Assembly (NCBI RefSeq): GCF_964355755.1
Contig: NC_092674.1
Location: forward strand, 22,780,001-22,844,000
Source of the DNA: Antedon mediterranea
Taxonomy: Eukaryota; Echinodermata; Crinoidea; Comatulida; Antedonidae
Reading direction: 5' to 3'
Length of the DNA: 64,000 bases
How positions within the stretch are numbered: position 1 is the stretch's first letter; the number at the start of each line of letters is the position of its first letter. A model generated the notes under the pieces. It was not told the origin of the DNA. It was given only the letters and a program-made list of their open reading frames with translations, and searched no databases. The position numbers and the translations under genes were made by a program. This document shows, piece after piece, positions 1 through 64,000 of the stretch.

Positions 1-1440
1 AAGCACACAAATAGCTTTGTATGCCTTAAATATATATTTGTAAATATGTAATTAATAATTATAATTGAATATTGTAAATATTATTGGTGATACGTAGGCA
101 TGTTCTTTCCATAATGAAGTTTATTCAATTTCTGCAATTATTTTTAACAATTTCATTTCTCATTATTAATAACGACAATACAGTATGATTTTATTGAAGG
201 GACTCAAAGAAAATGTCTCTTTAATAGATTGTTATTGAAATGGTATTGAAAATTACGTCGGATGTCACAATCACGAGCTTGTCAGTACTGACTCAGAAAT
301 GGAATGTTTATAGAAAGATTCCTCAGTAAGGATACCCGTATTCTCTAAATAGTGGTGACTGCCCCAATACAATATATACATTATATTGTATTATACTATA
401 ACTTTCAAATAAACAGTTACATTATATTGTGAACTGTATATTGGTACGGGATAATTGCAAGGGATAATTTCCCGTTAGGTTTTAGTACTGTAGTGTAGAC
501 AAAGTTCAATTATTGTTTTATTGTTATGAGTCAAGCATGGTTTAAGAAGAGGTGTTTTAGCAATTGTTAAAGAGCAATTTAAATTAAATGCATGTATATA
601 CAGTACAGTACAGTACATTACAGTATATTATATTTTACGACAATGTCTGAATTTAAAAATACTATTAACATTATGGGTTCTAAAATCGATGTAATTCTAT
701 ATATAAATATCCAATAAAATTAGCAGGAAGTCCGATAAGTGTATACTTCATGGTGCAATATTAATATTATTATTTATCACTTAAATATATAAAAATGGGT
801 GTGTTTTTTTTTCTATTGTATAGAATGGTCTACTTATGATAGGTTTGGAGTTGATATAGGCCTATTGATTAAATATTGCCCACAATATTATATTTATTTC
901 TATTTATACTAGAGCACAGAACTAGTGATTTATAAAAGCTCGCCAAAACTTTGCTTTATTTTTTACTGGATAAATTTATATTGTTGCTGTCTTTTTGAGA
1001 AGACAGTTTTTTGCGATGTTCAGTTAAGTAGGTGTTAAGTCACTCAGCTTGCGACTCATTTTGTGCATATCTAACATCACAAATGAGTCACAAATTGTGT
1101 GAGTCATCACCAAAAGTCGTCATTCCTCGTGAGGCATATCGCAAGATGATAGCGCCGCCTATATGTTTAAGTGGACTGTGGATTATATTCACGGCGGTGA
1201 TCGCTTCTCGAAATATCATAATTAACCTCAATGAAAATGTCAATTTTTTTTGTCAATTTCGTGTGAATGTTTCTTTACTTTCCGATTACAGTTTATGTAC
1301 GGATATGCTTAGCTGTAGCTTCGACTTTCATATTCCACATTGATTCCTATACAGTCGTGTGTATAATATATACTGCAGTAACTTCGCTATTATTGAAATT
1401 TAAATTTTCCTTAACATCATTGTATTTTCATGTTATAGTC
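1..1440. other. AT-rich stretch without recognisable gene
   Basis: No open frame here has recognisable protein motifs, and no inverted-repeat element or RNA gene was seen. The short frames between 1032 and 1722 run into the minisatellite block and look like chance frames. Confidence 0.6.
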
Positions 1441-2279
1441 ATGTGCATCGTCGTTGTCATCATGACCCTACTATCATCGTCATATCTGCATCACAATTAT
1501 TATCATCATCGCCGGAGCCCTCGTCGTCATGTTAAAATTGTTCAATATTTGTATGAACTTCGTCATCTTGCTATCGTCATCATCATCATCATTATAATTG
1601 TCGATGTTTCCATCAACAGTAACGACATCTTCATATCATCTAAGTTATCACTAATATATTTTCACATCTTTATACATACAAAAAAACACATTTTAAACAA
1701 AAGCAAAATACAATTAAATTAAAATAAGCAAAGTAATAAAAAAAATAAGGCACCCATAGCCCATAACCCACTACCCTAATATTTTAATTATCATTCAAAA
1801 GAATTTTATTGTCCATAATTATTTTAGTCAGACTCAAACAGGCATTGCACAAATTTACACAAACAATGCAGCAATAAACAATAACAATATAATTATTAGC
1901 AATATTTTCATTGTCATGATCTTTCGGCATTGCCACCACATCATTACACTCATCAATTATTCATTAATCATTACCTGTCATCATCACAATCACCATGTTA
2001 CCATCACTATCATCACACTCCTTAATATTTATTAAATCATTATCAACAGCATCATACTAATATCTTAAAAACTATATTTCACACTCATATCAATACACTC
2101 ATCATAACTCTCACTAAGAACAACCTTATATATATCATCATTACAATCTGTATTGCAATCATCACACCCATAGATCATCATATCAACATCATCATAATTA
2201 TAATTTTAAAAAAACCTTATCATAAGCATTGTTGCCATCGTTAATCACACTCATCAATCATCTTTATCATTATCATCAT

Positions 2280-3530
2280 AACTACTGTATACTTAATTTA
2301 ATAAGTATTAAAATCAGCACACTCATCACACTCAGCATTACACTCATCAATAATCTTTATCAAACAATACTTAATAGCATAAGTGAGTATTAAAATCAGC
2401 ACACTCATCATCAAACTCAACATTACACTTATCAATCATCTTTATCAAACGATACTTAAGAGCATAAGTGAGTATTAAAATCAACACTCATTATCAGACT
2501 CAACATTACACTTATCCATCATCATTATCAAACGATACTTAATAGCATAAGTGAGTATTAAAATCAACATATTCATCATCAAACTCAACATTACACTTAT
2601 CAATCATCTTTATCAAACGATACTTAAGAGCATAAGTGAGTATTAAAATCAGCACACTCATCTTTACACTCATCATCCCACTCAATATTACACTCATCCA
2701 TCATCATTATTAAACGATACTTAATAGCATAAGTGAGTATTAAAATCAGCACACTCATCATCACACTCATCATCACACTCAACATTACACTCATCCATTA
2801 TCATTATCAACATCATAACTATACTTAATAACATCATAGTGAGTATTACAATCAGTATACCCATCATCACACTCAACATTACACTCATCAATCATCTTTA
2901 TCAACATCATAACTATACTTAATAACATCATAGTGAGTATTAAAATCAGTATACCCATCAGCACACTAAACATTTCACTCATCAATCATCTTTATCAACA
3001 TCATAACTGTACTTAATAACATCATAGTGAGTATTAAAATCAGTATACCCATCATCACACTCAACATTGCACTCATCAATCATCTTTATCAACATCATAA
3101 CTATACTTAATAACATCATAGTGAGTATTAAAATCAGTATACCCATCAGCACACTCAACATTGCACTCATCAATCATCTTTATCAACATCATAACTATAC
3201 TTAATAACATCATAGTGAGTATTAAAATCAGTATACCTATCAGCACACTCAACATTGCACTCATCAATCATCTTGATCAAACTATACTCAACATTTTCAT
3301 CATCAGTACTCATTATTACACTCATCATCACACTCAACGTAATGATCTTTATTAGCATCATAACTACACTTACTGTAATAACATCACAGTGAGTATTACA
3401 ATCCGTATACTCATACTCACACTCAACATTACACTCATCAATCATCTTTATTAACATCATAATCAGTATTGACACGTTACATCCATCATCATCACCCTCA
3501 TCAATCGACATTATCAACAACTTCATAACT
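2280..3530. repeat. 94-bp tandem repeat array
   Basis: The word GTGAGTATTAAAATCAG recurs at 2933, 3027, 3121 and 3215, giving an exact 94-bp period. Earlier units from about 2300 are shorter and more diverged, about 80-100 bp. Each unit holds CATCAATCATCTTTATCAAC and a TTAATAACATCATAGTGAG segment. Confidence 0.85.
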
Positions 3531-3959
3531 CTAATTAAGAATATAATTTACTGTATCTTTATTACTATTGCCATTATCACACTCATTATTTTTATTATTA
3601 ACTGTTATCATTATGTCATCATCATTATGTCATCAGTCTCATCAATAATCGCATTCAATAACCATTATCAATATCTATGTCCTGTCCGTATCAGTATTGC
3701 CTTTATCACACTCATTATCACATTGTAATTATTGAGAACATCGTAACTATCATTAAGAACACAATTCATCATAATCTTTATCGGCATCATAATAATATAA
3801 TTTCAATCTTAATTATTATTGTCAGTTATATTGCTATTATCAACGTCATTGACAAATGTCTAACATTATTAATTGTAACTATCATAACAATAATTACATA
3901 CACATTAAAAATGTCACACATTCATCGCAGATCTGACAATATTCCCAACAATATAACTT

Positions 3960-5990
3960 ATAATACTATCATCAGTGTTATCAACATCACCATCACCATA
4001 ACCATACTCAATGCCATCAAGGGTTATCAACATCTCCATCATCAAATTCAATGTCATCATGTGTCATCACCATCAATCCACTCAATGCCATCAAGTGTTA
4101 TCAGCATCACAACACCCAATGTCATAAAGTGTTATCAACCTCGACACCTCACTCAATGCAATCAAGTGTTATCAACATCACCATCACCACAATCAATACC
4201 ATCAAGTGTTATAAACATCACTATCACCACACTCAATACAATCAATTGTTATCATCATCATCATCATCACACTCAATGTCAACAAGTGTTATTGACATCA
4301 CCATCACCACACTCAATGCCATTAAGTGTTATCACATCACCACACTCAATGTCACCAAGTGTTATCACCATCATACCACCTAATGCCATTAAATGTTATC
4401 AACATCAACACCTCACTCAATGTCATAAAGTGTTATCAACATCACTTTACCACACTCAATACCATCAAGTGTTATTAACATCACTATTACCACACTCAAT
4501 ACAATCAAGTGTTATCAACATCACCATCATCACACTCAATGTCAACAAGTGTTATCGACATCACCATCACCACACTCAATGTCATTAAGTGTTATCACAT
4601 CACCACACTTAATGCCATCAAGTGTCATCAACATCACCATCACCACAATCAATACCATCAAGTGTTATAAACATCACTATCACCACACTCAATACAATCA
4701 ATTGTTATCAGCATCACCATCATCACGCTCAATGTCAACAAGTGTTATTGACATCACCATCACCACACTCAATGCCATTAAGTGTTATCACATCACCACA
4801 CTCAATGTCACCAAGTGTTATCACCATCACACCACCTAATGCCATAAACACCTCACTCAATGTCATAAAGTGTTATCAACATCACTTTACCACACTCAAT
4901 ACAATCAAGTGTCATCAACATCACCATCATCACACTCAATGTCAACAAGTGTTATCGACATCACCATCACCACACTCAATTCCATTAAGTGTTATCACAT
5001 CACCACACTCAATGCCATCAAGTGTCATCAACATCACCACACATAATGCAATCAAGTGACATAAACATTACCAAACTCAATGCCGTCACGTATTGTCAAC
5101 ATCACCACATTCAATGCCATCAAGTGTCATCAACATCGTCATCACCGCACTCGATGCCTTCAAGTATTATCACCATCACTACACTCAATGCAATCAAGGG
5201 TTATCAACATCTCCATCTCCACACTTAATGGCATCAAGTGCTATCAACATTACCATCACCACACTTAATGTCACCACCACACCAAATGCTATCAAGTGTT
5301 ATCAACATCTCCATCATCACACTCAATGCCATCAAGTGTTATCACCATCACAATACGTAATGCTATCATGTGTCATCACCATCACCACACACAATTCCAT
5401 CAAGTGTCATCAACATCACTACCATCGCACTCAATGCCATCAAGTGTTATCAACATCACAACACTCAATGCCATCAAGTGTCATCACCATCAGCACACAC
5501 AATTCCATCAAGTTTCATCATCACCTTACTCAATGCCACCAAGTGTTATCAACATCACAACACTTAATGCCATCAAATGTCATCAACATCACCATCACCA
5601 CACACAATTCTATCAGGTGTCATCAACATCACTACCATCGCACTCAATGCCATCAAGTGTTATCAACATCACCGCACTCAATGCCATCAAATGTCATCAC
5701 CATCAGCACACACAATTCCATCAAGTGTCATCATCCTCCCCGTACTCAATGCCACCAAGTGTTGTCAACATCATAGCACTCAATGCCATTAATTATCATC
5801 AATATCACCATCACCGCACTCAATGCCATTAAGTATCATCACCATCACCACACTTAATGCAATCAAGTGTTATCAACATCACCATCACTACACTCAATGC
5901 CATCAAGTGTCACCAACACCACCATCATCGCATTCAATGTCATCAAGTGTCATCATCACAATCACCGCATTCAATTCTATCATAACATTG
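3960..5990. repeat. About 42-bp minisatellite with higher-order repeats
   Basis: The basic unit is CAAGTGTTATCAACATCACC followed by ATCACCACACTCAATGCCAT. Blocks of about 10 units are themselves duplicated. The segment from about 4160 recurs from about 4616 with a 456-bp offset, and the segment from about 5421 recurs at about 5634 with a 213-bp offset. The multiple-of-3 unit keeps plus-strand frames open; they are not genes. Confidence 0.8.
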
Positions 5991-8403
5991 TCAACACCCA
6001 TAAATCTATTAACATCCTTAATCATTGTAAACAATCGAATCATTATCATTTCCAACACTACCTCTAATCTATTTGCATTGTTATTTTTAACTGTTATCAC
6101 TATAATTACCATTGCTATAATTATTTTTAGCTATATAGCTATCAGCATTGTCATTATAAATAATACCATAAATATCATAATTTTCAATTATATAATTATC
6201 AGCATTGTCATTTTAGTACCATCATCTCAGTCATTACCATCAATATTATCATTTTCAACAATGTAACTATTAGCATGATCACTGTTAACACTATCATCTT
6301 AGTCATCAACATTGTCATCAATATTATCATTTTCAACAATGCAACTATTATTAGCAGTATCAATATTAACATTATCATCTTAATCATCAACATTGTCATC
6401 AATAATTATTATCATTTTCAACAATGCAACTATTAGCAATATCATTGTAACACTGTCATCTTCAACAATGTCATCAATATTATTATAAACAATGTAACCA
6501 TTTATTTATCTATCTATTTATTTTTTCATTGTTTTCATCATCATCTTAATATGTAAATATAATTTAATTCAAAATATATTGATAACCATCAACATTGTCA
6601 TCATTTTCCTCATTTCAACAACATAACTATGAACATTGTCATTGTTATCATCAACTTGAATATCAATAACACTATCACTTTTATTATTTCCAACAATTTA
6701 AATATTAACATTTTAATTTTAACTCAATTGTCATAATTATCAAAATTATCGTCACTATCAACATCTTTAACACTATTGCTATTACAATTTTTCATTTCTA
6801 ACACCCTTATCCAAATCATCAACATTTTAATCATTATCAAAATATAACTGTTAGCAACTCACTGGCCACACCGTTTTCTAAATTATCAACTTTGTCATCA
6901 TCATCATCAAAATATAACTATTATCATTCTCACTGTTAGTATCATCATCATTAATCATCGATATTGTCTTCTTTTTAAAACAATATAACTGGCAATCACA
7001 TTAACATCATAATTATAATACCACATTGTCTGTACTATCATCATTTTCAACAATGATTAGGATTATAACTTATCACCATCGTTCTAAACATCAATATTTT
7101 CATCACTATCATCTTGTTACCATCCTAATATCAATGATGCTCTCAATATTATCAATAATACACCATTTTCATTGTTAACAGCATCATTTTAAAATATAAC
7201 TAAAATGTCATAGTTATTATCTTCTTATTCACCAATAATGGCACCACTATCATCATTTTCAATATCTAACTATTAACATTTTCATTGTCAACATCATAAT
7301 CATCAACATTTTCATAACATATCATTATTAGTTTTAAAATATAACTGAAATGTCATTGTTATTATCTTCTTAATTACCAACAATAGTAACATCACTATCA
7401 TTATTTTCAATATAACTATTAACATTGTCATTTTAAACAATATAGATATTAACATCATATTAATCATTGCCATAGTCATTATTTAATTCCCATTTAAACT
7501 ATATGATTATTATCACTATCTTTTCATCACTATAATTGCCAATTATTATGATTATTATTGTTATCCTTAACATCTTAATCATTAACATTGTCATCATTAA
7601 CATCAAACAATTGACATTGCACCATAATATTAATCATAATCAACGCCATCACTTTGTTATCATTCAAAGATATGATTATTAACATATTGTCGTTGGTAAT
7701 TTTATCTCAATCATCAACATTGCCATTCACTATCATCATTTGCAACAATCAAACTATTTAATTATCAACATTTCCAACTGTCATTTCCACATTGTCAGTA
7801 TTGTTATTAAGTTCAACAATAAAACTATTTAACAATGTCATTGTTAACATCATCATCTTTTAATTGTCAATATTTGCATTATTTTTTATCAATAACTGTA
7901 ATTTCTATCATTGTCAGTATTGTCATCATTTTCAAAAACTATTTAACAATGTACTTGTTAACATCATCATTGTTTTCATACGCGTCCAACAGCGAGCAAA
8001 AGCTCGCCAATTACAGGATGGTTAAACTATTATTTTTATAAATTATCAAAATTTTCATCATTTTTAACAATAGCTGTCATTTCTATCATTGTCAGTATTG
8101 TCATCATGTTGAACAATAAAACTATTGACATTGTAAACTGTTATTAACATCATCTTCAAATAATAATGATTGTTCGTATTTCAACCTCATAGCTTTATTG
8201 TTAATATGTGAACATCTTCAAACGTCATAAATAAGGTTATTTCACACTATGCATTGTTATCAATGTCAAAATAATCATCACAATTATAGTATTAAATAAC
8301 GTCAGGATGAAGATTATCAAAATCAGATCGTCATCGAAAAAAACTAAAAAGATACATTAAAAAAAACATAAACTTCATCATCACATTCACATCATAATAT
8401 TAA

Positions 8404-8859
8404 AGATGTATTGTCCCTTTGACTAATTCCAAAAAAATAAAGATTTCGAAAAAAAGTGGGTCATTTTGAAGTATCATAATAGTTATTAACTTGACTTCCA
8501 GTCAAAGTTTTCGATCAAAACATATCTCATAATGCAACGCGCTTGTTTGGCTACTCTGTATGCATAATCATAAACTTCCTCGCGATCTGTGTGAAAGGAC
8601 CTTCTCAACCGTGACGAGTTGTAAACAATCCTAATTAGCATCATGCATACTCGTGGTTTGAAATCTTTGTTTACTTTCGCTAGCGACGATTTTCCAGACG
8701 AAATGTAATCAAATTAATTTACCTGTTAATTACGTAAACTAGTTGTTTTTGGCTCGAATTATTGACTTAAAGTGAATAACTCTAATATTACTTTGATGTG
8801 GCCAATTTCAATTTAGAATATTTTGACCTTCATTTTTTTTTTTAAGGGACAATACATCT
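8404..8859. mobile_element. TTAA-flanked MITE, long form
   Basis: Terminal inverted repeats AGATGTATTGTCCCTT and AAGGGACAATACATCT bound 456 bp, directly flanked by TTAA at 8400-8403 and 8860-8863. No transposase frame lies inside. A 156-bp relative at 48045-48200 has the same ends and flanks but lacks about 300 bp of the centre. TTAA target duplications are typical of piggyBac-like transposases; the driving family is inferred. Confidence 0.8.
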
Positions 8860-8882
8860 TTAACATATTGATCAGCAACGTA

Positions 8883-8905
8883 ATCATCATCATCATCATC
8901 ATCAT
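8883..8905. repeat. (ATC)n microsatellite
   Basis: About seven perfect ATC units just downstream of the MITE at 8404-8859, matching the base composition of the nearby satellite block. Confidence 0.8.
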
Positions 8906-9328
8906 ATTACTATATTAATATTTAATACAGTGTCATTTTTTTTATCCTCGTCTTTTTCTATGTGTTTAAAAAAATGTAGTCTTTTTCATTACTGTAGTAT
9001 TCGGTTCGTTGAAGATTATTGTTAAAAAAACATATAATGTTTAAGGTGGGTGCAAACAAATCGTATACTATTATTCTCATAGTAAATGTATGTTAATTAT
9101 TGAACTGTAATATATTGTTGACATTTTTGTACATTGTTGGTTGATAATAGTTTGTAAATTTATGCCTATCCCCAAAAAGAAGATAGAAAATAAATAATAT
9201 AATACGTAGCTAACATGTGTTTTATTTGAGAATTGATTGTCAGCTGTTTGCGTACTTAGTCAAATAGAAACAATGTTTTAGTAAAGGTTTGGATAAATCT
9301 ATTCGAGTCAGTGTTACCCTGACAAAGT

Positions 9329-9712
9329 TTGTTAGTTGATATACCCAGCTTACAACCTACTAGTATCCTGAAAAGGATATTATACAAATTCTTCGTGAAT
9401 GACTTTTACAAGGAGAACCCCTTAAGAAAATCAGAAAGAGAAGCACTTTATCAAGGGATTTATGTCGCTTCCATTAGGCCTACAGCTGCTGCGAGTCCAG
9501 CAAAAATAACACAGTGTTGGGTGAACGACTCGAAGCGTATATTAATCAGGTACAGAGCCTGTTGTTTGAAGATGAATATATGTACTTTACACCACCGTGA
9601 ACACATCCACAAGAAATGTAAAATAATTTTTTTAACCGCCAGAGACAACACGGAATACCAGGTGGCAATATTATCACGCAATGATTGGCAAAACAACGGC
9701 TATCAAAGGTAA
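9329..9712 (+). other. Unassigned open frame of 128 codons
   Basis: The frame stays open for 384 nt and has a less biased composition than its surroundings, with charged segments such as RKSEREALYQG. It begins at a TTG, with no ATG near the start, and I recognise no domain. It could be an exon of an unseen gene, a degraded transposon protein, or chance. No splice pair could be assigned. Confidence 0.2.
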
Positions 9713-9858
9713 AACATAACTCTTCTTCTGTATTTGGATAAGAACTTAACATAAACATATCGCATCCCCAGAGTGAATGTAAATACACAAACGATATACC
9801 AATAATTTAAATTAAAAGTGCGTACAATATATAGAATTCAAGTAGGCTACATACTTTC

Positions 9859-10043
9859 TAAAGCGTGGTTCCCACTAGCGACGTAACACAAGAACGTAAC
9901 GCAACGCAAGTGAATTGACCAATCTCAAGCGATGACTTATTCGCTTGTGATTGCTAACTGTCTATAACTTCGCTTGTCATTGGTTAAAACGCTTGCGTTG
10001 CGTTTACGTCCTTGCGTTACGTTCTAGTGGGAACCAAGCTTTA
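9859..10043. mobile_element. Palindromic MITE (AAAGCGTGGTTCCCACTAG family)
   Basis: The element starts TAAAGCGTGGTTCCCACTAG and ends CTAGTGGGAACCAAGCTTTA, an almost perfect terminal inversion across 185 bp. The interior repeats CGTAACGCAACGC-like words. Other family members lie at 20329-20464 (nested or broken) and 26131-26316. Confidence 0.8.
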
Positions 10044-11080
10044 GCAAAGTTACGAAGAAACTATAAGAAAACTAAATAGGTCTAATATCTATGCTATGAT
10101 TTCTATAACAAATCGGCTAAGGGTAAGGTCTTTTGATGTTTCCAAAAAGCGAATGTGATCTATTACTAATGTGATGCATCACAAAATGTAATATACCGAT
10201 AGTGTAATGTAATGGAACAGGATAGATTACTATGTTTTTTTGTCGTACGATCCATTCTTAAGAGTCGCGGCAACAAATAAATCGGCGTTTATAAATTACC
10301 AAAGGCAATCATAATGTCTAAGAAAATATATAATGATGAATTTCATAGGAATTATTATTTTAATAATCGCCCACGACCAAAATTAAATTGTGTAATGTGA
10401 AGCATTGACCTAGTTTAACACATCTTAATCTTTAGTGATCTGTGTGAAAACGCACGATCTATCTAAAAGTGAGCTTTTAGTGTCCGTCGTTGACCTTTAC
10501 GGTCATTCTCTAAGCGCATCGATGCAGCGTTGTATCTGTTTATAGGTGCAATTAATTTTGTTTTGTGTGCCTTACACCACTTTTTTTCAAATTCACAATG
10601 TGAACTTGTTAACAACAGGCTTTATTTTACACACCGTGTGTATATATTCTTGGGAGACAGAGCCATCTATGGCTCTGTTGGGAGACGCTATGCAGCGCCA
10701 CCAGTCATCTGGTGGTTGTTGACGTTTCCGTTGTATCATCCTCATCCCTCTGCTTCTGCTCCTGCTTGCTTTTTCATCAAACTATCATAAATGTGTGGAA
10801 GGTCATATTATTCTAAGTCTATATTAATGCTGTCTCCTTTTTTGTTGCCTATATAGCTTTTTAATTTTTTCGGTCTGTGATTCTATTTCAATCGCATTTC
10901 CAGCCTTTGTTCAAACACTTTTATTTATTCGGAGACAGATGAGTTGATGCAATAGCATATATTTAAGATGTTCAATTAATCAATTTATTTGGAAATTAGA
11001 TATTTACATCGGTGACACACACCATACCTATATTGTTTCTAACACAATACATAAATAATACAATATGAAAGAATGTTTTT
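10044..11080. other. No gene recognised
   Basis: Mixed AT-rich sequence. The 86-codon frame at 10530-10790 has no ATG-led domain content and is not reported as a gene. Confidence 0.5.
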
Positions 11081-11776
11081 AGTCGCGTGCAACGCGACTC
11101 TACATCTCACTATGTCGGTCGGTTGGTTGGTCGATCGGTAAACACTAACTTGTATATGACCTTATATTGATATCAGTTTAATCTAGCTAAGATAATTTTT
11201 CACAGTATATTCCTTATGGCCAGGAATCGATGTGGTTATGTTTTCACGGTGCGCAATAAAACATTACGCGGTCTACGCACGATTTAATGAAATCATGTTT
11301 GTAATCATATCTACACAAGCATGAATCACAATTAAATAAAATTTGGTACTCATAAATTTCAGGACATAAATCATCATTTGGCAATACAATTACGTGCGTA
11401 GCGCATGTAACGCATGCGTATACGCGCTTAACATTTTAAAAATTTATTTTCGATGAAATAAGAGTACGTTTCAGGCAATTTTAAGCGTTTAAAAATTTGC
11501 CATGAGTGCGCAGATTTTTGGACGCGCATTGCGCGTTAAATGTTAATACGAACTCTTTTTGCCCGATTTCTGTTTTCTTGACTTACTTTTCCACTCGAAA
11601 TTACGTTATACGAGCACGTCAAAAGTGACAGGCTACGCACGTGTAAATTAAAAAAAATATAAATGTTTTAAACATTTTCAACATTTTTAAACATGTTCAG
11701 CAATTTCGGTCGGTTGGTCGATCGGTCGGTAAACACTAACTTGAGCACGCGACTGCAGCCATCTATATGGCCTTGT
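11081..11776. repeat. GGTC-tract dispersed repeat, long copy
   Basis: The left end AGTCGCGTGCAACGCGACTC is followed by a GGTC/GGTT tract and GGTAAACACTAACTTG. The right end carries another GGTC tract, GGTAAACACTAACTTG, and GCACGCGACTGCAGCC. Outer words AGTCGCGTG and CACGCGACT are inverted, so this may be one roughly 700-bp element. Short relatives are at 36638-36776 and 61080-61200. Confidence 0.6.
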
Positions 11777-13658
11777 TTTTTTACTTTAGTGCGTTCGTAG
11801 GTAGCCTATAATTATTCTATCAAATTTTAGCACATTTTACATACCCAGAATTTTACAACGTTAAATGTACTTTCTTTTGGCCCTTCCATACTACGTACAA
11901 CAGAGGCTCCATTGTAATGTTTGTATGATATGCATATAATATATACAACTTGGAAAAATATTATAACATTAAATCTAAAATCTTAACAACTATAACAAAC
12001 CTACTGAAAATTGAGCTAGATCAATACTTTTTTATTTTGATAAAATATATTTTAAACTGTAATAGGCTAGATCATCTATATCTCATATTATTAATTGTAA
12101 AATGATGTTTATTTTGTCTTATTTGGAAATGCAGAACTATAGAATGAAACTATTACGTCAATTTCTAGTTTAGTCTAGTAGTTTTAACTAAATCATTCAC
12201 CCATCGGATGATCTTGGTTTTGAAGCTGCTGATGTCCATTCATTTTATTTTTCATTAAGTTTAAAGATGAAATAATTATTTCAAAGAGGGCCAATATCAC
12301 TGTTGAGGAGACACGTTAGGGAACCAACACAGACAGTATCTGTGTGAATAGGGACTGGCAATAGTGTTTTAAAACATACTGATTTTCTTTCGTTTCATAG
12401 AAAAGTATACCCTTAAAATGGATTTGAAATGGATTTTCGATTTTTTTCATTTTAGAATGATGTTTTGGGGGCTATTAGGTGTTGCTAGAATGTATATTGT
12501 TACAAAATATAAATTGGCCCTTTTGGGGAAAGCCCCATTTGAAAATCAAAAAAATTCGCGGGTGACGTCACTTTGCGAATATATTCCTATCCCTCCAATG
12601 GAAAATTTGCAGTTTTTTGGCTATAACTCTTGAAATCTATGGAGTATTTTCTAAAAAATGCTTGTGCATTTGCAGAAATGTATTTAGAATTTTTTTAGAT
12701 AAAATTATTACCGTATAAACGGTTATTCATCGAGTAAATGACGATTTAAAATCTTAAAATCAACGGTTTTTGTCTGGCAATACCTAAGTTGGCCTGGCAA
12801 CGTTGTCCGGGATACAGCTCCGTGCGCAATGATGCGTATCCATATTTTCCGTTCGTGTATTTTGTATATCGTTCGTAATTTATACTGCTAAAATTGGTTA
12901 GTTTCTTTAGTTTTTAGTTTAGCAGAATTAAATTAGTAATATGAGATGATAATTTATTTGTCACGAATCAGGCAGTTCGAAAACGAATTTTATTCATATT
13001 TTACTTTGGCTTGACAATGAGCGCAGCAAGTTGTTGATATCGCTTTGGTCCTTGGATACACATGAAACGGAGCCTCGCCCGCATGATGTGGGTGGTGGAT
13101 CGACCCCGCGCTCTGATTGGGGGCCTAGGCCTAGTAAAGGTTTGGGAGGTAGGCCTTCTAAATTCGGGTTTTAGAACAAACGAAGTACATTTTAGGGACC
13201 TATATTTCAAAAACATTAGATATTGAATAAATTAGTATTAGTGTCAACGCTTCGCGTATCTTTCCAGGCCGTCGATCATTCACTGACTATCGGGCGGCAT
13301 ACACGCCTCGATATCATCGTATGTATATGTGACGTCGTGAATATAGAGGCTTCCGAAGGCCGTTGAAATAGAATATTGCAATGGCGTGAGTAATTTTCGC
13401 TAATTTACCATGGTATCTTAAAATTTCGTTTTTACTCAAAATACTATACATTTTGTTTTTATTTGTGTGGGTTTGTGTTAATTTGATACATTTAAATAAC
13501 ATGTGTGAATTTCTTGAAAATCGAAATTCCATTTCAGGTCCATTTTAAGGATTCTCCTCTGAATATGTGTTGGCCTTAGTGTTATAACATATCCCTGTAA
13601 CGGGGGGCGCTTCGGAAAAATGGTCTTATGATAGAGGTATAATCTGAATAGATGTGTC
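11777..13658. other. No gene recognised; GC-richer patch near 12790-13330
   Basis: The AT-rich part contains a TGACGTCA site near 12563. From about 12790 to 13330 the sequence is richer in CpG, but neither strand gives a convincing exon. A promoter or CpG-rich transposon fragment is possible. Confidence 0.4.
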
Positions 13659-14185
13659 CTGGGGCGGATTGCTATAACCGGTCTTAGCGCTTAGCCGGCT
13701 ATAATTTGTGACGTAGCAAGTAGTCTTACATTATAGACCATTGCTATACCGCGGTCTAACCTGTAAACGGTCTTTAAAATTAAAGCCTACTCGAAGGAGT
13801 CTTAAAACAGTCTTAAACCTCTCTTTTTTTTTTGCTTTTACGTATTATTTATCGTCAAAGACAACCAATAGAACGAGTTTTAAGTGTTAAATCAAATAAT
13901 AACGGTGATTTTATTCTTATATAGCCCTAGAATAGATTTTCTTGCGTAGAAATGTACGTACTGTTAAAATTGTGAATTGAACAAGCGTGACGAACATTAC
14001 CTTATTTGGTATTCTACGCGCAAAGTACGCCCACAATTTGTTACTTTACGTGGTCTTATCTAAGACTGTTTTATAGCAATGGTCTAACAGGGGTGGCTTT
14101 AGTAAGACCGTCTATCAGATAAAGCCGGCTTTAATCGGGGAGTTAAGACCATTAGTTAAGACTGTTTTATAGCAATCCGCCCCTG
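13659..14185. mobile_element. MITE with GGGGCGGATTGCTATAA ends
   Basis: Left end CCTGGGGCGGATTGCTATAA and right end TTATAGCAATCCGCCCCTGG are inverted copies about 525 bp apart. The shorter motif TAGCAATGGTCTA and its complement recur inside. No protein frame is present. It lies just beyond the 3' end of gene III. Confidence 0.7.
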
Positions 14186-14241
14186 GAAATAGGGATGTCG
14201 TAAATGAGTGGTTACCGTGTACTTTCCTCTACTCATACATT

Positions 14242-14474
14242 TTAATAACCTTCGTCATCATAACCAAAATACAATACTGTAAACAACGCGAGATGAAAGT
14301 GGGAGTCATTGTTTAAGTAACATGTACCACATCCATATTCGAAAGCTGTACATTCTGACCATTTGATGCACAGTGTGCCACATTTTATTAGGCTATATCT
14401 ATTTTTGCTTTGTTGGTTGTGAATTCCACATGGACTACCTTTCCGTCTCAACTTGAAACATGCCGTTTTATTGA
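14242..14474 (-). CDS. Gene III last exon: PAN/apple-like domain
   Basis: Acceptor TTTCATTTAG precedes a phase-1 exon ending in TAA at 14244-14242. It encodes a cysteine-rich domain with CFKLR, SLIKCGTLC, WSECTAFEY and GTCYL, the usual order of PAN/apple domains, then a short hydrophobic and acidic tail. It is unlike the PAN exons of genes I and II, which are near-copies of each other. Confidence 0.75.
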
Positions 14475-17400
14475 CTAAATGAAAGAAAAAATGATTAGTA
14501 TCTACTTCTGTTAAATCAGGATACTGATATCCAGGGGCTGTTGTACTTTCTGCTTACTAGATGATATCTTTACTAGTATCATTTCATGATAGTCTTAAAC
14601 TCTGTCATTTAGGTAAGCCTAGTTACCAAGTTGTATTAAAGTTAGTATACATATTTAATGAAAGTATGTTTAAATGTAGTTAGAGAATTTTTATTTTAAA
14701 ATAGGTCTATACTGGATTTCTGATTTCAATACAGAAGTTTGTTCTCAACTCACTAAATGCAGTGTTTATTGAAGAAGGTGATTCTGCCATATTAGCATCA
14801 GTGGCTGGCATTACATGTAGGCCATCATAAGGATTCGTAGTACTAAGTGCTGCTACTGCCCCAAGGGCGTCGCCTGCATACGTGTATTTAAACATACTAC
14901 CTGAATTTTCCCGCGTATACAAGAAGTTTCCAATAACCATTAAATAATAAGATCCTAGATAGGAAAGCGTTGGCACAATTTGTTGTTTGTTACTCCCATC
15001 AGAATTGACTGACCACACTTCGGTGTTTGTTACATCCGTCCAGAATATAACTTGACCTACAAAGTAGAAATTAAACAGAGTAGGCCTAGGAATAATTTTT
15101 TGTTTAATTGTTTCTCTATCACCACCACCCAATGACCTCCTAAAGAGATGAAAACGTATAATTAGGCTTTTCAACAGTAGGACGATATGTATTATAGCCC
15201 TACTAATTTCAGTATCTCCTCACCAAGTCACATGAAATAATTAAAACAAAGCCACGGCTAAAATTAAAACCGATGTAACCAGCTATACTAATCTTACTAA
15301 CCCGACCAACATTCAATAAAAACAAATGTGGTGTATGTCGCTTTCTATAGCATAGAAACAATTTCAACTACGAAAGTTGGGCCCAAAAATGTTTACAAAA
15401 TATATGTTTAGCAATAATTGTTGTTAAATTAAGCTCCGTTTAAAAGATTACAAATCAGTATTCGAACTTTAAAGTCTATATTGTTGTGTTTTTGTTTGTT
15501 TATATGTTTTTTGGCAATAAAGAATACGATAAGAAATTGAACTTGTTATGAGAAGTGTAGCCCTACCTGCATGGTCTACTGAGAGGCCATCACATATTCC
15601 ATTTACAACAACCGAAAAGGTATTCGGGTTGTCTCTATGAAATCTTTGTATTGAATCGTAATGTAGACAGTAATAAATGTATCTGAAAAGTCAACAAGTA
15701 TGGGTTCTGTAATTGGAAATTCTTGAAGTTATTTCGGTAGAAATTCTGTATTTTGCTTCAATAGTAGGCTATTAGACCGTGTTTCCACAGCCATAACAAA
15801 AATATCGGTTAATGATTTAACCAATCAAATATTTTTTTTAATATAGTGCGCATGATCAGTCATTGCCGAACTACCAAACTCTCAATGTTCTTCAAGTGAA
15901 AGGTTAAAAATTATCTCATTTATCCGATAATTATCTGATTTGAATTATTATAAGTTATTTTTATGGAAATTGGATACTTTATTGGATAATTATCTTATTT
16001 ATTACTATTTTTGGCTGCGGAAACACTGACTTAAAATAAAGACTACATTTGATTACTTTCAAATTAAAATCTTAAATAGACATAGTATGAAAAAAAGTTA
16101 TGTATGAATGCTTAATATATCAGCCGTACCCAGAACTTTCGTCAAAATCCATCGAAATGACAGATCCCGTCATAAATAGACCTTGGTTATTCATTCCATT
16201 AACGTCACAAATCGACATTTCGCTTAATGCATATGCAACGAAATAAACATTCTGACGTTCCACATCTAAACTCATAGAATATGCTCCTGAAATAGTCAAA
16301 TGATGTTTTAAAGCGATATTTAGATATACTCGACGGTCAAATACGTCCAATAACCATCAGCTCTTTATCAATCATTTAAAGTTACCAGGAACCTAAAACT
16401 ACAATTACCATTCTTTTCTCTGGATTGTAAGAATTGTTTAAAGGCCGGGTGGCAGTTAATAATCAATTGGACAATTTGAGTTAATACTTACCCATATTTA
16501 TAACAACTTCATAGTTTGTACCATCTAATGCTATTTTCATGATTTTTACAGGATCCGCCCAATAAACCATTTCATTAACAGGATTGTACGCCATTGCATA
16601 TGAATTGCATACATAAGGAATGTCGGTAAAGACGAGGGATTGGCTTTGAATATCATCAGATTCCGTGTATGTGTAAGATATTTTACGATTTCCTAGGCTG
16701 GAAGTCAGAATCATGTAACCTACAAATACATTGAGGAAAATGGTTAACCACGATGATGTCAATAAAATTGGCCATTTCTCGTTATGTTTGAATTTTTCAA
16801 AAGTATGTTAAAAGCGGATTAAACCATGAGGATATAATTTAAATTTTAAAGATTAAAACATGAGAAATGAAGATTAATTAAATCAGAAGTTAGGCCTATT
16901 TTGTAGTTTTAATAAAGTTAATCACTTCCATAGAAAAAATCCTCTCAAAAATAATGTTTATAAAATCACATAATAAATTGTTAAATTAAATTAAAAATCC
17001 ATTTTTTGCTTTAAAATAGAGTTTTTTCATGTAAATAAATATTTTTTTAGATCCAATTTTTGGTCAAAGTGAATAAATGCGGGCGTAAAATATATACGTT
17101 AGTTTAAAACTAACCTTCAGGTGGATTTGATTGACATGCTTGATTAGTTGTAGCTGTATCTGCTTTAGAAAATAAAAATAATATTATTTTTATTTTTCAC
17201 ATTTGGCCAATGATTGCTAACAGTAAATTAGTCACCGTCTTATCAGATAGATGGTAATCCCCCCGATTCAGGGGATATTTTGTGGACCAATTCACCGGGA
17301 TAATACCTACTCGTCTCGATTATGAACACAGGCAAACTGTTTATACTGGACGTAAGGTTTATAGTCCTTATCCGAGAAGACTTGCTTCACCATCAAAACT

Positions 17401-20400
17401 ATGGGGCGAGGGAGTCAGTCTAGAACTGACTCATATTGGCTTAGTCTCTAAACGACTTTTCTAATAATCAAACCTTTTATTTAACAATTATGTATTATTA
17501 TTAAAAATATAAATAGTAGTAAAACTCACGTTGCGGACTTGATTGTTGAATTGTTTGATCGAGAGTGGTACCTAATTTTATTGAATTGAAATATCGCTTT
17601 AAACTTTATATTTAAAACACATCTAAGTCATTATTGTCTTTTTGGTTGATTGACTGATTTTGTATTCTGCGTCTGACATTAAATGACAGAAATAATTGAT
17701 ACATTAAGAAAGAGTTTACCTTCCGACAAAGTGTGTTGAAAAATATGTTTGTTTGTCTCGTTGGATTGAGAACATATTTTAATTCGTTGAAAGATGTCCA
17801 TTCAACTATAGCTCTATTTCATTGAAGTTAACAGTCTACATCTATTAAATCATGAACATATTCTCCTCCATTTAACTCATAAGTATGGAATATTCGTATA
17901 ATTTAAAAATAAAAACTCACTGAAACATTTTTATCTGTGTGATACAATTAAATTTAGACTCACTTTGCTTTGAACTCGTCAATTGTTGAGTTGTTAGATC
18001 ATATGTAGTACCTAGATAGATTACAAATAATTATTATGAAAGACAAATATATTTTAAATACTGATAGGTGATTAGGGAATGTTTTAAATTACGTTTTTAT
18101 CTGTATGTGAATATTGGTGTTGGGACTAATTTTCTAAGCTCTATTTTATTTTATGGAATAGTATACTGTTCAGTATATTCAAGTGATGAAAACATTCAAT
18201 CCATAAACATTTATTATTTGTACTGTATATTGTATAAATTAATCGGTTGGAACAGTTTTTGGATACAATTCGATTTTAACTCACTTTGCTGAGAACTTGA
18301 TTGTTGAATTGTTGGATCAGATGCGTTAGCTACATTAAAAATATATCAATTGTATCATATCATTAATTAAATAACACTATGGTGAATTCTTCTAAATATC
18401 TATATTTCATTGAATGGAATAGTATACAGTATCTTTCAAGTCATTAACATTTACTATTTGTAAGTCTAAAACAGTTTTGGGTCTGGTAGATACAATTAGA
18501 TTTTAACTCACTTTGCTGAGAACTTGATTGTTGAGTTTTTGGATCAGATGCTGTACATTACAAATATATCATTAAAGACAAATATATTTGAATATAATAA
18601 TAGCACTACGGTTCATTCTTCTAACTAGCTCTATTTCATTGAATGGAATAGTATACAGTATCTTTCAAGTAATGAACATTTACTATTTGTAAGTCTATAT
18701 TGTATAAAATAATACTTTGAAACAGTTTTTGATCTGATAGATACAATTCAATTCAACTCACTTTGATGAGAACTTGATTGTTGAGCTGTTGGATCAGATG
18801 TTGTAGCTATACATTACAAATACATTATTAAGACAAATATATATATTTAAATATAATAACACTATGTTAAATTCTTCTAACTAGCTCTATTTCATTGAAT
18901 GGAATTGTATACAGTATCTTTCAAGTAATAAACATTTACAATTTGTAAGTCTATATTGTATAAAATAATACTTTGAAACAGATTTTGATCTGATAGATAC
19001 AATTCAATTCAACTCACTTTGCTGAGAACTTGATTGTTGAGTTGTTTGATCAGATGTTGTAGCTATACATTACAAATACATTATTAAGACAAATATATAT
19101 ATTCAAATATAATAACACTATGTTAAATTCTTCTAACTAGCTCTATTTCATTGAATGGAATTGTATACAGTATCTTTCAAGTAATGAACATTTACTATTT
19201 GTAAGTCTATATTGTATAAAATAATACTTTGAAACAGTTTTTGATCTGATAGATACAATTCAATTCAACTCACTTTGCTGAGAACTTGATTGTTGAGTTG
19301 TTTGATCAGATGTTGTAGCTATACATTACAAATACATCATTAAAGACAAATATATATATTTAAATATAATAACACGATGTTAAATTCTTCTAACTAGCTC
19401 TATTTCATTGAATGGAATGGTATACAGTATCTTTCTAGTAATGAACATTTACTATTTGTAAGTCTATATTGTATAAATACTCGTTTTAAACAGTTCTGGA
19501 TCTGATAGATTCAATTAGATTTAAACTCACTTTGCTGATAATTTGATTGTTGAGTTGATGTATGGGATGCGGTAGCTATCAAATTACAAAAAAAAACAAG
19601 AATATTAAAATACACTATGGGTTTTTTTTTTCATACACTGATGATATTTAGATAAGTTACGACAAAGAAACGTCATTGAGGTATTGTTTTGTAAAGTAAT
19701 ATTTCCTAGATTTTACTATACTACAAGTAGCTTTTGCTTTGGGTAATAATTTTTTCCAGACAAGTTATATAATATAAATGATTTAAGTTTTCTTTTTCTT
19801 ATTTCGTTAACTTTGTTAAAAACAATATTCATATTATTGAACTCTTTCCTTGGCCACTGTTGTTGCAGAGTATTAAAATTGACTTCATACAGCTTCTTAC
19901 CTTGTTGCAATGTGGAAGGCAGACCTGTTGTTTAAATCAATATTATAAATAATAATTTTGAATAGCAGTAGTAAAATATAAATTAATAATTCTTTTATTT
20001 TATTTTGTATTTATTTTGTGTTATACAGTATTGTACTTAATCGTATTTGACAATTTGGTAGACGTTTTTTAACAAATGTATGCCTATCCAAAATAAACGC
20101 GCCTTTTATAGTTTTAGACTCACCTTCCTGGGAAGTTGTTCGTTTAGTTGTTAAATCAAGGGTAGTACCTAATTGTTTAAATAAAAATATTTTGTAACAA
20201 AAATGATATTGTTGTAGCTATGGAAGGGAAGAGTTATTGAATTTAACGTTTGATGAACCAATACTAACTCTGGAATTAAATCATAATATAAAAGTGAGCG
20301 TCATTACGGTAATGGTTAGTAGAGCGGTTAATGCGTGGTTCCCACTAGAGACGTAACGCACAACAACGTAACGCAACTTAAAGCGTGGTTCTCACTAGAA

Positions 20401-23400
20401 CGCAACGCAACGTAACGCAGCGACGAATCGACGCAAAGTGCTATATATACGTCCTTGCGTTGCTTAAGGAAACAATTGTGCACTTTGGAAGAAAGCATGA
20501 AACTTTCCATAATAATCCTCTGATATGTGCCCTAGATATAAAATTGGCTGAAATTGTATATTTTGACGGCCAATTAAGATGGCGAAAACAAGGAGGTCTT
20601 ATTTTGGGGTCTATTTTTTGTGCGATAATTTGGTATTATAGAGTGGAAATGTCATGCTTCTTCAAGTGCACGAATCGTCTCTAAAGTCAACCTTAGTCAT
20701 TCTACTACAGTATGTGTTTTAGGCACATTTCAAGAATATTTTGTTAGATCAAAGTACTTAGAAATTGTAACTTTTTCCATAATAGTTTTAATGTTCTGAA
20801 TATACCAAACCAATCAAATCAAGCGACAGCTGTTATTTTATTTGTTGTTAATGACTAGTTTCTTGATGCTTTGTTGCAATTGTGTAATTGTAATAATATA
20901 GTTATTATATTTTGTTACTGTGAACGTACCAGTATATAATACGTGTAGCCCATCAGACGGATGAGTTGTGCTTAGTGTTGCTACTGCTCCAAGCGCGTCG
21001 CCTGCATACGTGTATTTAAACATACTACCTGAATTCTCCCGCGTATACAAGAAGTTTCCAACAACCATTAAATAAAATGATCCCAGATAAAAAAACGTTG
21101 GCACAATTTTTTGTTTGTTGCTTCCATCAGAATTTACTGACCATACTTCTGTGTTTGTTACGTCCGTCCAAAATATCATTTGACCTGAAATGACAAAAGC
21201 AGTGAGCACTCAGGCAACATTATCTTCTTCATTAGGCTTCACTAACAAAATGCAAACAAAGTTTGGAACAACAATTTGATCAAGTTTCCTCAATTGCAAA
21301 CTGTGAATTTGCTTTTTTTTCCAAAACTAAAGTTTACTAGTGTAGACTAGCTTTAACATCTTGCCACTGTTATTGCTCAAAATGTTGTATATTGTGTTTT
21401 TATATATATTTTTATCATTGCTTAAAATTATTGATGTTGGTTTTTAAAGAATAAGTATTAATGAAAACAACTTATAAACATTCATTATTTGTATATTACA
21501 AAAAAACACCAAAGTAGGCATACTACCTGTAGGGTCCACAGATAGACCATCGCAAATTCCGGTCACAACGACAAATGAAGTAGTCGGGCTGTCACGATGA
21601 AATCTTTTGATTGATTGGTAACGAAGGCAAAAGTAGATATACCTAAAATAAAATTACTTAATCAACATAATGTACGGTAATTGAAACTGTTACGCTAAAA
21701 ATAACTACGCGTAAACAATCTTTAACACCATTTCCATTTATCCAAACGTTGTGCTTACCCAGAACTGTCGTCAAAATCCATGGAAATAACTGATCCTGTT
21801 GTAAACAAACTCTGTACATTTTGTCCAGTGACATCACATGTTCTCATTTCACTGAATGCATATGCCACGAAATAAAGATTCTGGCGTTCCACGTCTAATG
21901 TCATCGAATACGCCCCTAAAATAAAGATGATGATTTTTTTTTTTCATTTTATTCAATTTTGTAAATGTATAAAGAATTCTGGATATTGGCATTAAAAAAT
22001 AATTATTTACCTGGAAAAATTGTAATTTAAAGCAAAACTTCTTTGTCAGGCAAGGGTGTTTATTTTGTCTTTTTATAAGTGAAATCATTATTAAAAATGC
22101 AAAAGGGCCTTTCATAGTTTTTTTTGGGCGCTAATACTGTACATCTTTTTAAGTCTTCGACCCAAAGTAAACTTTTCTTAACAAATTATGAGTGTACCAT
22201 GTATTCGTTGTAGGTCTAATTATTTACCTTATGACTAACTTACCTGTGGCAATAACAACTTCATAGTTTGTACCATCTAATGCCATTTTCATGATGTTTA
22301 CGGGATCTGCCCAATAAACCATTTCATCAACAGGATTGTACGCCATTGCATATGAACTGCATACATAGGGAATGTCGGTAAAGACAAGGGATTGGCTTTG
22401 AATATCATCAGATTCCGTGTATGTGTAAGATATTTTCCAATTTGCTAAGCTTGATGTCAAAATCATATAGCCTACATGAGAGAAATAAAATAGTTTTTAT
22501 GAATACAATTTATAACAAATTTAATTAACACTGATATCAAAATGTGTAAACTCTCTCAAGATATAAATCGTTTCTCACCGTGTCCTGTAGTGGATAGTGG
22601 CGTTGTTTGTTGAACATTAAAATTACTGGCTGTTGAGACAAAAATGATATGTGTATTGTTTGCATGGCGAGTTAACACGAATAAAGTAAGTATAGGTTTT
22701 CGGTACAACATGTGTTTCCAAAAGGAAACAAAGTATGGTTGAAAATGTTTTGAGGTTTCGGTTTTCGTGTTTTGTCGTCTGGAGAAAATGTTTCTTCTTC
22801 TAGAAGACGATTGTAAGCATAACATATTTTATTTCTCTTTGGAAATATAGTGTACTGCAGACATAACTTTACTAGGAAATATAGTAGTTTAAGTGCATAT
22901 AATATGTATAGACATGTAAACATTTTATGATTGTAATGATCATATACTTTGGTTGACTTTATTTTAGTACGTTCTATATTTTTCTCTTTACTTTCCATAT
23001 ATGCTATGGGACGCTATGTATCAGTCATAATTCATAATTGTTCAGAAGTATAATACATTCTTTATGTATTTCTAGTAACTTACCGGTTTGCTGTGACTGT
23101 GACAATGTTGTGGGCATGGCCGCTACAGTTGTTGAACTGAGTTGCTGAGTTGATGATCCTATTAAATCAGATGATTTTCAGAGATTTTTTAATTATTTGG
23201 ACAGTTCATGTATTTTATTTTGTGATATTAAAAGTATTTTAAAATATTTGGTAGCGTAGTTTTGAGAGTAGTATGTTGTCTGTGTGTTAAGTCTCGTCTA
23301 AACCTGCAAACCTTTGTTTGCAATTTCCTAGTTTTTCACTGTTTGGAAAGGGTTTTTGCTTACTGGATTCTTTCCATCTGAGAACCATATGCTTACTGCA

Positions 23401-26400
23401 TGATGATCCTCGAATGAACCTTCAACAAACAGGAAGATTTGCTAGTGTAGACATGGCTTTACCACACAATTGAACTGTTGAATTACTAAGTGGAAAAAGT
23501 GTTACGTTTACGCGAGTTGTTTTAGAGACGCATTAGCGTTCTCAAAGCATAATCACTTAAATAATTAAAATCATTTTTTAAGTATTTTGGCTGGAAATGG
23601 TTTCATCGTAAATGTGACCACAATGTGTTAATGGCTCTTTGTACATAATTATATCATCATCATCATCAGTCGGCTGCGGAGCAGGCGACTACAAGCTTTC
23701 TCCAGCCACAACGGTCCTTGGCTAACTCTGACAGCTTATCAGTTGTAATCATGCCTCCTTCATTCCCTAAAAGCTGTTGGATGTATCTCAGAAAGTTGGT
23801 TCTCTGCCTTCCTCGTTTTCTTTTCCCATGTTGAGGAACATACAGAGCGTACTCTTTGCATGGTTCGTCATCAGGCATTCAGACATAATTATATAATGGG
23901 CTGTAGGATGGTGTTTCAATGTACATCGTTTTGGCAGAATTAAAAATAACTTAAATAAGAATCATCACGATTTCGACACATTCACAATTCCCATTTAAGT
24001 TCCAATGATAAGCCTACTTACCCATATTTACCACGTGTAACCCGTCATAAGGGTGCGTTGTGACTAGTGCTGCTACTGCCCCAAGCGCGTCGCCTGCATA
24101 TGTGTATTTAAACACACTGCCTGAATTTTCTCGCGTATACAAAAAGTTTCCAACAACCATCAAATAATATGATCCCAGATAGGAAAACGTTGGCACAATC
24201 TTTTGTTTGTTACTTCCGTCGCTATTTGCGGACCACACTTCTGTGTTTGTTACATCCGTCCAAAATATCATTTGTCCTGTGGAAATTAATTTCTATTAAT
24301 TAACTATTATTATTTAAATTTCTTTGGAGTTATAATGATTTTTTAGATCCACAATTTTCGAACATTGTCCTGTAATTGAGGAAGACAACATTTTAGAAAA
24401 ACACTCGATTTGATTTAACTATTGGCCAATGCTTTGACAATATCATTTAATTGTATCAAGCATGTATGTAAGCGAAAAAACAGGGCCGTGAAATCAGAGC
24501 TTCGGATGTTTTTGTCCACAAGAGTATAGCTGTACATAATAGGGCTTTCCACCATATCTGGCCTTGGAGGCGCCACTGTTATGGACATCAGCCCTCATTA
24601 TCCCCAATTATGGACAAATGAATTCCCTATTACAAATTCTGTACCTGTCGGGTCCACGGAAAGGCCATCGCAAACTCCAGTCACAACGACAGACGAAGTA
24701 GTCGGACTGTCTCGATGAAATCGTTGGATTGAATAATAATGAAGGCAAAAGTAAATGTATCTGTAAATAGATAGAAAATGCAAAAAAAAATAGTATATTC
24801 TAATTATACTGTAGTTCATGTTGCCTCCTCTTCTCCCGATAAATTCGAAAAGATAAATATGAAAGAAAAAACCATATTTTACACTATTAGCTTCACAATT
24901 AATATTCAAACTCCAGTCTTCTGTTATCTTGTTTTTCTGTTATTTTTAGTCGTTAGCTATCAACACAAAGGTCTAAGTTGCCGATGATATCTCCTAATAT
25001 TAATGGAAAATATGTCTAAAATAATTATAAATACTAACGAAGACTTCTCTGTCACTTCTCTTCAGAGGGAAACATTATGATACTTAACCGCTATTACATA
25101 CGTATAAGCTTTCAACACATAATCATATGTATGGTATTGTATACAAAACTCTACTTTGCAGCATCTACAAACATATTAGTATTTATTCTCATTTTTACTG
25201 TTGCAATATCATCTATTAAACCTAATTTTGATCCGATTCTTAATATGCTGCGTGATCCTCAATTACAATTGTTGGTTTTACCTCCTTATACAATTTACTG
25301 TGTTTGCGACCATTTTATAGTCATTTAAGATGCTGATCGGTCTTCAGTCGTAAGTAGTTCGGGTTTTCCACATTTTTTTTTTATATAAAAGAGATATAAT
25401 AGCTCACATTTGTCATAAGCAATGTTCAAAGCGTCAACTGTCATATCCTTTAAACTATCCCAAAACTGAGAATAAAATACTTCGGGGGAAAACTATAAGA
25501 TCTTGAGGACTTATTCACGGCCATACACCAATTTTCATTAATTTAATGTAAGCAGTCCTTGATCGCAGTTGTAGTTTTCATTTAAACGATCGATATATTT
25601 ATCAATATAGAAATCTCTATTTCAATAAATTGGTTTTGATCAACTTATAAATCTTGTTTATATTTTGTAATATATAGAAGTTTTAAATCCGGAACACTTA
25701 TCCTTCAATTAATCTATAATTAAACTTTAATTATTTGTCAATGTTTTTATTACGAATGCAACAACTTTTCATATCAACGACAAAATAATCAATAAAACAT
25801 GAATATAACAATAATGATATTTTTTTAATTAGCATACATATTATTTTATACCGTAATATTTGTGTTAACTTACCCAGAACTTTCGTCAAAATCCATGGAA
25901 ATAACTGACCCCGTTGTAAACAAACTCTGGACATTTTGTCCAGTGACGTCACAGGTTCTCATTTCACTAAATGCATATGCAACGAAATAAAGATTCTGAC
26001 GTTCCACGTCTAATGTCAACGAGTATGCGCCTAAGAAAAAATGTGCTTTCGAATCAAAGAGGAATACTTGATATTGTCTGTTTATAGAAATTCACAGTCA
26101 ACAGTACGAACTACAATCCGTTTAAGACAGTTAAGCTTGGTTCTCACAGCGACGCAACGTAACGCACCACTTCCAATCATTGTGTTCCAATCATTGTGTT
26201 CCAATCAGACGATGTTTGCAGCACTATTGCGTCGTCGATTCCCGCTTGTGATTACGCAATACAGAACTTTGCGTCGATACGTCGCTGTGTTGCGTTCTAG
26301 TGAGAACCACGCTTTATTCATTTTAAGTTTGTGGTTTGTAGAACTGCCCCAAATTTCTACTTTATTGACAATGTCGTCTATATATCGCTACCCTTATTTT

Positions 26401-29400
26401 TCACCGGTTTGTGTTTCAGTATGTCTGAACAGCACCTAAAAGTTTTACTGTTTATTTTACGTCATTGGTTTAGTTCTTTCTGTTGGAATCCTATTACTCA
26501 CCTTCAGAATTCAGAGTTATCATGTTTAAATTCATGTAAACAACATTTACAGTTTGTACTAAGAAGATAGTGAGGATTTAGTTTCACGTTTGTGCTATTG
26601 CTGCAATGTTTTATTTTATGTATTCTGTGGCAATACAATAATAAGTTATATGTATACCTTATGCGGTGATATTGAACAAAATCCAGGCCCCGCAGAGGAA
26701 AACAAGGACAGGGCTAGTGATAACACAAACACAAGTAACAACAGTAATAATCCAACATTTTATTACCAAAATATAAGAAGTCTTAAAAACAAGATGGACA
26801 CATATCATTCTGAACTGAATGTGCACCTCATTAATAATACGTTCGACTTTGTTGCATTTACCGAGACTTGGCTAAATTCAACGGTTCTTGACTCCGAACT
26901 TTACTGTGATGGTTTTACAATTCATAGAAGGGACAGGAACGATGGCAGAAGAGGTGGTGGTGTTCTTTTCCTAGCTTCTAATCAGTATAAGTCTCGACGT
27001 CTGGAGCACCTTGAGAAACCAAATATTGAAATCCTCTGGGTTGAAATTAAGCTAAGCAAGACAAAACGAGTGCTGGTTGCTATTATTTACAGGCCACCCA
27101 ACAGCGGAAGAGATGTCATGTTGCAACTAGCGCAATCAGTTGAAGATGCATCAGCCATGTATTCAAGGCATCATATTGTTCTTATTGGAGATCTGAATCT
27201 TTCTGAAATCACGTGGACCAATGATGGATCTAGAACTGCACCTGCTAACTCATTGGGTGAACTTTTTATTGACTGTTTTATTAATGGACATAATTTGTTT
27301 CAGTGCAATGTCAATCCAACGTGCAATAATAATGTTTTAGATTTAATTTTGTGTAATAATTCAATTGATTTAATCTCGGATATTTCTGCTGGTCAGAATA
27401 TTTTTGAATCTGATCATTCTTCAATTTCATTTATTCTTAAAATCTCAATTCAAAAACACTTTTCTAGGGATTCAAGACAACTATATTGTTTCAAGGCTGT
27501 AAATAATGATGATCTTTTAAATGCTTTTAATGTTATACCTTTTGATTTAATCCATATGTGCAATGATATTAACAATAGTGTTTCTCTTTTTTATGATTTA
27601 GTTGATGCTGCTCTCCGTGATCTTGTGCCTATTGTTAGACCTAAAAGAAAAATGCCGCCATGGTTTGATAATAAAGTTAGAGTCGCTCTTAAAAACAAAG
27701 AGAAATGTTTTGGTATCTCTAAACGACTTAATACACATGAATCAAAACATGCTTTTTCAGTTGCCAGAAAAGAATTTAAAGTCCTTATGAAACTTAAATA
27801 TAAAAGTTATATGCAATCACTTTCTGGGAATCTTAAGGCAAATCCCAAACGTTTCTGGTCGTGGATAAAGACCAAAACTAAATCGTCTTCTTATCCGTCG
27901 GTTATGTCGCATGGGCACAAGGTCGCGGAGACAACAAATGATAAGGCTGCTTTATTTAACAGTTATTTTCATTCAGTTTTTAGATCTGGACCTTCTGTGA
28001 CTGATGAACACCAACGTCTGCCTGAGGCTTCTGTCGGCATTCTCAATGCTCCAATTATTCAATCTGAAATTGTTAACTCGTTACTGTCATCCATTCAGAC
28101 TCATAAGGCATCTGGATGTGATAATCTCAGTAACCATGTTCTTAAAGTTTGTTCTCGTCCTCTTTCTATTCCTATTTCTTTCCTCTTTAATAAATCTCTT
28201 CAAACCGGTAAATTTCCTTCTGTTTGGAAACGTTCCAATATTGTTCCTATTCATAAGGGGGGACCAAGAAATTGATTTCTAACTATAGACCTATCTCTCT
28301 GTTGCCTACCATTTCTAAATTGTTTGAAAAAATTGTTTTTAACCATATCTCGACTCATGTTTCTCCTGCCATTGCTTCCTGTCAGCATGGCTTTGTAGCT
28401 GGTAGGTCATGTGAAACAAACCTTGCCACCCTGTTGACCACAGTTTACGAAGCCATTGATGACAGGAAGCAATGTGATATTATTTACACAGACTTTTCTA
28501 AGGCGTTTGATCTTGTTCCTCATAATTTACTCTTATTTAAATTACAACGTTTTGGTTTTCATTATGATTTTATCTCCTGGTTTCGTAGTTATCTTAATGG
28601 TAGGTTCCAGAGAGTGGTCATTGAGGGTATATCCTCTGAATGGCTTCCTATTCATTCCGGTGTCCCTCAGGGATCGATTCTTGGTCCTCTCCTTTTCAAT
28701 CTTTTTGTCAATGATATCCCAAAACTCTTCACCCACTCCAGATGTCTTATGTTTGCTGATGATGTTAAACTATACAAAATTATTGGTAGTGTTGAGGATG
28801 CCGACAGGCTTCAGGTGGACTTGGACAAGCTATGTTCTTGGGCAGCTTTATGGGGTATGTCCCTCAATCCAGTAAAGTGCAATATTTTAACTATTACTTT
28901 GAAAAAGAACATTTTATTTTATAATTATTTAATTAATGACAATCCCATTAATAGGGTGCAATCGCAAAAAGATCTTGGTGTTTTTATTGATAGTTCCCTT
29001 TGTTTTTCTTTTCATATGGATTATCTTGTTGGCAAGTGCAATAGACTGCTTGGGCTGATGTGGCGTAATTGTAAACATTTTGACAGGCAAACCAAAATCC
29101 ACCTTTATTATTCAATTATCCATCTCATTCTCAACTTCAGTTCTGTTATTTTTAATTCTATTTCGAAAACTCAGTCTACGCGCATTCAGCGTCTGCATAA
29201 CCGTTTTTTACGCTACATCAGCCACAACCAGAATCCTGACTTTCATTTCCATGTCCGATCTCCTGAGTCTCGTAGAACCTTTTTTGATCTTGTTTTTTGT
29301 ATAAATGTATTAATTCTTTATTTGACTGTAATTTAGTTAGTAATTTTTATCTTAGAGTCCCTAGTCGTCGTCTTAGAAGAAATACTACTTTTCATATTCC

Positions 29401-32400
29401 TTTTAGTAGAGTAAATGTTTTAAAAAATGGTTTTATTAGTAGATTAAGTCAAACTTATAATTCTTTTACTTTAAGAAACCCTGAGTTAGATATCTTTAGT
29501 AATAATTTCCGTAAGTTTCGTAACATTGTTAGTAGTTTAGTTTAATGTTTGTTATTGTATATGTTCGTGTTTGTCTGTGTTCCCTCCTGTAAGTGGTGAA
29601 CCATGAGCTCACTGTTGGTTGGAAAATGAATAAATAAATATTCTTGAATAAAGCTAGATTATGTTTTAAATATTCTACAAAACAACTTTAAAACAAGTTC
29701 AATCTTTTGACACATTGCGTTTCAATAAATGAAGATCACTTTACTAACCTGTGGCAATAACAACTTGGTAGTTTGTACCATCTAATGCCATTTTCATAAT
29801 GTTTACGGGATCTGCCCAATAAACCATTTCATCAACAGGATTGTACGCCATTGCATATGAACTGCATACATAAGGAATATCGGTAAAGACGAGGGATTGG
29901 CTTTGAATATCATCAGATTCCGTGTATGTGTAAGATATTTTCCAATTTGCTAAGCTTGATGTTAGAATCATGTATTCTGTAAAAGGTGTATAATGCTAGA
30001 TGTACATAAAGAAATATTAGAATTGTTGTATTGCATTGTGTCATTTTGATAATGACAATTTCTTTATTAGAATTTATACGCTAAAAAAATACAAATAAAA
30101 TATATCAAATTAAATTAAATACAGACCACCCTTTGGAACGACAATAACATTATTTTTCGAATGGTACCTAGCTTTTTAATGCTATGACTGTAACAGATGT
30201 ATGGAAGAGAACAACTTCAGATGTTTCCCAATTTCTGAAATATAGCTTTCTGTATGATATATAAAGTTGTATTATATTTTGTCTTGCACTATCTAAATTA
30301 ATATATGCTGCAAATATCACTGATGTTCCAAAATATGTATATACACAAGTTACAAATCTAATATATAATTTTATTTGGAACAATAAAAGGGAAAAGATAA
30401 AAAGAAAAACTCTAATTGGTGATGTTGAGATGGGAGGCATTAAAATGCCTGATTTTACTCTTCATGTTAACGCACTCATGTGTGGCTGGTTAAAAAGAAT
30501 TATGAATGATGATGGTGCTAAATGGAAAAATATTCCAATGTATTATATTAAAAAAATATGTGATGTTAATGTTTTACTTAATATGTCATGTTATAACATT
30601 ATTGATGTTAATTCTGATAAAATTCCACTGTTTTACAAAAATATGATAAAAGCCTACATAAATTATAACAGAATCTCTAAAAAAAAACCTGAAACTTATA
30701 ACGATATAATGAATGAGCAACTGTGGGGAAACCACTACGTTAAACTAAAAAAAAAACGCTTTTCTACAAGCATTGGATTGACAGTGGCATTATCAGTATT
30801 AAAGACATTGTTAATAAGAACACTTTTTTAACATCGAACGAAATACTGGTGAAACTACAATGTAAAACAAACTGGTTAAATGAGTATTTGTGCATTATTA
30901 AGGCAATACCAATTCAATGGAAACGTATTATTAAGGAGGTAGATATTTTCAATTGTGATGATAATGATGACGTAGTTGGGACTAAGTATGAGATTAATAC
31001 TACCAAACTAATATACTCATGGTTTGTGAAAGAATATTTCATTATTCCAATGTCACAACTAAAATGGGAAGAGTACTTCAATGATAACAACATTGATTGG
31101 AAAACTTCTTGGTTACGGAAAGTATGTAAAATGAAAGATAAGAAACTAGCACAATTCAATTATAAGATGTTACATAGAATACTGCCTACCAACAAACGGC
31201 TGTATCAGTGGAAAGTTAAGGAAACACAAACGTGTGACAAATGTGGAGAAATTGAAAATGAAAATCATTTGTTTTTTAGTTGTAGATTTATTCAGAAATA
31301 TTGGAGGAAAATGCTTAGTATCTTTGTAAGTTTAAATCACAATAATATATCATTTAAACAATTAATACTAGGAACGGGAGATAAGCTAATAGATTATATT
31401 TACACTTTTGCAGCATTTACTATTTATAGAATAAAAATGTTATCTGCACTAAATAAGCCAGTGGGTAAATCTTTATGGAATTCATTTAAAAGCAATATGT
31501 TATATAACATTGAATGTGAAACATATAACAATAAAGAAACAAGTATAGAAAAATGGGTAGCTTTAAGAAATAAGATTATGATAATATAAATTCTAACTTG
31601 ATACGATTAACCGAAAAGGAATTACAGTGATACGGGTTACTGGTGGTACTGAGCTATTATTGTTTTTTTTTATCATGTATATAAATATATTGTATAATCC
31701 GGGTTGTAAAATGAAAACAAACAAATGAAAATGTGTGAACTATTTTAAAACGGGATAGATGATAATGATGATCCTGTCAAGTGTATAACAAAATATAAGA
31801 AAATTAATGAAAAAAGGAGTAATACAGAATTCATATATGTAAAAATGTTACTTATGAACTGTAACGACATTTACAAGTTAAATAATACGATTTTATGTAA
31901 TATGAGATAATATGAATGTGAATAAAAGTGGTGTTTGCGCCACAAAAGAGAAAAAAAAAAAGTTGTATTATATTTAGTTGTTGGTTTTAAGACCTTGGGT
32001 AAGATAAGCAAATCTAACGCAGTTAGTCTGAACGTATAGATGGAACTGAACATTTTCCAATATTTTCTTTGACCTTCTCTTTTTTAATACCGTAAATCTA
32101 CATTCAAACTCGATATCGGTGCCGTTTTGTTAGATAATAGAAAATCTTATAAAGAATATAGCATAATTCTGGAAATATTTCTTCATTAACCATTCCTAAA
32201 TTGTTGTAATACTTATAATAGTACTATACTACTTTTTAAAATCAAAAGCAAACCAATTTTTTAATAAAATACGAATAAGCTAAATGTAATTACTACAATA
32301 TGTGTGCAACTAAACAGTGTAACTTGATGTTAATCGTACAATATTGAAAGCAAAATGTAATAACTTTATAAATAAACATCACTTACGTGAGTTGCTGCTC

Positions 32401-35400
32401 TTTATCAGCAGCATGATTGTAATAAATTACCATTCCCTAACATATAGAGTAACATAGTATTTACATGAACATTCTAGAATAAGATGTTTTGATTTAATAA
32501 ACCATGTATAATTAATAAGAACAATCAAGAACATTCCAGAAGTGCTATTAATAGAAACTGTAATCATGTAATAATGAGAAGTATAAAGAATGATCTAGAA
32601 GGATAGGAGCATCTTGTATATAAAGGGTTGTAAACTATTGTAAGGTTGTTGGATCAGAGGTTGGATTAGAGGTTGGATATTATATTGTAAAGTTATTGTG
32701 AAACTGTTGTTTAAAGTGCTTACTGGATTGTTGAAAGTTGAAGTTGATTGAAAATAAAGCTTTGTTTTTGAGTTATTTTACAACTTTGTGGATTTTGTGT
32801 GTATACTTTTATGTCACAAGGGAGTTCCTAAAGTATTTTCAACCGCTCGGAAACATACGTGAGAGGAGTTCGTGACATAATTTGGTGGCAGCGGTGTTCA
32901 GCCTAATTTGGTGGCAGCGGTTATTTCGATCTACTGTTCGACTTAACTGTGTATTTATCTACAGTACTGTTGTGATATTTTGTGGTAGCAGTTTGATCTA
33001 CTGTATTTTGCCATAGATTGGTGGCTGTTTAGGATCAACTGTACTTTTATTGATATTTTGAGGAAGTGGTACTTACGATACTGAGATATTTTACGGAAGC
33101 CGTGGTGCTACGTTTTGTTTAATCGTAAGTACACAAACATTGTTTTAAGAACAGTACATTATTTATTTGGAACAGTAGACTTGTGAACGTCTCGGTAACT
33201 ACGATTAACTAGTAACAAGACCCTCATCCAGATTTAAAAAATGGCTGATAAACAATCAACAACAAGATCCGGTAGAGAATACAGCGGCGGCGATGAAACT
33301 GATTCGGATGTAGAATCAGTTCAATCAATTCAACCTGAACAACAGGCAGAAGAGTCTGGACCAACCAGTGGACATAACCCTACAGGGGCTGACTCATTTT
33401 CAAAAGACTTTTTGTTGTTGATGCAGCAGCAAATGCAACAGCAGAATATTATGATGCAGCAGATGATGAAACAACAAGAACGTTCACGTCAAGAAGATAA
33501 TGAAAGACGTCGGGAAGATATAGAGAAACAAGAACGTTTACGCAAGGAAGATATAGAGAAACAAGAACGTTTACGCAAAGAAGATATGGAAAGACAAGAA
33601 CGTTTACGTAGGGAAGATATGGAGAAACAGCAAGCATTAGTAATGGCGTTAATGGACAAGCAAAAGGACAGTGAGGAGAAACGATTAAAAGACATAATGA
33701 GATTGAAGGAAGTTCAGATTGCAAAGCTTTCTGATAGTGATGATATTGAAAATTATCTCACTACGTTTGAACGTATTGCTAACACCTATGAGTGGCGAAA
33801 AGAACACTGGGTAGTAAAACTAATACCTCATTTGACAGGCAAAGCAAGAGCAGCCTATGCATCACTACCAGTGACAGAAAGTAACCAGTACGACATAGTG
33901 AAGAAAGCAATATTACAAAGGTATGACATAACTGAAGAGACATATAGGCAAAGGTTTAGGTCAATTAAAAAGAAAAGTGAAGAAAGTTATAGAGAAATGT
34001 ATGTTAGGTTAAAAGATTTATTTACTAAGTGGGCTAGGCCTGCTGATAAAAGCAAAGATGATTTAGCTGAAATTGTTATTTTAGAGCAATTGATAGATAT
34101 TATGCCCACAGGGGTACAAATTTGGGTTAAAGAACATAAACCAGATTCGGGATTAAATGCTGCGGAATTAGCAGATAATTATTTTCAAGCTAGAAAAGGT
34201 ATCGATTTTGAGAAAAAGTTTCAAAATAGAAAACACGAAAATAGAAACAACCAGGAGAAAACAGTGAAAGGCACTCCTGAAGTTGACAGTAAGGGTAATA
34301 ATAATCCCCCTGATAACTTTCATAAATCACAATCTGACGCTAGACAACCTCTCGTTTGTAGACGGTGCAAAAAAGTAGGCCACATAGAACGATTTTGTCG
34401 AAGTAAGGATGGCTTTTTGTCGACAAAGACAGATACTGTTTCAAAACCATGTACACCTTACATTTGTAGAGGCCTAGTTGAAGGATGTGATTGTGAAATT
34501 TTGATAGACTCTGGATGTGATATGACACTTGTTCATTCTGATTTAGTAGCGGCTAAGAAAATTAATCGCGCGGAGCAAGCTAAAATTACATGCAGGTGCG
34601 TCCATGACCATGTCCAAGCCTATCCTACTGCATTCGTCAATATTAAGATTAATAACGAAGACCATAATTTGTTGGTTGGCGTTTGCAGCGATTTACCAAG
34701 AGATGTAATTCTTGGTAGGGACTTTCCTAAATTTGGAGACTTATTAGGGAAGAGGGATAAGAATCATGATAGGCATAGTTTTGTTGCCACTAGAGATCAT
34801 GCTAGAAAAGAAAAACTAAGAGAGGAAAACGAATTAAAGTCGGAAAAAGCTTCTGGGGTTATTTCACATCAGTTAGATGATGTGGTTAATTTTCAAGAAG
34901 AATTTGGACATTTAGATGGCCAACTACTCAGTAACAACCCTCCCAAGGAAAAAGTTCATAAAACCAGAAGTGAGAAACGAAAAGTTAGGAAAGAGTTTGC
35001 AAAAACAAAGGAAGCTCAATCTAGCCAAGATAGTGAATTAGACATTTTAGATATTGGCAGAGATAAAATTAAGGATTATCAGGTTAAGGATAGAACTTTA
35101 ATTTCACTTCGAGAACAGATGTTAGTACAGAAGGATGATGACACTATAAAGATAGTCTGTAAGGATGGAATTTTATTTAGGCAGGTTTTCACTAAACACC
35201 AGACAGAACCAATAGAGCAATTAGTAGTTCCATACCCTTGCCGTAATAGTGTATTGAAAGTCTCACATGATATTCCTTTGGCAGGTCATTTAGGTAGGAA
35301 AAAGACATTAGATAGGATAAAGCAAAGATTCTTTTGGCCTGGTATTAGAAAGGATGTGACTGAATATTGCAAGATTTGTCAGAAAACTTCAAAGTATAGA

Positions 35401-36112
35401 ACTAAATTTAAGGACTTTATGATTCCTATGTCAGTAATTAGTGAACCATTCGGACAAATTTACATGAATGTTGTTTGTTCATTATTAGTAATTATTAATA
35501 ATTATGTTCCATGTTATTATGGCGTATTTAAGTTTTATAGACTAGGAGTGGGTTAAATTTTGCCACGTCCGTGTATACTAGCCCCTCAAAACTCCAAGAA
35601 AGAGTTTTGAGCTCAGAAAGAGGGGGGAGTGTAATAAATTACCATTCCCTAACATATAGAGTAACATAGTATTTACATGAACATTCTAGAATAAGATGTT
35701 TTGATTTAATAAACCATGTATAATTAATAAGAACAATCAAGAACATTCCAGAAGTGCTATTAATAGAAACTGTAATCATGTAATAATGAGAAGTATAAAG
35801 AATGATCTAGAAGGATAGGAGCATCTTGTATATAAAGGGTTGTAAACTATTGTAAGGTTGTTGGATCAGAGGTTGGATTAGAGGTTGGATATTATATTGT
35901 AAAGTTATTGTGAAACTGTTGTTTAAAGTGCTTACTGGATTGTTGAAAGTTGAAGTTGATTGAAAATAAAGCTTTGTTTTTGAGTTATTTTACAACTTTG
36001 TGGATTTTGTGTGTATACTTTTATGTCACAAGGGAGTTCCTAAAGTATTTTCAACCGCTCGGAAACATACGTGAGAGGAGTTCGTGACAATGATAAACAA
36101 ATATTGAAACAT
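14242..36112 (-). CDS. Gene III: secreted triple YWTD-propeller protein with mini-exon linkers and PAN-like C-terminus
   Basis: Model of about 23 exons, read right to left. Order: exon 1 signal peptide (36112-36090 joined to 32412-32387, split by an LTR element); propeller A (29976-29749, 26030-25874, 24760-24645, 24276-24022); linkers (23158-23084, 22629-22579); propeller B (22471-22244, 21915-21759, 21642-21527, 21184-20930); mini-exon linker array (20168-17115); propeller C (16719-16492, 16286-16130, 15682-15567, 15056-14754); PAN-like last exon (14474-14242). Without the insertion the coding sum is 3195 nt, about 1064 aa. Every junction has GT/AG and matching phase. Each propeller shows YWAD, YFVA, YIYFC or YIYYC, FWTD and FLYTR strands, as in LDL-receptor-type propellers; no EGF or LDL-A domains were seen. 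It should be secreted. Function is unknown, but the fold suggests ligand binding. Whether A, B and C belong to one transcript is inferred from the absence of other start or end exons between them. Confidence 0.72.
14754..15056 (-). CDS. Gene III propeller C, exon 4 of 4
   Basis: Acceptor TTTGTAG and donor GTGAGT give a 303-nt phase-1 exon. It encodes the blades QVIFWTDVTNTEVW and GNFLYTREN, then a Ser/Asn-rich tail. The frame runs 16 codons past the donor before a stop. The donor was chosen because it keeps phase with the PAN exon and resembles the gene I exon 5 end. Confidence 0.8.
15567..15682 (-). CDS. Gene III propeller C, exon 3 of 4
   Basis: A 116-nt exon with acceptor TTTTCAG and donor GTAGGG. 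It encodes GYIYYCLHYDSIQRFHRD and ICDGLSVD. The length and the phase 2-to-1 structure match the equivalent exon in all five propellers. Confidence 0.85.
16130..16286 (-). CDS. Gene III propeller C, exon 2 of 4
   Basis: A 157-nt exon, acceptor TTTCAG, donor GTACGG. It encodes GAYSMSLDVERQNVYFVAY and a blade ending MDFDESSG. The donor is at phase 2 as in every paralogue. Confidence 0.85.
16492..16719 (-). CDS. Gene III propeller C, exon 1 of 4
   Basis: A 228-nt phase-1 exon, acceptor TTTGTAG, donor GTAAGT. It encodes YMILTSSLGNRKISYTYTES and the blade MVYWADP. It is the most diverged of the three gene III copies but still very close to A and B. Confidence 0.85.
17115..20168 (-). CDS. Gene III mini-exon array: Ser/Thr/Gln-rich linker
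   Basis: Eleven candidate phase-1/phase-1 exons: 20168-20124 (45 nt), 19925-19902 (24, weakest), 19575-19531 (45), 19318-19274 (45), 19062-19018 (45), 18806-18762 (45), 18550-18512 (39), 18329-18285 (45), 18011-17964 (48), 17571-17530 (42), 17162-17115 (48). Each has an AG acceptor and mostly a GTGAGT donor. A typical peptide is ATTSDQTTQQSSSQQ. All lengths are multiples of 3, so exons can be skipped or duplicated without a frameshift. Units 19575 to 18550 are spaced 256-257 bp with very similar introns, showing recent tandem duplication of exon plus intron. The peptide resembles an O-glycosylated flexible stalk; that role is inferred. Confidence 0.7.
17221..17465. other. Less AT-rich island inside a linker intron
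   Basis: Between the mini-exons at 17530 and 17162 lies about 240 bp of clearly different composition. It includes CCCCCCGATTCAGGGG, a 60-codon plus-strand frame and the palindromic word GTCAGTCTAGAACTGAC. It looks inserted. I recognise neither a protein nor an RNA. Confidence 0.35.
20329..20464. mobile_element. Nested or broken palindromic MITE
   Basis: Two left ends of the AAAGCGTGGTTCCCACTAG family occur in tandem (20329 and 20379), followed by CGACGCAAAG and GTCCTTGCGTTGC. The right end is incomplete. It lies in the intron between propeller B and the linker array. Confidence 0.6.
20930..21184 (-). CDS. Gene III propeller B, exon 4 of 4
   Basis: A 255-nt phase-1 exon with donor GTACGT, encoding GQMIFWTDVTNTEVWSVNSD and GNFLYTREN. 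It has the same length as the equivalent exon in propeller A. Confidence 0.85.
21230..21356. mobile_element. Probable MITE of the GTCTACACTA family
   Basis: The right end AGTTTACTAGTGTAGACTAG followed by CTTTAA matches the ends of elements at 23287-23461 and 44073-44197. The left end is poorly preserved. Confidence 0.35.
21527..21642 (-). CDS. Gene III propeller B, exon 3 of 4
   Basis: A 116-nt exon with donor GTAGTA, encoding GYIYFCLRYQSIKRFHRD and ICDGLSVDPT. Phase 2 in, phase 1 out. Confidence 0.85.
21759..21915 (-). CDS. Gene III propeller B, exon 2 of 4
   Basis: A 157-nt exon with donor GTAAGC, encoding GAYSMTLDVERQNLYFVAY and ending MDFDDSSG. It is nearly identical to the copies in propeller A and gene I. 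Confidence 0.85.
22244..22471 (-). CDS. Gene III propeller B, exon 1 of 4
   Basis: A 228-nt phase-1 exon with acceptor CATGTAG and donor GTAAGT, encoding YMILTSSLANWKISYTYTES and MVYWADP. Confidence 0.88.
22579..22629 (-). CDS. Gene III A-B linker mini-exon 2
   Basis: Acceptor CTCAACAG and donor GTGAGA bound 51 nt in phase 1/1. The peptide ASNFNVQQTTPLSTTGH is Thr/Gln-rich like the B-C linker units. It sits directly before the first exon of propeller B. Confidence 0.65.
23084..23158 (-). CDS. Gene III A-B linker mini-exon 1
   Basis: Acceptor TTAATAG and donor GTAAGT bound 75 nt in phase 1/1. It encodes GSSTQQLSSTTVAAMPTTLS and a further Ser/Gln-rich stretch. This composition and symmetry match the B-C linker array. 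Confidence 0.68.
23287..23461. mobile_element. MITE of the GTCTACACTA family
   Basis: The left end TTAAGTCTCGTCTAAACCTG and right end TTGCTAGTGTAGACATGGCT are imperfect inverted copies, 175 bp overall. It lies in the intron between linker exon 1 and propeller A. Confidence 0.5.
23646..23890 (-). mobile_element. 5'-truncated RTE-like LINE, C-terminal fragment
   Basis: A 70-residue frame (23878-23666) with GKRKRGRQRTNFLRY and ELAKDRCGWRKLVVACSAAD resembles the extreme C-terminus of RTE-like LINE proteins. It is followed on the minus strand by a TGATGATGATGAT tail, the usual kind of 3' end for such elements. The rest of the element is absent. Confidence 0.65.
24022..24276 (-). CDS. Gene III propeller A, exon 4 of 4
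   Basis: A 255-nt phase-1 exon, acceptor TTCCACAG, donor GTAAGT, encoding GQMIFWTDVTNTEVWSANSD and GNFLYTREN. Confidence 0.85.
24645..24760 (-). CDS. Gene III propeller A, exon 3 of 4
   Basis: A 116-nt exon, acceptor TTTACAG, donor GTACAG, encoding GYIYFCLHYYSIQRFHRD and VCDGLSVDPT. Confidence 0.85.
25874..26030 (-). CDS. Gene III propeller A, exon 2 of 4
   Basis: A 157-nt exon with acceptor TTCTTAG and donor GTAAGT, encoding AYSLTLDVERQNLYFVAY and ending MDFDESSG. The following intron holds a MITE and the CR1 LINE. Confidence 0.85.
26131..26316. mobile_element. Palindromic MITE (AAAGCGTGGTTCTCACTAG family)
   Basis: Starts TTAAGCTTGGTTCTCACAG and ends CTAGTGAGAACCACGCTTTA. The interior contains a short duplicated word, TGTTCCAATCAT. 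It lies in the gene III intron between propeller A exons 1 and 2. Confidence 0.75.
26650..29545 (+). pseudogene. LINE endonuclease/reverse transcriptase with two frame breaks
   Basis: The first frame (open from 26590, first ATG 26650, stop at 28275) has a 2A motif and then an AP-endonuclease domain with QNIRSL, FTETWL, IGDLN and SDHSS. The second (28272-29336) has RT motifs NYRPISLL, GVPQGSILGPLLF and the FADD catalytic box at 28752-28763. A third (to 29545) holds the C-terminus. The breaks coincide with a run of six G (28257-28262) and a run of six T (29293-29298); each behaves as one missing base. No other stop was seen. The copy is therefore young, or the breaks are base-calling errors. 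Confidence 0.8.
26665..26691 (+). other. 2A-like ribosome-skipping motif GDIEQNPGP
   Basis: GDIEQNPGP fits the D(V/I)ExNPGP consensus that makes ribosomes skip the last Gly-Pro bond. It lies at the very N-terminus of the LINE protein, before the endonuclease. 2A motifs in APE-type LINEs of sea urchin and other invertebrates are established; activity here is inferred. Confidence 0.8.
29749..29976 (-). CDS. Gene III propeller A, exon 1 of 4
   Basis: A 228-nt phase-1 exon with acceptor TTTTACAG and donor GTTAGT, encoding YMILTSSLANWKISYTYTES and MVYWADP. It would splice to the signal-peptide exon that is now split by the LTR element. Confidence 0.87.
30270..31740 (+). mobile_element. 5'-truncated L1/Tx1-like LINE, C-terminal half
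   Basis: An open region from about 30290 reads LSKLIYAANITDVPKY and FIWNNKR, then MGGIKMPDF, all typical of the post-RT part of L1-group ORF2. It continues to a CX2CX7HX4C zinc knuckle (CDKCGEIENENHLFFSC) and ends at 31589. The frame breaks once, in a run of ten A at 30747-30756, again as one missing base. It sits in gene III intron 1, antisense to the gene. Confidence 0.8.
32387..32412 (-). pseudogene. Gene III exon 1, 3' half (signal peptide)
   Basis: This fragment ends with AACTCAC followed by donor GTAAGT, matching the AACTCAA/GTGAGT ends of the signal-peptide exons of genes I and II. It is cut off from its start by the LTR element inserted at 32418. Both halves share the duplicated target ATGAT. 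Confidence 0.75.
32418..32877 (+). repeat. 5' LTR (460 bp)
   Basis: Begins TGTAATAAATTACC and ends GTTCGTGACA. It contains TATATAAA at 32617-32624 and a poly(A) signal AATAAA at 32753-32758. Confidence 0.92.
32883..32896 (+). promoter_or_regulatory. Primer-binding site, complementary to tRNA-Leu
   Basis: TGGTGGCAGCGGTG begins 5 nt after the 5' LTR and is complementary to the 3' end of animal tRNA-Leu(UAG), ...CACCGCTGCCA plus CCA. A second copy, TGGTGGCAGCGGT, follows at 32909-32921 within a 26-bp direct duplication, and a decayed third version lies near 32981. Confidence 0.75.
33241..35556 (+). CDS. Gag-protease-integrase zinc finger polyprotein of LTR element (771 aa)
   Basis: Starts at ATG 33241 with no internal stop. 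Residues 55-150 form a Gln/Glu/Arg-rich coiled-coil-like stretch with four to five 11-residue repeats of the ERLRKEDIEKQ type. Residues about 165-320 are SCAN-like Gag (YRQRFR, WVKEHKPDSG). C373, C376, H381 and C386 form a CCHC knuckle. D423-S-G is the aspartic protease site, with ILGRDF near 490. H676, H683, C710 and C713 form the integrase zinc finger. The frame then ends just into the integrase core, where the usual first catalytic Asp is Asn (MNVV). RT, RNase H and the rest of integrase are missing. It is the longest intact ORF in the window. Confidence 0.9.
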   Translation: MADKQSTTRSGREYSGGDETDSDVESVQSIQPEQQAEESGPTSGHNPTGADSFSKDFLLLMQQQMQQQNIMMQQMMKQQERSRQEDNERRREDIEKQERLRKEDIEKQERLRKEDMERQERLRREDMEKQQALVMALMDKQKDSEEKRLKDIMRLKEVQIAKLSDSDDIENYLTTFERIANTYEWRKEHWVVKLIPHLTGKARAAYASLPVTESNQYDIVKKAILQRYDITEETYRQRFRSIKKKSEESYREMYVRLKDLFTKWARPADKSKDDLAEIVILEQLIDIMPTGVQIWVKEHKPDSGLNAAELADNYFQARKGIDFEKKFQNRKHENRNNQEKTVKGTPEVDSKGNNNPPDNFHKSQSDARQPLVCRRCKKVGHIERFCRSKDGFLSTKTDTVSKPCTPYICRGLVEGCDCEILIDSGCDMTLVHSDLVAAKKINRAEQAKITCRCVHDHVQAYPTAFVNIKINNEDHNLLVGVCSDLPRDVILGRDFPKFGDLLGKRDKNHDRHSFVATRDHARKEKLREENELKSEKASGVISHQLDDVVNFQEEFGHLDGQLLSNNPPKEKVHKTRSEKRKVRKEFAKTKEAQSSQDSELDILDIGRDKIKDYQVKDRTLISLREQMLVQKDDDTIKIVCKDGILFRQVFTKHQTEPIEQLVVPYPCRNSVLKVSHDIPLAGHLGRKKTLDRIKQRFFWPGIRKDVTEYCKICQKTSKYRTKFKDFMIPMSVISEPFGQIYMNVVCSLLVIINNYVPCYYGVFKFYRLGVG
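35585..35611 (+). other. Perfect hairpin upstream of the polypurine tract
   Basis: CTCAAAACTC and GAGTTTTGAG form a 10-bp perfect stem with a 7-nt loop, 18 nt before the 3' LTR. Its role is unknown; it could be an RNA signal in the 3' untranslated part. Confidence 0.7.
35616..35629 (+). promoter_or_regulatory. Polypurine tract
   Basis: An unbroken purine run, GAAAGAGGGGGGAG, directly abuts the 3' LTR, as expected for the plus-strand primer of an LTR retrotransposon. Confidence 0.85.
35630..36089 (+). repeat. 3' LTR (460 bp)
   Basis: Same length and, read base by base, the same sequence as the 5' LTR, implying a very recent insertion. Confidence 0.92.
36090..36112 (-). pseudogene. Gene III exon 1, 5' half with start codon
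   Basis: ATG at 36112-36110 opens MFQYLFI, the start of a hydrophobic signal peptide, then the frame meets the 3' LTR. Ignoring the insertion, the exon is 49 nt and ends in phase 1 like the first exons of genes I and II. Confidence 0.7.
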
Positions 36113-38677
36113 TTTATTTGTAGTAATCTTCTATAAGCTTAGGTGGCAAAAAGATGTTCACATTTGACAGATATTTTGGATATTTTAAAGAGCTATATTT
36201 GTAGAACTTTTAGCGCGAACCCTTTTACTCACTACTTTATACTTGCTGTACTGACAGTAAAAACTCTAAAGCCTCGACTTATAGCTTAGAATTATATATT
36301 TACGACTTTTAGCGTTCTATTATTCTTTTACAATTATTCTTCTAGTAGGCTAAGAGGATGTTTTATGGTGATCTATAAAACTATAATTTGTTCACAATTT
36401 CAATGAAATAAGAAATGTTATTACTAATATGATATAGTTTCGAATTATTTTTATTAGGATATCTGTATACATCTCGTCAAAAATATAACTTTAAGAGTTC
36501 ATAATGTACTATGTTGAAACTAGAATCACTCAAAAAGTGACGTCATACTGTACGGTAACCAATATATATTTTTACTAAGGTCAAATAATCTAGGCTTATA
36601 TTACTTTCGTAAATTGTTAATAAGATGGATTCATTTTTACGACTCAACAGCTTGCTATGTCGGCCGGTTGATTGGTTGATTGTTTGGTTGGTTTGGTTGG
36701 TCGGTTGGTCGGTCGGTCGGTAAACACTAACTCAAATTTGCGCACGCGCGTGCAGCCATGTATATGGCCTTGTTGTTAATTATGTTAACTTAAACAGCCA
36801 ATGTCTATGATGCCTATTTAATATTAGCTTACAACATATCTAAATAATTATATTGCTTTCCTCTTCTTTCAGACAGACTTCTGTGCAGTGCCACGCAATA
36901 GGCCGGTGAATAATGCGACTAAAAAACATAGTGTTGCTAAGTAAATGCACCGTCTCTGCTCTGCTAAATGCAACTTTGCCTCTCTGAACAAAACAAATCA
37001 GCTTAAGAACATTATTATGTGTAGGCCTTTAACGCAAAGAAAAGGATGACTTCTCTGTCAATGGTCTTTTAAAGAATACATGACATAAAAAGTTAATCTT
37101 TTAAAGTGCAATAGTATATTTATTTTACAATCTTAATTGTGCTGCAAAAATCACTAGTTACAAGTTATAAGAAAACATACAGAGAATTCGTCACTACGCA
37201 ATACTTTATAATGCGCACTATTTACTTATAAGGTTAACATTGCGGCTACCAGTACAAACCATACTTTAATGACTATTGATTATCGATGGTTTGTATTCAA
37301 CTAGGTCGTCGCGTAATTAGCTTATAAATTTTAGCAAATATCATTCCTTCTTTCTTGCACTACATAAAATGGGTTTTAAAATGAAATATTCTGTTTTATA
37401 ACTGCTATAAATTTCTTTAATAACGACGTAACATGAATTGATATATACGCTATAAATTGTTCTACTCAGACTTATAATATATACAAATTCGATCCTTTGT
37501 ACTGTATAGACTATAATAAATAACATATAATAGATGTTTGCCACAAGTGATTGTGTACCGTATCTCATGCGACAATACACACAGAATGTATATGAAATAT
37601 ACAAATGCCATATTGCTTGTATCCAAGATGCTGCACTCTCACATTCGGATAGAACGTAAAGTCATTGGTTCCGTGTACATACAATTATCTTTCTTTCTTT
37701 CTTTATCTTTTTATTTCGGAATATCATGGTGACATAATATTATATCCATAGCAAAAGAGAGAGAAAAAAAATCTTAATCTAACAGCTCATAGAACAAAAA
37801 CAAAGATATGTAAATATATAAAAAATTATAAAAATGTGCACGATAATGAATTTGTTTTCCTGACATAGTGTAACATAATCAACTTTTTTTCAATTCAACA
37901 GTAAATGTTATTCTTCATACATATTTCTAATTTCTCCCCATGTCAAAAGCTAAATTCATACGTACTTTATGACGCATTCTCGGACTTTCCTTATTCGGAA
38001 CGACGGGTATTGATCTTACGCCATACTTTATGTATTATGCATTACATCATTCATTAGTAGGGATTTTACGAAACAGGACGGTTAGGGGAGGACACGACGG
38101 ACATCCTTTGTTCGCAAGAGCGTCAAATCATATACAGTCAACAACAGTCCGTTTTGTTAGTTACGCACCCTGCGACCGGCAGTATCTCTCTCCCTTCCCT
38201 GTCTCACGGCACGGTGTCCTTCTGAATCGCTTGGCTCTGGTGATACAGTCTTCCTAGCTAGGGGCCTTGCATTCAAACGCCGAGCAAAATGTATTGCTTT
38301 AACACAACCATTTTAACCCAATAACAATGTCATTTCATTAAAAAATTAAATTAGAAGTTAAAATGTTTATTTAGAGTTTCGAAAATTCCACCTTTAAGTT
38401 TCTCCATTATTTAACAACACGTCTGCCTCTTCCATTTCGTGAAACGGAACAAGTGTGAATATAGCTTTATCCATAAAACGTGAAAAGGCAATTGCCGAAA
38501 CTGTAAATTTCCCACAGAAATAATGCTGACAATCAATATATACAGGTGAAAAGAAACAATTAGAAAATGCTGCAGTATTCATAATAACGAGATCAACAAA
38601 GGTAAATCTAAAATTACTTTTCTGAAGATAACTATTTGTAATAATTTACGATTCGAAAATACTTTCCGGCTAGAAAG
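36113..38677. other. Spacer between genes II and III
   Basis: Holds a GGTC-tract repeat (36638-36776) and a TGACGTCA site near 36538. A less AT-rich patch lies at about 37975-38290; it is possibly SINE-like, but no clear Pol III boxes were seen. It must contain the gene III promoter and the gene II 3' end. No coding exon recognised. Confidence 0.5.
36638..36776. repeat. GGTC-tract dispersed repeat, short copy
   Basis: A GGTTGG/GGTCGG tract is followed by GGTAAACACTAACTCAAATT, GCGCACGCG and GCAGCCATGTATATGGCCTT. The core is nearly identical to 61080-61200. Confidence 0.7.
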
Positions 38678-38901
38678 TCAAGGAGTACTTTCCACTTCGA
38701 AACGAACAGCTTGCGAGTTTTCAACAGTAGCATTTGTTGTCAAATGACAGCCTTGCTTGTCGAGTTTAAACCCCAAACATCCATCCTCGTGTAGGCACTT
38801 TATTCCACATCTTATGCAGCTTCGTTCAATGTTTAAAAGGTTTATATCTGACTGACATCCACTGGTATGCTTGTACGGCTTGTAATAGGCACAGGATCCA
38901 C
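38678..38901 (-). CDS. Gene II exon 6: PAN-like domain
   Basis: Acceptor ATTATAG and stop TGA at 38680-38678. It encodes SCAYYKPYKHTSGCQSD, RSCIRCGIKCLHEDGCLGFK and GCHLTTN, eight cysteines in a PAN/apple-like order. Confidence 0.85.
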
Positions 38902-41900
38902 CTATAATAATTTTCAAAAAACACTTTATAAAACATTTTGAATTTTGGACACGTGCTATATTTGAAAATGTGTGTAGTTGATCGCTTTCTTGTAGATGCT
39001 TTAATTTTAGAATGTATTTTTTTTTTCTGAGCTCTGTTCTGGATTGACCTACTAGCATAGTTTAAAACAATATTTTTGTTTGCGTTTTCTACACTGCATT
39101 AATTAGTAGGGGAAGTACCCCGGTGGAAGAGAAGGGGGTTACCATTCAGACCTGCCGTTGTAGGCAGACGAATAAGGTTTATCGCAAATAGCTTGCACAA
39201 TGCATGATGGGAAGGGTTTGGGAGCAAACGTCACGACGCGTACGTACAAACAACAAATCACGTACGTACGCGTTGTGACGTTTGCTCCCAAATCCTTCCT
39301 ACCATACATCGCACACGCTATTTGCGATAAACCTTATGAGCGCCGTAACTCCATTATGCAGTTACATCTGCCGAATACTGCTGTGAGATACAGTATATTC
39401 ATTCGATATTCTGATACCGACCGATACTCCCACGTACTTCCATCCTAACTTTCTCCCTCATGTCTAGAACCACCCTGGATAATCTTACCAATAAAATTAA
39501 ATAAAAAGAAACTTGCATTTAATTTGTTCCTGGTCTTCATTTACTGACCCGCTGTTTGAGTTTCCTGTATCAACTTTACAAAAAAAATGTAAGACATTTG
39601 AATGACATAATTAAAGGTTACATTAGTAGATTTTGTTCAAATGCATTGTAAAGAAATTCTATGTTGCCAGACTACATTATTCAGCTCCATGGATTTATTT
39701 TGTATAGTTAAATTAAATCTATCATAATAGAATTGAATGTTTATAAAAATTATTTTCAAAAGTTATTTTCCAGAGACTCTAAACCGGCCAAAACGATAAT
39801 AATATATACTATAAATTGCAAAGTACAAGTGGTGCAGGCAGATCCATATAATAACATAGTTGTGATGGTGCAGGGCCCTCATAAAGAAACAAACCATTGG
39901 ATAGCAAAAGACAACCCATGTAATATGCAGTGTACAATTGTCGCCAGCAATTATTTGATTTCACACGCACAGAGCGAACAGCGTAAACTTGCCTAAGTAG
40001 TCCGATGATTTGTAGACAAACCATGGCCTTTCGGATCTGACAAGCAATGAAGTACGAAGGGAGGTAAAATCGTTGTCAAGAAAATGAATATCTGCTACGC
40101 ATCAATAACACTTTCCTGTCACTCATGCCGGTTTATTTAGCACGTACCTATTTCGATTATCAAACGATCTTGCTCAGAAGTAGTTGTCACTGGATCAACT
40201 ATACCAAGATGATTGCCATTTACGTCGTATTTGCTAATGCCGTAGTCGAAATCTCTCACATAAATATGCTGAGCAAGTGGGTTAAATGATACGTCGTTAG
40301 CTCCACTGTAATTTTCAAGAATCAACATGCTGTCAGTGCCGTCATAGCGAATTGATCTGATTTGTTGGTCCACCAAAACGACCCAATATATTTTCAAATC
40401 TATATAGTAAATGCATGAGAAATGTTTACTTAATTTACTTTATTTATAGTCTAGGGCACAAATCTGAAATAAGGCCAAGAAACATAGCCAGATATCCTAA
40501 TCAATCCCTTCTGATCACTCTAGGCCCTGTTGACACTTAAAGTTTTGATGCCTAATTTCAAAATGGCCGCCAATTTAAATAAAATGAGCATAAAATCAGA
40601 TCTAAATAAGATAGATGCACGAACTTTGTGTCTAAACACATGTACTTCAGACAAGGAATCCATTCGGCCCTGTTAACACTTCAGTTATTACTAAACTTAA
40701 ACAATTATTTTATTACTAAAACACTATAATGACATGACATAACTCCTGTGGTTACTACCGATATAATTAAATACAAATATGTTTACACATGGAATAATAT
40801 CAACGAAAGTATTCCTTCTTAGAGAAAAATGGATAATTTGGTATAGTCCGAAACATCTGAAACAGACGGTTATGTAAACAACCGTTTTTTCATTGCGTCT
40901 ATCTCCGGATTAAGCATAATTTGCTTCTAGATTAATTTAATTTTTTTGGGTGAACAATACCCTACCTAAACTTTGTTTCTGATTAGTTTTATTATATATT
41001 ATTATAATTTATGATAAATTATTACTTGTTGTATCGATTGTCAAGCTGTCGCAGCTGGTTTGTGTAACTTGTATTCGTTCCATAAGTGCTTTTGACAAAA
41101 TGTATTTGATGTTGCGTTTGTATTCGCAGTACACAACGTATCTAGAGAAACATTGACATGTCGTAAATGTTGTCAACACCATAACATTACACCAATATGA
41201 ATGTATATTGGTATGGCAAATCCTTTGTTGTTTGTTTTTTTGGTATAGTTGTTCTTTCTTCCGTCCTTGCTGGTACTATTTGGTTATTTCTGTAGGCCTA
41301 CAGTATGTGTGGATGTTCCCCAGTTGGAATCGCTTAAATAAAATCGTGATTTAGAGTTCTACTCTAAACTAAAACACCATCTTGTTTAAAATATTACAAA
41401 TCGGAAGAAAATAAATTTAAAATAGCTACCAAGATAAGATTTAAGAGCTTAGTTATGTTATTTAAATAGAAGAGCGGTCCATAATAAGCCTCTTAACGAA
41501 CACATTGCAACTGCACCAATCTATATATAAATTTACGTAAGGGCAAAATTCGGTAAATCGCGCCTTACTTTTAGAATTTTTACTCGATGGTATGTAAAGT
41601 TGGTTCGTACTTTCGGTACTGATTTTAACCACCTGATGTAACCCTGTTTACTAATTAAATTAAGTTAGATAATTAGTTATTGACGATTAAAACGAATTTA
41701 GGTTCAAAGATTTGCCCCAAATAGGGGTGTTTTCCGATCGTGGTATACACTGTCTAATGGATGTCCATCTTGAAAAATACCCGCCACAAAAATGCGAGGA
41801 GGCTTCGCATTTTCCTATCTCCTCCTACGATAATTGTTTTTAATAGCTGAAAACCGGTTGAGCAGCTCGAGTACAGTATCATAATGTTGAAGACAGGCCG

Positions 41901-44900
41901 ATTTTCTTTAAAAAAATACTATTTTGATAGATTTAATATACGTTTATACAAATGTATTGATTTGCGAAGAATGGAACATTCCAATCTCTGTGTCGTTCCA
42001 CAAGTTTCTATTCCCTCAGGCGTCGTAAAGGAAAGTACTGTATACTCATAACAGAAATTCGATCCATTTTTTTTTCAATCTGTGCTGCAGAGGTTGGATA
42101 TAATTTTTTTTAAACGGATAATGAGCTAGCGTTTTCAGTCGCAGTATATTTATGTACAAATCTTTATTATTGCAGTTAAACCACCCACATCATCACCCTT
42201 CCCTCACTGGCATGAGTAGCGTTGTAAAGCCAGTAGAGGATAGGCCTACAGTGCATCACATGCCCTAAACGCAGAACAACTTTGGTGGGTAGGGTAGGAA
42301 CCAACTTAAGTATGAATTAGCTCTAAGAAACAATTGAAAACCATTAGGCCTACTAATTAAGTTGAGTTAGATAATTTAATATTTATTGAAGATTAAATCG
42401 AATTTATGATTTGCCTCGAATAGAGGTGGTTTTCACAAATTGTTATACATTATATAAACATATACACGTCGTAGTGATGTGTCGTTATACACGTACTGTA
42501 CTTTTCAATCGACTAGGACGGTGATAGTTTAAAAAAAGTATTACATCGCAATGTTTTACTGTGTTTAGTGGTATATTATTTGTAAAACATGAAAACAATT
42601 AATATTTCGTTACTAAATAAATAAAGAATAAATAGATAAAGAATATATTTAAAAACTGTTCCTCTTTGCACCATCCTCTTCCCCATCCCTCAACCCTAAT
42701 TTTACATATAAAACACAAATTAAGTTTGTTTAAATTTGACTTAAACAATTGGTCTCATTTTGTGACAAGTTTCTTTTTCGGAAGTAATTCCCAGGGTGCT
42801 AATTTTAGTTGAGTACATAAATCACAGTGTCTATTTATTCGTTCCTGTAAACGACATGTATTATTGTCCTGCGGTACGTAGGCCTACATTTGAAATCGCC
42901 AGTTTTTTAACGCTGACATTATTAGTATTCGAGAACCATCTGTGGGCACGACCTAGATGGTACGCGAGCGAAGCGAGCGTACCATCTAGTCTGTATAATT
43001 TGTTAAACTGTATAATTAAACATTACCCATTGTTGTAATCCACCTGTACATCTATAATTATAGCAATCTCACTGAACAATGTCATATCGGTCTGTGTATC
43101 CATGTCATATACGTTCATACCGTTAAAAGCGTCACCGTAGTAAATTTTCCTTTCATGAGGACTTATGTCGATTCCTCTTATAGCTAAAAAGGATGGTAAA
43201 AGCATGAAGGAAATAGTATAATATTCTATTTTGTTTATGATGAATAAAAGACCATTACATTTAAAAAAAATACTAGTATTGCAATTGTGTCACTACTGAC
43301 AACATACAACAAAAATTACTGTTTTAACAAAATGTAAAAATGATGCAAAATGCAAAATAATGTATTTGAAGACGAGAAATTAATTTTCTCTTTCTGGGAA
43401 CGAATAAAGATTATACTTGATACTTGATACTTGAAAATGTATTTAGGTAATATTATTTCTGAAGTATGAATTGGTAATGAAAAAAGTAAATTACACATTC
43501 AGTTCTTCCACTCTTTTAAACCGCCAAATCTCTTGATAAGTAGCCTATACTAAACCAATTACGCACGCCTTTCTTCATCCATACTTTATATAATCTTGGA
43601 TCACAGTTATATTATACTCTTTTTTTGCAACAGTTTAAAAAGATTTGTTTCTGATTGCACTTTGCTGCTTTCTATTTATAGGAGATAGTTCACCTTCCTA
43701 TATAGAGAGAAAAAAACTAATAGAACATCAGCAAACTTACCTTTATTGAGAACAGTTTCTTCATTGAGATCTACTAACGATACTCTTTTTAATGCACTAT
43801 TGTCGGCCCAGTAAATCATATCATTGCTGGCATCAAATGCTATTTCGTATACATAAGCTATAGTTATCGGTAGTTGTTTCAAAGTACCGACTGTGTCCTC
43901 GGAAATATCCCCATCCATGTCGGTATAGGTATAACTTATTGATCGACCAGCTATAGACGTTACAATGATAACACTTTCTGTCAGTATAAGAATAATTTTA
44001 TTATTACTTGTCTAAAATAGGAAATTCACTTTAGCTTTAACTTTTTTTGTTGTGAATAAAACGTCCGTTAAGTTAAGCTCTGTCTACACTACTAAACTTG
44101 TAACAGCAAAATGTTATGTACCCATATATACACGACAACGTCATCACATGTTAGGGTACATCACACTCTTTTAGTTTGGTAGTGTAGACAAGGCATTAGA
44201 CTAGAATTAATTCAAATCTATTTCCTAAAATTACTTTGTATTTTGACCGCACTAAGAAAAAGCGTGCTGAAAGATTTAAACTCCAAAAAACATTTTTTTT
44301 AATTGCTTCTCTTTCAAAGTAGAGAACTGGAAATAAGCAATCCGAAGATACCAGCTAGTTCGGTTTACGATACCGAAAAAAGACATCGAAAAGATGTAAC
44401 AACAAAATAAAATGCATATACTACTCGATGGGGTTGGTAATAAAAGAGAAATCCTCATATAATTGTTTTATTTCAGAAAGATATCTCAAAGATTTGCCGA
44501 CGTATCGGTTGGTTTATGAAATGTGCATATACCTTCACAGATGTATTAAAATGTTGCAGTAGGCACGCGAGACATGCATCATCGATTTTCTTTTTAGTTA
44601 TTGCATTAATAAAAATCTATCTTTTCATATGCTTCGTGCTAACAACGTATTTTTCTTTCCAGTTCATTTTTAATAGTATGATCAATATTATGACATTCAA
44701 AATTATCAATTTATGTTTACCTAATTACTTATTATTTTATTCACAGGTCACACTTTACACGTGTATATATCAGTATAGCGATAGTTTGTTAATACTTCAT
44801 ATTGGGCTATTCTGCCTTGAATTACGAAAAGGCGTTATCTCAATTTTTGGTCAAAACCACCCTACTACCAAACTTTTTTTACTTGTTTAAATTTACCCAA

Positions 44901-47007
44901 ATTATATTTTTTAATATTAGTACTTTAAATGATATGCCTATGCTATTTAAAAAATATACTGTACAAATATGCCGAAAAGTTCTGTGCAGTCGTGCCTTGA
45001 ATGTTTTGATATTGAACACTGTGTAATGGATGTTCATCTTGAAAAATACCCGCACACAATAATACGCGGATACTTCGCATTTACATATATCCTTCTACGA
45101 TAATTGTTTTAATAGCTGAAAACCGATTTAACAGCTCGAGTTCAGCATCATAATGTTGAAAACAGGCCGATTTTCCTTAAAAAATATTATTTTGATAGAT
45201 TTAATATACGTTTATACAAATGTATTGATTTTCGATTAATGGAACATTCCAATCTCCCAGTTTCCCAAGGCAATCTAACATGTTGAGTGCAACAAATTGG
45301 AAACAGATGTTTTTGTTTTTTAAATGGTCAGATGTGATAAGAGATCAAAATTTGATCATAATACTTTTGTCACTCATCCCGATGATATGCAAATTAGCCT
45401 AAATATGCAAATTAGGGTGAAATTACAATAATTATCAAAATATCTTTAAAACTCCTAGACAGAGAGAGTTGATTATTTCACCAATTTATTCAGAATGTAT
45501 ATATTTATATTTGCTCTAATGAAACATTTTACGAAAAAAATGATAAATGGAACAATCCAATCTCTCATCTCTCAAGTATTTAGTTACTGAGAGGATAAAA
45601 GAATATATTTAAAAATTGTTCCTCTTTTCACCCATCCTCTTCCCCATCCTTCACAAAACACAAGTTGGGTTTGACTCATTTTGGAAGTAATTCCCGGGTG
45701 CTAATTTTAGTTGACTACATACGAATCACCGTGTATATTTACTTTTTAATGTAAACATGTATTTTATTGTCTTGTGGTACGTACATTTGAAATTGCTTTT
45801 TTTTTTTCGCTGAATTTACTATGTGTATTCGAGAACCATCTCTGGGCACGATCTAGATGGTACGCGAGCGTAGTCAATGAAATATAATAATATAATAAAC
45901 CTAAATGTATTTATTTATTTTTACATCAAATGTGTACAACGTGTACAATCAATACGTCGAGAGGATTATTGATTATCAAAAATGTGTATCTCAGGATATC
46001 ACGTAATTCGTCACGAACATTTCACATTAAATTAAGTAAACATGAGTTTAAATTCAATTAATTTATTTATAACTTTAATAAATATTTGTTTACATGTTAA
46101 TCATGAATTTTGTTATAATAACATGAGTTGATGGTACAATACACAATAACGTTTAGAAAGTTCTCCTTACTATCTCTAGCAAAATGATTATTTCTAGAAA
46201 TTGAAAAGAGTAAATGGGTTCCTGCGAGTAGATCTTATAACATAACGTATAGTTTTGATGACGCAAGGCCCTCTTAAAAGACTATTATTTTTAGACCCAC
46301 CTGCTAGTGTTAAAAGATAAGACAGTCTTAAAGTAACAAGTAAACAGAAATTGCATTTTCTCGAGAACTATTTGTCCCAAATACTTCATTTATCTACAAG
46401 AAGCAAGAGTTATTGGGCTATTCTTCGAAAAGATGTTATCTCAATTTTCGGTCGTAGGCCTTCGGTCGTCAAAAGCACCCTACTACCAAACTGTTGTTAC
46501 TTGTTTTAATTTACCCAAATTATTTTTTAATATTAGTACTTTAAATGATATGCCTATGCTATTTTTAAAATATACCGAAAAATTTTATGCAGTCGTGCCT
46601 TGGATATTTTGATATTTGACCCACAACCGTCCAATCAAATGACAGGAATTTATTTAGGTGTTTCATAATATTGTATATTATTTAAATATCGTGTATTTGT
46701 ACATTTGTTTACGAACTGACGTACTGTGGGTCTTTTTCAAAATGGCTGAACAGGATAGACTAATACCCTTACCAAGCTTGCATTTTATTATATTGGAAAA
46801 TCCTCACCCGTTCGTAGGTCATGCATCAGTTTTGAGAGCGTTTTCGGGGTTTTAATTCATTGGCAAATTCAAACCCCTTTTTAAAAATCGATTTTCTAGC
46901 CCATAGAATATAAGAAAAATTTAAAAATAGTGGAAAATATACTCACTTGAGTTTGCGGTTCTGCAAAATAAAACCAGATAATACACAAACATTCTGAAAT
47001 AACTCAT
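38678..47007 (-). CDS. Gene II: secreted YWTD-propeller/PAN-like protein
   Basis: Six exons: 47007-46947 (signal peptide), 43977-43741, 43183-43027, 41141-41026, 40399-40148 and 38901-38678. They sum to 1047 nt, 348 aa plus stop. Introns follow the same phase pattern as gene I (1,1,2,1,1). Blade strands are MIYWAD, KIYYGD, YVVYC, KIYWVV and HIYVRD. The propeller is very diverged from genes I and III, although exon lengths 157 and 116 nt are unchanged. The PAN-like domain is about 93 percent identical in DNA to that of gene I. Introns 1 and 3 carry Helitron DNA, and another Helitron begins 86 bp upstream of the ATG. Secreted; function unknown. Confidence 0.8.
39172..39337. repeat. 166-bp near-perfect hairpin element
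   Basis: Arms of 76 bp (39172-39247 and 39262-39337) start ATAAGGTTTATCGCAAATAG and are inverted, with a 14-bp loop and only about ten mismatches. The centre is CpG-rich (GACGCGTACGTAC). It lies in gene II intron 5. It looks like a fold-back MITE; a transcript would form a long RNA hairpin. Confidence 0.8.
40148..40399 (-). CDS. Gene II exon 5
   Basis: A 252-nt phase-1 exon, acceptor CTATATAG, donor GTACGT. It encodes LKIYWVVLVDQQIRSIRYDG and HIYVRDFDYGISKYDVNG, the last propeller blades. Confidence 0.85.
41026..41141 (-). CDS. Gene II exon 4
   Basis: A 116-nt exon, acceptor TCTCTAG, donor GTAATA. It encodes GYVVYCEYKRNIKYI and CDSLTID, which align with GYIYFC and CDGLSVD of the paralogues. 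The exact 116-nt length and phase 2-to-1 pattern support it despite low similarity. Confidence 0.78.
41520..42989 (+). mobile_element. Complete non-autonomous Helitron (1470 bp)
   Basis: The 5' end is TCTATATATAAATTTACG with host A before it. The 3' end is a perfect 13-bp stem (42953-42965 and 42977-42989, CTAGATGGTACGC) finishing in CTAG with host T at 42990. 5'-TC, a 3' hairpin, CTRR and insertion between A and T are Helitron hallmarks. No Rep/helicase frame. It lies in gene II intron 3, ending 37 bp from exon 3. Confidence 0.82.
43027..43183 (-). CDS. Gene II exon 3
   Basis: A 157-nt exon, acceptor TTTTTAG, donor GTAATG, encoding IRGIDISPHERKIYYGDAF and ending VQVDYNNG. Its donor lies 37 bp from the Helitron end. 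Confidence 0.83.
43741..43977 (-). CDS. Gene II exon 2
   Basis: A 237-nt phase-1 exon, acceptor ACTGACAG, donor GTAAGT, encoding SISYTYTDMDGD and MIYWADNSALKRVSL. Confidence 0.85.
44073..44197. mobile_element. MITE of the GTCTACACTA family
   Basis: TTAAGCTCTGTCTACACTAC and GTAGTGTAGACAAGGCATTA are inverted ends of a 125-bp element in gene II intron 1. Confidence 0.65.
44795..45015. repeat. Direct repeat flanking the intron-1 Helitron block, copy 1
   Basis: TATTGGGCTATTCT through CAGTCGTGCCTTG recurs at about 46412-46615 with moderate divergence. The two copies bracket the Helitron-derived block between them. Confidence 0.7.
45020..45868 (+). mobile_element. 5'-truncated Helitron with broken 3' hairpin
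   Basis: Begins within the Helitron at AATGGATGTTCATCTTG and runs to CTAGATGGTACGCGAGCG. The right half of the terminal hairpin is absent, replaced by TAGTCAATGAAATATA, which also follows the copy at 52062-52576. It includes a segment with two ATGCAAAT octamers (45387, 45405) that the complete copy lacks. Confidence 0.65.
45869..46295 (+). repeat. Sequence shared downstream of two Helitron ends, copy 1
   Basis: About 420 bp starting TAGTCAATGAAATATA and ending near GACGCAAGGCCCTC is shared with 52577-52976. In both places it directly follows a Helitron end lacking its right hairpin arm. Confidence 0.7.
46412..46615. repeat. Direct repeat flanking the intron-1 Helitron block, copy 2
   Basis: Second copy of the roughly 200-bp segment at 44795-45015. 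Confidence 0.7.
46947..47007 (-). CDS. Gene II exon 1: signal peptide
   Basis: ATG at 47007 opens MSYFRMFVYYLVLFCRTANS, a hydrophobic secretion signal, ending AACTCAA before donor GTGAGT. The sequence and the upstream region match gene I exon 1. Confidence 0.8.
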
Positions 47008-47046
47008 TTTTAACAATTTGATGTTCATTCTGTTCTGCTTTGCGCT

Positions 47047-47092
47047 CTTTGGTCGAATGCAAATTGAAATGGCATACGTTCAAATTGTATTA
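47047..47092 (-). promoter_or_regulatory. Conserved proximal upstream region of gene II
   Basis: TCGAATGCAAATTGAAATG, about 45-65 bp upstream of the ATG, is nearly repeated upstream of gene I (60320-60368). It contains an octamer ATGCAAAT at 47057-47064. A Helitron begins at 47093, just beyond. Conservation between paralogues suggests regulation or simply shared descent. Confidence 0.35.
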
Positions 47093-47645
47093 TCTATATA
47101 TAAATTTACGTAAGGGCAAAATTCGGTAAATCACGCGTTACTTCTAGAATGTTTACTCGATGGTATATACAGTTGGTTCGTAATTTCGTTAATGATTTTA
47201 ACCACCTGATGTAACCCTGTTTACTAATTAAACTGAGTTAGATAATTAGTTATTGACAATTAAAACGAATCTAGGTTCAACGATTTGCCCCAAATAGGGG
47301 TGTTTCCCGATCGTGGTATACACTGTCTAATGGATGTCCATCTTGAAAAATACCCTCTCACAATAATACGAGGATGCTTCGCATTTATCTATCTCCTTCC
47401 ACGATAATTGTTTTTTTATAGCTGAAAACAGATTGAACAGCTCGAGTTGATGATCATCATGATGTTGAAGACAGGTCGATTTTTTTTTTAAATACTATTT
47501 TGATAGATTTGATATACGTTTATACAAATGTATTGATTTGCGATGAATGGAACATTCCAATCTCTCAGTCTCTCAGTTAGGCTAGACAATCTAACATGTT
47601 GAGTGCAACAAATTGCAAACAGAGATTTTTGTTTTTTAATGTCAA
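47093..47645 (+). mobile_element. Helitron, 5' part
   Basis: Starts TCTATATATAAATTTACG after host A at 47092 and follows the complete copy to about 47580, then CTAACATGTTGAGTGCAAC as in 45280-45335. No 3' hairpin was found. It sits 86 bp upstream of the gene II start codon. Confidence 0.7.
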
Positions 47646-48044
47646 ATAATAGCTAATTAATGACTAATTATTACACGCACTTAATATTTAATAGTGTAAG
47701 TTTGTTCCACACATAAAACAGCATTTAATTCCAAAAATTGTAATACAATTATATTGGAAAGTTAGATTTTTATTGGTAATTGAGATTTATATTATTTGGA
47801 CTAAATATTACTGTAAAAACAGCATTCACAAACTATCGCGGAAAAATACTTAATCATTTGCAATTTTGTTCAAATTTGGTACAAGCATTTTATATGTATT
47901 TATTCATTTTTGGTAGAAAAATTGGGCATTTTACTAAGATTTTAGATTGTTTTTTCTTCATTTAATAATCTTGTTTCTCATTGCTATTATATTTGTTTAC
48001 TAGGCCTAGTACATATCCAAATGAACTCAGTGCATGATCATTAA

Positions 48045-48200
48045 AGATGTATTGTCTCTTCGACTAATTCCAAAAAAAATTGTAAACAAATATTTTGAAA
48101 AAAAGTGGGTCATTTTGAAGTATCATAATAGTTATTAACTTTCACCAAAAATTTGAATATTTTGACATTTATTTTTTGTGTTTCAAGGGACAATACATCT
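48045..48200. mobile_element. TTAA-flanked MITE, short form
   Basis: AGATGTATTGTCTCTT and AAGGGACAATACATCT ends, 156 bp, flanked by TTAA at 48041-48044 and 48201-48204. Same family as 8404-8859. Confidence 0.8.
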
Positions 48201-48204
48201 TTAA

Positions 48205-49679
48205 TAATAGGTGAAGGCAAATCTTACAACTTGAAGTGACAGTTATACACAAACTTTTTTTTAATGGAGCCAGAGTATTATTCTTTAAAATAATAAAATA
48301 TGTTACTATTATTAGGCCTAATGCCTTATTTTAAAATGTATTAAACTTAGTTGATTAAAATTGACCCTTTCAGGTGTAGCTACACATCAAAATGAACTAC
48401 TTAATATCCTTTTATTAATTACACATAAATACGGGTACATGGGAAGAGGATGTTATCAAAAACAGTAACATCCTACATGGCAAGTGCACCCGTAGCCAGT
48501 TTTTTTTTCTTTAAAAAGGGGCAAATGCAAGCAATCAACTGAAGAAAAAATATATTTAAGTCTACCTCTAGTAGATGAAAAAAATTTGTCTGCGGGCTAC
48601 GAGAATTGGCCATGATTCTCATGAGTTAGGCATTTACTAGCAATTTCGCTGATGGTCTCTGTGTGAAAAATTCACTTAAGAAAAAATGGGTTATTCGAAC
48701 CCATTTGTCGAAATAAATGTGAATATGAATGAATGAATATTCGAGTGGCCTTTATGATGATGTCACAAAATTTTTCATGAACTCAATTTCTTCATTTCAG
48801 CCTTTTAGTGGAATGAGTAACGACTAATAATGATTATTATAACCATTATTATTTCGCATAATATGTGCAACTTCCATCAATTGATACATGTGTATTATGA
48901 ACAAAGTGAACATTACTAAAAGTAGGCCTTTAATAATTATCTGTTGCATATTAATATACTCTCAAGAAACTAGGAAATTAGGAGTGTTGTATACATTTTA
49001 TTGCAATACCAGTATTAACCAATAGTAACAAGACGTGTAATGTATTGTACTGTTAAATAAAACAAAATATTAATTTGTACTATAAATATCTAAAATATCT
49101 TTGCAAAATACAAAATTATTTTATTAACAGTACTTTCTTTGTCACATACACTAAAATATCACATACAACTAAAATTATTTGATATTTATGTTTAAATGTT
49201 TATTTGATACTGCTTTTTCATAAGGAATATGTTTATGTGCTAAATTCTGTCTTGGACGGGTGATGGTCCTAACAGTGTCATTTCATCCTCAAACCCTATT
49301 TCTTCATATGTCTGTTTATGTATTCACACGATCCTGTATTTTATCCTGTAACAATAAATACAACTGTAATTACATGATCACCGAAACAACACACACAACA
49401 TAACATAAAATGATGAGTAAAAATGTTAATGTTAAACAAACCAACTATTTAATTGTGTAAAATAATATGCCATCTACAATGTTGTCGTTGCAACTAAATA
49501 AAACAGAAATGAATAACTACACATTAACACAAACAGTGGATAGGGGAAAATCTGGTTTTGTACTAGGCTGCTGTATTGTAGACTTACTTTTAATCTTTTT
49601 AATAAAAATATCCTCATCCTCACGATATTTCATATGGACCAATACAGTAGCTTTAAAGATTGATTGAAAATAATTGTTA
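48205..49679. other. No gene recognised
   Basis: AT-rich spacer between genes I and II. A small perfect stem AGGATGTTA/TAACATCCT lies at 48447-48473. Nothing coding is supported. Confidence 0.5.
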
Positions 49680-50130
49680 AACACCTCAGCCTTTTGTTAA
49701 GCATCTCAGCTTAAAAACAGAAGTACCTCCAAGATTTAATGCTGATGGTTGAGAGTCATTAGATTTATAAGATTTCCTTATCCAAGACCACAATTTGTTG
49801 TTGCTACTTTTCATTTCATTAGCAAGTGCTTGTAAGTAAGAGTAGTACTTGCTCCTACAAAGGTTTTTTGAAATTTGCAAGAGCAGTAATACAGAATCAG
49901 TAAGATACTTCTTCTTGAATTTAAGGATTTTTCTTTGGACTTAAGAAGAGCAAAAAGTTCAGCATCAAACAATGGAGGTAGCTTCCTACAGGATTTTTAC
50001 ATGGGAACAAGATCGCAAGCAGTAGCTGAAACAAACTCATAAAAAAGGTCAACAGAATCATCAACATTATTGCACAATTTCAAGAGATTCCATGGTATAT
50101 GATACAAATTATCATTTAAGTCAGCATTAT
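49680..50130 (-). mobile_element. Decayed CR1-type LINE fragment
   Basis: Translation on the minus strand gives CNNVDDSVDLFYEFV, then KYYSYLQALANEMKSSNNK and LWSWIRKSYKSN. These align with CNDINNSVSLFYDLV, KYKSYMQSL and FWSWIKTK of the LINE at 26640-29650. Stops and frame changes interrupt it. It covers only the endonuclease-RT linker region. Confidence 0.7.
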
Positions 50131-50235
50131 TTAGTTTTTAAAAATTTTAAAAAATTTAAAATTATCAACATCACGTATGCTATTACAATATGTATAAGTA
50201 CGGTTAAAGAAGAATGATGAGAATTAAAAATGTCA

Positions 50236-51411
50236 TCTATATATAAATTTACGTAAGGGCAAAATTCGGTAAATCGCGCCTTACTTCTAGAATTTTTACT
50301 CGATGGTATATCAAGTTGGTTCGTACTTTCGGTACTGATTTTAACCACCTGATGTAACCCTGTTTACTAATTAAATTGAGTCAGATAATTAGTTATTGAC
50401 GATTAAAACGAATTTAGGTTCAACGATTTGCCCAAAATAGGGGTGTTTTCCGATCGTGGTATACACTGTCTAATACATGTCCATCGTGAAAAATACCCGC
50501 ATACAATAATACGAGGATGCTTCGCATTTTCCTATCTCCTCCTACGATAACTGCTTTTAATGGCTGAAAACCGGTTGAACAGCTCGAGTACAGCATCATA
50601 ATGTTGAAGACAAGCCAATTTTTTTTAAATACTACAGTATTTTGATAGATTTAATATACGTTTATAGAAATTTATTGATTTGCAATGAATGGAACATTCC
50701 AAATTATTGCTTACCTCCATGGTTTAACACAAGTAGGTAAATGTATACACCCTTGGAGAATAAACAGAAATAGTATTGTAATGCTATACAATACTGCAAA
50801 TAGGTATTAACCACTTTTGATCGCCATTTGAATCAAAAGTGTGTTGATACTGTTAGATATAATATAAACAAATATACTAATAAACGTTATCACTGTGAGT
50901 GTGGGTAGCCCCTACTTTTAGATTATAAACACATGATAGTAGATACTTTATTACTGTCAGTTGTTTCTCAACGTTTGTATTAATTAATAATTACAAAAAT
51001 ATAAACGTATTAGTGGTCTTTAAATGTACTTTACTATTTCAATCGACCATGAGACAGTGACAGTTTTAATAAAGTATTAAATCGGAAATGTTTTACTCTA
51101 TTAGTGTGGTATATTATTTATAGGCCTATATGAAAAAAATATTTCGTTACTGATTGGATAATAAAGAGATATAAAGAATAATTTAACAAAATTGGGTTTG
51201 TTTCAATGAGTCCAAATAACACATTTTGACTCATTTTGTGACAAGTTTCTATGTGCTAATTTTGGTTGACTACATAAATCATTGTGTCTATTTATTTGTT
51301 TCTGTAAAAACGACAATGTTTTGTAGTCCTGCCGTACGTACATTTGAAATCGCCAGTTTTTTTACGCTGAAGTTACTATGTATTTGAGAACCATCTGTGG
51401 GCACGAACTAG
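50236..51411 (+). mobile_element. Helitron with altered 3' end
   Basis: Starts TCTATATATAAATTTACG after host A at 50235 and follows the complete copy to GGGCACGAACTAG, where the terminal hairpin should begin. Instead it passes directly into the 22-bp GC-rich hairpin array. Confidence 0.7.
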
Positions 51412-51556
51412 GCCGCCACTTAATTATCTGGCGGCCGCCACTTAATTATCTGGCGGCCGCCACTTAATTATCTGGCGGCCGCCACTTAATTATCTGGCGG
51501 CCGCCACTTAATTATCTGGCGGCCGCCACTTAATTATCTGGCGGCCGCCACTTAAT
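51411..51556. repeat. 22-bp GC-rich tandem array; each unit a hairpin
   Basis: About 6.6 copies of GGCCGCCACTTAATTATCTG+GC. GGCCGCCA and TGGCGGCC pair across a 10-nt loop, and each unit junction is GGCGGCCGCC, giving six NotI sites within 146 bp of AT-rich DNA. It directly adjoins the Helitron 3' end. Confidence 0.9.
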
Positions 51557-51561
51557 AATTA

Positions 51562-51588
51562 GTACATGTCCCGTCACGTGACATGTAC
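51562..51588. repeat. 9-bp stem GTACATGTC/GACATGTAC
   Basis: A perfect inverted repeat with a 9-nt loop just after the 22-bp array. Confidence 0.75.
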
Positions 51589-51654
51589 GTGCATTGGATC
51601 AGAGGCGATGTTGCATATGGAACGCCATCGCCGCCTCCGGCAGCAAACTTTAAT

Positions 51655-51830
51655 TCTATTCGGCTCTTTTACTATTACGTTCGGCTCTTTTTAGCATTCG
51701 GCGCATTTCTATTTGGCCCATTTACCATCACGTTCGGCTCTTTCAGCATTCGGCTCTTTTTTATTCAGCCCATTTACCATTACGTTCGGCTCTTTCAGCA
51801 TTCGGCGCATTTCTATTTGGCTTTTAAAAT
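51655..51830. repeat. CGTTCGGCTCTTT minisatellite
   Basis: The words CGTTCGGCTCTTT, CAGCATTCGGCGCATTTCT and GGCCCATTTACCATCA recur in about two and a half units of roughly 67 bp. Confidence 0.7.
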
Positions 51831-52061
51831 ATAGTTAACGTGTGGCCCGAACGGGCTTCCGTAGGTAACAAATCAAATATCAATTGAAATCATTCACTCT
51901 GGTTGCCGGCGGACAATTTCACATTAGATGAATGAAGTTTTACAATAGTACAGTACTGGGACATGCAACAGTGACACATGCGTGATATGGATGGGCCTGT
52001 TATGCTCGCTTGACATGAAACAGCGCAGCAGTTTCTTTTTGTTAGACATGAACCGTAATCG

Positions 52062-52576
52062 GGTGCACATATGATAAGAAATCAACATTTGAACTTCATA
52101 CTTCATCACTCATCCCGATGATATGCAAATTAGCTTAAATATGCAAATTAGGGTGAAATTACAAGATTAAATATCTCAAAAACTCCTAGACAGAGAGAGT
52201 TGATTTTTTCAACAATTTGTTTAGAATGTATATATTTATATTTGCTCTAATGAAAAAATGATAAATGGAACATTCCAATCTCTAAGTCTCCCAGTACAAA
52301 TATTTGGTAGGTAAATATATGGGCCCTTTGGGAATAAACTTTAGGTATATTTTTGATCGCCATTTAAAGCGCAAGTTTCTCTTTCGGTAAGTAATTCCCA
52401 GGTGCTAATTTTAGTTGAATACATACGAATCACCGTGTCTATTTATTCGTTAATGTAAACATGTATTTTATAGTCCTGTGGTACGTACATTTTAGATCAC
52501 CAGTTTTTTACGCTGAATTTACTATGTGTATTCGAGAACCATCTCTGGGCACGACCTAGATGGTACGCGAGCGTAG
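52062..52576 (+). mobile_element. Helitron 3' part with broken hairpin
   Basis: Parallels 45336-45868, including two ATGCAAAT octamers (52123, 52141) and the end CTAGATGGTACGCGAGCG followed by TAGTCAATGAAATATA. Confidence 0.6.
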
Positions 52577-52976
52577 TCAATGAAATATATATTAAAATAT
52601 AATAGACCTAAATGTATTTATTTTTTACATCAAATGTGTACAACGTGTACAATCAATACGCCGAGGGGATTATTGATTATTAAAAATGTGTATTTCAGGA
52701 TGTCACGTAATTCGTCACGAACATTTCACATCAAATAAGTATAAATTCAATTAATTTGTTTTATAACTGTAATAAATATTTGTTTACATGGTAATCATGA
52801 ATATAGCATGAGTTGATGGTACAATATACAATACCGTTCCTTACTATCTCTAGGAAAATGATTATTACTAGAAATTGAAAAGTGTAAATAGGTGCCTGCG
52901 AGTAGATCTAATAACATAACATAATGTATAGTTTTGATGACGCAAGGCCCTCCTAAAGGACTATTATTATTATTTT
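52577..52976 (+). repeat. Sequence shared downstream of two Helitron ends, copy 2
   Basis: About 90 percent similar by eye to 45869-46295, ending after GACGCAAGGCCCTCC. Confidence 0.7.
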
Positions 52977-52980
52977 TGTA

Positions 52981-54337
52981 CAAAAGGCAAGAGTTATAAT
53001 TTGTGATTTGTAATTTTCAAACATAATTTGATTTAATGTACAGGTTTTTTTAAACAAGTAGTTTTAAAACCCCTATTTCTTTTCAAATTCACTCGTTTTT
53101 TGGTGGCGTTCCTGTTCTATTGTAATTTTGTGTTATGAGGTTTCTGACTTGTAATGAAGACTCTTACTCGCTTGACTGTAGTAACACATATATTGTTTAT
53201 TCAATAATACTTGATGATACAATAATGCTTCAGTATAATATACAACTATAAGTATAAGGAACAAAGGATTGGGTGAGGCAGTTGGTGAGGTGTGAGTGTC
53301 TAGGCGTTCTTCTGAGGAAGTGGCTGTGAGGTGTGTCTGGGCTCTTCTGAAACTTGGGGGTATATTGGCTCAGTTCATTTGCATATGTAATTACGTCATT
53401 TTAGAGGTTACTGATTGGTCCTAAGTTTATCCAGGGGTGTTTAGGTAGAAGTGATTAACGGTATAATAAGGTATTTCAATGATGGATAACACTGTCAAAT
53501 CTGTACTTAAATAGTGTCAATCTCTCCTGGTTTAACGATGGGAAAGGTCACAAAGTTAAGCAAAGTGTTTTCTTTAGGGGTTAAATTATGTACTAAATGG
53601 ACTTTTAAAACATCTGGATAATTTCTCCACTGGTCTTTCTGGGCCAAGTTTGTGAACTCATTTGAATCCTAATACAAAGGTTGATTTCTTAATTATAAAA
53701 GTATATCATTATATTACACTATTGTTAGTCAACTGAAACTATTGTGTAGTTGAAAGGCTTTTACACCAAACTAGCATACACAAGCTTGTAGTGAAATTAG
53801 CCTAAATCTTACACACAGCATTACGACACACACAACAACCTTATGTAGGAGAATTTCACAGAAGGTGAAGGTATGCACTTTTGGAGTGCATTTCTAGTTG
53901 TTACTGATACAATTATGTCGGTGTCTTGTCATAGAATGACATTCTGAAACCTGATTGGTCAGTTATAGCTGTTCCAAGTTGGATTGAAATATATCCATGC
54001 GAAAGTCTACTAGACATTTAGTTTACATTTTAGTTAGTAGCTTAATGAAAGAATTGTTTTCTTCGAAATATTATTAACAATGATATCCTTCATTTTTATA
54101 TCAATTAAAGAAATTTAAATTCTATCATGTCAACATTAATTTAAAATTGGCAAAACTATGAATACTACTACTACTACTACTTTTCAATCCAGTCAGAAGG
54201 AGTTTAAGTATGTTATACTCAATCATCCCCAACCAGTTGAATAGCTAGTCATTTTCAACAAAAATGTCCATAAAATTATTGGTAACGAATAGTTTATGGA
54301 TAGCTGTTTCCTAAAGAAATGCTCATGGTTTCAATAG
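52981..54337. other. No gene recognised
   Basis: AT-rich spacer downstream of gene I. No domain-bearing frame or clear repeat boundary seen. Confidence 0.5.
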
Positions 54338-54385
54338 GAGTACTTTCCACTTCGAAACGAACAGCTTACGAGTTTTCAACATCAG
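54338..54385 (-). pseudogene. Relic of a PAN-exon 3' end
   Basis: GAGTACTTTCCACTTCGAAACG and following bases repeat the end of the gene II PAN exon (38681-38725) almost perfectly over about 45 bp, then diverge. It lies about 130 bp past the gene I stop, as if a second PAN exon once stood there. Confidence 0.65.
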
Positions 54386-54517
54386 TTGATTATATAATAT
54401 GAATTAAATTATTGTTATAACATACTTATACATTGTAATTTGTATTTTCATTTTAAAATTCCGATCCGGACATAATAACGAAGGTAATAAATCATTTGAT
54501 TGCCATAAACGAATACG

Positions 54518-54786
54518 TTATATCGTCGAATAACTGTCTTCAAAAGGAATACTCTCGGGTTCAACTTCTGTACTTTCCATTTCGAAACGAACAGCTTGCG
54601 AGTTTTCAACAGTAGAATTTGTTGTCAAATGACAGCCTTGCTTGTCGAGTTTAAACCCCAAACAATTATCCTTGTGTAGGCACTTTATTCCACATCTTAT
54701 GCAGCTTCGTGCAATGTTGAAATTGTTGATATCTGACTGACATCCACTGGTATGTTTGTACGGCTTGTAATAGGCACAGGATTTAC
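54518..54786 (-). CDS. Gene I exon 6: PAN-like domain
   Basis: Acceptor TTTGCAG and stop TAA at 54520-54518. It encodes SCAYYKPYKHTSGCQSD, RSCIRCGIKCLHKDNCLGFK, GCHLTTN and an acidic tail longer than in gene II. Confidence 0.85.
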
Positions 54787-57700
54787 CTGCAAAGGTTATA
54801 CATTTCTGAATTACTTAGTATGCCCTACAGAAACGTGTTTATCAAATGCAAAACGAGTTTCCTCATTTTGGATGATAAAGTCTTTACTATGATATTTTGT
54901 TGGTAGGTTATTTTCTCTCCCCCAGCATCCCCTCTCTCCCTCCGACCACCCCCCCCACCCACCCCACCCCCCCTCCCTCCCCTTTTAGTGGATGTGTCCA
55001 ACATTGATTCTTTCTCATATATTATACAAACACACATAATACATATTTCATTTTAATCATTGCAACATTAAGCAAAAAATTGTTTCCGTTATTGAATTAT
55101 TGTTTTTTTTTTTATTTTAAATGTTTTGAAATGAATAAATAAATAAAAATGTTGCAAACATATTTTACCTTCTTTTGTATTTAGTCTAGTTTACTTTAAT
55201 TTTATGTCTCGAGTGCATTATTTCTCATTTTTTTCTCATATTGTTCCACTTTTAGAAATTTAAAACATTTCCAACACAAAATAATAAGGAATGTGTTTGT
55301 GGCAGTGGTACACCATGGTATGTAATTATTATAGGGATGTACAGTAGGCAATGCAGCCAAGTAGAGTGGAGGCAAATAGTGCAATCGAAGGAAGTATTGA
55401 ATATATACGTTGTTGCCAAGTTAGGCTAATTGTTACATACTTAAATAGTTTCAAACTCACCCAGTGCATTATCTATTATTTGAGACGATGTTTGTATGAT
55501 AGCAACTGCATGTAGCCCGTCATAAGGATGTGTAGTAATGAGTGTTGCAACTGCCCCAAGCGCGTCGCCGGCATAAGTGTATTTAAACATACTGCCTGAA
55601 TTTTCCCGCGTATACAAAAAGTTTCCAACAACCATTAAATAATAAGATCCTAGATAAGAAAATGTTGGCACGATCTTTTGTTTGTTACTACCATCACTAT
55701 TCACCGACCACACTTCGGTGTGTGTTACATCTGTCCAAAATATGATTTGACCTAAAACGAAGATAATGTACCATTAGTAGTATTAAAAACTGAACACATG
55801 GATGGAGCTTGACCAACGTCATTTCAAACTCAGTTTCTAAACAGTATCTATATAATTATTTTTTGTCTTGTGTGAGTTCTTCTCACGTTTATTTGAATTC
55901 TCATGGATGAATATATTATATACATAAGTACATTTGTGACAATTAAAAGTAAGTGTTTAAAGTAGTTAAAATACAGGTATATATTTCTCATTTAAAATTT
56001 TAGATACGATGTTAATTAAAATGTATAAATGAAAAATGGCGGTAAAATACATGATTACAATTTTCTTGTTAAACTATCTTATTTGTGTTCTTATTTGTGT
56101 TCGAGTAGAGAGGCTATAAACTCAGGGGAGGAAAATGTAGTATCCTCCCTTTTCACCAAGATAAAATGGATGGAATGAAAAAAGAGGAATGCAATAGGTT
56201 AAAAGTTAGTTATTTAGAATGATAGCATGAAATGGTATATTTAATGAAAACCGTAAGGTTAGAGTCCATACACTGTGCAAGTCCAAGATGTGATTTTGGC
56301 TGTGTGTGTATGTGAGACGCTTCATACCCGATGTCATCTTATACAACTACTACTTACAATTTGTATTTACGGTATAACATATTGCAAATATATAAAAATA
56401 TATAGAAGTATATATATTGAACAAATACACATACCTATAGATTAAATTGACATGTATACGATATAAAATATTGCAAATATAGAAAAATATATTAAACAAA
56501 TACCAATACATACAGATTATATTGACATGCTACGTGTATTTGAACTATTGTCATCTTAAAAAGTATATAGATGCCTATAAACAGAGTTTACGTCGATATA
56601 CAGGATTTGTGTCCATTATGATAAGGTAAGAAAGAAAAATGAATCAATAAAATAATTAAATTATTAACATCAAATCTTTTGATAGTTTTAATAGTTTATC
56701 TTTACATTTCTTCTGAGCCTTATGTAAATTATGCATAAATTCATTTGTTAATAAATGCTTTAATTCATAGTAAAATAATCTCCAAATTTTTTTTGATTCC
56801 TGATTTTGTTTCTTTTCTTTTCTTATTACTAAACACAATTTATAAATGCAAAAAGTAAATACTGAAATAAGTTCATTTACAGTTTTCGTTTCCGATCCTT
56901 TAACAATATTACGCCAGGTTATATCAATCTTTTGTACAAAACAGTTTGAGATCAAAAACTTAAATACAATCCATATGGGTTTAATCTTATTACATGAAAA
57001 TAGCAAATGGTTTTCATTTTCAATTTCACTATTACATCTTTCACATATGTCATTTATAGAAAGTTTCCAAATTTTTAACTTACTTTTACACGCAAGAATA
57101 CGATGTAGTAGTTTGAAATTGAATTGCGCGACTTTTGTGATATGTTTCATAGAAAACATCTTGTTATACCATACGGTATTCTATGCAAAAGTGTAATTTT
57201 TAAATTCTATCTCCCATTTTTCTTTTGCGATAGAAGTTGATATTATATTTTCCACAAATAAATTATAAAATAGTTTTGCATTAAGTTGTTTTGTATGAAG
57301 TCAAAAGCAATCGGTGTTTGTTTGATTATTTACATGTTCACCATTCAATATAATTATTATTATTAATGCTTCTAAATTGATCGCGTCATTTATCTCCTCT
57401 GAAACCATTGAATGGTACGTGTTTACATTTGGCACACTGATGTTTCTTGATGGGCCGCAAGTGATTGTTTTCGTACATAAGTTGTGTTTCCTTATGTGAA
57501 AGATTTTCAAAAGTAGCTACATGAAGTTGTGCAGCGTTTAAAAATTAAAACATATTTTTTCGCGTGATATCCAGCATTTTACACAATTTCGACTTAAAAT
57601 ACGATATGCGGGTTTTTGATGAAAAAGTTCACAAAATTCGTCAAAATTATACTTTTCTTTAACAGTTAAGTTATTTTTGTTACGTATTCTGAATTTTGAT

Positions 57701-60304
57701 GACTTGTAGATATTGGATCATGCGTCAATATAGCTAACCGGACATTGTGACGTCATCATATCTAGTCTAGTTTTAGTTTTAATATGTTTTTTATATGTGA
57801 CAAGGAAGACAACATTCGAGCCATAGTACTTGACACAATAAAATAATTGAATTTGTATTAATACAAACATGATTGACTGTTAGTGTAAACAATATATATA
57901 TATCAGTGTACCTGTTGGGTCCACAGAAAGGCCATCACAAATTCCAGTCACAACGAAAGATGAAGTTGACGGGCTGTCTCGATGAAATCTTTGAATAGAT
58001 TGGTAACGAATGCAAAAGTAGATATACCTAAAATGAAAATAAATAGCATCAATATGTTATTAGACAATTATATTACAGATATTTGTGTGGACGTACTCGG
58101 GCCAACTACGACAATAATTTAATTTCACATCTCACACATGAAAATAGAATAATCGTTCCTCAACACCTCCTCAATTTCTATTTTATCGTATTTGTTTAAA
58201 TTTCATAAACATTTCAGATTATTCACCTTACCTTGAACGTTCGTCAAAATCCATTAAATTAAATAATTATTTTAACAATGTTGTTGTTAATATTTTGTAA
58301 TACAATAGAAATTTCAAACTCGGAGCTACCCCTTAATTAATTGTCAACTGTTAGCTTTACATAACAACGAGATTTTGTTTTTTAACATACTAAAAAATGA
58401 ACATAGCAATAATGAAAATAAGCAATATAGCATACATAGGCCTATATATTGTACCTGAATAATTTTACTTACCCAGAACTTTCGTCAAAATCAATGGATA
58501 AAACTGAACCTGTTGTAAACAAACTCTGGATATTCTGTCCAGTGACGTCACAGGTTCTCATTTCACTAAATGCATATGCAACGAAATAAAGATTCTGACG
58601 TTCCACGTCTAATGTCAACGAATATGCGCCTAAGAAAAAAAATGTTCTTTCTTTCTTTCTAATCAAACAGAAATGATTGATATTATTTGGTGGCTATAGG
58701 AAGTTCCAGTGTTAAAAAAGAACCTATTTACACTGAAGTACTAACTAACCTCCGTATTAGAAGTTTTTGATTTGTAGAACTGCCTTACATTTGCCGTATA
58801 TCACTACAATTATTCTAATTTTTTATTTTTTCACTGTACGAGTTAGTTATGATTTAGTTAGTGATGATTTAGTTTCACGTTTGTGCTACTACAGTGTTTT
58901 TTTTGTATGTATACTGTGGCAATACAATAATAATAGGCCTAATGTATACCGGCAGTAATCCATGCTAATCTTTTTCTGTCTTATAATATGTGGTATACTT
59001 TGCATGGGCAAATACAATAAAAGCGCACTCTGATAAAAGTACTTTGACAAATTATATTAAAAGAAAAACAAATTGTATCGGGCGGAGCATGGGTTACTGC
59101 TAGTAAACATTATTATTATTGTATTGCCACAGTATACATACAAAAAAGTAAGTGTAGTGTTATAGGGCAAATTTAAGGCAGTTTTACAAATCACAAACTT
59201 CTAATAATCAAGAGTAAAATTCGGAACTACTGTATTTACGGCCATTGGTTTTTTTATACACTATCCTTTCACATTGCAATATATGTAAGCTAAAAAATGA
59301 CAGCAATACTGGATATGGAACTTTAGACTTTTTTGTTGACTGTTCAGACTTACTAAAATAAAGACGATCCCAAAGGAAAATTGTGTGAATTAGACGAAAC
59401 TATAAAATGCCAAACTATATTATGTGTTTTCGTGGTGTATTAATTATGTGATACATATAGATAAAATATAAGTGTTAAAAAAGGTCAGTCAAAAAATGTT
59501 CAGTATTTCCTAATGTTGTTAGATATTGTGTTTCAATAAATGAATATTGTGTTTCAATAAATGAATGTCACTTTGCTTACCTGTGGCAAAAACAAGTTCG
59601 TAGTTTGTACCATCTAATGCCATTTTCATGATGTTTATGGTATCCGCCCAATAAACCATTTCATCAACGGGATTGTACGCCATTGCATATGAACTGCATA
59701 CATAAGGAATGTCGGTAAAGACGAGGGATTGGCTTTCAATATCATCAGATTCCGTGTATGTGTAAGATATTTTCCAATTTGCTAAGCTTGATGTCAGAAT
59801 CATATAGCCTACATGATCGTCTTAATCAAATTAAAGAATATTATTGAAGATGGGCATTAGCAGGCAAGAGTATTTCTAGGCACAATATTTGGTGAGGGTC
59901 ATTTTCCAGATACATCGGCACACTTAGGCCAAACTTTGCGCACTACTACAGTATCGTTTGTCTGGTGAAACAACACTAGTATGATTTTCGGGTACACTAC
60001 GTGTTTTTTTTAATGGAAATAAAGTAAAGTAAAACGTCCAAACGTGTTTTTTTTATTTGTTATGTTACAACCGTCTTTTGGAAAATATTTCTAGAGGTTT
60101 TCCAACCCATTACTAAAATAGTAGAGCACTATTTCTCAGCAGCAGTTAATATTAGTATTTTCTGATTAATAATAATAGTATTATATTACTATATTAGATT
60201 AGGAAAAAAATATACTCACTTGAGTTCGCCAATTTACAAAATAAAATTAGGTAATAGTACACAAAAACGCTCAAATAAATCATTTTCATAAATGTTCTAC
60301 TCAT
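54518..60304 (-). CDS. Gene I: secreted YWTD-propeller/PAN-like protein
   Basis: Six exons: 60304-60220 (signal peptide), 59808-59581, 58629-58473, 58027-57912, 55751-55461 and 54786-54518. They sum to 1146 nt, 381 aa plus stop, with intron phases 1,1,2,1,1. The propeller shows MVYWAD, LYFVAY, YIYFC, IIFWTD and FLYTREN strands. The PAN-like domain has eight cysteines and an acidic tail ending SYSTI. Exons 2-5 are near-copies of the gene III propellers, whereas exons 1 and 6 match gene II, so the gene is a mosaic. No transmembrane segment apart from the signal; predicted secreted. Function unknown. Confidence 0.85.
54945..54982. repeat. C-rich tract with G-quadruplex potential on the minus strand
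   Basis: C runs of 8, 3, 4 and 7 separated by single A residues (CCCCCCCCACCCACCCCACC...). The minus strand carries four G runs with one-base spacers. It lies in gene I intron 5. Confidence 0.8.
55461..55751 (-). CDS. Gene I exon 5
   Basis: A 291-nt phase-1 exon, acceptor GTTTTAG, donor GTGAGT, encoding QIIFWTDVTHTEVWSVNSDG and GNFLYTREN, with a longer tail than propellers A and B of gene III. Confidence 0.85.
56590..57310 (-). mobile_element. 5'-truncated L1/Tx1-like LINE fragment
   Basis: The minus-strand frame 57159-56656 encodes AQFNFKLLHRILACKSK and the knuckle CERCNSEIENENHLLFSC, like the element at 30270-31740. The frame extends upstream to about 57300 but is interrupted by an in-frame TAG at 57183-57181. 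It lies in gene I intron 4. Confidence 0.75.
57912..58027 (-). CDS. Gene I exon 4
   Basis: A 116-nt exon, acceptor ATTTTAG, donor GTACAC, encoding GYIYFCIRYQSIQRFHRD and ICDGLSVDPT. Confidence 0.87.
58230..58258 (-). pseudogene. Relic of an exon-3 3' end
   Basis: AATGGATTTTGACGAACGTT then CAAGGTAAGG repeats the end and donor of gene I exon 3 in intron 3, with nothing of the rest of the exon. Confidence 0.6.
58473..58629 (-). CDS. Gene I exon 3
   Basis: A 157-nt exon, acceptor TTCTTAG, donor GTAAGT, encoding AYSLTLDVERQNLYFVAY and ending IDFDESSG. Confidence 0.88.
58740..59215. repeat. Fold-back repeat with arms of about 100 bp
   Basis: The left arm has TTAGAAGTTTTTGATTTGTAG and TTTTTTGTATGTATACTGTGG. 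The right arm (59115-59210) carries their complements. The left arm alone is also present at 26326-26660 beside the LINE, in the equivalent intron of gene III. Confidence 0.7.
59581..59808 (-). CDS. Gene I exon 2
   Basis: A 228-nt phase-1 exon, acceptor CATGTAG, donor GTAAGC, encoding YMILTSSLANWKISYTYTES and MVYWADT. Confidence 0.88.
60220..60304 (-). CDS. Gene I exon 1: signal peptide
   Basis: ATG at 60304 (alternative in-frame ATG at 60289) opens MSRTFMKMIYLSVFVYYYLI, a hydrophobic secretion signal ending LANS before donor GTGAGT. Homologous to gene II exon 1. Confidence 0.82.
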
Positions 60305-60319
60305 TCTGCTAATGCCGTT

Positions 60320-60368
60320 CCTTATCGAATGCGAATTGAAATGTCTTACTTAACGTTTATAATTGTAA
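60320..60368 (-). promoter_or_regulatory. Conserved proximal upstream region of gene I
   Basis: TCGAATGCGAATTGAAATG matches the gene II upstream segment, with the octamer changed from ATGCAAAT to ATGCGAAT. A regulatory role is inferred only from conservation. Confidence 0.3.
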
Positions 60369-61079
60369 AGTAATGAGTAATGAATGTCATTAAAATATAG
60401 AAGGTTGTTAACTTTTCAATACCGAATTGATTGCCTTTAAAGTAGGTGTATTTTAATGTAATGACAATTTTGTATTTCTTTTGGTAATAGTGATGTTGTT
60501 TTAACAAAGAACCACTTAACATCTACAATATTTCGATTTCATTTAAAATATGTGTATAGAAAATAATGTGGGCTAAAGAGTAAGTGAATGTTATGTAAAG
60601 CATAATTAGATCCATTTTCATTTTATTGAAATGATTGTAGTAATTGTTAGTAATAATACAAAATTATACTATATTTTTTATTATAATGGTTTCGTTTGAT
60701 TTACTTTGAAAGCCTACTGTATCACTTGAGTATACAATTATTATTATTAATAGACAGAAATGTCGAACAAATATGTGAAATTTAATGGATTTAGTTTGAA
60801 AACCCTATAAAATGTATTGGACCTTAGATCTATGCTATTTCGAACCACCTACTGAGTTTTGTGACAAAGATGTCCAATTTGTATGCAACTACTGTAGATG
60901 CTCCATTATTTTCACGTCAATCTTAACCATGATGGAACTCGGGTTATGCTGCCTCTTACCATCAAATCCAGAACACCACTACTTTTATCATCGTGTACAC
61001 AATCATTAATCATTATTTAAAAACCTAAATAGTCTAGTACCTATAACATAAAACCTAAAACAAATTGCAACAGATTTTT

Positions 61080-61200
61080 AGTCGCGTGTAGTCGCGACTC
61101 GACTCTATAGCTCACTATGTCGGTCAGTTGATCGGTCGGTCGGTCGGTAAACACTAACTCAAATTTGCGCACGCGACTGCAGCCATGTATATTGCCTTGT
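61080..61200. repeat. GGTC-tract dispersed repeat, short complete copy
   Basis: Starts AGTCGCGTG, has a GGTCGGTCGGTCGGTCGG tract, GGTAAACACTAACTC, and ends with CACGCGACTGCAGCC. Outer AGTCGCGTG and CACGCGACT are inverted. Confidence 0.7.
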
Positions 61201-61499
61201 TTTATATACGTATAGATATGACATCCTTATTAGTGTAGGCCACTATGTAATTTCGTGTCATTTTTTTGTTAAAAGCAAAATTCCAGCTGATTTAGTGTCT
61301 TTAGGATGTAAAGTAATGAAAAAAATATGTTGCCATTTTTTTTAAAAAGCTTAAGGGTGTCAAATCCAAGATGGCCGCCAATACGTAAAATATCCAATAA
61401 ATGTACCATATTGGACAAAGTAACACCCATTATGAATAATATTTTAAGTTTATATGGGTTCTCTGCTATATAAGAATTATTATAAACCTATATTCATTA

Positions 61500-61800
61500 G
61501 TATTCTGACATTTTGAATTTCAAAATGGCCGCCATTTTTTAAAAATGAATTAGATTTCTTATTAAAACATGTGCAAGTTATGACGTGGATTGAAATCACA
61601 TAAAATGATAGGCCTATGACAACAACATTGATGATTAACACAAAATGGCGGCCATTTTGAATTTTAAAATGGCCGCCATTTTTTAAAAATGGGTTACATT
61701 TCTTATTAAAACTTGTATAAGTTAAATAAAATTAGATTGAAATACACAAAATGATATGCTTATGACAACAACATGGTGATTAACACAAAATGTTGACCAT
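61500..61800. repeat. Tandem repeat with ATGGCGGCCAT palindromes
   Basis: Two units of about 155 bp share AAAATGGCCGCCATTTTTTA and CTTATTAAAAC. Their junction has AAAATGGCGGCCATTTTG followed by AAAATGGCCGCCATTTT, a near-palindrome of about 41 bp. Single related words also occur at 40558 and 61371. Confidence 0.75.
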
Positions 61801-63815
61801 CAGGAGGTCTACAGTACTGACAGTACACTTCTTCATATTAAAACATCTTATAAACTTCTTCAGTTAAATGACAACTAACTCTGCCAAAGTCCTTCAATGA
61901 AATATTTCTAATCTTGAATGCGATACAGTAAGTTGACCTTCCTTCGTTCTCTACTACTGTATCCATCAAACTTCCACAGACTGATCTGCGTTCCCAACAA
62001 CCTTGTTCAGAAACAAATTGGCAAAATAACTGAAATACCTCATTTCACCGGCAAATAATCTCTATAGGAGTCCTCTTTTACTTTGATAAGTTTGTGACCT
62101 GTATTCACCGTCATATATATTTTTTGCCAATATTCGTCTTTTTATTAGGATACCATATAGACAGTTTGCCTTCTACAAGACTTTTACCAATGCCTCAAAC
62201 ATTTTCTGTCCAATTTCATCATGCCATGGCCAACAAACACCTGCAGCATTCTTCAATCATCTCTCTTTAAATGTTTAAATGATTTGCCAGCTCTGATGAA
62301 ATCATTAATTTGTGTTATTCCAATTATACCACGCTCAATGACCCTGATCAATTGATGTAAATCCAGCAAGTCCCACACATACATGTCCTCTCATATACAT
62401 ATATAGGGATATAGTTTAACCACATCATTAGATTTCGTCGACTCTCAGTATTCAAGTTAATATCTTTATGATCAGCCTCTTTCAAACAAAATGATACTTA
62501 ACTTAGAATCTCTTTCTCTGTCTGCATTTGTAGAAGCAAGTTGTAGAGAGAAAGCAGAATTAGTGTGCTTTTGTCCTTTACAGATGTTTTCCATTTAAGA
62601 TATTTGTGGCATAGGTAATACAAGTTCAGTTTCAACAAAAGCACTTGCCTCAACACTATTTTCACAATGATACATGTCCAAAAGCCATATAGTTCACCGG
62701 GTCGACATAATAATTGCTTTTTGATGTCATCTCTGTCCACCTCCACTCATCTCGGGCAAGAGTCATCACCAGGCATTCTTGTCTTTCCCTAGTACATGAG
62801 TTTTTATACCACAACCATGTGCACTCATTAAACGAGTGTATAATGCTGGTCTGTCTGTAGGGGGTAGGCCTACATATCTAATGAAATTGGTTGAGATTGT
62901 AGAAGATGAGAAGTAGGAGTTCATTCATTTACAAGGTTATTTATAGGCAGAGCTGTATCTGTATTTCTTTCAAGCTTCTACCAAAAGTTGACAGGTTGAA
63001 AACTTACCAACCATACTGGTGACTATGGCCCTGAAGGTTCAGGCATTGAATTACATAGCAATAACGCCTTTATTATTTAACATATTTATACAGGATTTCA
63101 CAATAAGGTATAAATGCACTTGTTTTATATTGTGGTCCTCCTGTCTCCTGTCAAGTTTCAGTTTCATGAAAAGAAATGAGATCTGCAATTTAGAATCTAT
63201 ATATATATATAAATTATGGTTAATTCTGACATAGGCGAACACAATGGAAAAACTTTGGAACAAATGTCTGCCTTGAACTATCTTAGGTGTACCGCAAAAT
63301 GTAAAACAGTTTTCACTATTACGATATTGTTCCATATTTCTATCTTAGGAATATATTATAAAGAGTTTTAAAACAAAATTTCTGATTCATTGGTAGATTT
63401 TCAACTCAATTTCAATTGTACGTGGTCAAAGTAATTTCCGGATTCACGATGAGTTCACAGGTTCACCTTGCAACAACTACCTGGTTTCAGTTAAGTTGGT
63501 CGTTAGTGGATATAGCTATTTTAGTTTTTTGTTTATTTTCGGATTGGACCGCGCGTGTGAAGGTACAGTAGTTAAAAAATAAAATCCCGATAGCCGAGTT
63601 TTATTGAGTAAGCTGGCAGGAATAACTGTAGGCTATCTGTGTCCCATTAGGGCCCATATTGCAAGCCGTCTAAACATCTTCCTTCTTGGGCCGAAACGGC
63701 CTACACTGTCGCGGAAGTTAGTTTCAAAAGATGTTTAAATTAAATAATGTATTATGATGGTATTTATTTGAATAAACGCCTCCCCAATAAAACATCACTT
63801 TGAATAATAATCGCC
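61801..63815. other. No gene recognised
   Basis: No convincing exon on either strand. A minus-strand stretch near 62700-62800 vaguely resembles a decayed retroelement end but is too broken to call. Confidence 0.45.
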
Positions 63816-63817
63816 TA

Positions 63818-63838
63818 CACCCCCCCCCCCCCCCCCTC
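63818..63838. repeat. Poly-C run
   Basis: About 18-19 consecutive C residues followed by TCCACCCC in AT-rich DNA. The length is likely unstable and hard to sequence. Confidence 0.85.
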
Positions 63839-64000
63839 CACCCCTCGGGTGTTAACTATAATTTACCAAGCATTTATTAAAATTTTTTACCACTTTTCAT
63901 ATCTATTAGAGGATTTTATTTGATTATAAATGTTACAATAAATTATTATTAAAACTAAAAAATCCCTTGAATAAGCATCTCCCTCAAATGAACTCTGCCT

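Follow-up and report, generated by a model that had tools for sequence, protein, structure and literature searches.

A young Gmr1-like element in the first coding exon of a propeller gene of Antedon mediterranea: a candidate natural knock-out

In a 64,000-nucleotide stretch of the crinoid Antedon mediterranea (contig NC_092674.1, positions 22,780,001 to 22,844,000), here called the window and numbered from its first letter, an LTR element lies at the start of a minus-strand gene, gene III. This raises the question of whether the element has cut through the only start exon of the gene and, if so, what this means for its product. The account favoured here, at a probability of about 0.8, is that of a recent insertion of a non-autonomous Gmr1-like element into exon 1 of gene III, likely amounting to a null or strong loss-of-function allele.

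The split first exon and its paralogues

The following features make up the insertion site:

36095..36112, minus strand: gene III exon 1, 5' part (ATGTTTCAATATTTGTTT)
36090..36094: target-site duplication ATGAT, right copy
35630..36089, plus strand: 3' LTR, 460 bp, TG...CA, identical to the 5' LTR
32418..32877, plus strand: 5' LTR, 460 bp, TG...CA, identical to the 3' LTR
32413..32417: target-site duplication ATGAT, left copy
32387..32417, minus strand: gene III exon 1, 3' part, with an inner in-frame ATG, followed by the donor GTAAGT

The element (32418-36089, plus strand) has terminal direct repeats of the TG...CA type and a short target-site duplication, the 5-bp ATGAT on both sides, as is characteristic of an LTR-retrotransposon insertion. 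When the flanks are rejoined with one ATGAT, they form a 49-nt minus-strand exon (36112-36095 plus 32417-32387) that runs from ATG to AACTCAC/GTAAGT (slashes mark splice sites), reads MFQYLFIMLLIKSSNS plus 1 nt, ends in a phase-1 donor that fits the acceptor phase of exon 2. The predicted product of this exon is a putative signal peptide, with a hydropathy of 2.98 over 8 residues and a tail shared with the paralogous genes. Two of these lie in the window:

60220..60289, minus strand: exon 1 of the paralogous one-propeller gene I
46947..47007, minus strand: exon 1 of the paralogous gene II

Their first exons encode MKMIYLSVFVYYYLILFCKLANS/S in gene I and MSYFRMFVYYLVLFCRTANS/S in gene II, and that of a fourth paralogue, just outside the window, encodes MYCYLILLCNLANS/S. 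All four first exons, including that of gene III, carry the tail [KRN]x[A/S]NS and a phase-1 donor after AACTCA (AACTCA+GT). Because a DNA comparison of the exon-1 flanks among the paralogues gave no similarity except one dispersed repeat, the test of homology was confined to the exon itself. This repeat is 70-80 bp long, with copies of 85-96% identity upstream of gene III (36699-36777), upstream of gene I (61134-61201) and around 11.7 kb (11708-11780).

Gene III could instead have another functional first exon, or a transcript start driven by the LTR, which would make the insertion intronic or 5'-flanking and neutral. LTRs can carry promoters, and the exon-1 homology is a short stretch in four sequences. 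A scan for signal exons on the 60.3-kb minus strand of the reconstructed empty site, however, returned four donors with candidates, of which three had the shared tail; the stretch from gene II to exon 2 of gene III holds no candidate other than the split exon. Shuffles of this last stretch gave a mean of 0.098 candidates, none with the shared tail. Such a candidate was likewise absent from 100 dinucleotide shuffles of the whole empty-site strand, a control that is not fully independent, the tail pattern having been broadened so that the gene III peptide would fit. For that reason the AACTCA core, shared by the other three genes, provides the more independent test. The minus strand of the window has three occurrences of AACTCA-N-GTRA, each in a first exon (60226, 46953 and 32393), and the plus strand none; from base composition, 0.2 would be expected per strand and 0.016 in the 5 kb that lie upstream of exon 2 of gene III. 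Phase and position of the split exon also agree with the other genes, and a start exon elsewhere is improbable.

The earlier note had proposed the main points of this reconstruction. The LTR pair and its ATGAT copies lie where it placed them, and removal of the element with one ATGAT reproduces its 49-nt exon exactly, with the ATG, AACTCAC and GTAAGT; the donor is of phase 1. Its reading of a split exon holds, the rejoined exon being in phase with exon 2 and opening an 803-aa frame without a stop. The claim that this exon shares its phase with exon 1 of genes I and II is confirmed by phase-1 donors throughout, and the claim that it is the only start exon agrees with the scan.

The propeller gene

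With exon 1 rejoined, gene III comprises 13 exons from 36112 to 14707, encoding 803 aa with no internal stop. The twelve exons downstream of exon 1 are:

29749..29976, minus strand: exon 2, propeller 1 exon A, phase-1 acceptor
25874..26030, minus strand: propeller 1 exon B
24645..24760, minus strand: propeller 1 exon C
24022..24276, minus strand: propeller 1 exon D
22244..22471, minus strand: propeller 2 exon A
21759..21915, minus strand: propeller 2 exon B
21527..21642, minus strand: propeller 2 exon C
20930..21184, minus strand: propeller 2 exon D
16492..16719, minus strand: propeller 3 exon A
16130..16286, minus strand: propeller 3 exon B
15567..15682, minus strand: propeller 3 exon C
14707..15056, minus strand: propeller 3 exon D, including the stop codon

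All twelve have retained their open frames and splice sites. The A-B-C-D series is repeated three times (30.0-24.0, 22.5-20.9 and 16.7-14.7 kb) with phase-1 junctions and a single terminal stop. Separate genes for the three blocks were considered and rejected: each of the first two blocks closes with an exon D whose phase-1 donor joins in frame to the next exon A. The signal-exon scan found no start exon between the blocks.

Searched against PDB, a module of gene III matches LRP-type YWTD propellers (best 6.2e-29, LRP4); the Pfam class-B repeat PF00058 stays below its cut-off alongside these strong sequence matches. The product is thus predicted to be a secreted protein with three tandem LRP-like YWTD-type propellers. 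Between the propeller modules, dN/dS is about 0.1 (0.08-0.18) at a dS of 0.39-0.71, the mark of strong past purifying selection. Because these values accompany such a dS, the coding sequence was constrained over a period much longer than the age of the insertion.

No close copy of gene III was found in the assembly apart from gene I, which is therefore the sole obvious backup. Genes II and I end in cysteine-rich exons, PAN/apple-like by eye (38681-39061 and 54521-54814), which are 89% identical, whereas the propeller exons A of the same two genes are only about 33% identical; this contrast is read as exon shuffling or conversion.

The locus also contains other repeats. In propeller 1 of gene III, the intron that separates exon A from exon B harbours a LINE (26563-29336, plus strand) with endonuclease-like and RT-like frames, one frame carrying a 2A-like motif, GDIEQNPGP, near its start. 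LINE-like frames were seen by eye in gene III intron 1 (30265-31589) and between exons C and D of gene I (56656-57180). A minisatellite-like stretch at 3600-6300 has long open frames of repeated HHHHTQCHQV-type peptides and is probably non-coding.

The element and its family

Between its LTRs, the element contains:

33238..35556, plus strand: single ORF with Gag including SCAN, CCHC zinc knuckle, aspartic protease and integrase H2C2 zinc finger
35460..35551, plus strand: tail of about 90 nt at the deletion junction, private to the short lineage and missing from the long relative examined
35552..35629, plus strand: pre-LTR stretch with the polypurine run GAGGGGGGAG, common to the long copy examined

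Domain matches of the ORF are SCAN (PF02023, 4.9e-24), Integrase_H2C2 (2.8e-17) and gag-asp protease (5.3e-6); the CCHC knuckle was read by eye. No integrase core, RT or RNase H was found in the ORF. Long copies with the same LTR exist in the genome and share its sequence up to about 35459; past the common part, one of them has an open frame of 796 aa with, in this order, integrase core, RT and RNase H. An initial idea, that RT had been lost between the protease and the integrase finger, was rejected, as the protease-H2C2 stretch of the long copies is equally uninterrupted and their RT lies further downstream.

Integrase placed before RT is the hallmark of Gmr1-like Gypsy elements (PMC3587641), and the SCAN domain derives from Gmr1-like Gag (PMC3424704, PMC3406341). 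Since the window copy has a SCAN-type Gag and its long relatives carry integrase upstream of RT, in the order protease, integrase, RT, it is classified by sequence as a Gmr1-like Ty3/Gypsy element, itself without RT.

The private tail occurs in at least 40 genomic places, and the whole 930-nt 3' part is matched by eleven copies, the window element included. The short form is therefore a multiplied lineage and not a one-off deletion. By these matches, the window copy is assigned to an internally deleted, non-autonomous short lineage, which has presumably multiplied in trans. Forms of about 1.85 kb with the same LTRs and private tail (G000:C9:5411130-5412986 and G000:C3:11178462-11180313) are still shorter deletion derivatives of it.

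No difference was found between the two LTRs over 460 positions, which supports a very young insertion. If substitution rates of 10, 5 or 2 per billion years are assumed, the insertion is, at the 95% upper bound, no older than 0.33, 0.65 or 1.6 million years, respectively; LTR gene conversion would invalidate these bounds. All six LTR pairs checked in the family are identical as well, each with a clean 5-bp duplication; they are the best-scoring pairs and hence biased toward young copies. Because of these identical pairs and duplications, the family looks recently active. The earlier note had likewise taken identical LTRs as a sign of recent insertion. It had identified neither the family of the element, a non-autonomous Gmr1-like lineage, nor the product of gene III, three YWTD-type propellers.

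Gene conversion between LTRs is known in general, and an old, fixed insertion with homogenised LTRs in a pseudogene would accord with it and with the lack of an empty allele in the assembly. This reading is very improbable in view of the twelve open downstream exons with their splice sites, the identity of the other LTR pairs, and the 930 nt of the element's 3' part that are identical to a copy 1.5 Mb away. The search for an empty allele, made with the joined flanks against the one haploid assembly at hand, found none, as expected from a haploid assembly and uninformative on polymorphism; the insertion may be polymorphic in the species.

Consequence for gene III and comparison with known systems

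The proposed course of events is that an internally deleted Gmr1-like element, mobilised in trans by the long copies of its family, would have integrated recently and antisense to gene III, 18 nt inside its first coding exon. As the sequence stands, translation from the outer ATG covers 28 codons before a stop, giving MFQYLFIIVTNSSHVCFRAVENTLGTPL: the first seven signal-peptide residues are followed by LTR sequence. Starting at the inner in-frame ATG, the product begins MLLIKSSNSQ... and lacks a hydrophobic core, the stretch MLLIKSSNS being too short to serve as a signal peptide. The insertion thus very probably removes the putative signal peptide, would with it abolish secretion, and probably represents a null or strong loss-of-function allele in the sequenced individual. 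Early termination of the transcript is also possible, because the antisense element carries several AATAAA/ATTAAA words on the strand of the gene. The remaining exons would not have decayed owing to the recency of the event.

Gene III might be rescued by exonisation, the half-exon with the outer ATG and a piece of antisense LTR being spliced in frame as MFQYLFIIVTNSSH-HYTPFTEYMILTSS. The LTR has a cryptic phase-0 donor, CAC/GTATGT (GT at 36070), and provides a plausible signal-peptide tail; an acceptor, TCTAG/CAT at 29995, 19 nt upstream of the normal exon 2 acceptor, has an open in-frame extension, as read from the sequence. The cryptic donor, however, scores 1.4 against 4.0 for the normal donor on the same scale, the ordinary acceptor lies just downstream of the alternative one, and the agreement in frame has a 1-in-3 chance, all of which makes such splicing very unlikely. 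That the LTR end stands in for the lost half of the signal peptide in a chimeric working start exon, so that gene III has been rewired and not killed, is most unlikely.

Under the favoured account of a disrupted start exon, the locus is a clean and datable candidate for a natural knock-out in a gene whose propeller modules purifying selection had preserved. Its cause would be an apparently very recently active animal Gmr1-like family, whose short RT-less form itself multiplied. If the insertion is polymorphic, carriers and non-carriers would offer a direct test of the role of the three-propeller protein. Coding exons split by young retrotransposons are a well-known and common class of event. 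A literature search for comparable exon-splitting cases in invertebrates yielded nothing useful; the present case is an unusually clean and easily tested example of an ordinary type of event.

Among known systems, the YWTD beta-propellers of LRP4, LRP6 and LRP2 match the gene III propeller module across its sequence (E down to 6.2e-29). Unlike these proteins, gene III as modelled consists of a putative signal peptide and three propellers only, and no EGF, LDL-A or transmembrane parts were seen in it. The element resembles Gmr1-like Ty3/Gypsy elements (PMC3587641, PMC4131045) in its SCAN-bearing Gag and, in its long copies, in an integrase upstream of RT and RNase H, but the window copy has neither integrase core nor RT nor RNase H. 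With the plant TR-GAG non-autonomous LTR retrotransposons (PMC8704663) it has in common the LTRs, a single Gag-bearing ORF without RT or RNase H, a multicopy family of one common structure, and highly similar long relatives. The TR-GAG elements described in plants encode Gag alone, whereas the window element belongs to an animal Gypsy lineage and also encodes a protease and an integrase H2C2 zinc finger. Because it has retained more than Gag, it is not classed as a member of the TR-GAG group, although it would work alike.
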